Virus record (IMG/VR): IMGVR_UViG_3300032246_002986 | Location: 22,541-86,540 of that record | Source: a virus | Strand: one strand, 5' to 3' | DNA length: 64,000 nt | Shown: piece after piece, positions 1 to 64,000 of the stretch | Numbering within the stretch: the first letter of the stretch is position 1 | Layout: each line of letters begins with the position of its first letter | Program-made: the position numbers and the translations under genes | Notes under the pieces: generated by a model | What the model was told of the DNA's origin: nothing | Databases searched by the model: none | Seen by the model: the letters and a program-made list of their open reading frames with translations, nothing else

Positions 1-175
1 GCAACCATTCGCTGCAACCACATACAAAGCAGCGTCCCTGATGATCTATGTTTAGGCTATTCCAGGGATATTCACATATGCAATCTAATTTTAAATCTTT
101 ATCGAAATCCATTTTGTGTACGCGATACTTGAATCGCATATCTGGATCAAGATCTTTGAAAGTTATCTTACTCAT
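1..175 (-). CDS. Radical SAM family protein, N-terminal part (runs off window)
   Basis: The ATG at 175 lies in an ATGAGTAA overlap with the stop of the preceding gene, and 58 codons are visible before the window edge. The fragment holds C32, C34, C49, C52 and C54 around a PW-x-SLNID stretch and a DHQGRCFVC motif. This is the cysteine-rich N-terminal module seen in the neighbouring radical SAM proteins, in the style of a twitch/SPASM auxiliary cluster domain placed before the core. The radical SAM core itself would lie outside the window, so the assignment rests on the N-terminal module and on the position at the end of a run of four such genes. It would be the fifth radical SAM gene of this operon. 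Confidence 0.6.
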   Translation of the reverse strand, partial: MSKITFKDLDPDMRFKYRVHKMDFDKDLKLDCICEYPWNSLNIDHQGRCFVCGCSEWL

Positions 176-1316
176 AACTTATCGCCCGTGCCATCTCAGG
201 ATGATGATCACTGTATTTTTGTTTACGTTGGCGATCGCTCTGTTTCAAGACCCTGACTAATTCCCTGGTGCGATCAGGATAGGCCATCTGCATGAATTGT
301 ATCACTCCGGCGATATCTTCTTTATAAGGGCCCTGATACTCTGCAAATTTATCTGAGACTATTTTTTTAGCACTGGCATTAAGAGCTTTTACACTGAAAT
401 GATCTGCGCTGTGTAACACGTTGAAATAGACGAAATCGAAATGCTGTTGTTGTATCCAAGGTGCTATCTGGTCCAGATAATAGACATTCAGTGCGTTCAC
501 AGTGATGCACAGTTGCAGAACGATGTTGCTGCTGCCATCTCTGAGCTGACGAAACTTATCCAAGTTAGTTTGAGTATCTGCCCATTTAGCACCATAACGC
601 TGGTACTCGAATCGCTCATACATATCATCCACGCTCACCGCTATCTCCACTTTCTTGAAGTGCGGCCATAATTCCAGGCCTTTTTCCGGCACTATGGTGG
701 TGTTGGTGTTGTAATGTATCTCTATATTCTTGCTGTGACCATTCTGCACTGCCAATTCCAGTAATTCGAAATGCTCGTCAATCAGGAAAGGTTCGCCACC
801 TGTGAACTCGAAGTATTTGACCTTGTGCAGGTTGTCTCGGAGATCCGACCAGAAATCCCGGCTGTCCCTGGGCCAGTTGCCGCTCTTGAGGTTTGCTCGT
901 GCAGTGGTATTTTTTGGGCTTATGGCTATCTCTTCGGCTGCCCACTTGCTGCTGCTGAAACTGCCACAGATGCGACATTTGAGATTACATATATTGCCCA
1001 ATTTAAGATCTATGAATTGCAGTTGGTTGACACCTGCATCTATACTGACGCTGCGTAGCTTGTTGATGCTGTGCATACGCTTGCTGGTCCTGCCAGCTGC
1101 TTCTTCATCCCAGCAACGCACACAGTTTTCTGGTTTTTCATTCTGTAGGAATTGCTGCCTCATCTGGTTCATATAATCGCTGTGAAAAGCATCAGTGAGG
1201 GTATGGCTACGCAGATCTATGTCAGGTATGGTCTCTGTGCTGAGACAACAAACCTTGCACTTGCCCATGGGATCTGCTTCTATGCTGGTAAACGGTAGTG
1301 GACAAAAAGTGTTCAT
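168..1316 (-). CDS. Radical SAM protein with N-terminal twitch-like cysteine domain
   Basis: This 382-residue protein has the radical SAM signature CxxxCxxC at C110, C114 and C117, which binds the 4Fe-4S cluster that cleaves S-adenosylmethionine, and a TGGEP motif at 172-176. Ahead of the core is a separate cysteine set, C5, C20, C23, C24 and C65-x2-C68-W, expected to hold an auxiliary cluster. In SPASM/twitch enzymes this domain normally follows the core; here it precedes it, as in the family annotated as N-terminal twitch radical SAM proteins, which is common in aquatic phages. The substrate is unknown. The gene overlaps both neighbours by a few bases (ATGA and ATGAGTAA), so it should be translated as part of one operon. 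Confidence 0.85.
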   Translation of the reverse strand: MNTFCPLPFTSIEADPMGKCKVCCLSTETIPDIDLRSHTLTDAFHSDYMNQMRQQFLQNEKPENCVRCWDEEAAGRTSKRMHSINKLRSVSIDAGVNQLQFIDLKLGNICNLKCRICGSFSSSKWAAEEIAISPKNTTARANLKSGNWPRDSRDFWSDLRDNLHKVKYFEFTGGEPFLIDEHFELLELAVQNGHSKNIEIHYNTNTTIVPEKGLELWPHFKKVEIAVSVDDMYERFEYQRYGAKWADTQTNLDKFRQLRDGSSNIVLQLCITVNALNVYYLDQIAPWIQQQHFDFVYFNVLHSADHFSVKALNASAKKIVSDKFAEYQGPYKEDIAGVIQFMQMAYPDRTRELVRVLKQSDRQRKQKYSDHHPEMARAISYE

Positions 1317-2593
1317 AGCAGGTCCTTGAATTCAGGTATGACATCCAGGATGTTTTCTCCACGTATCTGATCCAACTGATTGGTTTTTTGCCAAAACTTG
1401 GCCAGCAGATGTGATTTGTCCTCTGCGTTCATGAATTTGATAGCACTCTCGAATCCCACGGTGGCCCGGGTCAGTGTGTCGTGTGGACGCAACCATTCCA
1501 GATGTTCGGTGTATAAATCGGTTATCTGTTGTTTGGATTTCACAGGCAGCACATCCAATCGATACCTGTCAGGATTTTGTAGGATGTTGATATTAAGATC
1601 CTGGTGCTTGATGAAACCTTTGCTGACCCAGTCTTTGTGGAACTCTGGCAGATGCCAGGCGTTCATTATACTGAGCGTGGGACTGATGTAGAAATCCACA
1701 CCAGGACATATCTTGAGCATCTGTTCTCTGTTGGATTCCACATTGGCCCACTTGGTGCCCTTGCGTATGTATTCTGCTGTATCACCCATAGCATCCAGGC
1801 TGGCACCCACGCTGACACTGCGAAACTCTCGCCACAATTCAAGCACATTGGTCTTCTTGTAGACCAGTTCGCTGAAATTGGTGTTGTAGATCAGCCTGAC
1901 ATTGGTCCTGCCTCTGGCTATCAATTCCTTTAACAGGCGATAATGTTCTTCCATTATCAGTGGTTCGCCTCCAGCAAAATACACCTGCTCCAGATTATCG
2001 ATCTGGGGTTCCAACTGATTCCATATGTCATCGGGATCGCGTCCTGCGAAGTTGATGCGTTTGTTTTTGCTTTTCCATTCTTCTCCGGCCAGCTTGACCT
2101 GATCATCATACCAGTTACTACTGAAGATATGTCCACAGCTACGGCAACGCAGGTTACACAGGTTACTGAATCTGATGTCCCAGTAGATCAATCTCATCTG
2201 TTCCACGGTACCGTCGCTCAGCGTGTCATCCGTCAGAGCGATGTGATGTCCGAAATGCTTGTTGGCGCTCAGTCGCATACTGAAGAAACCCGACTGTTCC
2301 TGTTCATAACATCTGGTACAGCCAGCAACAGGTTCGCCATTCAACATCTTCAGTCTGACATCACGCAACGCCGTGTCATTCCATATTTCTTTTATGGTTT
2401 TATCACGGGTATTGCCTATGACATCGGCATCGTTGGTGTTACAACAGGGATATGCTTCTCCAGTGGGAAAAGCGTGGATGTGTATCCAGGGGTACATACA
2501 AAAACTGTCGTTGTTGTATATGAGATCCTTGTGTTTTTCAGAGAAATTCTTGACAGGTACGAGTGGGTCTTTGCTGTTATAGTTGTACTTCAT
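1313..2593 (-). CDS. Radical SAM protein with N-terminal twitch-like cysteine domain
   Basis: 426 residues. The radical SAM triad is C146, C150 and C153, and a GGEP motif follows about 60 residues later. The N-terminal auxiliary-cluster module reads C32-x2-PW, then C50-C51, then C92-x2-C95-Y, the same plan as the next gene downstream and as the partial gene at the window edge. These three form one subclass, marked by the PW or PF after the first cysteine. The reaction is unknown; known relatives with auxiliary clusters modify peptides, sugars or nucleotides, but nothing in the sequence chooses among these. The ATGA overlap with the downstream gene and the 17-nt overlap with the upstream gene indicate coupled translation. 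Confidence 0.85.
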   Translation of the reverse strand: MKYNYNSKDPLVPVKNFSEKHKDLIYNNDSFCMYPWIHIHAFPTGEAYPCCNTNDADVIGNTRDKTIKEIWNDTALRDVRLKMLNGEPVAGCTRCYEQEQSGFFSMRLSANKHFGHHIALTDDTLSDGTVEQMRLIYWDIRFSNLCNLRCRSCGHIFSSNWYDDQVKLAGEEWKSKNKRINFAGRDPDDIWNQLEPQIDNLEQVYFAGGEPLIMEEHYRLLKELIARGRTNVRLIYNTNFSELVYKKTNVLELWREFRSVSVGASLDAMGDTAEYIRKGTKWANVESNREQMLKICPGVDFYISPTLSIMNAWHLPEFHKDWVSKGFIKHQDLNINILQNPDRYRLDVLPVKSKQQITDLYTEHLEWLRPHDTLTRATVGFESAIKFMNAEDKSHLLAKFWQKTNQLDQIRGENILDVIPEFKDLL

Positions 2594-3932
2594 GATACCA
2601 TTCTGTTAATAGTGGAAAGGCTGACATAAAATCCTTGCCACGCCTGCGATCATACTGTATGATGAATGCACGTAGATCTAGGTCTAATGTCATACCATCA
2701 CTGGAATTGTTATGGGGTGTGGTAGCTGTATTTAAGTATTCGATCAGGCGCTTTACGTGTTCTCGCTCCATCTCGTGCAATAGATCGCTATCAGCATAAG
2801 TGTCCAAGAACAGTCGCAACCTATCACAGCACTGTTGTTTGATAGTATCAGGCATTACCACGGGAGATTGGAAGCTGGGAAATCTCAGGATGTTTAATGT
2901 GAATGTGGGTTTGCTTTTGCCATACTGCCTTTTGAAATCCATACACTGTTCCAGGAAATCTGGCAGTGTGGGTAAACATAATCCGTTGATCGTACACATC
3001 ATATGGAAGGCTTTTACGTTGCCGTGTGTGAGTAATTTGTGTATATTGTCGATATAATCAGTGTACACCAGCCCATCGCGTATCCATTCGGCCGCTGAAC
3101 CTGTGGCCTCGCAGCTGGTGTATATCTCCATATTGTCTATGTCGTGGGTGGCCTGTATCAACCTATCGATCAGATCGGGTTTAGCACCCAGGTTGCTGTT
3201 GACAGCCAGCCTGACATCGCTCTTGTTTTGCCGGAACCAATCGAACAATCTCCAGATATGCGGACTCATCAAGGGCTCGCCACCTGTGATACGCAACTCA
3301 CGTAGCGAGTTGTGTAGATCCGTGTCCCACCAACGGAAAAATGCTTCCACATATGGATTGGTTTCATCCAAAGCATACAACTGGCTGGCACTGTGCTCGT
3401 GAGTATAATGATTGCGACCGTCGCTGGTCAGATTGGTATAAGCACCATTCTGTTTGATATCTTTGACCCAGGTTGTGCTGAAAGCTGGATTACAATAACT
3501 GCAAGCGAAATTACAGGTCCTGTCGAAAGCTATCTCGAGTGTACGCAGATTGAAGTCGCTGTGAGGATCGGCGAAAGCATCCGATAGTTCTTTTTCACTA
3601 TAGATCATACTTTTATAAGGACGATCACTGATGGCATTAGGACTATTGTCTTCGATGCGCCAGCAGTATTCACATCCTGCAGGACGCTGCCCTTGTGCCA
3701 TCATCAATCGTTCTGTTTTCTTTTGGACGGTATTGTGCAAGGCACGTGGATTGATGGCGACTTGCTCTGCACTTACTTTATGCGGCAGAGGGTGATGGCA
3801 GCTGGTGGTCTGTCCGGATCCCAACCACACTGTAGCATTATACCATTTGGCACCACAGAAGCTGGCGCTTTTTGTATCTAATACTCTTTGTTTGTATTGT
3901 TGGAAAGATTCGTTGGATTTTTTGCTACGCAT
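2577..3932 (-). CDS. Radical SAM protein, second subclass (C-x2-KW / SCHHP N-terminal module)
   Basis: 451 residues. The core cysteines are C140, C144 and C147 with a TGGEP motif near residue 215. Its N-terminal module differs from the two genes downstream: C26-x2-KW, a Gly-rich turn, then a SCHHP motif (C45-H46-H47) and C87-x2-C90-W. The same order of residues is found in the next upstream gene, so the two form a distinct paralogous pair. The conserved histidines may take part in binding an auxiliary cluster or a substrate, which is an inference. The N-terminal 25 residues are charged and may be a linker. It overlaps both neighbours (17 and 8 nt). Confidence 0.85.
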   Translation of the reverse strand: MRSKKSNESFQQYKQRVLDTKSASFCGAKWYNATVWLGSGQTTSCHHPLPHKVSAEQVAINPRALHNTVQKKTERLMMAQGQRPAGCEYCWRIEDNSPNAISDRPYKSMIYSEKELSDAFADPHSDFNLRTLEIAFDRTCNFACSYCNPAFSTTWVKDIKQNGAYTNLTSDGRNHYTHEHSASQLYALDETNPYVEAFFRWWDTDLHNSLRELRITGGEPLMSPHIWRLFDWFRQNKSDVRLAVNSNLGAKPDLIDRLIQATHDIDNMEIYTSCEATGSAAEWIRDGLVYTDYIDNIHKLLTHGNVKAFHMMCTINGLCLPTLPDFLEQCMDFKRQYGKSKPTFTLNILRFPSFQSPVVMPDTIKQQCCDRLRLFLDTYADSDLLHEMEREHVKRLIEYLNTATTPHNNSSDGMTLDLDLRAFIIQYDRRRGKDFMSAFPLLTEWYHEVQL

Positions 3933-5352
3933 TGTCTGCCCTGTACTTACACTCGTCCCACCACTCTGTCATTTCTGGGAATGTATTTAAAAAGTTTGTA
4001 CCACGTCTATTATCGTGTTCTGTAAAAAATCGGTAAAAGTCTGCTTTGACCACAGGATCGTCCCGGCGATTGGCTCGCATCCAATCCACAACACGTTGTA
4101 GCCGCTGTATCTCATAATCTTTGAACCCTTGGAAACGCCGGGTTTCCGTTTCAGGAGTCTGTCTCATCCAGTCTGTGATCTGTTGCAGCTTCCAAGCATA
4201 GGCTTCGGGCATGATGTCCAGGCACTGCCAAGTTGGGCTGCGTAGTATAGGGGTATCGAACCACACACGTTGATAATCAGTGCTGAATTCCTGTCTGAGT
4301 TTCAGGATGGTATCCAATAAATTTTGTAAACCACCTATGCTGAGATTGTTCATTGTTATGATGAATGTTATGCTGCTGCGTTTGTCCACATCAGATAAGA
4401 ACTGGCCCACGTTGGTTATCATATGGTCATAATCCAGTCCGTGCCTGATATAATCTGCCTGCTCGTATGCGCTGTCCACACTGACAAACTGCATGAAGTG
4501 TTCCACAGCACCAGTGTCACATATCTTCTGCACCGTATTGATATACTTGAGCATCAGATGATCTTCTACACTGAAGTTGCTGGTGACATTCAGATGCAGA
4601 TCAGGTTTGGGATTTGCTATCACATAGTCCAACACACGAAAGGTGTTTTTGTCCATAAGCGGTTCACCACCGGTCATACGGAAATGTTTCAGTTTAGGAT
4701 ACAGATCCGGCCACCAACGCCAGAACGCTTCTACATAAGGATTATGGTCACGAACAGGAATAGGCTTACGATCACTAGCAAAATATTGTGGATCGTTATG
4801 TCTGTTGGACGTGGGGTACGCTCCATACTCTTTGATCTCCTTGGCCCAAGTGCTGCTGAACTGGGGGCTGCAATAACTGCAACGAAGATTGCAAGCACTG
4901 TTGAAATTCACTTCCACGTAACTGGGGATCACATCCCAGGTCAGTGGGTCTTTTGTGGTTATGTCTGCATAGGCTTCTGCTGCCCAGGGTTCACCACTGC
5001 GGTAATGCCTGTCGCTCAGGTTACCCGTGGCTTCCACTTTCCAGCAATAACTGCAACCCTGCGGTTTCTGGCCTTGGAGCATCTGTACTCGTTCGGATTT
5101 TTTATGACTGGTGTTATGTAGCGCACTGGGGTTATCTTGTAAATCATCTGCATTGATCCTGTGTAATGGTGGATGATAACAACTGTTGGTGTGTCCAGTT
5201 GTCAGGTGTAGGCTGGTCTGTTGCCATTTGGCCAAGCACAAGGCTGGTCCGAGCTGGGCTTGCATCTGCTCAGCACTGCTCATGAACTCGCTGTTGAGTG
5301 TGCCGTCGGTATTTACTGTCACTTTATCACCGGAATTTTCTAGCTGCGTCAC
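3925..5352 (-). CDS. Radical SAM protein, second subclass, GTG start
   Basis: 475 residues, paralogous to the gene just downstream. The core triad is C154, C158 and C161, followed by MTGGEPL. The N-terminal module has C39-x2-KW, C58-Y-H-P and C100-x2-C103-W. The chosen start is a GTG at 5352, preceded eight bases upstream by GGAG; it makes a 26-nt overlap with the glycosyltransferase-like gene. The first 35 residues look unstructured. Side-by-side conservation of spacing with its paralogue (KW to SC-H-P to C-x2-CW) points to a recent duplication with divergence of the rest of the protein. Substrate unknown. Confidence 0.84.
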   Translation of the reverse strand: MTQLENSGDKVTVNTDGTLNSEFMSSAEQMQAQLGPALCLAKWQQTSLHLTTGHTNSCYHPPLHRINADDLQDNPSALHNTSHKKSERVQMLQGQKPQGCSYCWKVEATGNLSDRHYRSGEPWAAEAYADITTKDPLTWDVIPSYVEVNFNSACNLRCSYCSPQFSSTWAKEIKEYGAYPTSNRHNDPQYFASDRKPIPVRDHNPYVEAFWRWWPDLYPKLKHFRMTGGEPLMDKNTFRVLDYVIANPKPDLHLNVTSNFSVEDHLMLKYINTVQKICDTGAVEHFMQFVSVDSAYEQADYIRHGLDYDHMITNVGQFLSDVDKRSSITFIITMNNLSIGGLQNLLDTILKLRQEFSTDYQRVWFDTPILRSPTWQCLDIMPEAYAWKLQQITDWMRQTPETETRRFQGFKDYEIQRLQRVVDWMRANRRDDPVVKADFYRFFTEHDNRRGTNFLNTFPEMTEWWDECKYRADNA

Positions 5353-6259
5353 GCAGGAAACTCCTATACAAGTGTTCTGGCATCATTATATCTATATTCT
5401 CATAGGGTTGTTGGTTGCGTTTGAACCAGGCGCTTTGTTCTGGTGTGAGTTCCACGATATCCAATGCTAATCTTTTGGTCAATACCTCTGTGTGGAAATC
5501 TTGATTCTCTTGTGTCCAGCAATCATCGTACAGTTGATCCAGTTTATGGAAATCACGCACCTCAGTATAGTCCCAGTCTGGCTCGAACATGACTTTATAG
5601 GCACCGTGGCGAGCTCCTGCGATAGCCCAGTTGCCGTTCTCCACATCTGCGCCCACGCTACACCATATGGCCAGATTATCACGATTACCCACCCAGGTTT
5701 CAGATTCGAAATCTTCTGGATCTATGCGCCTGCCACGAGCCAGACACAGCTTGACGCCTTCGCGGAATCCAGCTCGCCAGGCCTGGTGTGATGTGGCATT
5801 GGGATATGTGGTGCTCCACACATCGTGCATCGCCCAGTAATCGTCTGCAAAACAAAACTCCACTAGGGTCTCATCGGTACCGTCCGTGGCTTCGTGTGTT
5901 TTCATATTCTGCACGAATGTCTTGGTCCAGCTACTGATGCCACCATTGCCATAACACAGGCCGTTCACGATGTTGCGAGCCCGCCAGCGGAATACTTTGC
6001 TATCGTTGGTATGATCTATGCGTAGCGTCTGATTGAAAAATTCCGGATCGGGACGATTGTCGCCGTCTATCAAGATGAAGCGTTCTGTACTGCTAGCTGC
6101 GGCTGCTGCCTTGTGTGCAGCATCTGAACCTTCCACACCGTGTACACGTTTGGCCCAGGGTGCGATGCTCTTTAGATATATGAAATTTTCATCAGCATCA
6201 GGTTCATCATAGCTGAGGAATACACAATCCAGATCCGAAACGTCAACTAACTCGACCAT
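5327..6259 (-). CDS. GT-A-like glycosyltransferase
   Basis: 310 residues from the ATG at 6259. A longer reading from 6340 exists but would overlap the upstream gene by 98 nt; the 6259 start has AAGGA just upstream and leaves a 17-nt overlap. The protein has an N-terminal beta strand with a SYDEPDA motif, then a hydrophobic strand ending in DGD (residues 65-67), the usual place of the metal- and nucleotide-sugar-binding DxD in GT-A enzymes. Similar proteins are common in T4-like aquatic phages. Donor and acceptor are unknown. It sits between the radical SAM genes and two other putative glycosyltransferases, which suggests that sugar transfer and radical chemistry act on one product or target. 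Confidence 0.6.
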   Translation of the reverse strand: MVELVDVSDLDCVFLSYDEPDADENFIYLKSIAPWAKRVHGVEGSDAAHKAAAAASSTERFILIDGDNRPDPEFFNQTLRIDHTNDSKVFRWRARNIVNGLCYGNGGISSWTKTFVQNMKTHEATDGTDETLVEFCFADDYWAMHDVWSTTYPNATSHQAWRAGFREGVKLCLARGRRIDPEDFESETWVGNRDNLAIWCSVGADVENGNWAIAGARHGAYKVMFEPDWDYTEVRDFHKLDQLYDDCWTQENQDFHTEVLTKRLALDIVELTPEQSAWFKRNQQPYENIDIMMPEHLYRSFLRDAARKFR

Positions 6260-6599
6260 AACCCCATCCTTGAGCGCCTGGATAATCAGCTGACACTGCA
6301 AACTGATTATCGTTATGTAAAGTATAGTACACATTGCCACCTGTTTGCAATCTAATAGTTGCTGTCGGTCGCATATCCACCGGTTTTCCGTCTATGACTT
6401 TGTAATCAGCAGCTCTGTTGAATATGAAACTATTGTCGACCACGACAAAAACTCCTGGCAGGTCCTCATAGGTTACCACTGTGCCAATTAGAGTGTGGGG
6501 ATCATAGTATAATTTATAAACCAATTTAACACTTGGTTTGGTCTGTTGTTCAACCAATCGGAAAACTTCAGCCCAGTACTCTTCGAAATTCATACTCAT
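6243..6599 (-). CDS. Conserved-looking small phage protein, function unknown
   Basis: 118 residues. No cofactor motif, signal peptide or membrane segment is visible. It appears to be a compact, mostly beta protein (alternating strands such as GVFVVVDNSFIF and TIRLQTGGNVYYTLHND). It overlaps the upstream gene by 32 nt and the downstream gene by 17 nt, so it is a fixed part of the operon. Its small size and position between putative glycosyltransferases make it a candidate accessory subunit or a modified substrate, but nothing in the sequence proves either. Confidence 0.65.
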   Translation of the reverse strand: MSMNFEEYWAEVFRLVEQQTKPSVKLVYKLYYDPHTLIGTVVTYEDLPGVFVVVDNSFIFNRAADYKVIDGKPVDMRPTATIRLQTGGNVYYTLHNDNQFAVSADYPGAQGWGYGRVS

Positions 6600-7395
6600 A
6601 TCTATCTATCAATTCATCAGTAGCGAATGTTTTCTGTTGGTAATGCAGGGGCCTGTGCTGTTTATAACCGCCGATAACAGGGCTGTGATCATCTTGTATC
6701 TGCCAATCCAGCTGTTCTGTCCACATCTGTTTGCCAGGTAGATTTTGCACCTCTGGTTTCATATGCACAAAACCAAATTTGGTATCTGCTGTGTGAATCT
6801 GTAAGATATTGTAAGCCAAGGCATATACTTCGTCCGTCCTGGCCGTATCATATCTACAGTTGATCAGGTAATGATCCCTGTACCAATTCCAGTCCAATAC
6901 GATCTGGTTACAAGTATCGTAAAATTGTTTTGCTGTGAGATCATATTCGAAATAAGTCCAAGCACTATAGATATCTGGCAACATATTATCATCGAAAAGT
7001 TTACGTTGGCTGCGATCTGTCGCAATACGATGATCATATGTGTAAACTGTATGAGTAAAATTTAAAGCATTTTGTCCATATATGTTCCACATATGGCTGT
7101 AGTCGCTGGTAAAAAGCATATCTGCTTCTGTCTTGATAGTGCGTTTATATGGACTCAGATTGAAAACATTCGTTTCGTGCATTATGGGATGCAACACGTG
7201 GCTCACGACGATTATTTTATCGAACGTGTTATTCTGTTTTTCTGTTATGCATTCACTTGTTTCGGTATCCACTATGACACTGAAGTTTGCATTTTTTTTC
7301 TGCGTGAGTTTACAACTCAGCGCCTGCAAGTAAGCCATCCGCAGATAATCATTGCTGTCTGTATTGGTCGCCACACACAAAAACCCTGCACTCAT
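6568..7395 (-). CDS. Glycosyltransferase-like protein with altered DxD (EAD)
   Basis: 275 residues. The N-terminus (FLCVATNTDSNDYLRMAYLQ) and the LSPYKRTIKTEAD stretch line up with the neighbouring gene (IFAFNTDDIDYISDAVLAG and LTPYDRTLVIDSD). The position of the metal-binding DxD is the same in both (residues 90-92), but here it reads E-A-D. The fold is therefore likely a GT-A Rossmann-type domain, while catalysis may be altered or lost. The start overlaps the upstream stop as ATGA and the end overlaps the following gene by 32 nt. It could be a structural partner of the intact paralogue or use a different donor. Confidence 0.6.
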   Translation of the reverse strand: MSAGFLCVATNTDSNDYLRMAYLQALSCKLTQKKNANFSVIVDTETSECITEKQNNTFDKIIVVSHVLHPIMHETNVFNLSPYKRTIKTEADMLFTSDYSHMWNIYGQNALNFTHTVYTYDHRIATDRSQRKLFDDNMLPDIYSAWTYFEYDLTAKQFYDTCNQIVLDWNWYRDHYLINCRYDTARTDEVYALAYNILQIHTADTKFGFVHMKPEVQNLPGKQMWTEQLDWQIQDDHSPVIGGYKQHRPLHYQQKTFATDELIDRYEYEFRRVLG

Positions 7396-8147
7396 TTGCT
7401 GCCCTTGTTCATCAGATGCAGATCGGTATCTTTGAATCTGTTGCGATATAATTTGTCGCCTATACTATACTCATAGGTCAAACTATTGTTTTTGAATTTA
7501 TCATAATTTACCCTGCTGTCCATATTGATCAGCGGATAATTGGCAAATCCATAATCTGCCATACCATAACCTCCAGCTATATGGCAGGCAATGGAAAATA
7601 TGTAATCGTTTCTCACAGGCGTGGGATAAAATTTATACAGAGCGGAGTAATAGTCGTAATGTTGCTGTACCATTTTAGCACATTCGAATACATTATGAGC
7701 AATGTTGCCTTTATTGAATAACATCACAGTGGCCCAACACAGGGGTATGGCTGTTTTAGCCAGTTGCTCTTTACGTATTGTTCCACTGATAGGGTCATAT
7801 AATTCGGTAGTAATGACAAAGTCAGTGTTGCCGTTTATATGATTAACCAGTGTATCACTACAGATGAAATAATCGCTGTCTATGACAAGTGTGCGATCAT
7901 ATGGTGTAAGATCGTAAGCCTGTGTTCTGGCTAGATTGAACCATTGTTTTTTTAATCTGCGATTATGATCTGGAGCATCTATCACTATGTTATCGTGTTC
8001 CGATAACACTTCGCGATCGCTTATGATAGTCACCGGTAAATCCAGATATCTGTTGACCCGTTCGCCAGCTAATACAGCGTCAGATATGTAATCTATATCA
8101 TCTGTATTAAAAGCAAATATGCAGCAACCTTTAGAGTTGTTGGGCAT
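7392..8147 (-). CDS. GT-A-like glycosyltransferase with DSD motif
   Basis: 251 residues. The protein begins with a typical GT-A pattern: strand, NTDD turn, helix (YISDAVLAGERVNRYL), then LTPYDRTLVIDSDYFI with DSD at 90-92 for divalent metal and nucleotide sugar. The arrangement recalls GT8-like enzymes, but the acceptor half is not recognised. A conserved tryptophan/asparagine-rich region follows (CWATVMLFNKGN). It overlaps the upstream small gene by 17 nt and the downstream paralogue by 4 nt. It is probably the active enzyme of the paralogous pair. The sugar and target are unknown. Confidence 0.62.
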   Translation of the reverse strand: MPNNSKGCCIFAFNTDDIDYISDAVLAGERVNRYLDLPVTIISDREVLSEHDNIVIDAPDHNRRLKKQWFNLARTQAYDLTPYDRTLVIDSDYFICSDTLVNHINGNTDFVITTELYDPISGTIRKEQLAKTAIPLCWATVMLFNKGNIAHNVFECAKMVQQHYDYYSALYKFYPTPVRNDYIFSIACHIAGGYGMADYGFANYPLINMDSRVNYDKFKNNSLTYEYSIGDKLYRNRFKDTDLHLMNKGSK

Positions 8148-8463
8148 TTCTTACCTGTGTTTGTTCTTGGTATTGCTGTTGCCATTCGTTCATTACTTCT
8201 ACATAACGTCGTTTAGCCAGCGTCAGTAGTTCCATCCTGTTAACCATAACTGGAGTGTCATACATATCCAAGATTATCATTTCATCGTTCCAACCATCAT
8301 CTGGCAGGAGATTCAGCAACACAAACAATTCCGTATTGACTGGAAACACACCATCGCGATGTGTCACCGTTAATCTGCTGGTCATCAGAGTCTTGAGATT
8401 TTGTTTTGCCAGCAGACGGTCGTAGGTTGCACGGGCTTGATCACGTAATTGTTCTTGATTCAT
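8131..8463 (-). CDS. Small helical protein, first gene of the radical SAM/glycosyltransferase operon
   Basis: 110 residues with charged, helix-forming ends (EQLRDQARATYDRLLAKQ and RRYVEVMNEWQQQYQEQ) around a central beta-like part with LFVLLNLLPDDGW. No family was recognised and there is no signal peptide. It is the promoter-proximal gene of an operon of at least ten overlapping genes. The ATG at 8463 lies six bases after a perfect TATAAT box, so the mRNA is predicted to start at the A of the start codon, without a ribosome-binding site. Possible roles are regulator, adaptor or substrate carrier for the enzymes that follow; these are guesses from position only. Confidence 0.7.
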   Translation of the reverse strand: MNQEQLRDQARATYDRLLAKQNLKTLMTSRLTVTHRDGVFPVNTELFVLLNLLPDDGWNDEMIILDMYDTPVMVNRMELLTLAKRRYVEVMNEWQQQYQEQTQVRNAQQL

Positions 8464-8469
8464 CTTGTA

Positions 8470-8498
8470 ATTATAACAGATAGGTTTAATTTTGTCAA
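8470..8498 (-). promoter_or_regulatory. Consensus sigma-70 promoter, predicted leaderless
   Basis: On the minus strand TTGACA (8493-8498) is separated by exactly 17 bases from TATAAT (8470-8475), a perfect match to the bacterial housekeeping consensus. Only six bases (TACAAG) separate the -10 box from the ATG at 8463, so the expected +1 is the A of the ATG. The -35 box follows directly on the stop codon of the fibre gene upstream. It should be read by the unmodified host RNA polymerase, hence early in infection. Confidence 0.85.
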
Positions 8499-9455
8499 TT
8501 AAGCTACAGTCACGTTGCCCACATTAGTAAATGCGCCCCAAGTATTGGCCAAATATGTGGTGATAGGGGGATACACTGTGCCTACGGTTGCTGTGGTACC
8601 TACTACTGTGTCTCCAAAGTCAGATGCAGTTTTACCTGTACCTGTGGTATCTGCAGCCGCATCCACAAAGCTGACTTTGATCAAAATCCTGTTGCCAGTG
8701 TCGCCATTGCCATTGATGTTAGTGCCACCAGTTGTGCTTGCTTCTATTTGTATATAGTTAGATGTGTAATCTGCTGCGCTGGGACTATCAAACACTTTAA
8801 ACCAAATGGTGGGTGTACTTGTCAACTGATAATAACCACTGGTTGTCAAGTTAGTGCCTGGTGTGAACCCAGTGCCAGTGTATCCGCTAGTACTAGCTCT
8901 GATATACCAGGTGCCTAAACCAGTATTTAAAAAACTGTTCCAATAAGTACTTTTGTTATTACCAGATAAACTAGTTCCACTGGCGTTAATTTGAATTTGA
9001 CCGCCAGCATTAAAGAAATATCTAGCAGCATCACCTGATGGAAATGTTACCAGATAATAAAAAATAGCGTTGGTGGTCCAGGTGGTGCTACTGGATGTCG
9101 TACCTGTATTGAGAGTACCAGTACCAAAATTCGCATAATTTGTCAATTTGTTAGATTGTAAAGTAGTGATACTGCTACTCAGTGAGCTGAGATAAGTCAC
9201 GATACCGCTAGCAGTCGGCCCAGTCAAACCAGTAGTGGTTCCACTGCTTTGATGTTGACTCATTGAGTTCATTCTGCTTATCATAGTTGCCCAGTCACTT
9301 GCGGCAACCACAGTGCTAGTACCTAGGTTAGTGCTTAGATTACCAGTTTGTCCATATCCACTGGAACCACTTCCTGCACTCCATAAAGTGTTTACACTGG
9401 TTGCAAAACCATTGTAATCCGCACCCTGAATCAAACCACCTGATGAATATGCCAT
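8499..9455 (-). CDS. Virion structural protein, tail-fibre-like
   Basis: 318 residues, extremely rich in Gly, Ser, Thr and Asn, without cysteine and with few charged residues, as in phage fibre and appendage proteins. It begins SSGGLIQGADYNGFATSVN, an N-terminal form shared by structural proteins of aquatic T4-like phages (from memory of that group). The middle resembles repeated beta strands (NTGLGTWYIRASTSGYTG, YNYIQIEAST-type). A late promoter GATAAATA lies 19 bases upstream and AGGA precedes the ATG. It is the last virion gene before the host-type promoter of the next operon. Exact location on the particle is unknown. Confidence 0.7.
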   Translation of the reverse strand: MAYSSGGLIQGADYNGFATSVNTLWSAGSGSSGYGQTGNLSTNLGTSTVVAASDWATMISRMNSMSQHQSSGTTTGLTGPTASGIVTYLSSLSSSITTLQSNKLTNYANFGTGTLNTGTTSSSTTWTTNAIFYYLVTFPSGDAARYFFNAGGQIQINASGTSLSGNNKSTYWNSFLNTGLGTWYIRASTSGYTGTGFTPGTNLTTSGYYQLTSTPTIWFKVFDSPSAADYTSNYIQIEASTTGGTNINGNGDTGNRILIKVSFVDAAADTTGTGKTASDFGDTVVGTTATVGTVYPPITTYLANTWGAFTNVGNVTVA

Positions 9456-9474
9456 AACTTCCTATCCTTGTACC

Positions 9475-9482
9475 TATTTATC
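9475..9482 (-). promoter_or_regulatory. Late promoter, GATAAATA
   Basis: GATAAATA on the minus strand, 19 bases before the ATG at 9455. It matches seven of eight positions of the T4 late promoter TATAAATA and overlaps the stop codon of the upstream fibre gene. The same box recurs before other virion genes in this window. Confidence 0.75.
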
Positions 9483-10866
9483 TGACGCCAACAACCACTT
9501 GTATTAATTGTATGCTGTTGTCTTCTATGCTTTCCAAGGCCTTGCCTAGTATGCATCCTGGCACATATTTTTTGGGGTCCATTCTTTGACCAACTCCGGG
9601 ATTAGTGCTTGTGACGATACAATCACCTTGAGCTACAGGACCTTGCACATTAACGGGGACCTTGCCGGTTAGTGCTATGGGTAGTCCTGCGCTTTCCCCG
9701 TTGTCATTCATCAAGAATGCAGGGTAATCACTGAGCACCCCAGCTACTCTGGGATCGTATTCTTTGTCGGTCATCTCCACTTCCGCTTGTCCACCGAATA
9801 CCACGATTGCGTAGGGATGCAAGGGACTGCTGGGACGATAACATTCGGCCAAATCGGCGTATTTTGCTGTGGTACTAGTACCATAAAAATTTATACCGTA
9901 GATGCTATTAAAGCTGCTGGTTGTGCTACCAATGTTTGCAGTTACATTGCTTAATGGCACAACGCTATTTGCCACACGATAATTTGTAGCATACATATCA
10001 CCAAACATAGTACTGGCTGTACCTATACTCTGGCTGTTGTTGCTACTAGGAACAACTGCGCCAGCCATTGTTAGACCAGTAAGTGTGCCTAAACTTGTTA
10101 TGTTGCCCTGTGCTGCACGACTAACGGCAACCGCAGTTCCTAACAAATCACTATTAATTGCGCTGCTGACAGTCAAACCGGTCAATGTGCCTACGCTTGT
10201 CACATATGGTTGGTTATTTTGTGTCAATGTACCATACAGATTGGTACCTGATCCGCCAAAGATAGTGCTATTGACATTGAAACCAGGTTTAACAGTGCTA
10301 AATCCAGTGGTGTTGATGGGCGGACTAGCCGGTGTGAATTCCACATCCTTGCTGATGATAGCAGTGAGGATACCGTTGGCATACATAGCCAACACTACTC
10401 TGGGAGTACCATTGCTATCTATGATATCCAGCGGACGAGCTTGTGTCTCTTGTTGTGTGGTAGTATATACTGGACCAACTGTCTGCCACGCACTACCTGT
10501 GTATATTTTCAGCTGATTGTCGTTGGATTTATACCAAAGATCGCCCTGTGTCAGGCTATAGGTGGGCGCACTGCTGTCACTGTAGATGGTAGTGATGTTG
10601 CGCCACTGTGTACCAGTGTATACCAACAGGTAACCGTTGTGGATAGTCCCGTCCAGGCCTGTGGGATTGTAATAAATCTGCCCTTGCTGGGGGTTGCTGG
10701 GTCTGCTGGTACCAGCAAAATTTGTCATTATACTGACTAGATTTTGTTGCATCAACTCCCCATAATTTGGGTAGTTTTTACCAATCAAAACAAGACTGGT
10801 CGTGGTATTTCTTTCACCTGTACCAATCGAAAATGTGCCACTGGGTGCAACTATATTATATGACAT
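9478..10866 (-). CDS. Tail-fibre/appendage protein, shared N-terminal module, G2-like C-terminus
   Basis: 462 residues. An N-terminal module (roughly 1-130) with the signature LVLIGKNYPNYGELMQQN and two tryptophan-containing repeats (GDLWYKSNDNQLKIY type) is shared with three other genes nearby. The centre carries beta repeats. The last 115 residues, starting at YADLAECYRP, contain DPRVAGVLSDYP and a glycine-rich GDCIVTSTNPGVGQ stretch. They are closely similar to the C-terminus of the next gene and resemble the C-terminal domains of phage neck-appendage proteins (peptidase G2 type, cited from memory). It is transcribed from a late promoter 20 bases upstream. Confidence 0.72.
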   Translation of the reverse strand: MSYNIVAPSGTFSIGTGERNTTTSLVLIGKNYPNYGELMQQNLVSIMTNFAGTSRPSNPQQGQIYYNPTGLDGTIHNGYLLVYTGTQWRNITTIYSDSSAPTYSLTQGDLWYKSNDNQLKIYTGSAWQTVGPVYTTTQQETQARPLDIIDSNGTPRVVLAMYANGILTAIISKDVEFTPASPPINTTGFSTVKPGFNVNSTIFGGSGTNLYGTLTQNNQPYVTSVGTLTGLTVSSAINSDLLGTAVAVSRAAQGNITSLGTLTGLTMAGAVVPSSNNSQSIGTASTMFGDMYATNYRVANSVVPLSNVTANIGSTTSSFNSIYGINFYGTSTTAKYADLAECYRPSSPLHPYAIVVFGGQAEVEMTDKEYDPRVAGVLSDYPAFLMNDNGESAGLPIALTGKVPVNVQGPVAQGDCIVTSTNPGVGQRMDPKKYVPGCILGKALESIEDNSIQLIQVVVGVR

Positions 10867-10886
10867 GATCTCACCTTATACAAGTA

Positions 10887-10894
10887 TATTTATT
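10887..10894 (-). promoter_or_regulatory. Late promoter, AATAAATA
   Basis: AATAAATA on the minus strand, 20 bases before the ATG at 10866. It overlaps the TAA stop codon of the upstream fibre gene (10893-10895), so terminating one gene and starting the next share the same bases. Confidence 0.72.
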
Positions 10895-12290
10895 ATACAC
10901 GACCAACTACTACTTCTATAACTTTTATAGTGTTTTCCAGATGATCTTCCAGACTTTTTCCTATTACACAACCAGGACAGTAAGAAATAGCGTCCATTCC
11001 TTGCCCTACTCCGGCAGTGCCGCTTGTGACGATTTGCTGGCCTTTCTGGACCGGTCCCCATACAGCGCAAGGCACACGCCCCTGTAGTGCTATAGCCAGG
11101 TATGTTTCATCGTCGTTTTCGTTCATAAGATAAGCAGGATTGGTACTCACTACGCCGGCCACTCTAGTATCGTGGCTCATATCCGTGGTAGTTATCTCTG
11201 CGGTACCACCAAATACTACTATGGTACCTGGAGGATAGTGCTGATCTGCTTTATATCTTTCAGCCAAATCTCCATATCTTGCAGTAGTACTGGTACCAAC
11301 GAAACTGACGCCGTATACAGTGGACCAATAGGCAGTGGCATTGCCCAGCGTGATACTGTTGTTGCTGCTGGGTATGACCTGACCAGCTGATGTCAGCCCA
11401 GTCAAATTGCCCACGCTGGTGATGTTGGTTTGAGCAGCGGTACTGATAGTTCCCGTAAGTGTTGCACCAGTATTGCCTATCAATGATGCGTTGATTGTAG
11501 CCGCATACAATGTGCCGTTGACATTGGCTGTGCTGAATGTGCCAGTATTGGCTGTGTTAGCGCCAATGGCGCCGGTGAAATAACCTGTAAGTTGACCACC
11601 CGAACTTGTTGTGACACTTGTAGCTACCACACTGTTAGGTGTGTTGGCACCCAGTGCACCAGTTAGATATCCATTGACCTGACCGCCCGAACTTATGATA
11701 AGGTTGGCGGCTTGTGCCGTGCCGGTGGTTAAAATCGTACTGGTTAGAGTAAGGTTCGCCCCACTGAAAGTTGTGCCTGCGTTACCTATAGTCGCTGCAT
11801 TTAGTGTTCCGGCAGTCAGTGTACCGTTTACTTGTGTGCTGCCAGTTGTGATACTGGTGAATGATCCAGTGTTGGCTATGTTGGCGCCGACTGCACCGTT
11901 AAGATAACCGTTAACTCGACCACCGTTACTGGCATAGAGATTAGATGCAGTAAAGCTACTTGTAGCTGTTATGGTACTAGCAGTGATACTGGTGTTTACA
12001 ACTAAACTACTTAGATGCCCGTAGACTGTCTGCCAGGTAGTACCGTCCCAGACGCACAGGTAATTGTTGACATTATCCCACCACACTTGTCCAGTTATGG
12101 GGTTGGCTGGGCCTGGGAAAGGACTGCTGAAATTTTCCAGCAGATACACGAAATTTTCGTTCAATGCTGTGCCATAAGTGGCATAGTTCTTGCCTATTAG
12201 CGTGAGGCTAGTTAAGGACGTGTCAATACTGTTGTCGTTCACTGTGCCCAGAGTAACTGTTTGGGCGTAATTCTTTATCGTATAGGCCAT
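10893..12290 (-). CDS. Tail-fibre/appendage protein with three internal repeats
   Basis: 465 residues, with the shared N-terminal module (LTLIGKNYATYGTALNEN, then VWWDNVNNYLCVWDG). The middle has three copies of a GG-x-V-N-G-Y-L-x-G-A-x-GAN unit (nt about 11540-11930), typical of repeated beta turns on a fibre shaft. The C-terminal 115 residues (YGDLAERYKADQ to the end) are paralogous to the neighbouring gene's C-terminus, including DTRVAGVVSTNPAYLMNE. The pair probably arose by duplication. A GATAAATA late promoter lies 20 bases upstream. Its receptor or position on the virion is not known. Confidence 0.72.
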   Translation of the reverse strand: MAYTIKNYAQTVTLGTVNDNSIDTSLTSLTLIGKNYATYGTALNENFVYLLENFSSPFPGPANPITGQVWWDNVNNYLCVWDGTTWQTVYGHLSSLVVNTSITASTITATSSFTASNLYASNGGRVNGYLNGAVGANIANTGSFTSITTGSTQVNGTLTAGTLNAATIGNAGTTFSGANLTLTSTILTTGTAQAANLIISSGGQVNGYLTGALGANTPNSVVATSVTTSSGGQLTGYFTGAIGANTANTGTFSTANVNGTLYAATINASLIGNTGATLTGTISTAAQTNITSVGNLTGLTSAGQVIPSSNNSITLGNATAYWSTVYGVSFVGTSTTARYGDLAERYKADQHYPPGTIVVFGGTAEITTTDMSHDTRVAGVVSTNPAYLMNENDDETYLAIALQGRVPCAVWGPVQKGQQIVTSGTAGVGQGMDAISYCPGCVIGKSLEDHLENTIKVIEVVVGRV

Positions 12291-12310
12291 TGCTATCCAC
12301 CGGTTAATAA

Positions 12311-12318
12311 TATTTATC
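12311..12318 (-). promoter_or_regulatory. Late promoter, GATAAATA
   Basis: GATAAATA on the minus strand, 20 bases before the ATG at 12290, in the short gap between two fibre genes. Confidence 0.78.
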
Positions 12319-12340
12319 TAGGATGGAAAAATGATATTTT

Positions 12341-13459
12341 TTAATCTAAGCCGGTGCCGCTGCCGTCCGTGCCTGTTGCACCCGTACCACCAGTTCCATT
12401 GGGGTCGCCGGTGCCCGAATCATTTCCCGTGTCTATCACAGGACAAGGATCTGGCACATACACACGTGGAGCGTGTGTGGTCGCAGGGCAAGCTGTGTAA
12501 CCCATATAAGTGCTGTAACTAAGTTGAGTGAACAGGCAATTAAGGCCGGTCTTGTATCTTCCGGAATTGTCCGGATTGGCCACATAATATCCCGGACCGT
12601 TTTCTATGTACGGACCCTGATTTTGTATAGGTCCTGCACCCAACGGGTTCCTGGGACCAGATCCCACACCAGGAAATATTGCTGCTCCACATATACCCAT
12701 GCTTATGGTGTCGCTGAATATTCCACCATAACCCCAAGCACGGGCCACAGGTCTGGCAGTATATCCGTCCCATTCCACTTCATAAATGTGTTGGAAACTG
12801 GTATCGGTAGTTCCAGCATCCCACTTGACCAATGCCGCTTCATTCTGAAAAAAACTGAAATTTTCAGGAAAAACTCTGCCAGTCAACTGTTCTCTACCGT
12901 CGTATCTTAATCCTGTATTTCCAGCGCCAAAACTTATAGCATCCGAATACGGATGGGGTATATTGTAAGGCACATTATATACGCCGCTGGCATTGGGTAA
13001 GAGATAATGTGAGATATAATTTGCAGGTCTGCCTATCTGCAGATATACTTCCACCACTTGATTGACTGATAAGTTGTTGGTAAAAAATCCCGGGCTATCC
13101 TTGCCATAATTATCAGGTGTACCGAAATATACTGGTATCACTACCCAGGTTCCCGCAGCAGGCCTATCCAATGCTTCGAACACATCCATGGGTATACCTG
13201 GTAGATAATATGTGTTGACACCAGGACACTGGCGTTGTTGGCCTATTATCTGTACAATTCCTGTTCCGCAAGCGAAGGGCGGTGTGAATCTTTTACCATA
13301 GAAATACTCGAAATTTAACGTATTCTGAATGAATCTACCATAACCACCGTCATCTGTCCACCAATTCTGGTAGTAATAGGATCCTAGATCCGATCCATAA
13401 CTGTGCGGTTCGTCAATGATATCTTGGAAACTGAGCACACCGCTTGTTTTAATTGTCAT
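12341..13459 (-). CDS. Virion structural protein with Gly/Thr/Asp-rich tail
   Basis: 372 residues. It opens with TSGVLSFQDIIDEPH, a start often seen in phage fibre-associated proteins, and is rich in Tyr, Gly, Asn and Pro. Six or more cysteines are spread through the chain (for example PFACGTG, RQCPGV, GLNCLF, TACPAT, DPCPV), unusual for this region and possibly disulphides or metal ligands. The last 30 residues are a Gly-Thr-Asp low-complexity tail. It overlaps the S74-containing fibre gene by 11 nt and has no late promoter of its own, so the two are co-expressed; it may bind or cap that fibre. No family recognised. Confidence 0.62.
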   Translation of the reverse strand: MTIKTSGVLSFQDIIDEPHSYGSDLGSYYYQNWWTDDGGYGRFIQNTLNFEYFYGKRFTPPFACGTGIVQIIGQQRQCPGVNTYYLPGIPMDVFEALDRPAAGTWVVIPVYFGTPDNYGKDSPGFFTNNLSVNQVVEVYLQIGRPANYISHYLLPNASGVYNVPYNIPHPYSDAISFGAGNTGLRYDGREQLTGRVFPENFSFFQNEAALVKWDAGTTDTSFQHIYEVEWDGYTARPVARAWGYGGIFSDTISMGICGAAIFPGVGSGPRNPLGAGPIQNQGPYIENGPGYYVANPDNSGRYKTGLNCLFTQLSYSTYMGYTACPATTHAPRVYVPDPCPVIDTGNDSGTGDPNGTGGTGATGTDGSGTGLD

Positions 13460-15467
13460 TTAGCTTATCCTGCAGGATGGCTACCTTTTCATTCAGCGTT
13501 TTGATAGCTTCTATCAACAGCGGAACGATCTTTTCGTAATCCACTGCCAGTTTGCCATTAGTTCGTTCCACCACCGCTTCAGGAAGGATGTTCTGTATTT
13601 CTTGTGCTATCACACCCACATCGTGTTTACGGATAAAATGGCCATCTTCGCCGCCATGGTATGTCAAATATTCGTCTGACCAATCGAACTCCACTCCGTT
13701 TATCTGGCATACTTTAGCCAGTGCATCTGGAATTTTAACGATATTTTCTTTCAGTGTTTTGTCGCTGGCAGTAAAGCTGAAAATGTTATCTGCTGCACGA
13801 ATGGTTCCTGGTGCTCCGCTAGATGTGTTTGCTGCCAGAGCAGAACCTGCTATGCCGCTGCTGCTGTTGATATTGCCGCCAGCAGTGATGCCGTTAACCA
13901 CGGTGATGCTATTACCAACGTTCAATCTTTTGGTTATGCCTACACCACCGTAAAAAAGACTGGGGCCGCTGGAATAACTGGTACTATCTGATGTGCTGCT
14001 TACACCCAATGTGGCTGTGGTTACATATCCTGTGGTAAGGAGATTGGTAACACCAGTATAACCGCCTGATGTTATTAAATTTAGATTGTTGGTGCCCACG
14101 ATACTATCACTACCACCAAAAATACTAACATTGCCGCTTACAAGTGCAGGAGTGTATACCGCCGTATTGGCATAAAGGTTGGTAGAGCTGGGTATGCTCC
14201 AAGCACCATTCGTATATACCAAACGATCAGTATTATTGACCACTACAGCAAGACCATTTCCGTCGGTCCTGCCTTGGATGGCACTGTTTCCAGTTGTGCC
14301 TTTGAAATAAATGGTGCTGGTTCCATTCAATTTTTCGTTGCCATTGACTGTGAGCACTTCACTGCTGTCGGTAGTAGCTATGCTCACTTGTGTAGCATCT
14401 ATGTTATTGGCGCTGAGAGTGTCGCTCACTGCCACATTTGCCACATTGACATTCGCTGCAATCGTGGCACTGTCGGACAATGTTATGCTGGAGAACGATG
14501 CAGCACCGGTGACACTCAACGTGCTCTGTAATGCCGCGGCACCTGAAATGCTTAAGGTGCCCGTACCTGTTATGTTTTGGGAATTTAAATTCACACTCTC
14601 CACTGTACTGATGAATTTAACATAGCCGTTGGAAAAGATTTTTTGTGCCAAGATGTTGTTACCAATACTGTTGGTCACATTCACATTGATGTTACTACCG
14701 GCAGTATTATTGGTGAGGGTTGTGTAGGTGCTCGTTGTAGCTACAGATAATGTATTGTTGTTTCCCAGATTTACTGTGTTTTTAAAATTTTGCACACCAT
14801 AGAAATTATTGTTTACATCCAGACGAGCATAATTTGCAGCAACCACATTGCCCAACTGTTCTGAATTGGTGGCACTACCATCGAAATTATAACCTATGGC
14901 ATTGTTTATGCCCGGTTTCAGACTGATGAAACCTGCGATGCCAGGTTCAGGATAAAAAGTATCATTAGCGATTATACTGACCAACACGTTATGGTTGTAA
15001 ATTTTCGTTACCACATAGCTGTTGTTGTTTATATCTGCCAGGGTATCTACTTCGAAACCGCTTTTTTGTTGTGCAGAACTATAAATGGGGCTGATTATAC
15101 GGTAACTGGCTGTGTTTTCATCATAATACTTCAGCTGCTGCGTGTTGCTGTCATACCAGAAATCTCCGGTTTTGTTTGTGGTAGGGGCCACCGTGCTGTT
15201 GACAACATTGTTCAATGTCCTGAAATTAGCATCATATACTTTAAGTTGTCTGTGTGTTGTATCGAACCATAATTGCCCAGTCTGGGGATGTAATGGACTA
15301 TCACTGTTAGCGAAATTTTCCATCAGTTTCACAAAACTTTCTGCGATGATCTCGCTGTAAGCTGTGTAACCTATGCCAACTAATTGCAAGCTGGTGTCAT
15401 TATTCAAACTGCCGTCCTGGACGGTAGTGACTAGATTATTTGATGAATTTCTTACGCTATAGCTCAT
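13449..15467 (-). CDS. Tail fibre with C-terminal S74 intramolecular chaperone
   Basis: 672 residues. The N-terminal module (LQLVGIGYTAYSEIIAES, then GQLWFDTTHRQLKVYD and GDFWYDSNTQQLKYYD) is shared with three other genes here. A long Asn/Ser/Thr-rich beta region follows. The last 105 residues form a peptidase S74 chaperone domain: S568-DKTLKENI, then GVEFDW, VGVIAQEIQNILPEAV and VDYEKIVPLLIEAIK, ending in a short coiled coil. In this family the domain assists trimer folding and then cuts itself off just before the Ser-Asp. The mature fibre would thus end near residue 567. A GATAAATA late promoter lies 15 bases upstream. Confidence 0.85.
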   Translation of the reverse strand: MSYSVRNSSNNLVTTVQDGSLNNDTSLQLVGIGYTAYSEIIAESFVKLMENFANSDSPLHPQTGQLWFDTTHRQLKVYDANFRTLNNVVNSTVAPTTNKTGDFWYDSNTQQLKYYDENTASYRIISPIYSSAQQKSGFEVDTLADINNNSYVVTKIYNHNVLVSIIANDTFYPEPGIAGFISLKPGINNAIGYNFDGSATNSEQLGNVVAANYARLDVNNNFYGVQNFKNTVNLGNNNTLSVATTSTYTTLTNNTAGSNINVNVTNSIGNNILAQKIFSNGYVKFISTVESVNLNSQNITGTGTLSISGAAALQSTLSVTGAASFSSITLSDSATIAANVNVANVAVSDTLSANNIDATQVSIATTDSSEVLTVNGNEKLNGTSTIYFKGTTGNSAIQGRTDGNGLAVVVNNTDRLVYTNGAWSIPSSTNLYANTAVYTPALVSGNVSIFGGSDSIVGTNNLNLITSGGYTGVTNLLTTGYVTTATLGVSSTSDSTSYSSGPSLFYGGVGITKRLNVGNSITVVNGITAGGNINSSSGIAGSALAANTSSGAPGTIRAADNIFSFTASDKTLKENIVKIPDALAKVCQINGVEFDWSDEYLTYHGGEDGHFIRKHDVGVIAQEIQNILPEAVVERTNGKLAVDYEKIVPLLIEAIKTLNEKVAILQDKLNDN

Positions 15468-15482
15468 TATGTTTCCCCTGAT

Positions 15483-15490
15483 TATTTATC
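15483..15490 (-). promoter_or_regulatory. Late promoter, GATAAATA
   Basis: GATAAATA on the minus strand, 15 bases before the ATG at 15467, in the gap after the C1q-like fibre gene. Confidence 0.78.
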
Positions 15491-15493
15491 AGG

Positions 15494-16414
15494 TTAACCT
15501 ACGAGACTGATGCTCATATTGCTGTATTTGTAATCTATGACGCCCAAGCTATCAGCACTCACTTCCATCTGTAGGATATCACCCTGATTGCAGGTCAATA
15601 ATCCAGTGGCAGTCATGGGAATACTGACAGAATTGGTATGATATGCACGACTCATTACAGGCGTAGCTGCTTGATTCTGGTACCAGACCACCTGTTGATT
15701 GGTGGCAGTATTATAACCCAAACTATAGACAGTACCAGAGACTTGATATACCCCAGCCACAGGACAAGTAAACACGCCTGTACTGGTATTGAAGTAGTTT
15801 CCAGTATTGATAGCAACTGTGCTGGGTTTCCAAGTTGTTAATTGGGTCAGTCCAGAGCCAGTTATCACTGAATTATATACATATCCACTACCGCTGAAGT
15901 TAGGATTGTATGGTACACTCATCAGTCCACTTGCCGACACTCTAAACACATTGTTACCACCAATCTGGACAATGAAGCTGTTGGTACCACTTATTTTGTT
16001 CAGTCCATCATTCGTGGTATTTGGCCCGATAGTGATCCACTGTAAAGTGTCATAAAATTTCAGCTGCTGATTGGCCAGGTCCCACCACAGGTCGTTCTGT
16101 TGGGCACTGGTAGGCGTGGTGCTGCTGTAAATGATATTGGCTAAACTTTGCCAGCTGTTGCTAGCAGTGCCAGCTCGATAGTATTTCAACTGGTGATTGT
16201 AATTGTCATACCAAAGTTGTCCCACCAATGGTGATAACGGAGCACTGACGTTGCTGAAATTCTGCAACATATAAACCAGATTCTGGTTTAATAATTGTCC
16301 ATAAGTGGGAAAGTTCTTGCCCACAAGAGTTAGACTTGTGCTGGTGGTATCTATAGTTCCATCTTGTACAGTAGCAAGGGCAGTACCGTCGCTGTTATTA
16401 ATAAAAAAGCTCAT
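15494..16414 (-). CDS. Tail-fibre/appendage protein with C1q-like C-terminal domain
   Basis: 306 residues. Residues 1-130 are the shared appendage module (LTLVGKNFPTYGQLLNQN, GQLWYDNYNHQLKYY, NDLWWDLANQQLKFYD). The C-terminal 120 residues read as a C1q/TNF-like jelly roll: the FNTSTGVFTCPVAGVYQVSG stretch is the usual start of that fold, and the protein ends with strands DILQMEVSADS and YSNMSISLVG. C1q-like heads form trimers and often bind receptors. No late promoter lies directly upstream, so it is likely co-transcribed with the gene before it, five bases away. Confidence 0.75.
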   Translation of the reverse strand: MSFFINNSDGTALATVQDGTIDTTSTSLTLVGKNFPTYGQLLNQNLVYMLQNFSNVSAPLSPLVGQLWYDNYNHQLKYYRAGTASNSWQSLANIIYSSTTPTSAQQNDLWWDLANQQLKFYDTLQWITIGPNTTNDGLNKISGTNSFIVQIGGNNVFRVSASGLMSVPYNPNFSGSGYVYNSVITGSGLTQLTTWKPSTVAINTGNYFNTSTGVFTCPVAGVYQVSGTVYSLGYNTATNQQVVWYQNQAATPVMSRAYHTNSVSIPMTATGLLTCNQGDILQMEVSADSLGVIDYKYSNMSISLVG

Positions 16415-16419
16415 TTTTA

Positions 16420-17037
16420 TTATCCTTGGCTACTTAAATTGGTGAGAGTCTGGATTCTCACTGTGTAGTCTATCTGTATCAAACGATTCAAACTTTTCTG
16501 TATGGGATGGAAGACCACGTGAGTGATCAAATTTCCAGTATTGGGAGTTCCAGCCCAGCTTTTCAATCCCAGCTCGTCGAATACAAACTGATCATTGAAA
16601 TTGGTGGTGTTGTCGAACGCCTGCTGCTGACCAGGTTCGCCATAATCCAGGGTACAAGAGACGAATATATCGCTGTACACTGTACCCGTAACGTGGCGGA
16701 TTTCCAATTTGTTGCGTGTGGGATCCAGGTTGTAGGTGCTGTTGCTGTCCACGCTTTTGTAATATGTCTGGTTATACAAGCTGGCGCTGGAACCTGAAGT
16801 ATTAGTGGGCAGATAAGTTATCACTCCCGTGGGATCCACACTGGTTCCACCGTTGCCCAGTGCCAATTCGCTTATGAATCCATATCCAGTATTAGCTAAA
16901 CTTTGCGCCAGAGCATAACTGAAATTTTCATAATGGATGGCATTCCTTTTGTCCACAAACACTTCTCCAATATCAGGATCAAATATTTTAATGTGTCCTT
17001 GCACATATACGCCGGACTTTTCGTTGGTTTCAGACAT
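16420..17037 (-). CDS. Virion structural protein in the position of T4 gp8
   Basis: 205 residues from the ATG at 17037. The open frame continues to 17100, but a GATAAATA late promoter box lies inside that extension and GGAAAG precedes the 17037 ATG by six bases, so the shorter form is preferred. The protein has GHIKIFDPDIGEVFVDKRNA near the start, a beta-rich middle and TYNLDPTRNKLEIRHVTGT. Related proteins occur beside the giant baseplate gene in aquatic T4-like phages (from memory). T4 has gp8, a baseplate wedge protein, after gp6 and gp7; similarity to gp8 itself was not seen, so only the position supports that idea. Confidence 0.62.
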   Translation of the reverse strand: MSETNEKSGVYVQGHIKIFDPDIGEVFVDKRNAIHYENFSYALAQSLANTGYGFISELALGNGGTSVDPTGVITYLPTNTSGSSASLYNQTYYKSVDSNSTYNLDPTRNKLEIRHVTGTVYSDIFVSCTLDYGEPGQQQAFDNTTNFNDQFVFDELGLKSWAGTPNTGNLITHVVFHPIQKSLNRLIQIDYTVRIQTLTNLSSQG

Positions 17038-17066
17038 TTTTTCTTTCCAAGATTGTTCTACTGGAT

Positions 17067-17074
17067 TATTTATC
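17067..17074 (-). promoter_or_regulatory. Late promoter, GATAAATA, inside an open frame
   Basis: GATAAATA on the minus strand, 29 bases before the ATG at 17037 but inside the longer reading frame from 17100. Eight of eight bases match the local late box, which argues that translation begins at 17037. Confidence 0.6.
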
Positions 17075-17100
17075 TGCACTGTATCTTGTGGTTCATTCAT

Positions 17101-20100
17101 TTAACTGGTCCTTAGGAAAGCTGCCTGTGTTTTATTGCTGGTTAGAATACTTTCTCCAGGATTGACGAACATGACGCCCTGTGTAAACACGGATCCGTTT
17201 GCTATCAATCTGGTGTTATTGTAACCATTACTTAATAAAATATCCTTATCAGCTGTGATAATAGTGTCTTGGCTGTTGGGTATTTCCATGAAACTGCCGG
17301 TGTCTTGCACCAATGTGCCAGCTTGATGTACTGTGGCTGCACCTGTTCCAGCAGTGCCTCTGCGTAGATTACCCAATCTGTTGTTAATCCTATCGCTATA
17401 ACCATAGATTATACGTTCGCCATTTACAAATACTATACCAGGCAGGTTATTGCTGGCATCTGGATTTTGCAGCTTACTAACATCATCCACATACATCCAA
17501 GTATCGGTCAGATTCAGATCCTGTTTCAAGTAAGTGGTTTTATTAGGCTTGACTGCATAATATTTTGTGTTGTCTTGGATATCCTTGAATATTCTAAATT
17601 CCACAGCATTCTGTCTTGTATCGCTGGCAAATATTCTCACAACTATGGTGCTGTTGCTGCTTACACCCAGGTCGTCACTTAGGATCAATTTAGTGGGTGT
17701 CTGCAGATAATATTCACTATAGGGACTGAGATTATAACCACCAGTGGTGTTCGGATCTTTCAGTGTGATGTACAGCTGGTTGTAGTTGTACACAGGCACA
17801 GGCAGTGTGAAAGTGCTGTTGAGGATAGCAACAGTGTTGAGTTCGTTATCGAATGGACTTTCGAAACCGTTGTTATCGAAACCAAGATCTATCACGGTAG
17901 TGGTATTGGTGCTGCCACTGAATATTTTTGTATACAAACCGGTCACGTCGTGATTGCCCATTGTTACCGCTGTAACAACGTCATATTGGTTCAAAGTAAT
18001 CCTGTTACTTAGGATCAATGTGTTGTTACCGTAAATCCTGTAATCAGCACTGCTGTAATCTCCGATAGTTATTTTACTGTTCAATGCAGGCGCTGTGGTA
18101 AAGACCACGTCCACATACCAAGTGGTGACGCTGCCCACTGTGACACTACGTTTGTTCAAGGTGTAATCTATGGTGTCTACCTTGGTCACACCATCAACCA
18201 CTACTACGATATCGTCGCTTATCACTATGCTGTAATCTTTCACATAGCTGTCTGTAAGAGTGAAGGTGGTAGTGATGGCATCTCCGATGTAATAACTCTG
18301 TTGGCTGGGAATCAGATCATTCTGGTTCAGTCTGACGATAGTGTAGGCCCCAATGGGATCAACATATTCGGCAGGGTTGGACAGATAGAAAGTATAATCG
18401 CTGGCATAACTGGGGCTGCTGCTATTAACAACAAAGGTCTGCTCTGTTATCTCGGTATATGCTCGGGTTCCCAGTGCCAGATTGTACAAGTGTATCTGTA
18501 CAAAATCATTTTCCGCAGGAGGTGTATCGAATCTCACACTGAGAATTTTCCTACCATTTGTGAGTTTGTTCACCAACTGCCAGTTGTTGACTTTGGATCC
18601 ATTGACTTTGACATAAGCCTGTTGCACATCGCTCAGGACGTTGTCTGTAAGATCGAAATCAGTTTCTGCACCATCCGCATAGAGATTGAGATCATAAACT
18701 GGGTTCACACCAGTGCTGCCCAACATTATGAAATATAATCCATCGCCGTCTTGCGGGCTTGTTGTGAAATCTACGGTTTTATTATACCAATCTATGGTAA
18801 AATCGGTATTTTCAGCCTGGGGGTTGCCCTTTGGACCGCTATTATCGTTGAAAACCAATATCTTTTCGATGCCGCTCTGTGGCCAACTGACACCTGTGAC
18901 AGCAGGGTCGAAGCTGTAACTCAGCACGCCTTTGCTGGCACCAGTGCTGAACACTTTTATTTCTGGTCCGCCGCTTCCTGCTAGTGTCCTTACTTTGATA
19001 TCCAATGTATCGCTCATTATGCCAGGCACAAGTTCTTCAGGAGCGTGGCTGCTGTATGTGTCCACATATTCACCGCCCAGCACGATGATATCTTCTGGTC
19101 TCAACCCCAACTTGCTGTCGGTGTAACTACTGATGATGTTAGTGTCTTCTTCATAATTACCCGCAGTGTCATACACGCCACTGATATCTTTGGTTTGGAC
19201 ATCGTAAGTTTTTGTGTCGAAATTCACTATATCATAATTTGGTGTCGCAACAAACACAGGTCCCAGGACATTCACGCCGCCGTAATGGATACCGGTCATC
19301 AACTGAGCTAGATCTTTGCCTGCTTGTCCCAGGGTAGGGCTGTAGTAACTCCAGATCCTATCGCAAGCATTGTCCAACCATAGACCATTATATGCACTGA
19401 GATATTCCATATCGAATACATTTTTGCTAGTAAATACACTGGCAAGTTTATAATTGATGCTCAGTGTACCTGCAGATGCAGGTGCGGTGAAGAACACAAC
19501 ATTTGGACTATTAATATTATCACGTATGATAACATAGTCTATATTTTCAGTTAACGCGGTGCTGTTCAAAGTCACTATGATGTTATCATTGGTGACCAGT
19601 ATGCTGTTGGTGTTGTTTGTTTGATCTATGGGATAACTTGTCTTGACACTATCTGTAGTGTAGGTGGTCACTTTGTTTATTTCAGCAACATAACTTGCTC
19701 TATTATAGATGATGATATCGTGAGCATCATAATCTGTATAGGGATACCATACTTTTACTTTAAGTGGTAAAAACTTAGTGAAATCGAATTTTTCAGTGCT
19801 GGTATGGTTGGCAATAACCCTATATGGTTCAAAATTATTGACTACCACTGTATCTATGCTATATGTAGTATCTGCCTGCCAATCCTGTATATTATTGAAG
19901 TAGGTATAACGATCAAATTTGATCGTGGTGTCGAAACTACGTGCCACATTGTTACCTAGTATAGGCACTACTTTAGCGCCTGTGCCCAGACCATAGACCA
20001 CGACTTGAGCATAAGTGTAATCTTTGCCCATATTTGTTACATTGACGGTATAAACGCCACCGTTCAAGATCTCGACCGTGGCTGTGGCGCCTGTGCCATC

Positions 20101-23100
20101 ACCTATCACTTTGACTGTAGTGCTGCCTGTGTAACCTGTGCCAGAACTTACCACATCTATCCTGATAACCTGATACTTGTGATTGTTATTCCAAGGCTGA
20201 TATATGGCTTTGGTTTCGATCAGGTTGGTGTCCAAGCTATTTCCCAGCTGTGGACTGCGATATGTTTTGCTAGTGGTATTGTAGTAACTGGGCAAATCGA
20301 AATCGCTCACACCAGTATTGGCGTAATCTGGACTGTTTTTATTGTCGTACTTGGCCACATATTGCTTCAACTTGGTGTGGAAAGGTTTGACTTCTTGGAA
20401 GAAGTCCGTGACAATGGTTTCTGGTTGTGGCAAGTATACTGGCAGTTTGTCCAGACCTCGGACACGGTGATAGATGTCTACGAAACTGGTTTTAAACAAC
20501 CAATCATTTTGCAGATGTTGATTAGCGGCAGTATCTATCATTATCTTGATGAGATTCTTGAATTTGCTGCGATATTCTGCAATCAGCAGCTGGTTTTGTA
20601 CCACTTCAAAAATATGTCTGAATTCTATGTTATTGTCGCTAGCGAATCCTGAAGCTTCCAGGCTTGCAGTCTGATAACCAAATCCCGCTGATACCTGATC
20701 ATATAGACTGGTGGCAAATTCGATAGTTCCATTTTGTTGGGCTATCAATTCTATGTTGTTATTGTTTATCAGCACGATTTTCCAACCATTGCTGGTGCTG
20801 TTCTTGATATAGATTATCTGGCCAACTTTAAGGTTTATATTGCTTAAATCTCGTTCTGTATCCAGGATGTAATCAAAAACGATGCTGTCGTTATACTTGG
20901 TGCTGTACCAATCCTTATAGGACCAATAATTGTTCACATTGAATTTTTGTACTTTATACAATGACCAAGATCTTGTACCCACGGCGTCGCTGACAAGTTT
21001 ATACACAGCCCATCCTTTAGCCGTGATGTCATCGCTCACTAATGCCAGATCATCTATCAGATATTCATTTTTATTAAGGAATTCCAATTCTTCATTGTTG
21101 TTTACTTTTACAGTGTATGTGTCTGCGATGGGTTCTGCATCCACATAATCCAGTGACTCCACAGCCTTGTTTCTGGTCAATACTATGGGAAACTCTGTGC
21201 ATATGGCATTCAGTTGCTCTATATAGAACTTTCTTGCAGTGAAGCTATCCTTGAATATGTTTTGGCGAGGTCTGAGATCTATACCATATTTCTCATTCAA
21301 GCTCAGAGCAGGATCCGGTACCATTCTGGTACCGCTGTCTTGGTTCGCCAGACTGTCATTTAGCTTATTAAGAAACTCTTCTGCTACACCTAGATCTGTT
21401 CCATCATCGAACAGTGTCCATTCCACGTGGACAGGTTTGGGGTTATTGATAGTTTTATATTCCACTACCACATTGGTGTCGTTATTGATTAAACTAGCAG
21501 CGTTGTAAATGGCGAAGCTGCCGGAATTAATGACAGTGGCAAAAGCATCCTGGGTATTTTTAGGATTAGCTATGGTGTTCTGGATTTCCAATGCAGTGGG
21601 ACGGGATTGACCTGGTCTCACTCTCAAGCTGTTGCGTACCCAGAAGTAGTACCTGGTCACCGGTAATCCAGTCTTGGTATCGATAACCACTTTTGTGCTG
21701 TAAACATTGTTTACAGTGTAAAGCGGAGGACTCAGCGGATTCTTAGCAGCATAATCGCTGGGGATAAGATCGCTTTCGATCCATTCGTAAATGCTCACTG
21801 TGCTGTTGGGGAAAGCCAGGGACCAGGTATTGAACTGATCCAGGGTGGATCCCTGAGTGTAGTCATAATATTTGATACTGTTTGTATCCCACCACAGGCT
21901 GCCTACTTTTTCCGGACCCCAGTTATTTTTCTTGTCAAAAGCAAAACTAACTGTAGTGGGAACGTTACTGTATGTGGCAGGATCATAATTGACACTGTAA
22001 TCGATATAACTTTCCATGCTGTTTGGCAGCTTATTTTGGAAAATGTCCACTATAGGCAATTCTTTTATCAATAAACCAGTGGTAGTGTTATACAGATAGA
22101 TCCTGGTTATTAGACTGCTATCGTGCTTAGTTTTGGATTGTCTGATAGTCTGCCAATTGGGTGTGCTAGTTTTATTATAGTAAACGTGCATCACACCAGT
22201 GGGATTGCCTAAAGTTTTACCATTCGGTGCCCCCACTACGATATACTGTTTACCTATGTCTATGCCTGTGCTGAATCTATCCAGACTGGAGATTGTCTTG
22301 GTGCTGATAAGACTCGCATATGCAAAGTTTCCGATATCATCTGCAGTCTCTGTGAGGCTTTGTTGATATTCATACAGATGTGCTGCACCGCTGCGATATA
22401 TTGTATCGTAATATCTGAGACTGAAACGATCAAAACTGGTTAAATTGTTGTCGAATGTTGTCGTCAGACGATTGTTGCTCAGTGTGGCGCCGATTACAAG
22501 GCTGTTGCCCCAATAATTCAGATTCAACTTTTCACCGAATCTTTCTGTATCCTGATTCAATGGACTGAATATTTTCTGGACCAGTTTAACTGGACTTAAA
22601 CCCAACTGACCCACGGTATTGATTAGTTCTTGTCCTGCGACAGGAACGTTGCGGATATCTAGTTTGTTGTTGCTTGTGGTATCAGTACTGTCGATCTTGA
22701 TATAACCGCTGCTGCTTATACTGGCAACTACTCCTCTGATATTTGCCTGGTTGATATCATTCACTGCACTGGCTATGGTATTACCAGTGAATGTAACTAT
22801 GAAATCATTGATACTGATCTTGCTACCAGTGAATTGTTCACTCAATGTGCTGACTGTGCCGGTCACAGAGCCGTACTGTCTTCCTACATCCACAAATCTA
22901 TAAACTATACCATTGTTGGTAGTGGTGTTATTGAAGTTAGGTGCGCTGACATAATAGCTACAACCAGTGGGACAGACAGCGACTTTCTGGCCAAAATTCA
23001 TTTTTTCCTGGCCGCTGTCTGGATACAATGTGTTTTTCAATACCAATTGATTGGTGTCGATTTTAACTATGCTGTCTGTGTCAGGAACATTAGCCAAGCT

Positions 23101-26100
23101 GATGAAATTATTTGCAGCATTATACGTAAAGCCGGACACGACACCATCCACATAAACAGTGGGATCGCTGATATTGCTCACGGTAGTGAATGTGCTGACG
23201 TTACCGTTGGCCACATATTTTTCCGCAGATCTGGCAAATAGATATGCTTGCCCATTTTTGTTATAGATGACATCTCTGGTATAAGAATGGTCCGGATCTC
23301 CCACCAAGAGCAGGCTGCCGTCGGAATTGGTACTGATACTGGTTCCCAGGCTGATGGATTCCAACTTGTCCTGATCTAACAGGCCAACTTCTTTGAACCA
23401 GCTGCTATAAGTGAGGTGGATGGCAGCGGCATTGGCTGGAGGATAATAAAAAGTTATGCTATCAGCATCTGGTGTTTTATAATAATCCACATCAGGAATC
23501 TGTAAGATACCGTCAACTGTGATTTTCACATCTCTTGCTGTCAGACTTTGGTTCAATGCATCGTTAGGAAAGGCAAATTCGCTGGTAGCACCAGTACCTA
23601 TACGGTAACTGACATTGCTGGTTACTTTCTTGTATTTGTAAGACCAGACATTATTGGTCACCACATCGCTGACATACATCCAGCTACCATCGCTGCTCAT
23701 GATTACATCAGTACCGAATGTACTACCTGGAGCCAGATTGGGATAGATGGTGAGCCTGGTACCAGCTGCTATAGTCGCAGTATTATTGATGCCTATGATG
23801 CTATACAGATTGGTGCCGCCTGGCCACAAGTTGTTGATATAGGTGTTGGCTGGTATGCCACTACCCAGTATAGCCATACCATTGGCCAGACCGGTCAAAC
23901 TACTGGTGTTGGCCAGCAAGATATTGGCATTGCTGGTGCTTGTGACGCCTGTGGTGAGATAGTTATAGTTGTCATAATGTATGACCTGATCCAGAATTAT
24001 GGCCTGGCTGTTGGCGATGGCGACATATACACTGCCCTTGCTATTATATTTTGGTGCTGTTATGGCTACCAGATTGTTGTCATTGATATCCAGGTTGGTA
24101 CCGAAACCGCTGCCACCCACATTGATATTGTTGCTGACCTGGCTGAATATCTTGACGAAGATGTTGGCGCCATTGGATACAGCACTGTTGAACACCAGCA
24201 CGTTGGGACTGTTGATGGTGTAATTGGCTGATGTGACGATGTTTCCGCCCACGCTAACTAGTGTGTTGCTGGTGCTGGCTCCATTAGGCAATATGAATGT
24301 TGTATAAGTGCCGTTACCTGTATTGCCATAGAGTTTAGTAGAGGTATAAGTCACACCTCCCTGTCCCTGGCCAGGATCTAGACTGCTTATCTCTCTCCAG
24401 TTACCGCTCTGATCCTTGTTGTAGACAAACACCTGACCGCCGAATCCTTTATCAGGTGCGCCTACAACAGTGATGCTTTCACTGGTATTGATTCTTATGC
24501 TGGTGCCGAATTGATCTGCTGGTACACTATATGTGGGACTGTGGGTCTCACTGTAGATCCAATTGGCTTTGTTTTGTTTGACAACGAACTCATCTCCGTT
24601 ATCGATGTAAACTATTTCCCCAGTCAACCAACCTCTCACAGGTGTCTTGTATGTGAAATCCTGAACGTTGCTGAATCGTACATTTGTTAACTTGTACACG
24701 TTGGCATTCAAGCTGCCGCTGCTGACAGTGCTGTTGTTGGTGATTTTCACAGTGAAGCTGGTATTGGTGGCTCTGGTTACACGGTAAAAACCGCTGAGAT
24801 CTATAACGCCGGCAGTGGTGCTACTGGAGCCAGTCTTGGCGTTCTTGAGCATGACATAATCCAGCACCACGAGTTTGTGGGGGATATCTGTTATGAAAGT
24901 TATCTCTGTGGGACTGGTCTGGTTTACGTTGATAACTTTCACATTGCCATTGGCTGAAAGTCTATAAACTCCCCACTGGTTGCTGCTGTCAGCAGCTATC
25001 CAAATCTTACTGCCTTCGCTCAAGATGGTGTTTAATTTACTAATATTGTATATTTTGTTTATATCGAACACAGTGGCATTGACATCTGTCAACTGGACAG
25101 GTCCTGCACTTGCATAGTTTTCTTTAGGTGCAGTAATGGCAGTGAATGGTTCCAGTGTGTAGGATTTGGGTTTGATCAACAGGTCTGTGTACTTCACACT
25201 GTTGTAGATATCGCTGCGCTGGTCGGTCTGGGACACAAACTCGAACAAATAATTGTTGTTTATGACTTTACTGTTGGCAAGACTGAATTCGATTTTTTCT
25301 CTGTTGCTGATGCCACCGTAGCTGCCGATCTTCACAGCCCATTGTTCTTTGATCTCCAGGTCGGTGTTCAAACGATTCTGGCTGTTACGCAGGAAGGCAT
25401 TCATTACCGCCTGTGTGCCTTTTTGCTTGATCATACCCAGATAGAACTTGTATTGGCTGGTGCGATCCATACCCAGATCCGTGAAATACTGGCGATCCTG
25501 GAATCCGAAAGCGTGTTTGCTTTGTCTATCTGCCGTGGTATTGAGGTCTGGACTGTCGCTGTCGTAGAAATTGGTGAACTGAGCTGCTTGGCTTGCCATA
25601 TTTGGCATCAGTTGCTTGTTGAGCATATCGCCGTTTATCTGATACCAGTTACTGGCGGTAAATTTCTTGTTGCCAGGGATGAAGTTTTGTGCAGCATAAT
25701 ATTGATTCTTATAGAGTACTATATCACCTTTGTAATAATCAGTGAAACTGGCCCATTGTTCCACTGGCACGTGATTTATCAGGAACCCAGGAGCATAAAG
25801 ACTACCGTTCCATTCACTGGTTTTAGCACCATCCAGACGCAATCTGAACTGTCTGCTGCCGATCTTTTCTTCATACAGCACATCGTTGAACACTGTTTTG
25901 TTATCGAACACCAGGCAATGTTCATATTGTACCACTGCTATGTCCAGCAGGTGTATGCCTTTTTGTTGGTTTTTCAGATTGATATTGAAATAATTGTCTT
26001 CACGGTATACTCTGTAATCGCGACCCGTCAACACTACCCCGTCGCTGTCTATGACTTTGGTATAGTTGTGATCATTGGTTATTTTATCCACGATACCGAA

Positions 26101-29100
26101 AGGACTGTTGAAACCCAATTTGGTTCCAGCTGGTGTGAGACTGATAACGGTGCTGCTGCCCCAATTCTGCTGATTCCAGAACAGGAATTCTTTTGCACTC
26201 AATGTGAAATCAGATATAGTGGCATTGTCTGGCAACAGGTTATCGAAAACAAAACCCTGATTTTCCAGATATCTGCCATAGCTTATCAGGAAGTCCACGA
26301 CCTGTTGTTGGCTTGTGAAAATGGTATTATAAGGATAGCTGGTGACAGAGTCGTAACTGTCCTGATAGACGATAGCACGTTCGCTACCGCTGGTGATGGT
26401 GTAGTTGTTGTTGGTGACACGGCTGGGTATCACCAGGAAGTATGGTCTTTCTTTATCGAATCCATTGATCTGGAAACCACTGGCTGTCTTCTGGATGATC
26501 ACAGCACTGTAGACGGCACGGCTCACAGGCGCACTCTTGCTTACTATCAGTTCATAATTCTCAGCAGGTATCAGGATACTGCTGTTGCTGCTCTGTGGGC
26601 TTACCTGGTCGGCCACCACTGTGAGATAACTCTTGTCAGTGAAGCCTGCCATCTTATACACCAGATTGAATGTGCTGTTTTCCACAACATCGGTCCAGTG
26701 GCTCTGGCTGTCCAGGTTCAAATATGTGAGACGTTCTTGTATCCAGATGTTTAAACCTGGCACATATTCGCTAGGGCTGCTTAATTTGAAATCGAACATA
26801 CGATTATTGTTGGCAACGTTTATGATCTGATCCAGTTTGCTGTTGTAAACCAGGTCTCTGGTATTATACTTCAATGCACAATATTCTGCAGGACGAGCCA
26901 GCATCCAGGCCAGTTGCACAGCGAATGGATAGTCACTGCTGCGTCTCCAGGCTGTCTCCTGTGGACTTTGGTCGCCTATCCTCCAATTATCTGCTGCTGT
27001 GCTGTCATCATATGATGTCACGATGCTTTGCAGCGGAGGCAACAGGTTACCGTGTTCATCCACTGGGATTATCTTGGTCAAACCTGGTCTGGAATAACGG
27101 GTATCGATATAACTGGCACTGGGATTGCCGTTATACACTTTACCTGCTTCCAGATCTTTCCACAGGCTCAAATTTTGTCCTGTGTAAGGCGCAGGTCCAT
27201 AATAGGCTTCCCACCAGGTTGGTTTAATGCTGAAACCCAGCATTTCCCAAGGATGAGTATGAGGTCTGTCTGTGTCATAGAAGTACTGATAGATACCTCT
27301 CCAATAACCAGGAACCGTATCTTTGAACAACTTGTCCGTGGCTTTGCTGTAATTGAAGCTGAATAGGTCGCTGGTCTTGACAAGTGCTTGTAGCGTATTC
27401 TCGAATACGTTGACCTTATTGTTGCTGGCCCAAGTCAAATAACTGGTGGCCAGCAGTTGTGTCCACTCAGCAAGGCTGTAATCAGTTTTACGGAAAGCAC
27501 CTGGCACCACACTGGGCAGATCGAAATTGCTGTTGTTCTGGTATGACACCTCTATGTTGTTGTAAACACGTTTTTCATATTCCAACAGGATATAGTCTCT
27601 GTAGTCGCCGTAAGCAACGGTGATGCTGCCATCGTGTCCCACTATGACCTGCTGTGCGCCGCTGCTGTAAGTGTCATCAGTGCGTATTTCAGGTATGAAC
27701 TTGGGGTATAGTCCCAGTTTAGTAGGTGTTGCTGGCACACTGCATCCGGCAGTAGTTGTGTATTCGTGTACCTTCAATACATCATTACGCACTATCGTCA
27801 GGCTGTCCAGTAATGTCAGAGTGTAGTTTACTAGGCTGTAATCCCTGTCTTTAACCAACAGAACGTCGTTGAGATAAATCAATACTGCCTGATAACCATA
27901 GGGTTTGGAAGCATAACTGTTTGTCAGATTAAATGTGCGATAAGTGGTATTTGCTATGGTATATTGGTTTATGATGTAACTGTTGCCAAACGCCACCATA
28001 TCTGTGTAATAGTAGTTGCTGGTAATCATGCTATTCTGGTTGAAATTCTGCAGGATTATATCCACACAATCTTTATAATTGCTGCTATTGGGGAATTGGT
28101 TGTTATTCAAATAGTCTATGAATTGGTATTTGAAATTCTGGTAACTTTGCGCTGCAAATACTATGGCTTTAGCAGGATCAGCATCTTGGTTAGCCAGCAT
28201 CAGAGCAGCTGGTCGTAGGCTAGCACTGTGCTGTAGCAATTTACCACCGATATTGGTGTAATTGATATCACGGAAATTATTGCTACCAGCAGCACTACCA
28301 GTCATCTCCAAGCTGTTATTGCCTATTTCGATCAGATGGTTACGCAGATCTCCCAGCGTAACTTGTGTTAAATCTTCGTTACCGCTGTTGAAGTTAAGAT
28401 TTTTAGGTATGCTGTAATCTTGCTTATAATTTAAACTGCTTCCGAATATTTTTATGAAAACACGATCAGTAGGCACCAGAGCAGTGGCGAAAGTTATCAC
28501 ACAGCTGGTATTGCTGGTTTTGATGGTGTAATCGGTATTCTGTGCTTTTAATTTACTGTTGACGTAAACGAACAGATTATTTTCAAAATAGCTGTTGCTG
28601 TATTTGACATCCAGATCGAAATTATTTGTCTGTAATTCAGTGACATCTATGGTTTTACAGATGTACTGCTTGCTCTTATCTGTAACGCTCTTCCATCCAT
28701 TGGCGAATTTGTAATTATCGTAACCATTGATGATAGCAGCATAACCCATATTGATGTTTTTTACTGTATCGGCTTTATTGTAGTTGTAATTGAATAGGTC
28801 GGTGTTGTAGTAATTTTCGAATACTATGTCGCCGATATTCCCTATGTTTTTATAGACAAGCGGAAAACCCAGTTCTGTATCACGACTGCCTGTGCCTATG
28901 GCATAATTAAACAGGTAGCTTCCTGCGAAATTACTGCTGGGATATGCACCAGTATCGCTCAAACTGATGCTGTCATTGTCCAGGATGTCGAAAAGAGGAA
29001 ACTGTGGACGACTGGTCTTCTGTTGGCAAGCGATGTATTCATTGTTTAGGAATTTGTAAACCTGTCCCTGTCTCACTGTGCCTTCCATTGCAACCACAGT

Positions 29101-31599
29101 GTCTCCATCAGAAAGTTGTTTAACGGGCACCAGGTTGATTTGGCTAGCTGTGTTGTCCAGATAAAATTCGGTGGCTCTGGGAATGTCTACTACCAGGTTG
29201 TTGCTTAAATAGACCAGATTATTGACTGTGTCCACGTATTTGACAGTGGCAGTGATGTTATTGCCAAAAATATTAGTGATTTCTGTACTGGTATTGGTAT
29301 CCATACAATAGCTGTATACTTTTTGTCCTTGCACTATGTTATTAACATCATAGACACTGATGACATTCGTACCCGCTGTGCTGTAATTATAAGTTGGATC
29401 CGTGGTATATGTGGCAGCGTTTACGTTGCGACTATAGTAGCTGGTTATCCGATAGACTGTCTTCCTTACCTCTGGATCGTGATCATTAGCAAACACCACT
29501 GTCAAACCATCCAGCAATTCTATACCGTCGGTGTCGAACACACCATCTGTATTGATGGCTCCGCTGTTCAAACCTTCCACTTCCAACATAGCATTGTTTA
29601 TTTTAGTGTCAATTACTGTGACAGGACCTGCAAAGTTATCTCCGTAATTGAACAATTTAAGATCAGGCAGGAATTCGATGACAGGTCTTTTGGCCTGATC
29701 AGCACTGTCGAAAACAAAAACCTGGTTGGAAACATCTGCTGCATATTGCAAAACATCACGATGGAACCAGCGATTGTTACGGCTCCAAGGATTGCCGTCT
29801 CTGCTGCTGCGATTGATCACCATGTAATCTTTTTGTGTAGGAGCATTGAGAGTGGCATCGAAGTTACCAGCATCATATGTGGTATCACTGAAGTAGTCAC
29901 TGATGTTGTTGTTGATAATTTCCGGGGTGACTAGATCTTGCCAAGGTATCAATTTGATGCCTTTGCCCACTTGTTCTACCACGTACTCATTATCCTGGTA
30001 AGACTTGGGATAGACGTTGCCTGTGAATTTAATTTTCAGTCCGCTGGTGAATTTCACACCATTGGGACTGATATATTGATCTCTGCCCAAGATCTGGTTG
30101 ATGTTCAATTGGGCACTGCTGCCGCTATCAACCAGGTTGATCACTCCATATATCAGGGGATTATCCGCATCCTGATAGTAAAGCGTATCCACGTTGGCTG
30201 TGAGATTGGGGAATGGCAGGACCTGACCACTGCTGTTCTTGTAGCAGTACAGATGCCCATATTTGGTTCCCTGGTTGACGAAAGTCTTATATTCATTAGG
30301 CCAGCCCGTTTCATAGGTCAATTTGATTTTTCTGAAATCAGGATTGGGTAGCTGGTTGTAAAAACCCACGAATACACCTGTGTTGGTCACTGTGGCAGGT
30401 TGGCTCAATACCAGAGTGGTAGTTCCTGCCCCGCTCACCACAGTGGTACTTGGCACTATGCCCTGACCGTATATGGCCTGACCGTTGACGATTCCGGTGC
30501 TGCTGGCAACTGTGATAGTGTTTGTGCTCAACAGCGTGGCAGTGGTGCTTGCTATCAGGCCACTCAATATGGTGGGATTGCTGTTGGTGACTACACGCCA
30601 GATTCCTGTGCGTTGTTCCTGTGGCACATCTGCCCAGGTATCCGCATAAGGAACATTGATATAGATCAATTTGTTGTCAAAGCTACGCACACCATCCATA
30701 TTGTACTGGGTGATGAAATCATCGTAATTTTGATCCTGCATCTTGTTGTAGGGCACATCCACGATCATATCGATTGTCAGGATATCAGGTAGGTTTAACA
30801 GTCTATCCTGTGCATCTTTAGTAGGCACATTGAAAATCAGGGTACCCTGATCCTGTCCGTTATTGACCACGCCCAGAACATCACGTGGGTTGATGTTGCT
30901 TTGTACAGTGCTAGTGCCAGTGGTGCCTATTTCGCTCTGGATCCAGAATCGGTGCCCTGGCTGATTCAATGCAAAAGTGTATTTGCCACCTCGTTGTAAT
31001 GTTATAGTGGGATTGGTGCTGCCTGTGTAGCTGCTGATGTTATAACCGCTTTTGCCGATGCTTGCGCTCTGTACTTCAGTCTCATCGGTGGTCACATAAC
31101 TGATGCGGTCCACAGTGAAATTCTTTTCCAGAGGCACACCTGCCGCTGTGACATCCACTGTGAGCGGGCCATTGGGAACCCAATAATATTGCCTGTAATT
31201 GGTCAGCTTGTCCAGATCCACGAAGCCATCATAATTGTAGTACTGGTTAGTGAACAGGCGGCTGTGATCGTTGTTCAGGCCACCGTTGCTGCTCAACTGG
31301 TTCAGCAATTCAGGATAGCTGTATACATTGTCTATCTTGTAGGTATTGCTATTGAATTGTTTCTTTTTGACTATTACGCCTGGCTCTAACTGGTAAAATT
31401 GGCTGTAACTGTCTGCTTCCCCGATGTAATAATCGTTCTTGTCATATATGGTGCTCTGATCTTGTTGACCGATATATCCGAATATCTTTTTGAGACTGGG
31501 TTCCTGTATCAGTTGATCCACTGTGGCATTCAACAGTCTCTGATTAGTCGCAGTACGAAAAACACTGGGTAGAAATTCGGAACTTTTACGCTTTGCCAT
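17101..31599 (-). CDS. Giant baseplate structural protein (4832 residues), gp7 position
   Basis: A single uninterrupted frame of 14.5 kb, AAGG before the ATG, nine bases after the gp6 stop. T4 has the much smaller gp7 (about 1000 residues) at this place, so this is a positional counterpart; homology to gp7 was not visible. The N-terminus (SSEFLPSVFRTATNQRLLNA) resembles giant structural proteins of aquatic T4-like phages. The chain is a mosaic of beta modules: at least eight units of about 70 residues with a vyVnG..DYt...v.F..aP..gd.V.I pattern, and seven FG-GAP-like repeats at residues about 2360-3140. There are very few cysteines and no membrane segment. It probably forms a large wedge or peripheral part of the baseplate and could carry host-binding surfaces. 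Transcription is probably by read-through from the gp6 late promoter. Confidence 0.8.
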   Translation of the reverse strand: MAKRKSSEFLPSVFRTATNQRLLNATVDQLIQEPSLKKIFGYIGQQDQSTIYDKNDYYIGEADSYSQFYQLEPGVIVKKKQFNSNTYKIDNVYSYPELLNQLSSNGGLNNDHSRLFTNQYYNYDGFVDLDKLTNYRQYYWVPNGPLTVDVTAAGVPLEKNFTVDRISYVTTDETEVQSASIGKSGYNISSYTGSTNPTITLQRGGKYTFALNQPGHRFWIQSEIGTTGTSTVQSNINPRDVLGVVNNGQDQGTLIFNVPTKDAQDRLLNLPDILTIDMIVDVPYNKMQDQNYDDFITQYNMDGVRSFDNKLIYINVPYADTWADVPQEQRTGIWRVVTNSNPTILSGLIASTTATLLSTNTITVASSTGIVNGQAIYGQGIVPSTTVVSGAGTTTLVLSQPATVTNTGVFVGFYNQLPNPDFRKIKLTYETGWPNEYKTFVNQGTKYGHLYCYKNSSGQVLPFPNLTANVDTLYYQDADNPLIYGVINLVDSGSSAQLNINQILGRDQYISPNGVKFTSGLKIKFTGNVYPKSYQDNEYVVEQVGKGIKLIPWQDLVTPEIINNNISDYFSDTTYDAGNFDATLNAPTQKDYMVINRSSRDGNPWSRNNRWFHRDVLQYAADVSNQVFVFDSADQAKRPVIEFLPDLKLFNYGDNFAGPVTVIDTKINNAMLEVEGLNSGAINTDGVFDTDGIELLDGLTVVFANDHDPEVRKTVYRITSYYSRNVNAATYTTDPTYNYSTAGTNVISVYDVNNIVQGQKVYSYCMDTNTSTEITNIFGNNITATVKYVDTVNNLVYLSNNLVVDIPRATEFYLDNTASQINLVPVKQLSDGDTVVAMEGTVRQGQVYKFLNNEYIACQQKTSRPQFPLFDILDNDSISLSDTGAYPSSNFAGSYLFNYAIGTGSRDTELGFPLVYKNIGNIGDIVFENYYNTDLFNYNYNKADTVKNINMGYAAIINGYDNYKFANGWKSVTDKSKQYICKTIDVTELQTNNFDLDVKYSNSYFENNLFVYVNSKLKAQNTDYTIKTSNTSCVITFATALVPTDRVFIKIFGSSLNYKQDYSIPKNLNFNSGNEDLTQVTLGDLRNHLIEIGNNSLEMTGSAAGSNNFRDINYTNIGGKLLQHSASLRPAALMLANQDADPAKAIVFAAQSYQNFKYQFIDYLNNNQFPNSSNYKDCVDIILQNFNQNSMITSNYYYTDMVAFGNSYIINQYTIANTTYRTFNLTNSYASKPYGYQAVLIYLNDVLLVKDRDYSLVNYTLTLLDSLTIVRNDVLKVHEYTTTAGCSVPATPTKLGLYPKFIPEIRTDDTYSSGAQQVIVGHDGSITVAYGDYRDYILLEYEKRVYNNIEVSYQNNSNFDLPSVVPGAFRKTDYSLAEWTQLLATSYLTWASNNKVNVFENTLQALVKTSDLFSFNYSKATDKLFKDTVPGYWRGIYQYFYDTDRPHTHPWEMLGFSIKPTWWEAYYGPAPYTGQNLSLWKDLEAGKVYNGNPSASYIDTRYSRPGLTKIIPVDEHGNLLPPLQSIVTSYDDSTAADNWRIGDQSPQETAWRRSSDYPFAVQLAWMLARPAEYCALKYNTRDLVYNSKLDQIINVANNNRMFDFKLSSPSEYVPGLNIWIQERLTYLNLDSQSHWTDVVENSTFNLVYKMAGFTDKSYLTVVADQVSPQSSNSSILIPAENYELIVSKSAPVSRAVYSAVIIQKTASGFQINGFDKERPYFLVIPSRVTNNNYTITSGSERAIVYQDSYDSVTSYPYNTIFTSQQQVVDFLISYGRYLENQGFVFDNLLPDNATISDFTLSAKEFLFWNQQNWGSSTVISLTPAGTKLGFNSPFGIVDKITNDHNYTKVIDSDGVVLTGRDYRVYREDNYFNINLKNQQKGIHLLDIAVVQYEHCLVFDNKTVFNDVLYEEKIGSRQFRLRLDGAKTSEWNGSLYAPGFLINHVPVEQWASFTDYYKGDIVLYKNQYYAAQNFIPGNKKFTASNWYQINGDMLNKQLMPNMASQAAQFTNFYDSDSPDLNTTADRQSKHAFGFQDRQYFTDLGMDRTSQYKFYLGMIKQKGTQAVMNAFLRNSQNRLNTDLEIKEQWAVKIGSYGGISNREKIEFSLANSKVINNNYLFEFVSQTDQRSDIYNSVKYTDLLIKPKSYTLEPFTAITAPKENYASAGPVQLTDVNATVFDINKIYNISKLNTILSEGSKIWIAADSSNQWGVYRLSANGNVKVINVNQTSPTEITFITDIPHKLVVLDYVMLKNAKTGSSSTTAGVIDLSGFYRVTRATNTSFTVKITNNSTVSSGSLNANVYKLTNVRFSNVQDFTYKTPVRGWLTGEIVYIDNGDEFVVKQNKANWIYSETHSPTYSVPADQFGTSIRINTSESITVVGAPDKGFGGQVFVYNKDQSGNWREISSLDPGQGQGGVTYTSTKLYGNTGNGTYTTFILPNGASTSNTLVSVGGNIVTSANYTINSPNVLVFNSAVSNGANIFVKIFSQVSNNINVGGSGFGTNLDINDNNLVAITAPKYNSKGSVYVAIANSQAIILDQVIHYDNYNYLTTGVTSTSNANILLANTSSLTGLANGMAILGSGIPANTYINNLWPGGTNLYSIIGINNTATIAAGTRLTIYPNLAPGSTFGTDVIMSSDGSWMYVSDVVTNNVWSYKYKKVTSNVSYRIGTGATSEFAFPNDALNQSLTARDVKITVDGILQIPDVDYYKTPDADSITFYYPPANAAAIHLTYSSWFKEVGLLDQDKLESISLGTSISTNSDGSLLLVGDPDHSYTRDVIYNKNGQAYLFARSAEKYVANGNVSTFTTVSNISDPTVYVDGVVSGFTYNAANNFISLANVPDTDSIVKIDTNQLVLKNTLYPDSGQEKMNFGQKVAVCPTGCSYYVSAPNFNNTTTNNGIVYRFVDVGRQYGSVTGTVSTLSEQFTGSKISINDFIVTFTGNTIASAVNDINQANIRGVVASISSSGYIKIDSTDTTSNNKLDIRNVPVAGQELINTVGQLGLSPVKLVQKIFSPLNQDTERFGEKLNLNYWGNSLVIGATLSNNRLTTTFDNNLTSFDRFSLRYYDTIYRSGAAHLYEYQQSLTETADDIGNFAYASLISTKTISSLDRFSTGIDIGKQYIVVGAPNGKTLGNPTGVMHVYYNKTSTPNWQTIRQSKTKHDSSLITRIYLYNTTTGLLIKELPIVDIFQNKLPNSMESYIDYSVNYDPATYSNVPTTVSFAFDKKNNWGPEKVGSLWWDTNSIKYYDYTQGSTLDQFNTWSLAFPNSTVSIYEWIESDLIPSDYAAKNPLSPPLYTVNNVYSTKVVIDTKTGLPVTRYYFWVRNSLRVRPGQSRPTALEIQNTIANPKNTQDAFATVINSGSFAIYNAASLINNDTNVVVEYKTINNPKPVHVEWTLFDDGTDLGVAEEFLNKLNDSLANQDSGTRMVPDPALSLNEKYGIDLRPRQNIFKDSFTARKFYIEQLNAICTEFPIVLTRNKAVESLDYVDAEPIADTYTVKVNNNEELEFLNKNEYLIDDLALVSDDITAKGWAVYKLVSDAVGTRSWSLYKVQKFNVNNYWSYKDWYSTKYNDSIVFDYILDTERDLSNINLKVGQIIYIKNSTSNGWKIVLINNNNIELIAQQNGTIEFATSLYDQVSAGFGYQTASLEASGFASDNNIEFRHIFEVVQNQLLIAEYRSKFKNLIKIMIDTAANQHLQNDWLFKTSFVDIYHRVRGLDKLPVYLPQPETIVTDFFQEVKPFHTKLKQYVAKYDNKNSPDYANTGVSDFDLPSYYNTTSKTYRSPQLGNSLDTNLIETKAIYQPWNNNHKYQVIRIDVVSSGTGYTGSTTVKVIGDGTGATATVEILNGGVYTVNVTNMGKDYTYAQVVVYGLGTGAKVVPILGNNVARSFDTTIKFDRYTYFNNIQDWQADTTYSIDTVVVNNFEPYRVIANHTSTEKFDFTKFLPLKVKVWYPYTDYDAHDIIIYNRASYVAEINKVTTYTTDSVKTSYPIDQTNNTNSILVTNDNIIVTLNSTALTENIDYVIIRDNINSPNVVFFTAPASAGTLSINYKLASVFTSKNVFDMEYLSAYNGLWLDNACDRIWSYYSPTLGQAGKDLAQLMTGIHYGGVNVLGPVFVATPNYDIVNFDTKTYDVQTKDISGVYDTAGNYEEDTNIISSYTDSKLGLRPEDIIVLGGEYVDTYSSHAPEELVPGIMSDTLDIKVRTLAGSGGPEIKVFSTGASKGVLSYSFDPAVTGVSWPQSGIEKILVFNDNSGPKGNPQAENTDFTIDWYNKTVDFTTSPQDGDGLYFIMLGSTGVNPVYDLNLYADGAETDFDLTDNVLSDVQQAYVKVNGSKVNNWQLVNKLTNGRKILSVRFDTPPAENDFVQIHLYNLALGTRAYTEITEQTFVVNSSSPSYASDYTFYLSNPAEYVDPIGAYTIVRLNQNDLIPSQQSYYIGDAITTTFTLTDSYVKDYSIVISDDIVVVVDGVTKVDTIDYTLNKRSVTVGSVTTWYVDVVFTTAPALNSKITIGDYSSADYRIYGNNTLILSNRITLNQYDVVTAVTMGNHDVTGLYTKIFSGSTNTTTVIDLGFDNNGFESPFDNELNTVAILNSTFTLPVPVYNYNQLYITLKDPNTTGGYNLSPYSEYYLQTPTKLILSDDLGVSSNSTIVVRIFASDTRQNAVEFRIFKDIQDNTKYYAVKPNKTTYLKQDLNLTDTWMYVDDVSKLQNPDASNNLPGIVFVNGERIIYGYSDRINNRLGNLRRGTAGTGAATVHQAGTLVQDTGSFMEIPNSQDTIITADKDILLSNGYNNTRLIANGSVFTQGVMFVNPGESILTSNKTQAAFLRTS
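22180..24522 (-). repeat. Seven FG-GAP-like protein repeats, putative beta-propeller
   Basis: Seven units in the giant protein follow an FG-x-x-(5)-(hydrophobic)-G/S-A/D-P-x-(n)-G-x-(V/Y) plan, as in integrin-alpha FG-GAP blades. They start near residues 2364 (FGTSIRINTSESITVVGAPD), 2504 (FGTNLDIND..AITAPKY), 2627 (FGTDVIMSSDGSWMYVSD), 2754 (LGTSISTNSDGSLLLVGDPD), 2867 (FGQKVAVCPTGCSYYVSAPN), 3020 (FGEKLNL..LVIGATLS) and 3104 (FSTGIDIGKQYIVVGAPN). Small beta modules are inserted between some blades. Confidence 0.6.
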
Positions 31600-31608
31600 T
31601 TTATTACC

Positions 31609-34600
31609 TTAATACGTGATGCTGCTGAGATTAATACCAGCACTGTTGATACCACTTAGAACACCGCTGACAACCTGGACGTTGTCCACAGTAGCACAAT
31701 TAATGAAGATTTCGTTGGGTAGACATCTGATTTCATACAAGCTACCGAAGTTCGCAGTGATGTCCACTGGCACCAAGATGATGCTGCTGAGATGTCCGTC
31801 CATTTTTTGATGGATATATGCACTCAATTCGCTGAAATAAAATGTGCTACCGAAGTCCCAATTTTCCAATGCGAAGTAGTTATTGATAGTATCGATGACT
31901 CGGCTTTTCAATTCCGTGTCACTGATAGTGGTGCCTGGGCTCTTGATGATCTGGAAATTGGCCTGTAGGCTTTTGGCGGATTTGCTGCCGAACAACAGCT
32001 TATACACACCGGCATTCAGGATCATCTCATCGCTCAACATCTTGTACTGGAATAGATCGCTGTAGCTGTTGTTGAGAGTTGTGGTATCCAGATCTGCTGG
32101 TTTGCTAACAGTACCTGTCAGATCCAGAACATAGTTTCTGTATTGCTCGTCATAACTGCGTGTGAGGATGTAGGTGTCGATCAGATTGCTGGGGGCAGGA
32201 TCGATTCTTCTTGTGTTTTCTGCATTGTGCTGGTATTCGAATACCAGATTTTGTCTACCACTGAATGCCAGATATTCATCAGATACATCTGTGAGGGAGT
32301 TCACTGCATTCGTGGTAGTGATCTGCCAAAACTTCTTGTCGGTTGTAGCATATAGCGTTTTGCCAGCTGAGAAATTATTACGCACAGTCAGGATATCGCT
32401 ATATGTCTTATATGTGTAATTTACCACACCCAGATCCTGCAGGCTATATCTCACCAAGTTGTCTATATCCACGTATTTTTTAAAAAATACCTTGCCAGTG
32501 CCTGCATTGAGATTGGTGAATATCTCGGGATCGTTGGGCAGGTTACTGAGATTGTTAACAGGATAGGTAACTTCCACCCTGGTGCTGTCCAGATATCCAT
32601 CAGATTCTATGATGTTTTTGTACACGTTGACGTTTATGTCGTTGAGCAACAAAGTATTGACACTCAAGATCCTCACATTGTCTTTGACCAGAGTATTGGT
32701 GCTGCTGTCATACACTTTGGTAGGGTTGGTGTTGATGAAGGCTACCTGCCTGCTGCTACCGAAAACGAAATCTTGTTGACGGTAAGTCACGGTGTATTTG
32801 ACACCATCCGTGTTGAATTTGAACAACCAACTGCTGTCGCTGCTGCCATATTGGCTGTTGAGATCGAAGTTGTTGTCACTGACTTTATTAATGGGGATGA
32901 TAGTCCAAGGATCTGTGACACTGCTGGTTTTAGCGTAATCGTAAACCAGCGCGAATTCTGTCTTGTTTATGATGTAATTGGTCAGCGTGTTGATGGTGGT
33001 TATCTGGAAATTGGTGCTCCAGGGAGCATATACTTTTTCCAATATAGCACCAGTGGGGATATTATCGCTCAGCGTCACAGCGCCTATGTTACGTCCAGCT
33101 ACCAGGACAGTAGTGGCACCTGTACCAGTGACGCTCTGTATATTGGTCCAGATGTACTGTTTGTCGGTCTCCAATGTGATAGCACCCTGAATTAGCGTAT
33201 TGTTCACATCAAAATAGTAACCAGTGGGCGCACTGAATTTAACCAAACTGCCCACTTTCAGATATTGTCGCACACTCGTGGTGCTGGATCCTATGGGCAT
33301 TATAGTTTTACTGGCGTCTAAAAAGAAACCTGTGCAACTGCTTACATCATTGGTACTGCGGCTCCAAGTAGTGAATGCCAGAGTGGGCATATACAGCGGA
33401 GTGTAATTTTCATAATAGAAGTGTTTTGTAGGGTTGCTGTTGAGCAAAGGCATTATGTTGTTGTCTATAACAGCCAGGATATCGTTCCTGCTGGTATATG
33501 TGAAATCGAAGCTCTGCAGATAGTTATTTTTGTAAAACACACCATCCTTGGCATAGATGTCGGTGCTGCTATATTTTCCAGTGGGATCAGTGATGTCCAA
33601 TCCACGGCTGACGCCACTGGCAAAACGGTTGACGCTCTTGACTTTAACTATATCGCTATAAGTGGTGTAGGGCAGGATGTTGTAATCTTCTCCGTTGACC
33701 ATACGATTCTGGGTATAATAAGCCTGCGGTGCCTTGGCTTTGATCTCATTTGTCAAATCCCTGCGGCTGCTGTTGCTGACAGTGTATTGCAAGCTGGCGT
33801 TGATGGTCAGTGTTTCTGTCCTGCCCAGCTTGCTCACATAAGGTATGGCCACTGTGACGCTGCTCATATCGCTGGGGCTGATGCGGTATGTCTGTCCATT
33901 GCTGATACGGTAATACACACGATAGTTGCCCAGTGGAATGTCAGCGAAACTGCCATCGCCGAATACCAGATCGATCTGATCGTTGATCCTGGTGTTTACG
34001 CTGTACAATGTGCGTATTCCACGAGCAGTGCTGTTGTAGATGGCATTGCTGCCAGCGGTGCTGGGTACCTGTGTCCACTGGTTACCTATAGTGCTATTAT
34101 TGATTTCATACATCCAGATATCATTGTTATTGATATTCTGGTTGTTGATGCTGAACACACGATTGGCTACTTTTTCCGTGATGCTGAAATCCAGGCTGGT
34201 CAATGTGCCTTGTTTGAAATACAAGAAAAATCCAGTGTTGGGACTGCTGTTGCCACGGCTGTCATTCTGATATACGAAGCCAAATTGTCCACGTGTGCCA
34301 GGATCCAATTCGCTGATGGTGTCAGTGGTCAATATGCTGGCACTCAACACTTCGAAATTCATGGTGTTCTGGGCTACTAGACTGCTGAATCCGAACACAG
34401 GCAGTATGGTAGTGGGCACAGCAACATTATATTGCTCTGTACGCACACCATTGATTGTCTTGTTTGCATAGGGTTTGCCGATCTTTTGACCGCTGCCCAG
34501 TGCAGCATTGAACACTTGGGTCATCTGGCCTGCCCAATTGGCATTGTTGGCATCGTTCCACACGATGTTCACACGGCTCAGATTCTGGTTATTGATGTCT

Positions 34601-34983
34601 GTGATGCTTTCAGTGGTGTTGATGCTCTGTATCTTTAAAAATCCACTGGCGCTGCGATTGCGGCTGGGATTATAATTCAACTGTTTTACCAGTTTCAATA
34701 CACTGTCGCGTCTTTCAGCCGTTTCCAGGAAATTTTCTCTGGCATTCAAATCGGTCCTGAACGCGATACTTTGTGCAGTGAATGCTATCAGATCCAACAG
34801 TGCCACATATTCTGAACTTTCGATGAAGTCGTTGAAATCTTCAGCATAATAGGTCTTGATGTAATCTATCATGACTTTTCTGATAGTTTCAAAGTCATAA
34901 CTCTGGAAATCTGCTTCACTAAAAGTGGTGTAGATTTTCTTCCAGTCTTCAGTCGCGAATATGTTGGTTTGTCTAGTTGCCAT
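31609..34983 (-). CDS. 6: Baseplate wedge protein gp6
   Basis: 1124 residues. The N-terminus matches the gp6/J family: IFATEDWKKIYTTFSEAD, then YDFETIRKVMIDYIKTYYAEDF and the conserved FIESSEYVALLDLIAFTAQS with the TDLNARENFLETAERRDSVL stretch. gp6 forms the ring of the T4 baseplate wedge that opens during sheath contraction. T4 gp6 is 660 residues; here the middle (about 400-900) is expanded by beta-rich sequence. The C-terminal part (SELSAYIHQKMDGHLSSIIL) also fits the family. A late promoter AATAAATA lies 18 bases upstream. The giant protein follows directly downstream. Confidence 0.9.
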   Translation of the reverse strand: MATRQTNIFATEDWKKIYTTFSEADFQSYDFETIRKVMIDYIKTYYAEDFNDFIESSEYVALLDLIAFTAQSIAFRTDLNARENFLETAERRDSVLKLVKQLNYNPSRNRSASGFLKIQSINTTESITDINNQNLSRVNIVWNDANNANWAGQMTQVFNAALGSGQKIGKPYANKTINGVRTEQYNVAVPTTILPVFGFSSLVAQNTMNFEVLSASILTTDTISELDPGTRGQFGFVYQNDSRGNSSPNTGFFLYFKQGTLTSLDFSITEKVANRVFSINNQNINNNDIWMYEINNSTIGNQWTQVPSTAGSNAIYNSTARGIRTLYSVNTRINDQIDLVFGDGSFADIPLGNYRVYYRISNGQTYRISPSDMSSVTVAIPYVSKLGRTETLTINASLQYTVSNSSRRDLTNEIKAKAPQAYYTQNRMVNGEDYNILPYTTYSDIVKVKSVNRFASGVSRGLDITDPTGKYSSTDIYAKDGVFYKNNYLQSFDFTYTSRNDILAVIDNNIMPLLNSNPTKHFYYENYTPLYMPTLAFTTWSRSTNDVSSCTGFFLDASKTIMPIGSSTTSVRQYLKVGSLVKFSAPTGYYFDVNNTLIQGAITLETDKQYIWTNIQSVTGTGATTVLVAGRNIGAVTLSDNIPTGAILEKVYAPWSTNFQITTINTLTNYIINKTEFALVYDYAKTSSVTDPWTIIPINKVSDNNFDLNSQYGSSDSSWLFKFNTDGVKYTVTYRQQDFVFGSSRQVAFINTNPTKVYDSSTNTLVKDNVRILSVNTLLLNDINVNVYKNIIESDGYLDSTRVEVTYPVNNLSNLPNDPEIFTNLNAGTGKVFFKKYVDIDNLVRYSLQDLGVVNYTYKTYSDILTVRNNFSAGKTLYATTDKKFWQITTTNAVNSLTDVSDEYLAFSGRQNLVFEYQHNAENTRRIDPAPSNLIDTYILTRSYDEQYRNYVLDLTGTVSKPADLDTTTLNNSYSDLFQYKMLSDEMILNAGVYKLLFGSKSAKSLQANFQIIKSPGTTISDTELKSRVIDTINNYFALENWDFGSTFYFSELSAYIHQKMDGHLSSIILVPVDITANFGSLYEIRCLPNEIFINCATVDNVQVVSGVLSGINSAGINLSSITY

Positions 34984-35001
34984 TTTTTAATTCACCCAGT
35001 G

Positions 35002-35009
35002 TATTTATT
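35002..35009 (-). promoter_or_regulatory. Late promoter, AATAAATA
   Basis: AATAAATA on the minus strand, 18 bases before the gp6 ATG at 34983, in the 48-bp gap after gp25. It probably also drives the giant gene downstream. Confidence 0.75.
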
Positions 35010-35031
35010 AGCTGAATTATATGCTCAGTTA

Positions 35032-35418
35032 TTAAATCACATACAATTTTTTTGTCTTGCTATCGAACAAAACATTGAGAGCTGCTTGTTTGTTATCTGG
35101 AGAGAATGTCAACTGGAAATTGAGCACCAGTCCACGACCATCCGGAGACTCTTGCACAGTGGTGTTTTGCACCACACTAAATCTGGGATCATAACTGATT
35201 ATGCTGTCTATATTGGCTTTTATTTCTTGTTTGAGCGCATTTGTCAGTGGATCAAAAAGGCGATCCCATATGATACAACCGAAATCGGCTTTCATTAGTT
35301 TCTCGCCTTTCTTAATCTGCAGGTGATTCAAAAGGTCTTGTACTATCAGATCGTTATCCGATACCCTGTAGCTTCCGAAGTCTCTGTTTACTGTGCTGTA
35401 ACCGCGATATAATGACAT
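35032..35418 (-). CDS. 25: Baseplate wedge protein gp25
   Basis: 128 residues, the usual length of the GPW/gp25 family. Hallmarks are DFGSYRVSDNDLIVQDLLNH, KKGEKLMKADFGCIIWDRLF, the LKQEIKANIDSIISYDPRF stretch and a final beta pair with LVLNFQLTFSP. gp25 is the sheath-initiating wedge protein that nucleates the contractile sheath next to the tube. The gene lies between the gp5-like hub and gp6, an order also found in other T4-like phages. It begins 12 bases after the stop of the hub gene, and no separate promoter was seen, so it is probably read from upstream. Confidence 0.92.
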   Translation of the reverse strand: MSLYRGYSTVNRDFGSYRVSDNDLIVQDLLNHLQIKKGEKLMKADFGCIIWDRLFDPLTNALKQEIKANIDSIISYDPRFSVVQNTTVQESPDGRGLVLNFQLTFSPDNKQAALNVLFDSKTKKLYVI

Positions 35419-35430
35419 ATGATATTTACC

Positions 35431-38400
35431 TTAACACGCTGCCTTGCCATTCTGATCGCCCATCATCATGCTGCCAGGAGCATTGGGGCTACCATTATTG
35501 GAACCGTTTGCTCCTGGAGGAGGAGTATTGCCTGTGACAGGAGGTCCAAATCCAGCATCGCTGCCTGCTGCATCTCTCTGTACATCAGTCTGATCTGCTC
35601 TGGCTTCTGTACCACCAGTACCAGTGCCACTGCTGCTGCCGTCCCCAGTCACGCTGCTGGCCTGAGTTGTTTCACCGTTAGCGCCTTGTTCTCCCTGTGG
35701 TGTTGTGGTTGTGGTAGTAACAGGACCGCTGCCATTATCCACAGTTGTTCTTGTCACAGTATTGCCATTACTATCGGTGGTGGTAATACTGCTACTACTA
35801 CTGACCTGGGTTCCTGGGCTACCGCTTACCTGGGTAGTGACAGTCACACTACCGTCAGGACTGGTGGTGGTAGTGGTATTATTGACCGGAGTACCGCCAG
35901 CACTGGTTGTTTCTTGCTGAGTGGAACCTGCACCGTTTATGTTGGTATTGGTGCTCACATTATTGTTGTTGGATCCAGCATTGTTGTTTACGATTTCTTT
36001 GCCATCGGCATCTGTGATTTTGACACTGCTACTGCTGCTGCTGACACTGATATTGGTGGATCCATCGTTATTGGTCTGCACACTCGTGCTGCTGCTTTGT
36101 ATGACATTGCCCTGAGGATCAGTGGTCACTGTCGTGGTGTTGCCTTTGTTGTCATTGGTTGTCACTGTCTTGTTTCCGTCGCCATCATAACTGACTGAGC
36201 TAGAGGATTTGTTGGTGGCCACTGGCGTTCCATTATCCAGTTTCACATCGTCCACTTTATAACTGCTTGCTTTACCTGTTTGGTCATAAGTGGTTACAGT
36301 TTTGGTACCGTTGTTAATATTAGTGACGCTCACGAGATTGCCATCTGCATTGGTTGTCACTACAGTGAGACCTTCCTGGCCTAATGTGGTAACTTTGGTG
36401 CCACCAAAGTCGGTATTTTTTACATCCAAGATAGTATCTGTCTGTCCTGCATTACCGGGATTAGAATATTTGGTGTCATTGGCATTTTCTGTGACATAAT
36501 TGGTGTTGCGACTGGTTGTTTCAGTCTGAGAATTCACAGTCTGATAGGGGTCGGTCACTGTTGTGGTCACTCTGGTATCCACAGGTGGGGTATAGTCTAC
36601 CGCCACTGTTTCAGTACCTGTGTTCGTGGCAGTGCTATCAGTGGCAGGTGGTAGTCCTGTTACTGGATCTACTACGCCTTCGTTGGTTTTGATATCGGCC
36701 GCGGCAGTGGCTTCCTGTTGGGCCACTGCGGTTTCTTTTTCGGCAACCAGTGCAGTCTCTCTTTCTTTACTTGCTGCCAGATCGGTCGTAGCTTCATTTT
36801 CCAATTTACGAGCTTGGTTACCTAAACTTTGGTTCTGACTGGTCAATGCTGCTGTTTGTGTTTTATAAGTGTCTGCATCAATCTTTCCGGTATCATACTG
36901 TTCCTGAACAGCTTCTTGTTTTGCTCTTACATCTGCCTGCTGCGCTCTCAAATCAGCTGCCTGTGCTTGTTTTTCCTCAGCTTGAGACTGGATTGCTTTT
37001 TCAGATTCGATCTTAGTATTAATCTCGTCCACTGATTTTTGTGCAGGCGGATCTAACTTAGTAGCACCATTTTCCTGCTCTACCTTCTGTGCGACAGTAC
37101 CTTCGGGTTCCCCTTCCTTTTTTTCCGGATTGAGATCTCTGGCATCAGCAGGATTTGATGCAGACTTGGCACGATTTGCTTCGATCTCATCCAATTGGCT
37201 CTTTTTCATTGTTTCGCCACTGACCGGATCACGTACCATTGGATCGTTGGCATCCAATTTTTTCTGTGCCTCTTCTTTGAGCCTGATGGCTTCTGCGTTT
37301 TCCTTCTGTGCTCGTTCTGCACCTCGGATCATCACACCGTTGGGATTCTTGTCATTTGCCACTTGCCTGTAAGCAAGAGCATTATTGCTATCAGATTTAC
37401 CAGGTTGTTCATAGATCTTATGGGTGGATACACCATTACCTTTAGGCCAGTTCTGGTCCTGGACCAGTATGTACCTGCCGCGTTCGTCCTGTCCTTGGTC
37501 CAGATATACCGCTGCGTGGTTGCCGGTGTCCCTGTTGGCATAGCTGCCTTTGTCTAGTGTGGCGATGACCGCTCCTGGAGGTGGTGGATTGTCGAATATG
37601 TTTTGGCTGCTCGCCGGTCTCCAGGTGCTAACAACACCGCAATCCGAATTATAGAAAGGATACATCACACATTGTCCGTTGCCCACGACCTTGCCCATCA
37701 GTTCTGGATTGGGAACGGAACCGCTGTATACAGCACTGGGAACGCTTGGGTTTATCCCACTGCCACTGTTGGTGTTGTAATCGGTGCTGTAGTTGGCACT
37801 GGAACTCCAGTTGCCACCGCCGCTGGTACCCCCACTGACATTGATACTGCCGCCGTTGCTGCTGCCTCCTGAGAATAGATTGTTGACAGCTTTGTTCACA
37901 TATCCTGTAGCGATACCAGTAACTTTATTGACTACAGTGCTTATGGCTGCATTTTTAACTATATTCAACAGACTGCTGCTGCCTTTTTGGGCACTGGCAG
38001 TATAAACCGGACTGTAACCTCCGAAACCAAACTGCCCACTGCCGTTCTGCCAGGGTTTGGTAGTGGGAGCAATTGACTGGATCAGGTCAGTGGGAGCCAC
38101 TCCCAGGCTCAGCGCACAACCGCCCAGTATCTGATTGTAGGTGTAAATTATCCTGCCTTGCACGAATTTTATCATTGCACTGATGAACGCCACACGGGTC
38201 TTGCCCTCTTTGAGGTTCACATAATCATTGGGCGCGATACCCACCAGGTTTTGTGTGAATCGGGCCAGGCTTTTCACGTTGTTATCAGTGACATTTGCCT
38301 GCAGATACTTGGCTATCAGTTGGATGCAGGTGAGTTTATTGCCCGAGTAATAGCTGTCGAACAGGCTGACGAATGCGGCTATGCCCTGTTCAGGCTTGGT

Positions 38401-40437
38401 ATAGATGGCCAGGCTGTTGGCGAATCCCGCAGCGTATTTGTCATCAGGACCATATTGCAGATTACCAGGATTGTTTTGCAATTCCCCTGCACTGTATTTG
38501 GCTTTATCTGCCGCGCTCTGTGTCTTGAGGCTCACATCGAAGCTGGCACCTGTACCGTAACTGACATTCTGCAATGGTGTTGTGGTGCTGTAGTGTTGTG
38601 TCTTGGGATATTGTGGATTGCTGGTATTGTAGCTTTGCCCATTGTTGATCAAATTACTCACTGCGGTCTTGATGGTTGCAGTAGCGATACCGTTAACCAC
38701 GCTATTGACCACCTTACCGAAACCGAAGCTGCTGCCTTGGCCTGCGTTGCCGTTGTTGTAGGCAGCGGCGTTGGTGTTCATATTGCTGCCTGCATTGCCT
38801 CCGGTCTGGCCAGTGGCATCAGGGATAGCACTGTCGCGCAATGAACCGGTGCCTGCACTCGTGCCTATGTTGCCAGCATCGCTGGCTGCTGCCGCTGCCT
38901 GTGCTGCATCATTGCTGCTGCTCTGTGCAGTGTTGCTGCTCTGCCCTTCGAAACTGCCTTGCTGGCCATTGTTATATGTCACAGGGCCTATGTCGTTGGT
39001 CATTGATCCATAACTTTGTGGTGTCATACCGCTGCCGAAATTATTGGTGGCACCGAACTCTCCAGCTGCGCCGTCTGGCTGGCCATTAGTGGCTCCATAT
39101 GTGGGCTGTGCTGCCGGATTTGCAACACCACCTGATCCGCCTCCGTTGGTGCCTTTGTGTCCGGTCCAAGGTTCTTTGGTGGGCATCTGCATAGGCATCA
39201 TCGCGCCGCCAGCGTCCATTGCTTTGGTGGCCATGGTCGTCTGGATAGTGGTACAACTGCCTTTGACATTGATGATGCCGCCGCTGGCCACCTGCAAACA
39301 TTTGTCGCCTGTGAGATAAGTGTTCATACCTTTCAGGTGCAAGCCCATCATGCCGCTGATCTTGGTTGTGCCACCGCCTTTGATGTTGACATCTTTGCCT
39401 TCTATATTGACCGCCGCGTCGGATTTGATATCCACACTAGCTCCGTGTATCTTTATCCCAGCTTTGCTGTCCAGATTGATACCAGCCTGTGCATACATAT
39501 TGACCTGTGCGCCGCTGTACACGTTGACATCGCCTTGTCCGTTCAATTCCACCCAAGCCGTGCCTTTGCTGTTGATGATGTACATGAAATCCTTGGTATC
39601 GTTCATCAGGATCATATGGCCGTTGCTGCTTCGCAGGCGGAACATACGGTTGTTGCCCTGTGCGTCACCATCATCCATCACGAATGTATGACCACCGCGC
39701 CTGCCTTTGGTCTGAGCACTGTATGTGACAGGATCCGGACCTTGATCGCTGCTGCCATCATTGGGGTCAGGAGCGTTCTGTTCCACATTTTGCTGTATGG
39801 GTTGGCCTGGAGTGCTGATACCGAAAACACTGCTGGGTGTTTCGCGGAAAGCACTGCTGGTTCCTGGTCCACGATCAGGGTCCTGTAACAAGCCCTGTGT
39901 GCTCCAGATCTGTTTTTGTATGTCGTGGCTGGCTTTCTTGAGTGTATGTACACTTGCTAGCGCACTGGGGTCAGCGCCGTTATCATAATATTCTACCACA
40001 GGATCAGGACTGCTGTGATCCACACTGGCACTGATGCCTGGCAACATATGCAAGCTGGGCCATTCAGGCACACAGGCGAAATAATATCCCCTGGCTGGGT
40101 CACCATTGACAAACATACACATGACTTTGGTTTCCAGATCAGGAGGGGTGAACCACATACCATAGCTGTGGGGCGCACTGGCAAAATCAGCGCCTTCCAC
40201 TTTGTCTGTGACACCATAGAACGGCGTGCAGTAACTTACACTTCTCCAGCTGCTGTCATCATCAGGGTCACCACCCAGTTCCGGGATCCAGACCTGCAAT
40301 TTACCGCTACGCAGGGGATCGGTATTGCCTTTGACAATGCCTATGAAAGGCCCTGGGGCCATCCTGACACCAGCTGCCGATTCGTGTACTGTATGACTTG
40401 CGGCTTTTCTAGCTTCTGTGTTTTGTAAGTTTGCCAT
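35431..40437 (-). CDS. 5: gp5-like baseplate hub/spike with two putative peptidoglycan hydrolase domains
   Basis: 1668 residues against 575 in T4 gp5. Residues 1-165 are the gp5 OB-fold type (PFIGIVKGNTDPLRSGKLQV, PPDLETKVMCMFVNGDPARG). About 270-390 is the spike beta-helix, with regular Gly/Asp repeats. About 649-770 resembles a lysozyme-like domain of phage tail proteins (NNPGNLQYG, TKPEQGIAAFVSLFDSYY). About 917-1010 resembles the BPSL0067 family of NlpC/P60-type amidases (GNGQCV with the likely catalytic Cys near 921, GNHAAVYLDQ with His near 974, VQDQNW). Residues about 1040-1250 are a charged coiled coil, and the last 400 are Ser/Thr/Asn repeats. It should pierce the outer membrane and open the cell wall. 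T4 places its lysozyme before the helix; here both enzyme domains follow it. Confidence 0.8.
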   Translation of the reverse strand: MANLQNTEARKAASHTVHESAAGVRMAPGPFIGIVKGNTDPLRSGKLQVWIPELGGDPDDDSSWRSVSYCTPFYGVTDKVEGADFASAPHSYGMWFTPPDLETKVMCMFVNGDPARGYYFACVPEWPSLHMLPGISASVDHSSPDPVVEYYDNGADPSALASVHTLKKASHDIQKQIWSTQGLLQDPDRGPGTSSAFRETPSSVFGISTPGQPIQQNVEQNAPDPNDGSSDQGPDPVTYSAQTKGRRGGHTFVMDDGDAQGNNRMFRLRSSNGHMILMNDTKDFMYIINSKGTAWVELNGQGDVNVYSGAQVNMYAQAGINLDSKAGIKIHGASVDIKSDAAVNIEGKDVNIKGGGTTKISGMMGLHLKGMNTYLTGDKCLQVASGGIINVKGSCTTIQTTMATKAMDAGGAMMPMQMPTKEPWTGHKGTNGGGSGGVANPAAQPTYGATNGQPDGAAGEFGATNNFGSGMTPQSYGSMTNDIGPVTYNNGQQGSFEGQSSNTAQSSSNDAAQAAAAASDAGNIGTSAGTGSLRDSAIPDATGQTGGNAGSNMNTNAAAYNNGNAGQGSSFGFGKVVNSVVNGIATATIKTAVSNLINNGQSYNTSNPQYPKTQHYSTTTPLQNVSYGTGASFDVSLKTQSAADKAKYSAGELQNNPGNLQYGPDDKYAAGFANSLAIYTKPEQGIAAFVSLFDSYYSGNKLTCIQLIAKYLQANVTDNNVKSLARFTQNLVGIAPNDYVNLKEGKTRVAFISAMIKFVQGRIIYTYNQILGGCALSLGVAPTDLIQSIAPTTKPWQNGSGQFGFGGYSPVYTASAQKGSSSLLNIVKNAAISTVVNKVTGIATGYVNKAVNNLFSGGSSNGGSINVSGGTSGGGNWSSSANYSTDYNTNSGSGINPSVPSAVYSGSVPNPELMGKVVGNGQCVMYPFYNSDCGVVSTWRPASSQNIFDNPPPPGAVIATLDKGSYANRDTGNHAAVYLDQGQDERGRYILVQDQNWPKGNGVSTHKIYEQPGKSDSNNALAYRQVANDKNPNGVMIRGAERAQKENAEAIRLKEEAQKKLDANDPMVRDPVSGETMKKSQLDEIEANRAKSASNPADARDLNPEKKEGEPEGTVAQKVEQENGATKLDPPAQKSVDEINTKIESEKAIQSQAEEKQAQAADLRAQQADVRAKQEAVQEQYDTGKIDADTYKTQTAALTSQNQSLGNQARKLENEATTDLAASKERETALVAEKETAVAQQEATAAADIKTNEGVVDPVTGLPPATDSTATNTGTETVAVDYTPPVDTRVTTTVTDPYQTVNSQTETTSRNTNYVTENANDTKYSNPGNAGQTDTILDVKNTDFGGTKVTTLGQEGLTVVTTNADGNLVSVTNINNGTKTVTTYDQTGKASSYKVDDVKLDNGTPVATNKSSSSVSYDGDGNKTVTTNDNKGNTTTVTTDPQGNVIQSSSTSVQTNNDGSTNISVSSSSSSVKITDADGKEIVNNNAGSNNNNVSTNTNINGAGSTQQETTSAGGTPVNNTTTTTSPDGSVTVTTQVSGSPGTQVSSSSSITTTDSNGNTVTRTTVDNGSGPVTTTTTTPQGEQGANGETTQASSVTGDGSSSGTGTGGTEARADQTDVQRDAAGSDAGFGPPVTGNTPPPGANGSNNGSPNAPGSMMMGDQNGKAAC

Positions 40438-40455
40438 TTTAGTTCACCTATATTA

Positions 40456-43251
40456 TTATGGTTGTAAATTATCTTCCGAATACCCAGGACTGGTATTAAT
40501 GGGCAAGGGAGGTAGTGCAGAACCGCCATACCCTGGCGGATTGGGTACGATAGTCTTGTTGTTGGCTTTTTCTGCCGTGGGATTGGTATTTCTATCAGAA
40601 CTGACCACGACTTTTTCGTCTGATCTAACTTTAACCGTGGTGCTTTCCGTCTGATTCCTGGTGCGGACATTCAACAACTTCTGAGTGAACTTGCCTCTCT
40701 GGAAATAACTGGTGACCTGTATCACGTTATATGTGCCGCTGAATGTGCTGTAGGCACCATCCTGATTGAACAAGCCGCTCTGATCATCGTAGTCGGTATT
40801 GGGGGTGCGGAAAAAGAAATTGAAATATGTTTCTCTAGTGAAATTGACGCTGCCGTTACCTATATAGGGACTGGGTCCGATTTCCGGTCCAAACAACACA
40901 GTGTCCTGGTCTATCCAATCGGGATCTCCCACTATGGTTATATCCAGTTGTATCATATCAGCGTCATTATCGAACAACTTGTTCATCAATTCGCCCACGG
41001 CGATATTGCTCTGATTGATAGTGGTGGGACCAGTGTTCTGTTGGTTGGCTAGGCCTCGTGTGTATAGATATTTGGGCTTGCTCCATCTGGGATCAGTGGA
41101 ACCATCATATTTGTCAGGCGCTGGTGGTGTATCTGATCCTGGAGTTTCATTGGTCTTATTGATGTAATTGGTGGGTACACCGTTTTTCAATTCGAAAAAC
41201 GCCATCTTGTACTCTATGCCCACATTGATGACATCTTTGTTGTCACCAGTATAGATGTAATTGTACTGTTTGACGATATCGCTGCTTGCTGGTGGTTTCT
41301 GCCCGAAACCCTGTGCATCTTGTCCCAGGATCTGGTATGGTGTCACGACGAATCTCACAGTGCGCTGGTAATAATTGGTAGCTGGATCCACGGGCCCCCA
41401 TTTGACCACAGGATTTATCTTGTAAGTATACAAGGGTTGATCCTTATTGGCACCATCTGGTTTGTGTTGATCAGTCATGAAGGTGCTTATCTTGATGATA
41501 CTGCTGATGAAATCGGTTATCTTGGTACCAGCCTGCGCCCTGAAAGTGTTGTTATTGAAATCTGCCGTGAGGCTTCCCACTTTACCAGCCTGTATGGCAT
41601 TGGGATCTTTACCGCTGGTCATAGCCACTGCACCAGTCTGGTATTTCTTGGGATCTGCTATCTTGGCATCGCCGATGGCTGGATCGAACCGGAATTCATA
41701 CACATTGGGCAGTGTCTGGCCCTTGTTGCCTGATTTGGTTTTTTCGATTTCGGCATTGTTGAGAGCCTTGTCCAATCCTTTGATAACAGTGGTGGTGCTA
41801 TTGGTGTTGCTGGGATTTTCCTGCACTGTGTTGAGCTCTGCTTCACGAGCACTCTTGGGTGCGGCGGTGGCATTGCCCTTGCTGCTGAGTTCTCCGTTGA
41901 ACAGGTCTTTGACCGTGCTGGCTTGTACTTCCACATGGAAGGGAATCACATTGTCCAGCACTGTCTTGGCCATATCGTTGCAGGGTATGGCATCCACATA
42001 ATATATGGCACCGCTGCTGCTGATCTTGAAAGTCATATTCAGGAGCGTCATTGGAATATACTTTGTTGTGTCTGGAATTACCTGAGGTATACCCTTATCA
42101 TCATAACCTAGGAATTCTATCTTGAGACAGAAGAACGTGGTGTCCCAGGTGCCATCTGGATTGACTTCCCTGCTGGCTGTGATCAATCTGCCCATGAAAT
42201 TGGCAGTGTAGGGTTCTGTCACTTCGAATTTGATCTTTATCACATCGCTGCCGCGGGTACGTTGTGTCTGTCCCACGATGGTCTGCATCTCCACATTGTC
42301 TATGCTGAGATCCGTGGGAAAATATTGGCTCCTCTCGTAGCCACCTATACCACCATCCGCACACACATAAATGCTGTTGGCCAATATGGCTTCACTGCCA
42401 CCGTCTGGATTGATAGCACCTGTGTACATCTGGTTTACAGTGTCTCGCGGTATCATATGCAGACTGATCCTATAAGTCCAGTTGACATAATCGTGTAATT
42501 TGTTGCCGCGTATGGTACCTGTATCGCTCTTGCCCTGCCCACCTTGATTACTGGGTTTGGCAGTGGCTTTGCCGCCACTGGTGATCTGGAATCCGCTGGG
42601 CTCCAACAAACCAGTGGGTCTGACCTGTGTGTTGGGATTGGGGTTACTGGATCCTGATTGGTCCAGTGCGTTGTATATGGGTTTGATGGTAATACCTGTA
42701 TTGCCGCCAGCCGGACCGTCTTCGAATTGCCCTTTATATTGTGCTATCAATTCTGGATTGATGCCAGACTTACCGCCTATCACCAGGGGTTTGGTCTGTG
42801 TTTCTGTTCCAGCTTTGGCAGCACCTGTGGCATCAGACGCCACAGGGGTAGTTGTACCACCGCTGTTGACAGTTGTGATTTTGCTTCCGTCCGTGCCTGT
42901 ATTGACAGTCGCCCCGGATGTTTGTGCTGCTTGAGCAGCCACGGGATTTTCACTGGCTGGTGTGCTTGTACCAAGTATGCTGGTAGCTACCCCTGTTTCT
43001 GAAATGTTGACTGTCTGGAAATATCCGGCACTGCCAGTGATGTAAGGCGTGTTTAAAGGCGATCCAAATCCTTTCCTGCCTAAACTGAGTTTGTCATAAC
43101 CTCCGTCCACTATGACTTTAGCCATGGCCTGGTCACGTTGTTCATTGGTCCATTCTTGTCCGTTAGCAGCCTGATATTGCTTGCTCAGATTTGTGATTTG
43201 CTGTTGCGCGGCTGTTAACTGATCTTTTGCTTCAAGGGTACTGGCTGGCAT
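40456..43251 (-). CDS. Baseplate hub-like structural protein
   Basis: 931 residues. The first 230 are Ala/Gly/Thr-rich and probably flexible. Two folded parts follow: one around residues 250-440 (KLHDYVNWTYRISLHMIPRD, YVCADGGIGGYERSQYFP, FLGYDDKGIPQVIPDT) and one around 540-880 (VYEFRFDPAIGDAKIADP, VVKWGPVDPATNYYQRTVRF, TIVGDPDWIDQD, FSGTYNVIQVTSYFQRGKF). The last pattern, a strand pair with a Gln-rich FQRGKFTQKL, is like the final strands of tail hub proteins that hold the tube. The position next to the gp5-like spike makes a gp27-type hub role plausible, but no direct gp27 similarity was recognised. Confidence 0.6.
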   Translation of the reverse strand: MPASTLEAKDQLTAAQQQITNLSKQYQAANGQEWTNEQRDQAMAKVIVDGGYDKLSLGRKGFGSPLNTPYITGSAGYFQTVNISETGVATSILGTSTPASENPVAAQAAQTSGATVNTGTDGSKITTVNSGGTTTPVASDATGAAKAGTETQTKPLVIGGKSGINPELIAQYKGQFEDGPAGGNTGITIKPIYNALDQSGSSNPNPNTQVRPTGLLEPSGFQITSGGKATAKPSNQGGQGKSDTGTIRGNKLHDYVNWTYRISLHMIPRDTVNQMYTGAINPDGGSEAILANSIYVCADGGIGGYERSQYFPTDLSIDNVEMQTIVGQTQRTRGSDVIKIKFEVTEPYTANFMGRLITASREVNPDGTWDTTFFCLKIEFLGYDDKGIPQVIPDTTKYIPMTLLNMTFKISSSGAIYYVDAIPCNDMAKTVLDNVIPFHVEVQASTVKDLFNGELSSKGNATAAPKSAREAELNTVQENPSNTNSTTTVIKGLDKALNNAEIEKTKSGNKGQTLPNVYEFRFDPAIGDAKIADPKKYQTGAVAMTSGKDPNAIQAGKVGSLTADFNNNTFRAQAGTKITDFISSIIKISTFMTDQHKPDGANKDQPLYTYKINPVVKWGPVDPATNYYQRTVRFVVTPYQILGQDAQGFGQKPPASSDIVKQYNYIYTGDNKDVINVGIEYKMAFFELKNGVPTNYINKTNETPGSDTPPAPDKYDGSTDPRWSKPKYLYTRGLANQQNTGPTTINQSNIAVGELMNKLFDNDADMIQLDITIVGDPDWIDQDTVLFGPEIGPSPYIGNGSVNFTRETYFNFFFRTPNTDYDDQSGLFNQDGAYSTFSGTYNVIQVTSYFQRGKFTQKLLNVRTRNQTESTTVKVRSDEKVVVSSDRNTNPTAEKANNKTIVPNPPGYGGSALPPLPINTSPGYSEDNLQP

Positions 43252-43252
43252 A

Positions 43253-43567
43253 TCAGCCTCCCAGCGACTTGATCAGGGTATTTTTCTGGGGCAGATAGAT
43301 GTGTGTGCCTGCCGTAAAATCCCACAGTGGATCAAGTAGAGTATTGGGGTTACGCATGGCGAATACCCACCACAGGTTGCTGTTGTGATACAGGTCGTTT
43401 GCCAATAGATCAGGACGCAGATGATAGGTGGGACTTATGGCAGCATAGATGTCATCAGCCTGTCTACCTATGGATCTGGGAACGAGTATGTCCAAAAACC
43501 TACCATCGAACAATGGAGTGTTGTAATATGGACTGGCTTGCCCGTAGTTTACCGGTGTGAATGCCAT
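43253..43567 (-). CDS. 53: Baseplate wedge protein gp53
   Basis: 104 residues from the ATG at 43567, which overlaps the stop of the previous gene by one base (TAATG) and has GGAGG ten bases upstream; a longer TTG start at 43576 is less likely. The gp53 family pattern is clear: RPDLLANDLYHNSNLWWVFA, RNPNTLLDPLWDF and AGTHIYLP, a LysM-like fold. In T4 (196 residues) gp53 clamps wedge neighbours together as the baseplate closes. As in T4, the gene lies just ahead of the gp5-type hub, here with one hub-like gene between. Confidence 0.88.
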   Translation of the reverse strand: MAFTPVNYGQASPYYNTPLFDGRFLDILVPRSIGRQADDIYAAISPTYHLRPDLLANDLYHNSNLWWVFAMRNPNTLLDPLWDFTAGTHIYLPQKNTLIKSLGG

Positions 43568-44595
43568 TATAACCAACCTCCGCTGCCACCTGGGCTACCT
43601 TGTATGAGACTGCCATTCACGAAATTATCCACACCGAATTCATTGCTGATTTTGTTTCTGCTCCATAGCGGTATGAGGTTCATATTGCAGTTGGCCAATG
43701 TGGGTACCTTTTGTTTGTAGCCTCCAACTTCACAACTGATGTAATCCACATCAGCAGGGAAACTGTAATCGAAGCTGCCTACGACTACTGGAATGTGATC
43801 GAAGGTGTAGGGTCCATATGCATCCAGGAACAACACCGGAGGTGGTGTTCCTGCCAGGCTGTCCTGTCCATAGAACATCTTTGTCACGGACCTAAAGAAG
43901 TGTATCACTGCCACTATGTATTCCGCTTCGGCAGGATAGTTTGCACTGAATTGGCCATTGATACCGATGCTGTTGACAGAACTGTGTTGGTAAAGCGGAG
44001 TGGAATAATTGGTATGTACCAGGTTTTGCATTTCATAACTGGCAGTGTGGCTCACTGTTATGGTGGGCGTGATGGGGAACAACACACCGCCTATTTGATT
44101 CAGTGGTGCAAGTATGCTGCTCTGTCCTATGAATTTACCGCTTTGATCGTAAATGATCACACGATCTTCTGTGTCATCAGCAAATGCTGTGCTGCTGTTG
44201 CCGCTTGCTGGTCTTAGCATACTACCGTTGCTGGCTCCAGGAGGATAACCGCTTCCACTGAGCCTGTTGACCGCGGGTGATAATGTGTTGTTCAAAACAT
44301 TGTTCACAATGTTGACACCAGCATTGATAGCTGTGCTGACAACTGCTGTCTTGAGAGTCTGAGTGCCGTAATAGGCCAGATTGTTTATACCGTAATTGTA
44401 ATAGTTTTGTGCAGGTAGGTTATAACCTATGGTTCCTGGCAAGGGATTTGCAGGATTATACCCATTATATGTGGCCAGGTTATAATTGGTGTAGTAGGGT
44501 TGACTGGCGCTGATACCAGCAGTGTTAAACCCTGTTTGGTTTACCTGTGGCGTTCTGCTGTAATATTGACTGGGTGTATAAGTGAAATTTACCAT
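43567..44595 (-). CDS. Baseplate or tail-tube-associated structural protein
   Basis: 342 residues. The first 130 are Tyr/Asn/Gly-rich and flexible; the rest is compact, with EAEYIVAVIHFFRSVTKMFY, GTPPPVLFLDAYG, VVVGSFDYSFPADVDYISCE and a final NMNLIPLWSRNKISNEF. The last features resemble tube-cap or hub proteins of aquatic T4-like phages (recalled, not searched). T4 gp48 or gp54 would be candidates. It is the first gene of the late minus-strand baseplate block, 17 bases downstream of a late promoter AATAAATA, and is translationally coupled to gp53. Confidence 0.6.
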   Translation of the reverse strand: MVNFTYTPSQYYSRTPQVNQTGFNTAGISASQPYYTNYNLATYNGYNPANPLPGTIGYNLPAQNYYNYGINNLAYYGTQTLKTAVVSTAINAGVNIVNNVLNNTLSPAVNRLSGSGYPPGASNGSMLRPASGNSSTAFADDTEDRVIIYDQSGKFIGQSSILAPLNQIGGVLFPITPTITVSHTASYEMQNLVHTNYSTPLYQHSSVNSIGINGQFSANYPAEAEYIVAVIHFFRSVTKMFYGQDSLAGTPPPVLFLDAYGPYTFDHIPVVVGSFDYSFPADVDYISCEVGGYKQKVPTLANCNMNLIPLWSRNKISNEFGVDNFVNGSLIQGSPGGSGGWL

Positions 44596-44612
44596 AATTA
44601 AATACCTTATTA

Positions 44613-44620
44613 TATTTATT
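44613..44620 (-). promoter_or_regulatory. Late promoter, AATAAATA, divergent from gp55
   Basis: AATAAATA on the minus strand, 17 bases before the ATG at 44595. It starts the baseplate block and lies inside the 54-bp gap shared with the gp55 promoter on the other strand, on the same bases as that promoter's -35 region. Confidence 0.75.
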
Positions 44621-44643
44621 CTTTAATAATATGGCTATATAAT
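44615..44643 (+). promoter_or_regulatory. Host-type promoter of gp55, predicted leaderless
   Basis: A perfect TATAAT box (44638-44643) is followed by six bases and then the ATG at 44650, so +1 should be the start codon. At 17-bp spacing the -35 is TTTATT (44615-44620), a weak match that coincides with the late promoter of the opposite strand. Confidence 0.55.
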
Positions 44644-44649
44644 GGTAGA

Positions 44650-45498
44650 ATGAGTATCACCCCCACACCCACAAAGCGCACCCCATACTTAACCAATAAA
44701 GAACTGCTGAGAGAAATACACAAGAGTAAAAACAGCTATTGCAGCTATCTCACTCCTGATGATCATCAGTATGACATAATCCTGCCCAGCCTGAGCAAGG
44801 TCAATCAGCGCACAACCGCTGAAGCCAAACGCAATCGTGCAGATCGCATCGCCAAGCTGGCCTGGGAAGCCAAAACCGCCACAGGCGTCAAAAGTCGCCT
44901 GGACGATCACAGTATTGACTGGCACAAGATAGCCAAGACAGAAGTGATATTCCGTATCATCTGTTGGGATCATATTCCACTGGCACCTGGTCGTAAGAAG
45001 AGCCCCAAAGCTGTAGCTGACCATCACACCAAGGTAAACTTTCCTCCTTTCCAACATTATCGTTATGATGAGAATGACGAACTTGTCTGTGTGGGCAAGA
45101 GCCACTGGCAGGGCGGTTTACAGAACGGCTGGTTCAACAAGGACCACGGCAAGATGACTCCACAACTGGCCAGGATGTTTATCAAACTTTGCGAGCGTTA
45201 CGGCAGCAAAGGCAACTGGAGAGGATACACCTACAATGATGAAATGCGTAGCCAAGCTCTGTTGCAGCTCAGCCAAGTGGGTTTACAATTCGATGAGAGC
45301 AAATCTAATAATCCTTTTGCTTATTATACTGCAACTATCACTAACAGTTTCACTCGCGTCCTCAACGTGGAAAAACGAAACCAACACCTACGAGATGATA
45401 TCCTGGAGATGAACGGACTGAATCCATCATATACCAGACAGACGGACAATGCCATTAAGGCAGCAGAAATACCACCACCAGCTACGGACGCAGTTTAA
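44650..45498 (+). CDS. 55: RNA polymerase sigma factor for late transcription, gp55
   Basis: 282 residues; T4 gp55 has 185. The conserved part is near residues 191-250: GNWRGYTYNDEMRSQALLQL, KSNNPFAYYTATITNSFTRV and EKRNQHLRDDIL. These are the sigma region 2 elements of gp55, which bind core RNA polymerase and open the TATAAATA late box. The N-terminal 180 residues are longer than in T4 and have basic stretches (KRNRADRIAKLAWEAK) and a region around WFNKDHGKMTPQLARMFIKL that belongs to the family. The late boxes in this window, [G/A]ATAAATA, are its expected targets. Its own promoter is host-type, as expected for a factor needed before late transcription. Confidence 0.88.
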   Translation: MSITPTPTKRTPYLTNKELLREIHKSKNSYCSYLTPDDHQYDIILPSLSKVNQRTTAEAKRNRADRIAKLAWEAKTATGVKSRLDDHSIDWHKIAKTEVIFRIICWDHIPLAPGRKKSPKAVADHHTKVNFPPFQHYRYDENDELVCVGKSHWQGGLQNGWFNKDHGKMTPQLARMFIKLCERYGSKGNWRGYTYNDEMRSQALLQLSQVGLQFDESKSNNPFAYYTATITNSFTRVLNVEKRNQHLRDDILEMNGLNPSYTRQTDNAIKAAEIPPPATDAV

Positions 45499-45500
45499 TA

Positions 45501-45529
45501 TCGACTTTTTTGTGTGAATTTAGTATAGT
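45501..45529 (+). promoter_or_regulatory. Host-type promoter of gp47, predicted leaderless
   Basis: TCGACT (45501-45506), 17 bases, TATAGT (45524-45529), then six bases to the ATG at 45536. The -10 to ATG spacing is the same as for gp55 and the 8463 operon. No Shine-Dalgarno site could fit in the predicted transcript. Confidence 0.6.
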
Positions 45530-45535
45530 GGTATC

Positions 45536-46549
45536 ATGGCAAACTTGTTTAAACGTGCAGCTATCTTTACCGATCTGCATCTGGGATACAAAAGCAACAG
45601 TCAGCAATTCCTCACAGATTGTGAAAATTACATAGACTGGTTCATCAAACTGGCGACAGAACAAAAGTGTGATATGGTTCTGTTTCTGGGAGACTTTCAT
45701 CACAATCGCAATAGCATTAATATTGCCACCATGGATGTCAGTCTCAGATTGCTGGAAAGATTGAACAACACATTTGATCGTGTGATGTTTATTCCTGGCA
45801 ATCATGATTTGTATCACAAGGATCGCAGGACACTCAACAGTGTCAGGTATATTGAAAAATTTTCGAATATACAACTGATCAACGATCAGTATACCGAAGG
45901 TGGAGTGACCTTTGTGCCCTGGCTCATCGGCGAGGAATACAAAAATATGCGTAAGATCAATTCAGATTACGTCATGGGTCACTTCGAATTGCCGCATTTT
46001 AAAATGAATGCCATGGTGGAAATGCCAGATCACGGCGAGCTACAGACAGATGACTTTAGCAACGCAGGAACGATCTTTACTGGACATTTCCACAAGCGTC
46101 AGCAGAGGGGCAACGTGCATTATATTGGCAACGCTTTCCCTCACAACTATGCTGATGCCTGGGACGATGAACGTGGTGCAGTAATCCTGGAGTGGGGCTC
46201 GGAACCAGTATATTATAACTGGGACCAAGCCCCACGTTACCGCACCTTGAGCCTAGCACAGATGCTGGACGAACCAGACAAACATCTGGATGATCGCACA
46301 CACGCACGTGTGCAGTTGGATATCAGTATCAGCTACGAAGAAGCCAGTTTCATCCGTACAGAAATGCAGAAATTATACAATGTGCGTGAACTCAGCCTCA
46401 TACCCAACAAGAATCAAGTGCTGACAGAATCGGCTATCGGCGAGGTAGCCTTCGAAAGCGTGGATCAGATCGTGTTGAGCCAGATTTCAGGATTAGACAC
46501 ACAGCATTACGATCAAAAATTGCTGATGGAAATTTACAATAATCTTTAA
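45536..46549 (+). CDS. 47: Recombination endonuclease subunit gp47 (Mre11/SbcD type)
   Basis: 337 residues, the T4 gp47 length (339). The calcineurin-like metallophosphatase motifs are all present: D13-L-H15, G52-D53 with H55, GNHD at 88-91, and GHFH near 183. These bind two manganese ions and cut DNA. With gp46 it forms the Mre11/Rad50-like complex that resects DNA ends for recombination-dependent replication. It lies between gp55 and gp46, and the gp46 promoter is embedded in its last codons. Confidence 0.93.
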   Translation: MANLFKRAAIFTDLHLGYKSNSQQFLTDCENYIDWFIKLATEQKCDMVLFLGDFHHNRNSINIATMDVSLRLLERLNNTFDRVMFIPGNHDLYHKDRRTLNSVRYIEKFSNIQLINDQYTEGGVTFVPWLIGEEYKNMRKINSDYVMGHFELPHFKMNAMVEMPDHGELQTDDFSNAGTIFTGHFHKRQQRGNVHYIGNAFPHNYADAWDDERGAVILEWGSEPVYYNWDQAPRYRTLSLAQMLDEPDKHLDDRTHARVQLDISISYEEASFIRTEMQKLYNVRELSLIPNKNQVLTESAIGEVAFESVDQIVLSQISGLDTQHYDQKLLMEIYNNL

Positions 46550-46561
46550 AGAGTGTATAAT
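46533..46561 (+). promoter_or_regulatory. Host-type promoter of gp46, predicted leaderless
   Basis: TTTACA (46533-46538), 17 bases, TATAAT (46556-46561), then five bases to the ATG at 46567. Five of six and six of six bases match the sigma-70 consensus. The -35 box lies in the last codons of gp47. Confidence 0.7.
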
Positions 46562-46566
46562 ACAGT

Positions 46567-48339
46567 ATGTTGGAATTGCATAATTTAACTGTTAAGAATT
46601 TCATGAGCGTGGGCAACAACACCCAGGCCGTGAACTTTGACCGTAGAGACCTAACCTTAGTACTTGGTGAAAATTTAGATTTAGGAGGTGATGATACTGG
46701 GGCCAGAAATGGCACGGGTAAAACCACAATTATCAATGCTCTGAGTTATGGTCTCTACGGTCAGGCGTTGACCAACATCAAGAAAGACAATCTGATCAAC
46801 AAGACCAACGGTCGCAATATGCTCGTGACCGTGGAATTCGCCATCAATGGCAAACAGTATCGCATCGAACGCGGTCGCAAACCCAATGTCACAAAGCTGT
46901 ACATAGACGGCAACGAACAGACCGATTACACAGACAGCAGCCAGGGTGACAGTCGTGAAACACAACACGACATCGACAAGCTGCTGGGCATGAGCGTGGA
47001 GATGTTCCGCCACATTGTGGCACTCAACACTTACACCGAACCTTTCCTGAGTATGCGTGTGAATGATCAGCGACAGATCATCGAGCAGTTGTTGGGCATC
47101 ACTATACTCAGTGAAAAAGCAGATGCACTCAAAGAGCAGATCAAACGCACAAAAGATCTGATATCGGAAGAAAAGATCCGCATCAAAGCTGTGCAGGATG
47201 CCAACGAGCGCATCGCCACGCAGATCGATAATCTCAAAAAGAGACAGAAACTTTGGATCGCCAAGCAGGAAGAAGATTGCAATAAACTGGAACGCAATCT
47301 CAGAGATCTGGCCGAAGTGGATATCGATGCTGAAATCGTAAATCATAAATTATTGGCAGACTATCACGATCGTGTCAAAAGGAAAGCAGATGCGGAGAAA
47401 TGGATTAAAGCCATACAGCAGGATAAGGTTAAGGAAGAAAGAAACCAGACCAAGCTGGAAAAAGAGATCGCTGATCTGGAAAACCACACGTGCTACGCTT
47501 GTGGCGGTGCGCTCCACGATCAGAAACACGAAGAAGTCCTGTCCAGTAAACGAAAGCAACGACAAGAGTGCGCCCTACAGCTCTTGGCACTGAACACCCA
47601 AGAATTAGAACATCTGGATGTGTTACGTGAAGTGGGCAAAGTGGGCGATATGCCCAGTGTGATCTATGACACACTGGAACTGGCGCTGGATCATCGTAAC
47701 ACACTGGAAAATCTGGTGAAAGCACTCACTGCCAGAGAAGAAGAAGCAGATCCATATACCGATCAGATCACAGATATGGAGACCACTGCACTGGAAGAGA
47801 TCACCTGGGATCAGATAAACAATTACACAAGCATCCAGGATCACCAGGAATTCTTGCTCAAGATGCTCACAAGCAAAGACAGCTTCGTACGCAAAAAGAT
47901 CATCGATCAGAATCTGGCTTACTTGAACAATCGGCTGGCTGCGTATTTGTCGGCTATAGGATTGCCACACGAGGTCAAATTTCAGAACGACCTGAACGTG
48001 GAGATCACTGAGCTGGGCCGCGATCTGGACTTCGACAATCTGAGCCGCGGCGAACGCAATCGGTTAATCCTGTCTCTGAGCTGGGCATTCCGCGATGTGT
48101 GGGAAAGTTTGTACAAGCCTATCAATCTCTTGTTCATTGACGAGCTGATCGATTCAGGTATGGATGCATCAGGTGTGGAAAACAGTCTGGGTGTGCTCAA
48201 ACGCATGAGCCGGGAACGCAGCAAAAGTGTATTCCTGGTCAGCCATCGCGACGAGCTGGCTGGTCGTGTGAACAACATACTCACAGTCACCAAGGAAAAT
48301 GGCTTCACGTCTTATGGCAGCGATGTGGAGATGGCATAA
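46567..48339 (+). CDS. 46: Recombination endonuclease subunit gp46 (Rad50/SbcC type)
   Basis: 590 residues (T4 gp46: 560). The N-terminal half-ATPase has the Walker A motif GARNGTGKTT at about 45-54. Two coiled-coil arms follow (about 180-300 and 320-400), separated by a zinc hook CYACGG with C309 and C312. The C-terminal half has the ABC signature LSRGE near 492 and Walker B LLFIDE near 521-526. ATP binding drives closure of the gp46/gp47 complex on DNA ends. The gene directly follows gp47, as in T4, but appears to have its own leaderless promoter. Confidence 0.94.
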   Translation: MLELHNLTVKNFMSVGNNTQAVNFDRRDLTLVLGENLDLGGDDTGARNGTGKTTIINALSYGLYGQALTNIKKDNLINKTNGRNMLVTVEFAINGKQYRIERGRKPNVTKLYIDGNEQTDYTDSSQGDSRETQHDIDKLLGMSVEMFRHIVALNTYTEPFLSMRVNDQRQIIEQLLGITILSEKADALKEQIKRTKDLISEEKIRIKAVQDANERIATQIDNLKKRQKLWIAKQEEDCNKLERNLRDLAEVDIDAEIVNHKLLADYHDRVKRKADAEKWIKAIQQDKVKEERNQTKLEKEIADLENHTCYACGGALHDQKHEEVLSSKRKQRQECALQLLALNTQELEHLDVLREVGKVGDMPSVIYDTLELALDHRNTLENLVKALTAREEEADPYTDQITDMETTALEEITWDQINNYTSIQDHQEFLLKMLTSKDSFVRKKIIDQNLAYLNNRLAAYLSAIGLPHEVKFQNDLNVEITELGRDLDFDNLSRGERNRLILSLSWAFRDVWESLYKPINLLFIDELIDSGMDASGVENSLGVLKRMSRERSKSVFLVSHRDELAGRVNNILTVTKENGFTSYGSDVEMA

Positions 48340-48340
48340 T
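48312..48340 (+). promoter_or_regulatory. Possible host-type promoter of the resolvase gene
   Basis: An extended -10, TGG-CATAAT (48335-48340), ends seven bases before the ATG at 48348. The -35 at 17-bp spacing is TTATGG, a poor match. The site lies in the end of gp46 and is included because it repeats the -10-to-ATG spacing of its neighbours. Confidence 0.4.
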
Positions 48341-48347
48341 TACCACT

Positions 48348-48863
48348 ATGCCCAGCCCCAGTAAAAACAAAGGCAATGCGTGGGAACGCGATGTTGCCAA
48401 ACATTTGACATCATTGTTCGGAGAAACATTCATAAGAGCGCCTGGATCAGGTGCTTACATAGGTGCAAGCAATCAACATCGCAAGCAGTATTTGCACGAG
48501 GGTCAGATCCGCAGTTTCAAAGGGGATATAATACCAGGTCAGAGCTTTCCCAAGTTTAATGCAGAGTGCAAAAGCTACAAGGATTTTCCCTTCCACCAAC
48601 TTTTTTCCGGATCGGTTAAACAACTGGACACCTGGTTGGACCAGCTTATGGATGCGGCCGACCCCGGCGACTTCAATATCTTGATAATGAAGTTCAATCG
48701 CAAGGGCAAGTTTGTGGCTGTGGACTTCGATGCACACAGCGATCTACCATTGTTTGTCCAACATCATTTTCTTTACGAATACAGAGAAAAACGCTGGGCC
48801 ATAATGGAGTATGATTTGTTCTGGAAACTAAATGCTGAATATGTAAAGGTTATGTGCCAATGA
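48348..48863 (+). CDS. PD-(D/E)XK nuclease, Holliday-junction-resolvase-like
   Basis: 171 residues. Motifs fit the PD-(D/E)XK fold of small resolvases: KGNAWERDVAKHL with E13, then R30-A-P-G-S-G-A, D60 in FKGDIIP, and E73-C-K75. E13, D60, E73 and K75 would hold magnesium and activate water. T4 uses gp49 (endonuclease VII, an unrelated fold), so this may be a substitute for branch resolution, or a nuclease that prepares DNA ends. Placement right after gp46/gp47 supports a recombination role. It ends in an ATGA overlap with the next small gene. Confidence 0.78.
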   Translation: MPSPSKNKGNAWERDVAKHLTSLFGETFIRAPGSGAYIGASNQHRKQYLHEGQIRSFKGDIIPGQSFPKFNAECKSYKDFPFHQLFSGSVKQLDTWLDQLMDAADPGDFNILIMKFNRKGKFVAVDFDAHSDLPLFVQHHFLYEYREKRWAIMEYDLFWKLNAEYVKVMCQ

Positions 48864-49099
48864 CTATATGCACAATATTAACTGAACCACTGGCTAATTT
48901 ACAGATAGAGATTACTGCCTATAATAACAAAAAAATAAAAGTATCTACTATTAACCAGAATTTTAAAATGGAGCAGGTCCACGGAGGGGTCAACACAGGC
49001 AAAGAAGATCGTTATGTGTTGTTGGTCACTGTGGAATTGGATCAGCAGTTCATAGACAAATATAAGAAAAACGTACCTGTTTACAAGTATGAATGTTAA
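48860..49099 (+). CDS. Small protein of unknown function
   Basis: 79 residues from the ATG at 48860, which shares ATGA with the stop of the nuclease gene; a GTG at 48854 is an alternative start. The protein has alternating strands (LANLQIEITAYNNKKIKVST, RYVLLVTVELDQQFIDKYKK) and no recognised motif. Its end overlaps the PP-loop gene by 11 nt, linking the recombination genes to the accessory island. It could be a partner of either neighbour. Confidence 0.6.
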   Translation: MTICTILTEPLANLQIEITAYNNKKIKVSTINQNFKMEQVHGGVNTGKEDRYVLLVTVELDQQFIDKYKKNVPVYKYEC

Positions 49100-50321
49100 G
49101 ACGCGACATCAGACTATAAGCCAGCCGGTGTGGCAAAGTCTATTCAACAGGTCAGTGAGACCCCATTACACAGTTGCTGGTAGACGTTATGATACAAAGC
49201 TACAAGCCATACAAGAAACAGAAAAAATACGCAAAGCGACAGGAGATAGCATCTGGAGCATAATAAAATTCCACTGTTTCGATGAATTAACAGATCATGA
49301 TTTCAGCATAGAACCTGCAGAAAGCTATCAGGAACTGTGCATACTAAGAGCGCATCAGTTGAGAGCAAAATACCAGAGCATCAGGCTATGGTATAGTGGC
49401 GGAGCAGACAGCCACACAACACTAAGAAGTTTCCATCTGGCCGGATTATCCATAGATGAAATAGTCATATTGCGTAACACCAGCATAGGCACAGATGCGC
49501 CTAGCAACACAGAAACCACCAATCTGACAATTCCCAGCATAGCCAGGATACAAGGATGGTTTCCTGGTGCCAAGATCACCAGTCTGGAATATGTGATAGA
49601 TGTCAATATTAAAAACCATATAGATGACAAAGATTGGCAAGCCAGACTCAGCAAGCTGGTATTACAGAGTCCTGTGACCAGGAATATGGCCAACAGTTTC
49701 GATCTGGACAACAGTCTAATGATAGCTTACAACAAAACCAGCCATTGCGAATTGGTGGGCGAACCCAAGCCCAGTCTGATAAAAAAACAGGGCCACTGGT
49801 ACACTTATATCGTGGACAATCAAATAGACACTAGCCTGATGTTACCAAATCTGGAATTGTTCCACTTCAGTCCAGATCTGCCACAACTATATGTGAAACA
49901 ATGTCATATGCTGAAGAATCAATATGAGCTGCTGATGACAGATAAACCCGACAATTACAGCCAGACATTGGACAAGGATTTCACACAAAAAAATATTTTT
50001 TTGCAGAGATACAACGAATGGGACACGGATAATCACAGCCACAAGCATCATCAATATGCAAAAAGATTCGATCACAATGGCGACTTCAACACCACAGTGT
50101 ATGCCATGCAGCGGTTCCAAAATGATGAATATTTCCACGATTACATAACAAATTTCCGTGAGGTTTTATTCCAAGAAGTTTATGATCCTCTAGCGGATTA
50201 TTTCCATAATGGCAGATTATTCCGCACTCCAATAGGTATGATCAGTCGCTTCTGGAATCTCAGCAAGCCAGGTAGTGCCAGTTGCGATGAATTATGGCCA
50301 TTGGGCTTCGGCAACTACTAA
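49089..50321 (+). CDS. PP-loop ATP-pyrophosphatase-like protein
   Basis: 410 residues. The strand-loop LWYSGGADSHTTLRSF has the PP-loop SGGxDS at 103-108, which binds the ATP pyrophosphate in the N-type ATP pyrophosphatase superfamily (asparagine synthetase B, tRNA-modifying thiolases, NAD synthetase, PAPS reductase). These enzymes activate a carboxylate, amide or base by adenylation. The flanks do not match a specific subfamily that I recognise, and no glutaminase domain or CxxC pair is seen. The Tyr/His-rich C-terminal half (YNEWDTDNHSHKHHQYAKRF) is unusual. It overlaps the previous gene by 11 nt. It may modify a tRNA, a nucleotide or a peptide; the substrate is open. Confidence 0.7.
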   Translation: MNVKTRHQTISQPVWQSLFNRSVRPHYTVAGRRYDTKLQAIQETEKIRKATGDSIWSIIKFHCFDELTDHDFSIEPAESYQELCILRAHQLRAKYQSIRLWYSGGADSHTTLRSFHLAGLSIDEIVILRNTSIGTDAPSNTETTNLTIPSIARIQGWFPGAKITSLEYVIDVNIKNHIDDKDWQARLSKLVLQSPVTRNMANSFDLDNSLMIAYNKTSHCELVGEPKPSLIKKQGHWYTYIVDNQIDTSLMLPNLELFHFSPDLPQLYVKQCHMLKNQYELLMTDKPDNYSQTLDKDFTQKNIFLQRYNEWDTDNHSHKHHQYAKRFDHNGDFNTTVYAMQRFQNDEYFHDYITNFREVLFQEVYDPLADYFHNGRLFRTPIGMISRFWNLSKPGSASCDELWPLGFGNY

Positions 50322-50443
50322 GTAAATCTGTAGCGCCGACAAGACGCCGGAATAAAACACGACGCGAGGAATACTCCTTTATCAGGCATAGCCCAGAGAC
50401 GCCGTTCCGTATGCAGCATCACTGCTAACTCCCCATAAAATTC
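50322..50443. other. Intergenic segment with short hairpins
   Basis: About 120 bases between the PP-loop gene and the TctC promoter. GC content is higher than in the surroundings. The octamer AGACGCCG occurs twice (near 50342 and 50397). Short stems are possible: AGGA-atac-TCCT followed by TTTAT near 50374, GGC-ata-GCC, and GCAG-catca-CTGC near 50421. The first could be a weak terminator of the PP-loop gene. No open reading frame or tRNA is seen. Confidence 0.35.
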
Positions 50444-50472
50444 TAGACAGGACTTGCGATTTCCTGTATATT
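50444..50472 (+). promoter_or_regulatory. Host-type promoter of the TctC/TctA genes
   Basis: TAGACA (50444-50449), 17 bases, TATATT (50467-50472). Expected +1 near 50479, giving a short leader that contains AAGGAG (50481-50486) five bases before the ATG at 50492. Unlike the leaderless genes, this one has a clear Shine-Dalgarno site. Confidence 0.6.
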
Positions 50473-50491
50473 ATCAGAACAAGGAGTGATT

Positions 50492-51409
50492 ATGACTAAA
50501 TTTTATAGATTATTTGTTGTGGCGATCCTGACAATGGGATTGCCCATCTCAGCAACTTATGCACAGACCAAACAGCCTAAATTGACGATAGTACAAGGTG
50601 AAGCACCTGCCAGCAGCGGCTTGGGTATGCAGAATCTAGTGATAGAGGAACTACGCAAGGGTTATGACGAGATCAATATCATCAGCGTCAGCAACTGTGA
50701 CAAGGCAGCACAGGTCTACAACAGCATCACAGATACACCAGCAGTGTATATCCACACCAGTGAATACCAGTGGCTGAAAGAAGCAGGTATGCACACCTGT
50801 GGTGTCAAGATGTCACACGACAACATCTGGATGAATGTGGAGATGGCACAGGGTTTCTGTACCAAAGGTCCGGGTCCAGTGACATTCGAGGACTTCAAAA
50901 AGAGCAAGACTTTTGGAAGCATCGTGCCTTTCAGTCTCACAGACACAATGGTGGACCAGATCAACCGGGAACTTAAAACAGACATTAAAAAGATACCTTA
51001 TAATGGCGGCAGCGGTCTGGCACTGACTGGTATCCTGAACGGAGAGATAGATTATGCTCCCATTGCCTTGTTCCGTGTGTTGGATATGATGGAAGACAAG
51101 CGTGTGGCCTGCTTCGCCAAATACGGTCAAAGCAACGACAAATTGCCCAGCATACGCAATTTCATTCCCGGATTCTCCCTGGGAGATTACGTGTGGAACG
51201 TAGCTGGTGCAGCCAAGAATATGAATGCAGAACAGTTGAAGTATCTGCGAGATTTACATCAGGCCAGCTTGAAAAAAGGCACAGTACTACGCAACAGCCT
51301 GGACAAAGGAATGTGGGATGTAGCACAAGGGGACGAAAAAGAACTTTGGCGCAGATATAAAATCCAAGAAGACATTTTTGTAAGCTCGCTAGCGGCAGCT
51401 AAGAAATGA
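50492..51409 (+). CDS. TctC/Bug-type periplasmic solute-binding protein
   Basis: 305 residues from the ATG at 50492, chosen because AAGGAG lies five bases upstream. A signal peptide is clear: KFYR, a hydrophobic core to about residue 20, then ATYA before the cut near residue 24. The mature part fits the TctC (Bug) receptors of tripartite tricarboxylate transporters: IPYNGGSGLALTGILNGEID is the usual ligand-pocket signature, and the length is typical. Such receptors bind carboxylic acids or amides in the periplasm and deliver them to TctA. The stop overlaps the TctA start (ATGA). A phage-encoded copy would act in the host envelope and could change nutrient uptake during infection. The ligand is unknown. 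Confidence 0.78.
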   Translation: MTKFYRLFVVAILTMGLPISATYAQTKQPKLTIVQGEAPASSGLGMQNLVIEELRKGYDEINIISVSNCDKAAQVYNSITDTPAVYIHTSEYQWLKEAGMHTCGVKMSHDNIWMNVEMAQGFCTKGPGPVTFEDFKKSKTFGSIVPFSLTDTMVDQINRELKTDIKKIPYNGGSGLALTGILNGEIDYAPIALFRVLDMMEDKRVACFAKYGQSNDKLPSIRNFIPGFSLGDYVWNVAGAAKNMNAEQLKYLRDLHQASLKKGTVLRNSLDKGMWDVAQGDEKELWRRYKIQEDIFVSSLAAAKK

Positions 51410-52752
51410 TAGGTTTTACATCTGGCAACATTCTGGTCATGACCAGCGGTATATTTGTGGGTCTTGTCAGTGGAATGTTGCCAGGGTTGACGATGATAAC
51501 GCCCACGCTGGTGCTGCTGCCCTGGTTATTCCAGTTGACAGCAGCCCAGATAATACTCTGGTATGCCACTGTACTGATAACACATCAGTTCATAGGCAGC
51601 GTAATAGCCACTTATTACAGTGTTCCCAATGACGACGCACATTGGCCAGCAGTGCTAGAAGGTCACGCCTTGTACAAACGTGGATCAGGACCAGAGGCCA
51701 TACAGGCAGCAGCTTTCGCTCATGTGATCACTATGATAATGAGTTTGCTACTGATGCTGGCCATAAGCGATGTAAGCAATCAGATAGCTTTGTTTTTCGA
51801 TACCAGGATACAAGCGGCAATTATAATACTAGTGATAACTGGTGTATTTGCTGTAAACAGCGAACCTGTCTGGGTAAAATCACTGATGTTGATATGCGGC
51901 ACAGCTTTGGGTTTCCTGGGAGAGTTGAACAGGCAATACCTGCACTGGGATATAAGTTATACAGATATAAATTTCAGCGATGGTATACCTGCTGTTCCCC
52001 TGATAGTGGGCATATTTGCCCTGCCCAACTGCATCAAAAACAATCAACAACTGCTGTCCACCGTCAATGTAGCACAGTTGCAAACCAAATTTTCAGATTT
52101 TAGGTACTATTTTACCAGCATATTTCACGGTTTGCTGGGTTTCATTTTCGGGTTGACACCGATGCTGACCAACGATGTTGCTGCAAATGTCAGTTATAAT
52201 CTGCAGAAATGGTGGCGAAATTTCCGACAAAAATATCGTCCTGGAGATGTCAGCTGCCTAGTAGCAGCAGAAAGTGCAGCCAATAGTGGGGCTGTAATCA
52301 GTCTAATGCCGCTGTTATTATTAGGGATTCCCATAACAGCTAGCGAGGCAATGATATACAGTGTACTAAACAGCAAAGGGTATGCTTTCAGTTTGAGTAA
52401 TTACGATTCCTATCTGATTCCTGAAATATTGGGCTGTCTGATCCTAGTAGGAATAGTGAATTATATCATAAGCGGTCCTCTCAGTGAGATGTTTGGAAAA
52501 TTGTATCTGTTCCTGAAAGATAGAGCGTTATCGGTGATTTTACTGCTGTTGGCAGCGAGTGTGTTGTATCAGGGATATAATCTATATTCATTGAAAGAGT
52601 ATTTGACTGTCATGCTTTCAGGCTTTATAATAGGTTATAGTTGTAAAAAATATAACTTTTATGTACTGATTTTTTGTTTCTTGATGGCTTCTCATACGCT
52701 GGATATTTTCTTGCGTATGTGGGTTTTCGCTAAAATTTATATACAAGGATAA
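51406..52752 (+). CDS. TctA-family transporter membrane subunit
   Basis: 448 residues with about ten hydrophobic segments. GMLPGLTMITPTLVLLPWLF at 23-42 matches the first conserved TctA signature (G-x-x-P-G-x), and SLMPLLLLGIPITASEAMI near 301-319 matches the second (lGiPgs...a). TctA proteins are the large permease subunit of tripartite tricarboxylate transporters; typical members have about 500 residues. The usual small partner TctB (about 150 residues, four segments) is not encoded beside it, so either the host supplies TctB or the pair works alone. Translation is coupled to TctC by ATGA. The first signature has Met-Ile in place of small Gly/Ala residues in common members. Confidence 0.75.
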   Translation: MIGFTSGNILVMTSGIFVGLVSGMLPGLTMITPTLVLLPWLFQLTAAQIILWYATVLITHQFIGSVIATYYSVPNDDAHWPAVLEGHALYKRGSGPEAIQAAAFAHVITMIMSLLLMLAISDVSNQIALFFDTRIQAAIIILVITGVFAVNSEPVWVKSLMLICGTALGFLGELNRQYLHWDISYTDINFSDGIPAVPLIVGIFALPNCIKNNQQLLSTVNVAQLQTKFSDFRYYFTSIFHGLLGFIFGLTPMLTNDVAANVSYNLQKWWRNFRQKYRPGDVSCLVAAESAANSGAVISLMPLLLLGIPITASEAMIYSVLNSKGYAFSLSNYDSYLIPEILGCLILVGIVNYIISGPLSEMFGKLYLFLKDRALSVILLLLAASVLYQGYNLYSLKEYLTVMLSGFIIGYSCKKYNFYVLIFCFLMASHTLDIFLRMWVFAKIYIQG

Positions 52753-52756
52753 AATA

Positions 52757-64000: not shown

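Follow-up and report, generated by a model that had tools for sequence, protein, structure and literature searches.

Bacterial TTT systems normally include TctB, and most nutrient-uptake genes known from phages encode a single component that works with a transporter of the host. In most archaea, TctA without an adjacent TctB is the rule (PMC5898192, PMC5812351), and a viral tctA is on record from SUP05 single-cell viral contigs (PMC4164917, reviewed in PMC6359870). Our literature search, which reached only a minority of subscription papers and no preprints, turned up no phage TctC-TctA pair and no report of exchange between TTT and ABC importers. Here we describe a phage-borne TctC-TctA pair and consider how it compares with these systems.

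The window that we analyzed is a stretch of 64,000 nt, positions 22541-86540 of the 86,540-base IMG/VR record IMGVR_UViG_3300032246_002986. The portal protein is nearest to those of the jumbo phages Atu_ph07 (490 kb), Phosso (469 kb), and PA5oct (287 kb), at 46-48% identity, and the baseplate-hub protein matches RaK2, K64-1, Serratia BF, XaC1, and others at 28-34% identity (337-490 kb among the phages listed, partial records aside). These homologues place the record with jumbo myoviruses related to RaK2, Atu_ph07, and PA5oct, and the TctC-TctA pair sits in a genuine tailed-phage genome. Because the portal and hub relatives, including IMG/VR relatives of 220-354 kb found via the hub gene, are far larger (220-490 kb), we regard the record as a fragment, probably covering between one fifth and one third of the full genome. 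Neither tRNA genes, sought for host prediction, nor T4-type late promoters (TATAWATA) were found within the window. Other features of this phage include an ORF of 4832 aa (window 17101-31599, minus strand), perhaps a giant virion protein; a second phage-borne transporter gene, FTR1-family iron permease-like, upstream of the window (L004 2272-2868, equal to G000 2272-2868; PF03239 28.6 bits, above cut-off); and four radical-SAM proteins in one phage record (L005 7149-10715 and window 54413-55723, both minus strand), some with SPASM-like domains.

The same pair recurs on a 29-kb contig, IMGVR 3300010885_066742 (loci L003/L006/L007/L010), with identical gene order, overlap, and borders and 62% identity in both proteins. 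The elements of the pair in the window are these:

50329..50448, plus strand: conserved non-coding leader between a PP-loop-like gene and tctC, 83% identical to L003 over 121 nt
50444..50472, plus strand: promoter-like site TAGACA-17-TATATT, sigma-70-like, 10/12
50481..50486, plus strand: Shine-Dalgarno AAGGAG of tctC, 5 nt ahead of ATG 50492
50492..51409, plus strand: tctC-like gene for a secreted Bug-type solute receptor, 305 aa; homologue with 62% identity at L003 7938-8849
50492-50563, plus strand: Sec-type signal peptide of the tctC-like protein, by inspection, with the end ATYA-QT
51406..52752, plus strand: tctA, TctA-family permease, 448 aa, PF01970 186 bits; homologue with 62% identity at L003 8846-10198

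The two genes overlap by ATGA (50492-51409 / 51406-52752) in both contigs, which upholds the translational coupling of receptor and permease proposed in a preliminary description of this DNA. The coordinates in that description hold. The ORF caller began tctC at GTG 50486; we rejected this start and placed it at ATG 50492 because the AAGGAG ends 5 nt upstream of that codon.

The permease is readily assigned. PF01970 matches the window TctA at E=9.3e-55 (186 bits against a gathering score of 28.9) over model positions 1-418 of 423, so that its description as TctA-like holds across the domain, and it matches the TctA of the second contig at 184 bits; a simple hydropathy scan finds 9 hydrophobic segments in the product. 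The family motif, G-Hy3-G-Hy3-G-Hy2-P-G-Hy-G in TM1, is repeated in TM7 (PMC5812351). When we compared the two phage proteins with 96 cellular homologues, the TM1 copy (G-x3-G-x3-G-x2-P-G) was intact, and its final G is T29, as in 77/96 cellular homologues. Since threonine is the commonest cellular residue there, the motif change noted earlier is real in TM7 only, where PG-x-G has become PMLT in both phages: G253 and G255, which are G in 93/96 and 94/96, are M and T. In addition, LGIPG reads LGIPI in both, a G present in 90/96 cellular proteins. The C-terminus of both copies is short by a median of 39 residues relative to cellular TctA, and the missing stretch holds the last hydrophobic segment. 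Along with the TM1 motif, the near-invariant residues Y264, G280, E289, N293, P302, and P309 are retained.

The receptor is a more distant relative. PF03401 reaches the window protein at E=0.0023 and 17.9 bits and the second phage receptor at 14.3 bits, both below the gathering cut-off of 27 bits, and PHROGs and NCBIfam searches with the receptor matched no TctC family. A profile-profile comparison of the two phage receptors with eight bacterial and archaeal TctC proteins aligned 192 columns at 95% and E=2.8e-08, by which the phage receptor is a remote Bug/TctC relative. Inspection located signal-peptide sites in both receptors (ATYA-Q in the window, AQA-Q in L003), and this, together with the profile match, agrees with its initial designation as a secreted Bug-type receptor. 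The substrate fared differently. The Bug pincer motif P-F-x-A-G-G-x-x-D is kept in neither phage receptor (PASSGLGMQ in the window, PGGGGVGLQ in L003), and because this signature is lost in both, the carboxylate that the preliminary description stated as the substrate becomes a guess. That description had also singled out the pocket residues as bearing on function; in our alignment an aspartate, that of the pincer, and an arginine, each invariant in 8/8 cellular TctC proteins, are lost from both phage receptors, but the IPYNGG region later in the protein is retained, as is the glycine-rich loop at the pincer in L003 (PGGGGVG), less so in the window copy (PASSGLG). AlphaFold models built from two-sequence alignments had pLDDT values of 33 and 37 and were useless.

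TctB had been described as missing, with a four-segment protein to be sought in the rest of the genome. At E<=10, the 86.5-kb record holds no match to PF07331 (TctB), and, apart from the FTR1-like permease, hydropathy pointed to no further ORF of this partial record having some four hydrophobic segments. PF07331 was likewise without a match in 21 related records (four >200 kb), of which only one has a PF01970 match. In all five annotated cellular loci that we read, tctB adjoins tctA, so its absence from both phage operons is a real departure. Because the record is a fragment, the absence applies to the operon and the 86.5 kb in hand and not to the virus as a whole. The system could thus be an ordinary three-part TTT with its tctB at another site in the phage genome, outside the fragment, for which the size of the portal and hub relatives (287-490 kb) and IMG/VR relatives (220-354 kb) leaves room; we consider this unlikely given the constant adjacency in cellular loci and the searches above, with the caveat that only one of the 21 related records carries the permease domain. 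TctB might be dispensed with if TctA acts alone, as suggested for archaea (PMC5898192), if the host supplies TctB, or if the gene resides in the portion of the genome beyond the fragment.

Recurrence also bears on whether the pair is viral at all. Besides the 29-kb contig, a third, 3300010885_053380 (L002/L008), starts inside tctA and is identical to the window at 60/60 residues. Between the first two contigs, tctA has a dN/dS of ~0.13, with silent sites near saturation, and is under purifying selection; for tctC, silent change is saturated and dN is 0.28. IMG/VR scans, with fairly close relatives in reach, found no phage TctA past these two related contigs and no TctC past one of them. Against phage records, tblastn with TctC gave no match and with TctA gave weak matches, the best of them a mislabelled bacterial contig: MT836965.1 (L193), named 'Bacteriophage sp.' in GenBank and marked unverified, has the gene content of a piece of bacterial chromosome, including a complete tctCBA operon. 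Such errors exist, and one could ask whether the present pair is an assembly chimera or captured host DNA with no viral function. That explanation, which we rate as negligible, is already refuted by recurrence: the second contig matches in order and place at 62% identity, the third carries the tctA end at 100%, a conserved leader and a structured RNA flank the pair, and no close cellular relative was found. With this recurrence and the selection on tctA, chimera and decay are both excluded as far as sequence allows.

A bacterial donor, which phylogeny had been expected to reveal, did not emerge. The nearest cellular TctA proteins are about 22-28% identical (tblastn). Scored with a profile of the two phage TctA proteins, a Bacillota genome gave 107.7 bits, and the best of 300 genomes from the order Burkholderiales, sampled around one betaproteobacterial genome, gave 107.7 bits as well; across the donor search, scores in both Burkholderiales and Bacillota levelled off at 105-108 bits. 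A 98-protein tree, its sampling partly pattern-biased, joins the two phage TctA proteins (support 100) outside all 96 cellular sequences, and the branch leading to them is very long. Given this plateau and this branch, no donor clade can be named from these searches and the 96 cellular proteins; the pair appears either to have been long apart from the sampled cellular lineages or to be fast-evolving.

The preliminary description also gave the pair its own promoter. Sigma-70-like sites are not above chance in this region (15 versus 15.0 in shuffles), which weighs against the 10/12 site at 50444-50472. Even so, L003 retains both hexamers (TAGACA/TAGACT; TATATT/TAAAGT) at the 17-nt spacing, while the spacer bases agree at 5/17. 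Spacing kept despite a diverged spacer is a mild argument for use of the promoter, which thus has modest support. The conserved leader matched no Rfam family and folds no better than shuffles; it is possibly a regulatory element.

A broader pattern, overlooked in the preliminary description, emerges from the surroundings of the pair, which occupies a slot between gp46 and the baseplate-hub gene:

46567..48339, plus strand: left slot border, gp46/SbcC-like core gene (phrog_77, E=1e-102)
49089..50321, plus strand: PP-loop-like slot neighbor, 410 aa, SGGxDSHT motif; homologues in L003/L010, L009, and L011
52757..53482, plus strand: downstream gene 4 bp past tctA, 241 aa, HxD...H, 2OG-Fe(II) oxygenase-like; weak Asp/Arg beta-hydroxylase match, E=0.026, under cut-off
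53742..53940 (conserved to 54084), plus strand: structured RNA core of ~199 nt with covariation, at the right slot border before the baseplate-hub gene
55938..56795, minus strand: right slot border, baseplate hub gene (gp26-like), which served to find relatives
L009 13200-15527 and L011 14187-16583, minus strand: complete ABC importer in the slot of sister phages (binding protein, ATPase, and permease)
L003 10265-10460, L009 11264-11465 (minus strand), and L077 3986-4119 (minus strand): examples of RNA copies elsewhere

The hub gene retrieved 80 relatives, in 55 of which both the gp46 and hub borders are visible. Slot contents vary among them: radical-SAM genes and one small conserved protein are frequent occupants, and importers are found in the clade nearest the window. 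Two of these relatives, L009 (3300021142_001757) and L011 (3300025598_000023, a 111-kb record), carry a binding protein, an ATPase, and a permease in a row. The binding protein is NMT1-like with a signal peptide (the Pfam cut-off is passed in L009, not in L011), the ATPases match ABC_tran (PF00005) at E=2e-18 and 4e-20, and the permeases match BPD_transp_1 (PF00528) at E=1e-13 and 9e-14 (L009 and L011, respectively). Binding protein and permease are 40-41% identical between the two phages, whose slots also hold a homologue of the PP-loop-like gene and small oxygenase-like proteins. PF00528 occurs in only 2/47 related records, these two, and PF01970 in 1/21, that of L010. In a baseplate-hub tree, the 5 importer carriers, three with TTT and two with ABC genes, group as a single clade with 100/100 support. 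Since the two next-closest relatives carry an ABC importer at the place of the TTT pair, the locus appears to be an exchangeable slot in which this phage clade swaps whole importers, although five carriers are few.

The RNA at the slot border is a candidate new RNA family. A covariance model built from six copies was run on 57 sources and matched 52 times at E<=1, some of the matches being short or weak, at a constant place relative to the hub gene. Across 44 distinct rows, in an alignment fitted to the structure, 85.9% of cells pair, compared with 39-46% in slid controls, and double-sided changes number 341 against 62-95. No Rfam family matched at the gathering score, with nothing convincing below it, and a search of five cultured jumbo phages did not recover the RNA. 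A wider proposal, which we advance tentatively as possible rather than probable, is that a jumbo-phage clade maintains a dedicated exchangeable slot for whole importers, either a TctB-less TTT or a complete ABC system, with a new structured RNA at its border, and that the TTT version is a minimal two-part system, long viral, with a TM7 chemistry of its own.

In regard to function, the pair is probably a phage-encoded, binding-protein-dependent secondary uptake system of the TTT type, and from its genes we infer import of small organic anions during infection. Once expressed in the infected cell, the secreted TctC-like protein would capture a small organic solute in the periplasm and pass it to the TctA-like permease, seated in the inner membrane; a periplasmic receptor implies a Gram-negative host. 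During phage replication this permease would take up the solute, presumably driven by an ion gradient. No TctB from the same operon would be needed, and the slot would let a clade of jumbo phages retain one importer or another. Because oxygenase-like genes adjoin both the TTT and the ABC versions, it is tempting to speculate that supply of 2-oxoglutarate may link the importer to its oxygenase-like neighbor.

Alternatively, the receptor may be the working part, docking on host TctAB or another permease and retargeting its uptake, with the phage TctA supplementary. Many bacteria have far more orphan TctC proteins than TctA proteins (PMC5812351), and the phage receptor bears a signal peptide. This seems improbable to us, because the coupled TctA is under purifying selection in both phages and both proteins are far diverged from cellular ones. 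The TM7 PMLT and LGIPI changes, the missing last TctA segment, and the lost pincer aspartate mean that substrate or mechanism may differ from those of known systems. The TM7 change and lost pincer residue, common to two phages, might even mean that the pair was repurposed away from nutrient uptake, for instance to sense or to shut other phages out of the cell. The transporter residues that are nearly invariant are mostly retained, however, and the complete ABC importer in the slot of sister phages points to import as a common theme, so we judge repurposing very unlikely and favor uptake. That receptor and channel are carried together, with a full ABC importer in sisters, suggests remodeling of nutrient intake in infected cells by large phages. 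The pair is also a natural system in which to ask whether TctA can function with a receptor but without TctB, an open question for the family.

Our findings fit into what is known of cellular and viral transporters as follows. Like the TTT family (TC 2.A.80; Salmonella tctCBA and the Bug systems), the phage pair couples a PF01970 permease to a secreted Bug-type receptor. It differs in having no operon tctB, an altered TM7, a shorter TctA C-terminus, and a receptor without the pincer aspartate; its TctA is about 22-28% identical to members of that family, and its carrier is a jumbo phage. The stand-alone archaeal TctA proteins (arCOG04469) likewise occur without TctB (PMC5898192), but they are cellular and usually without TctC too, whereas the phage TctA has a TctC-like partner. 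The SUP05 single-cell viral contigs (PMC4164917) similarly place tctA on a viral contig, though as a protein-domain hit only, of unknown role, with no TctC partner named in the main text. Finally, phage-borne PstS and similar proteins are likewise phage genes for periplasmic nutrient-binding proteins (PMC6359870), yet PstS is a single component serving a host transporter, whereas the phage described here carries receptor and permease together.
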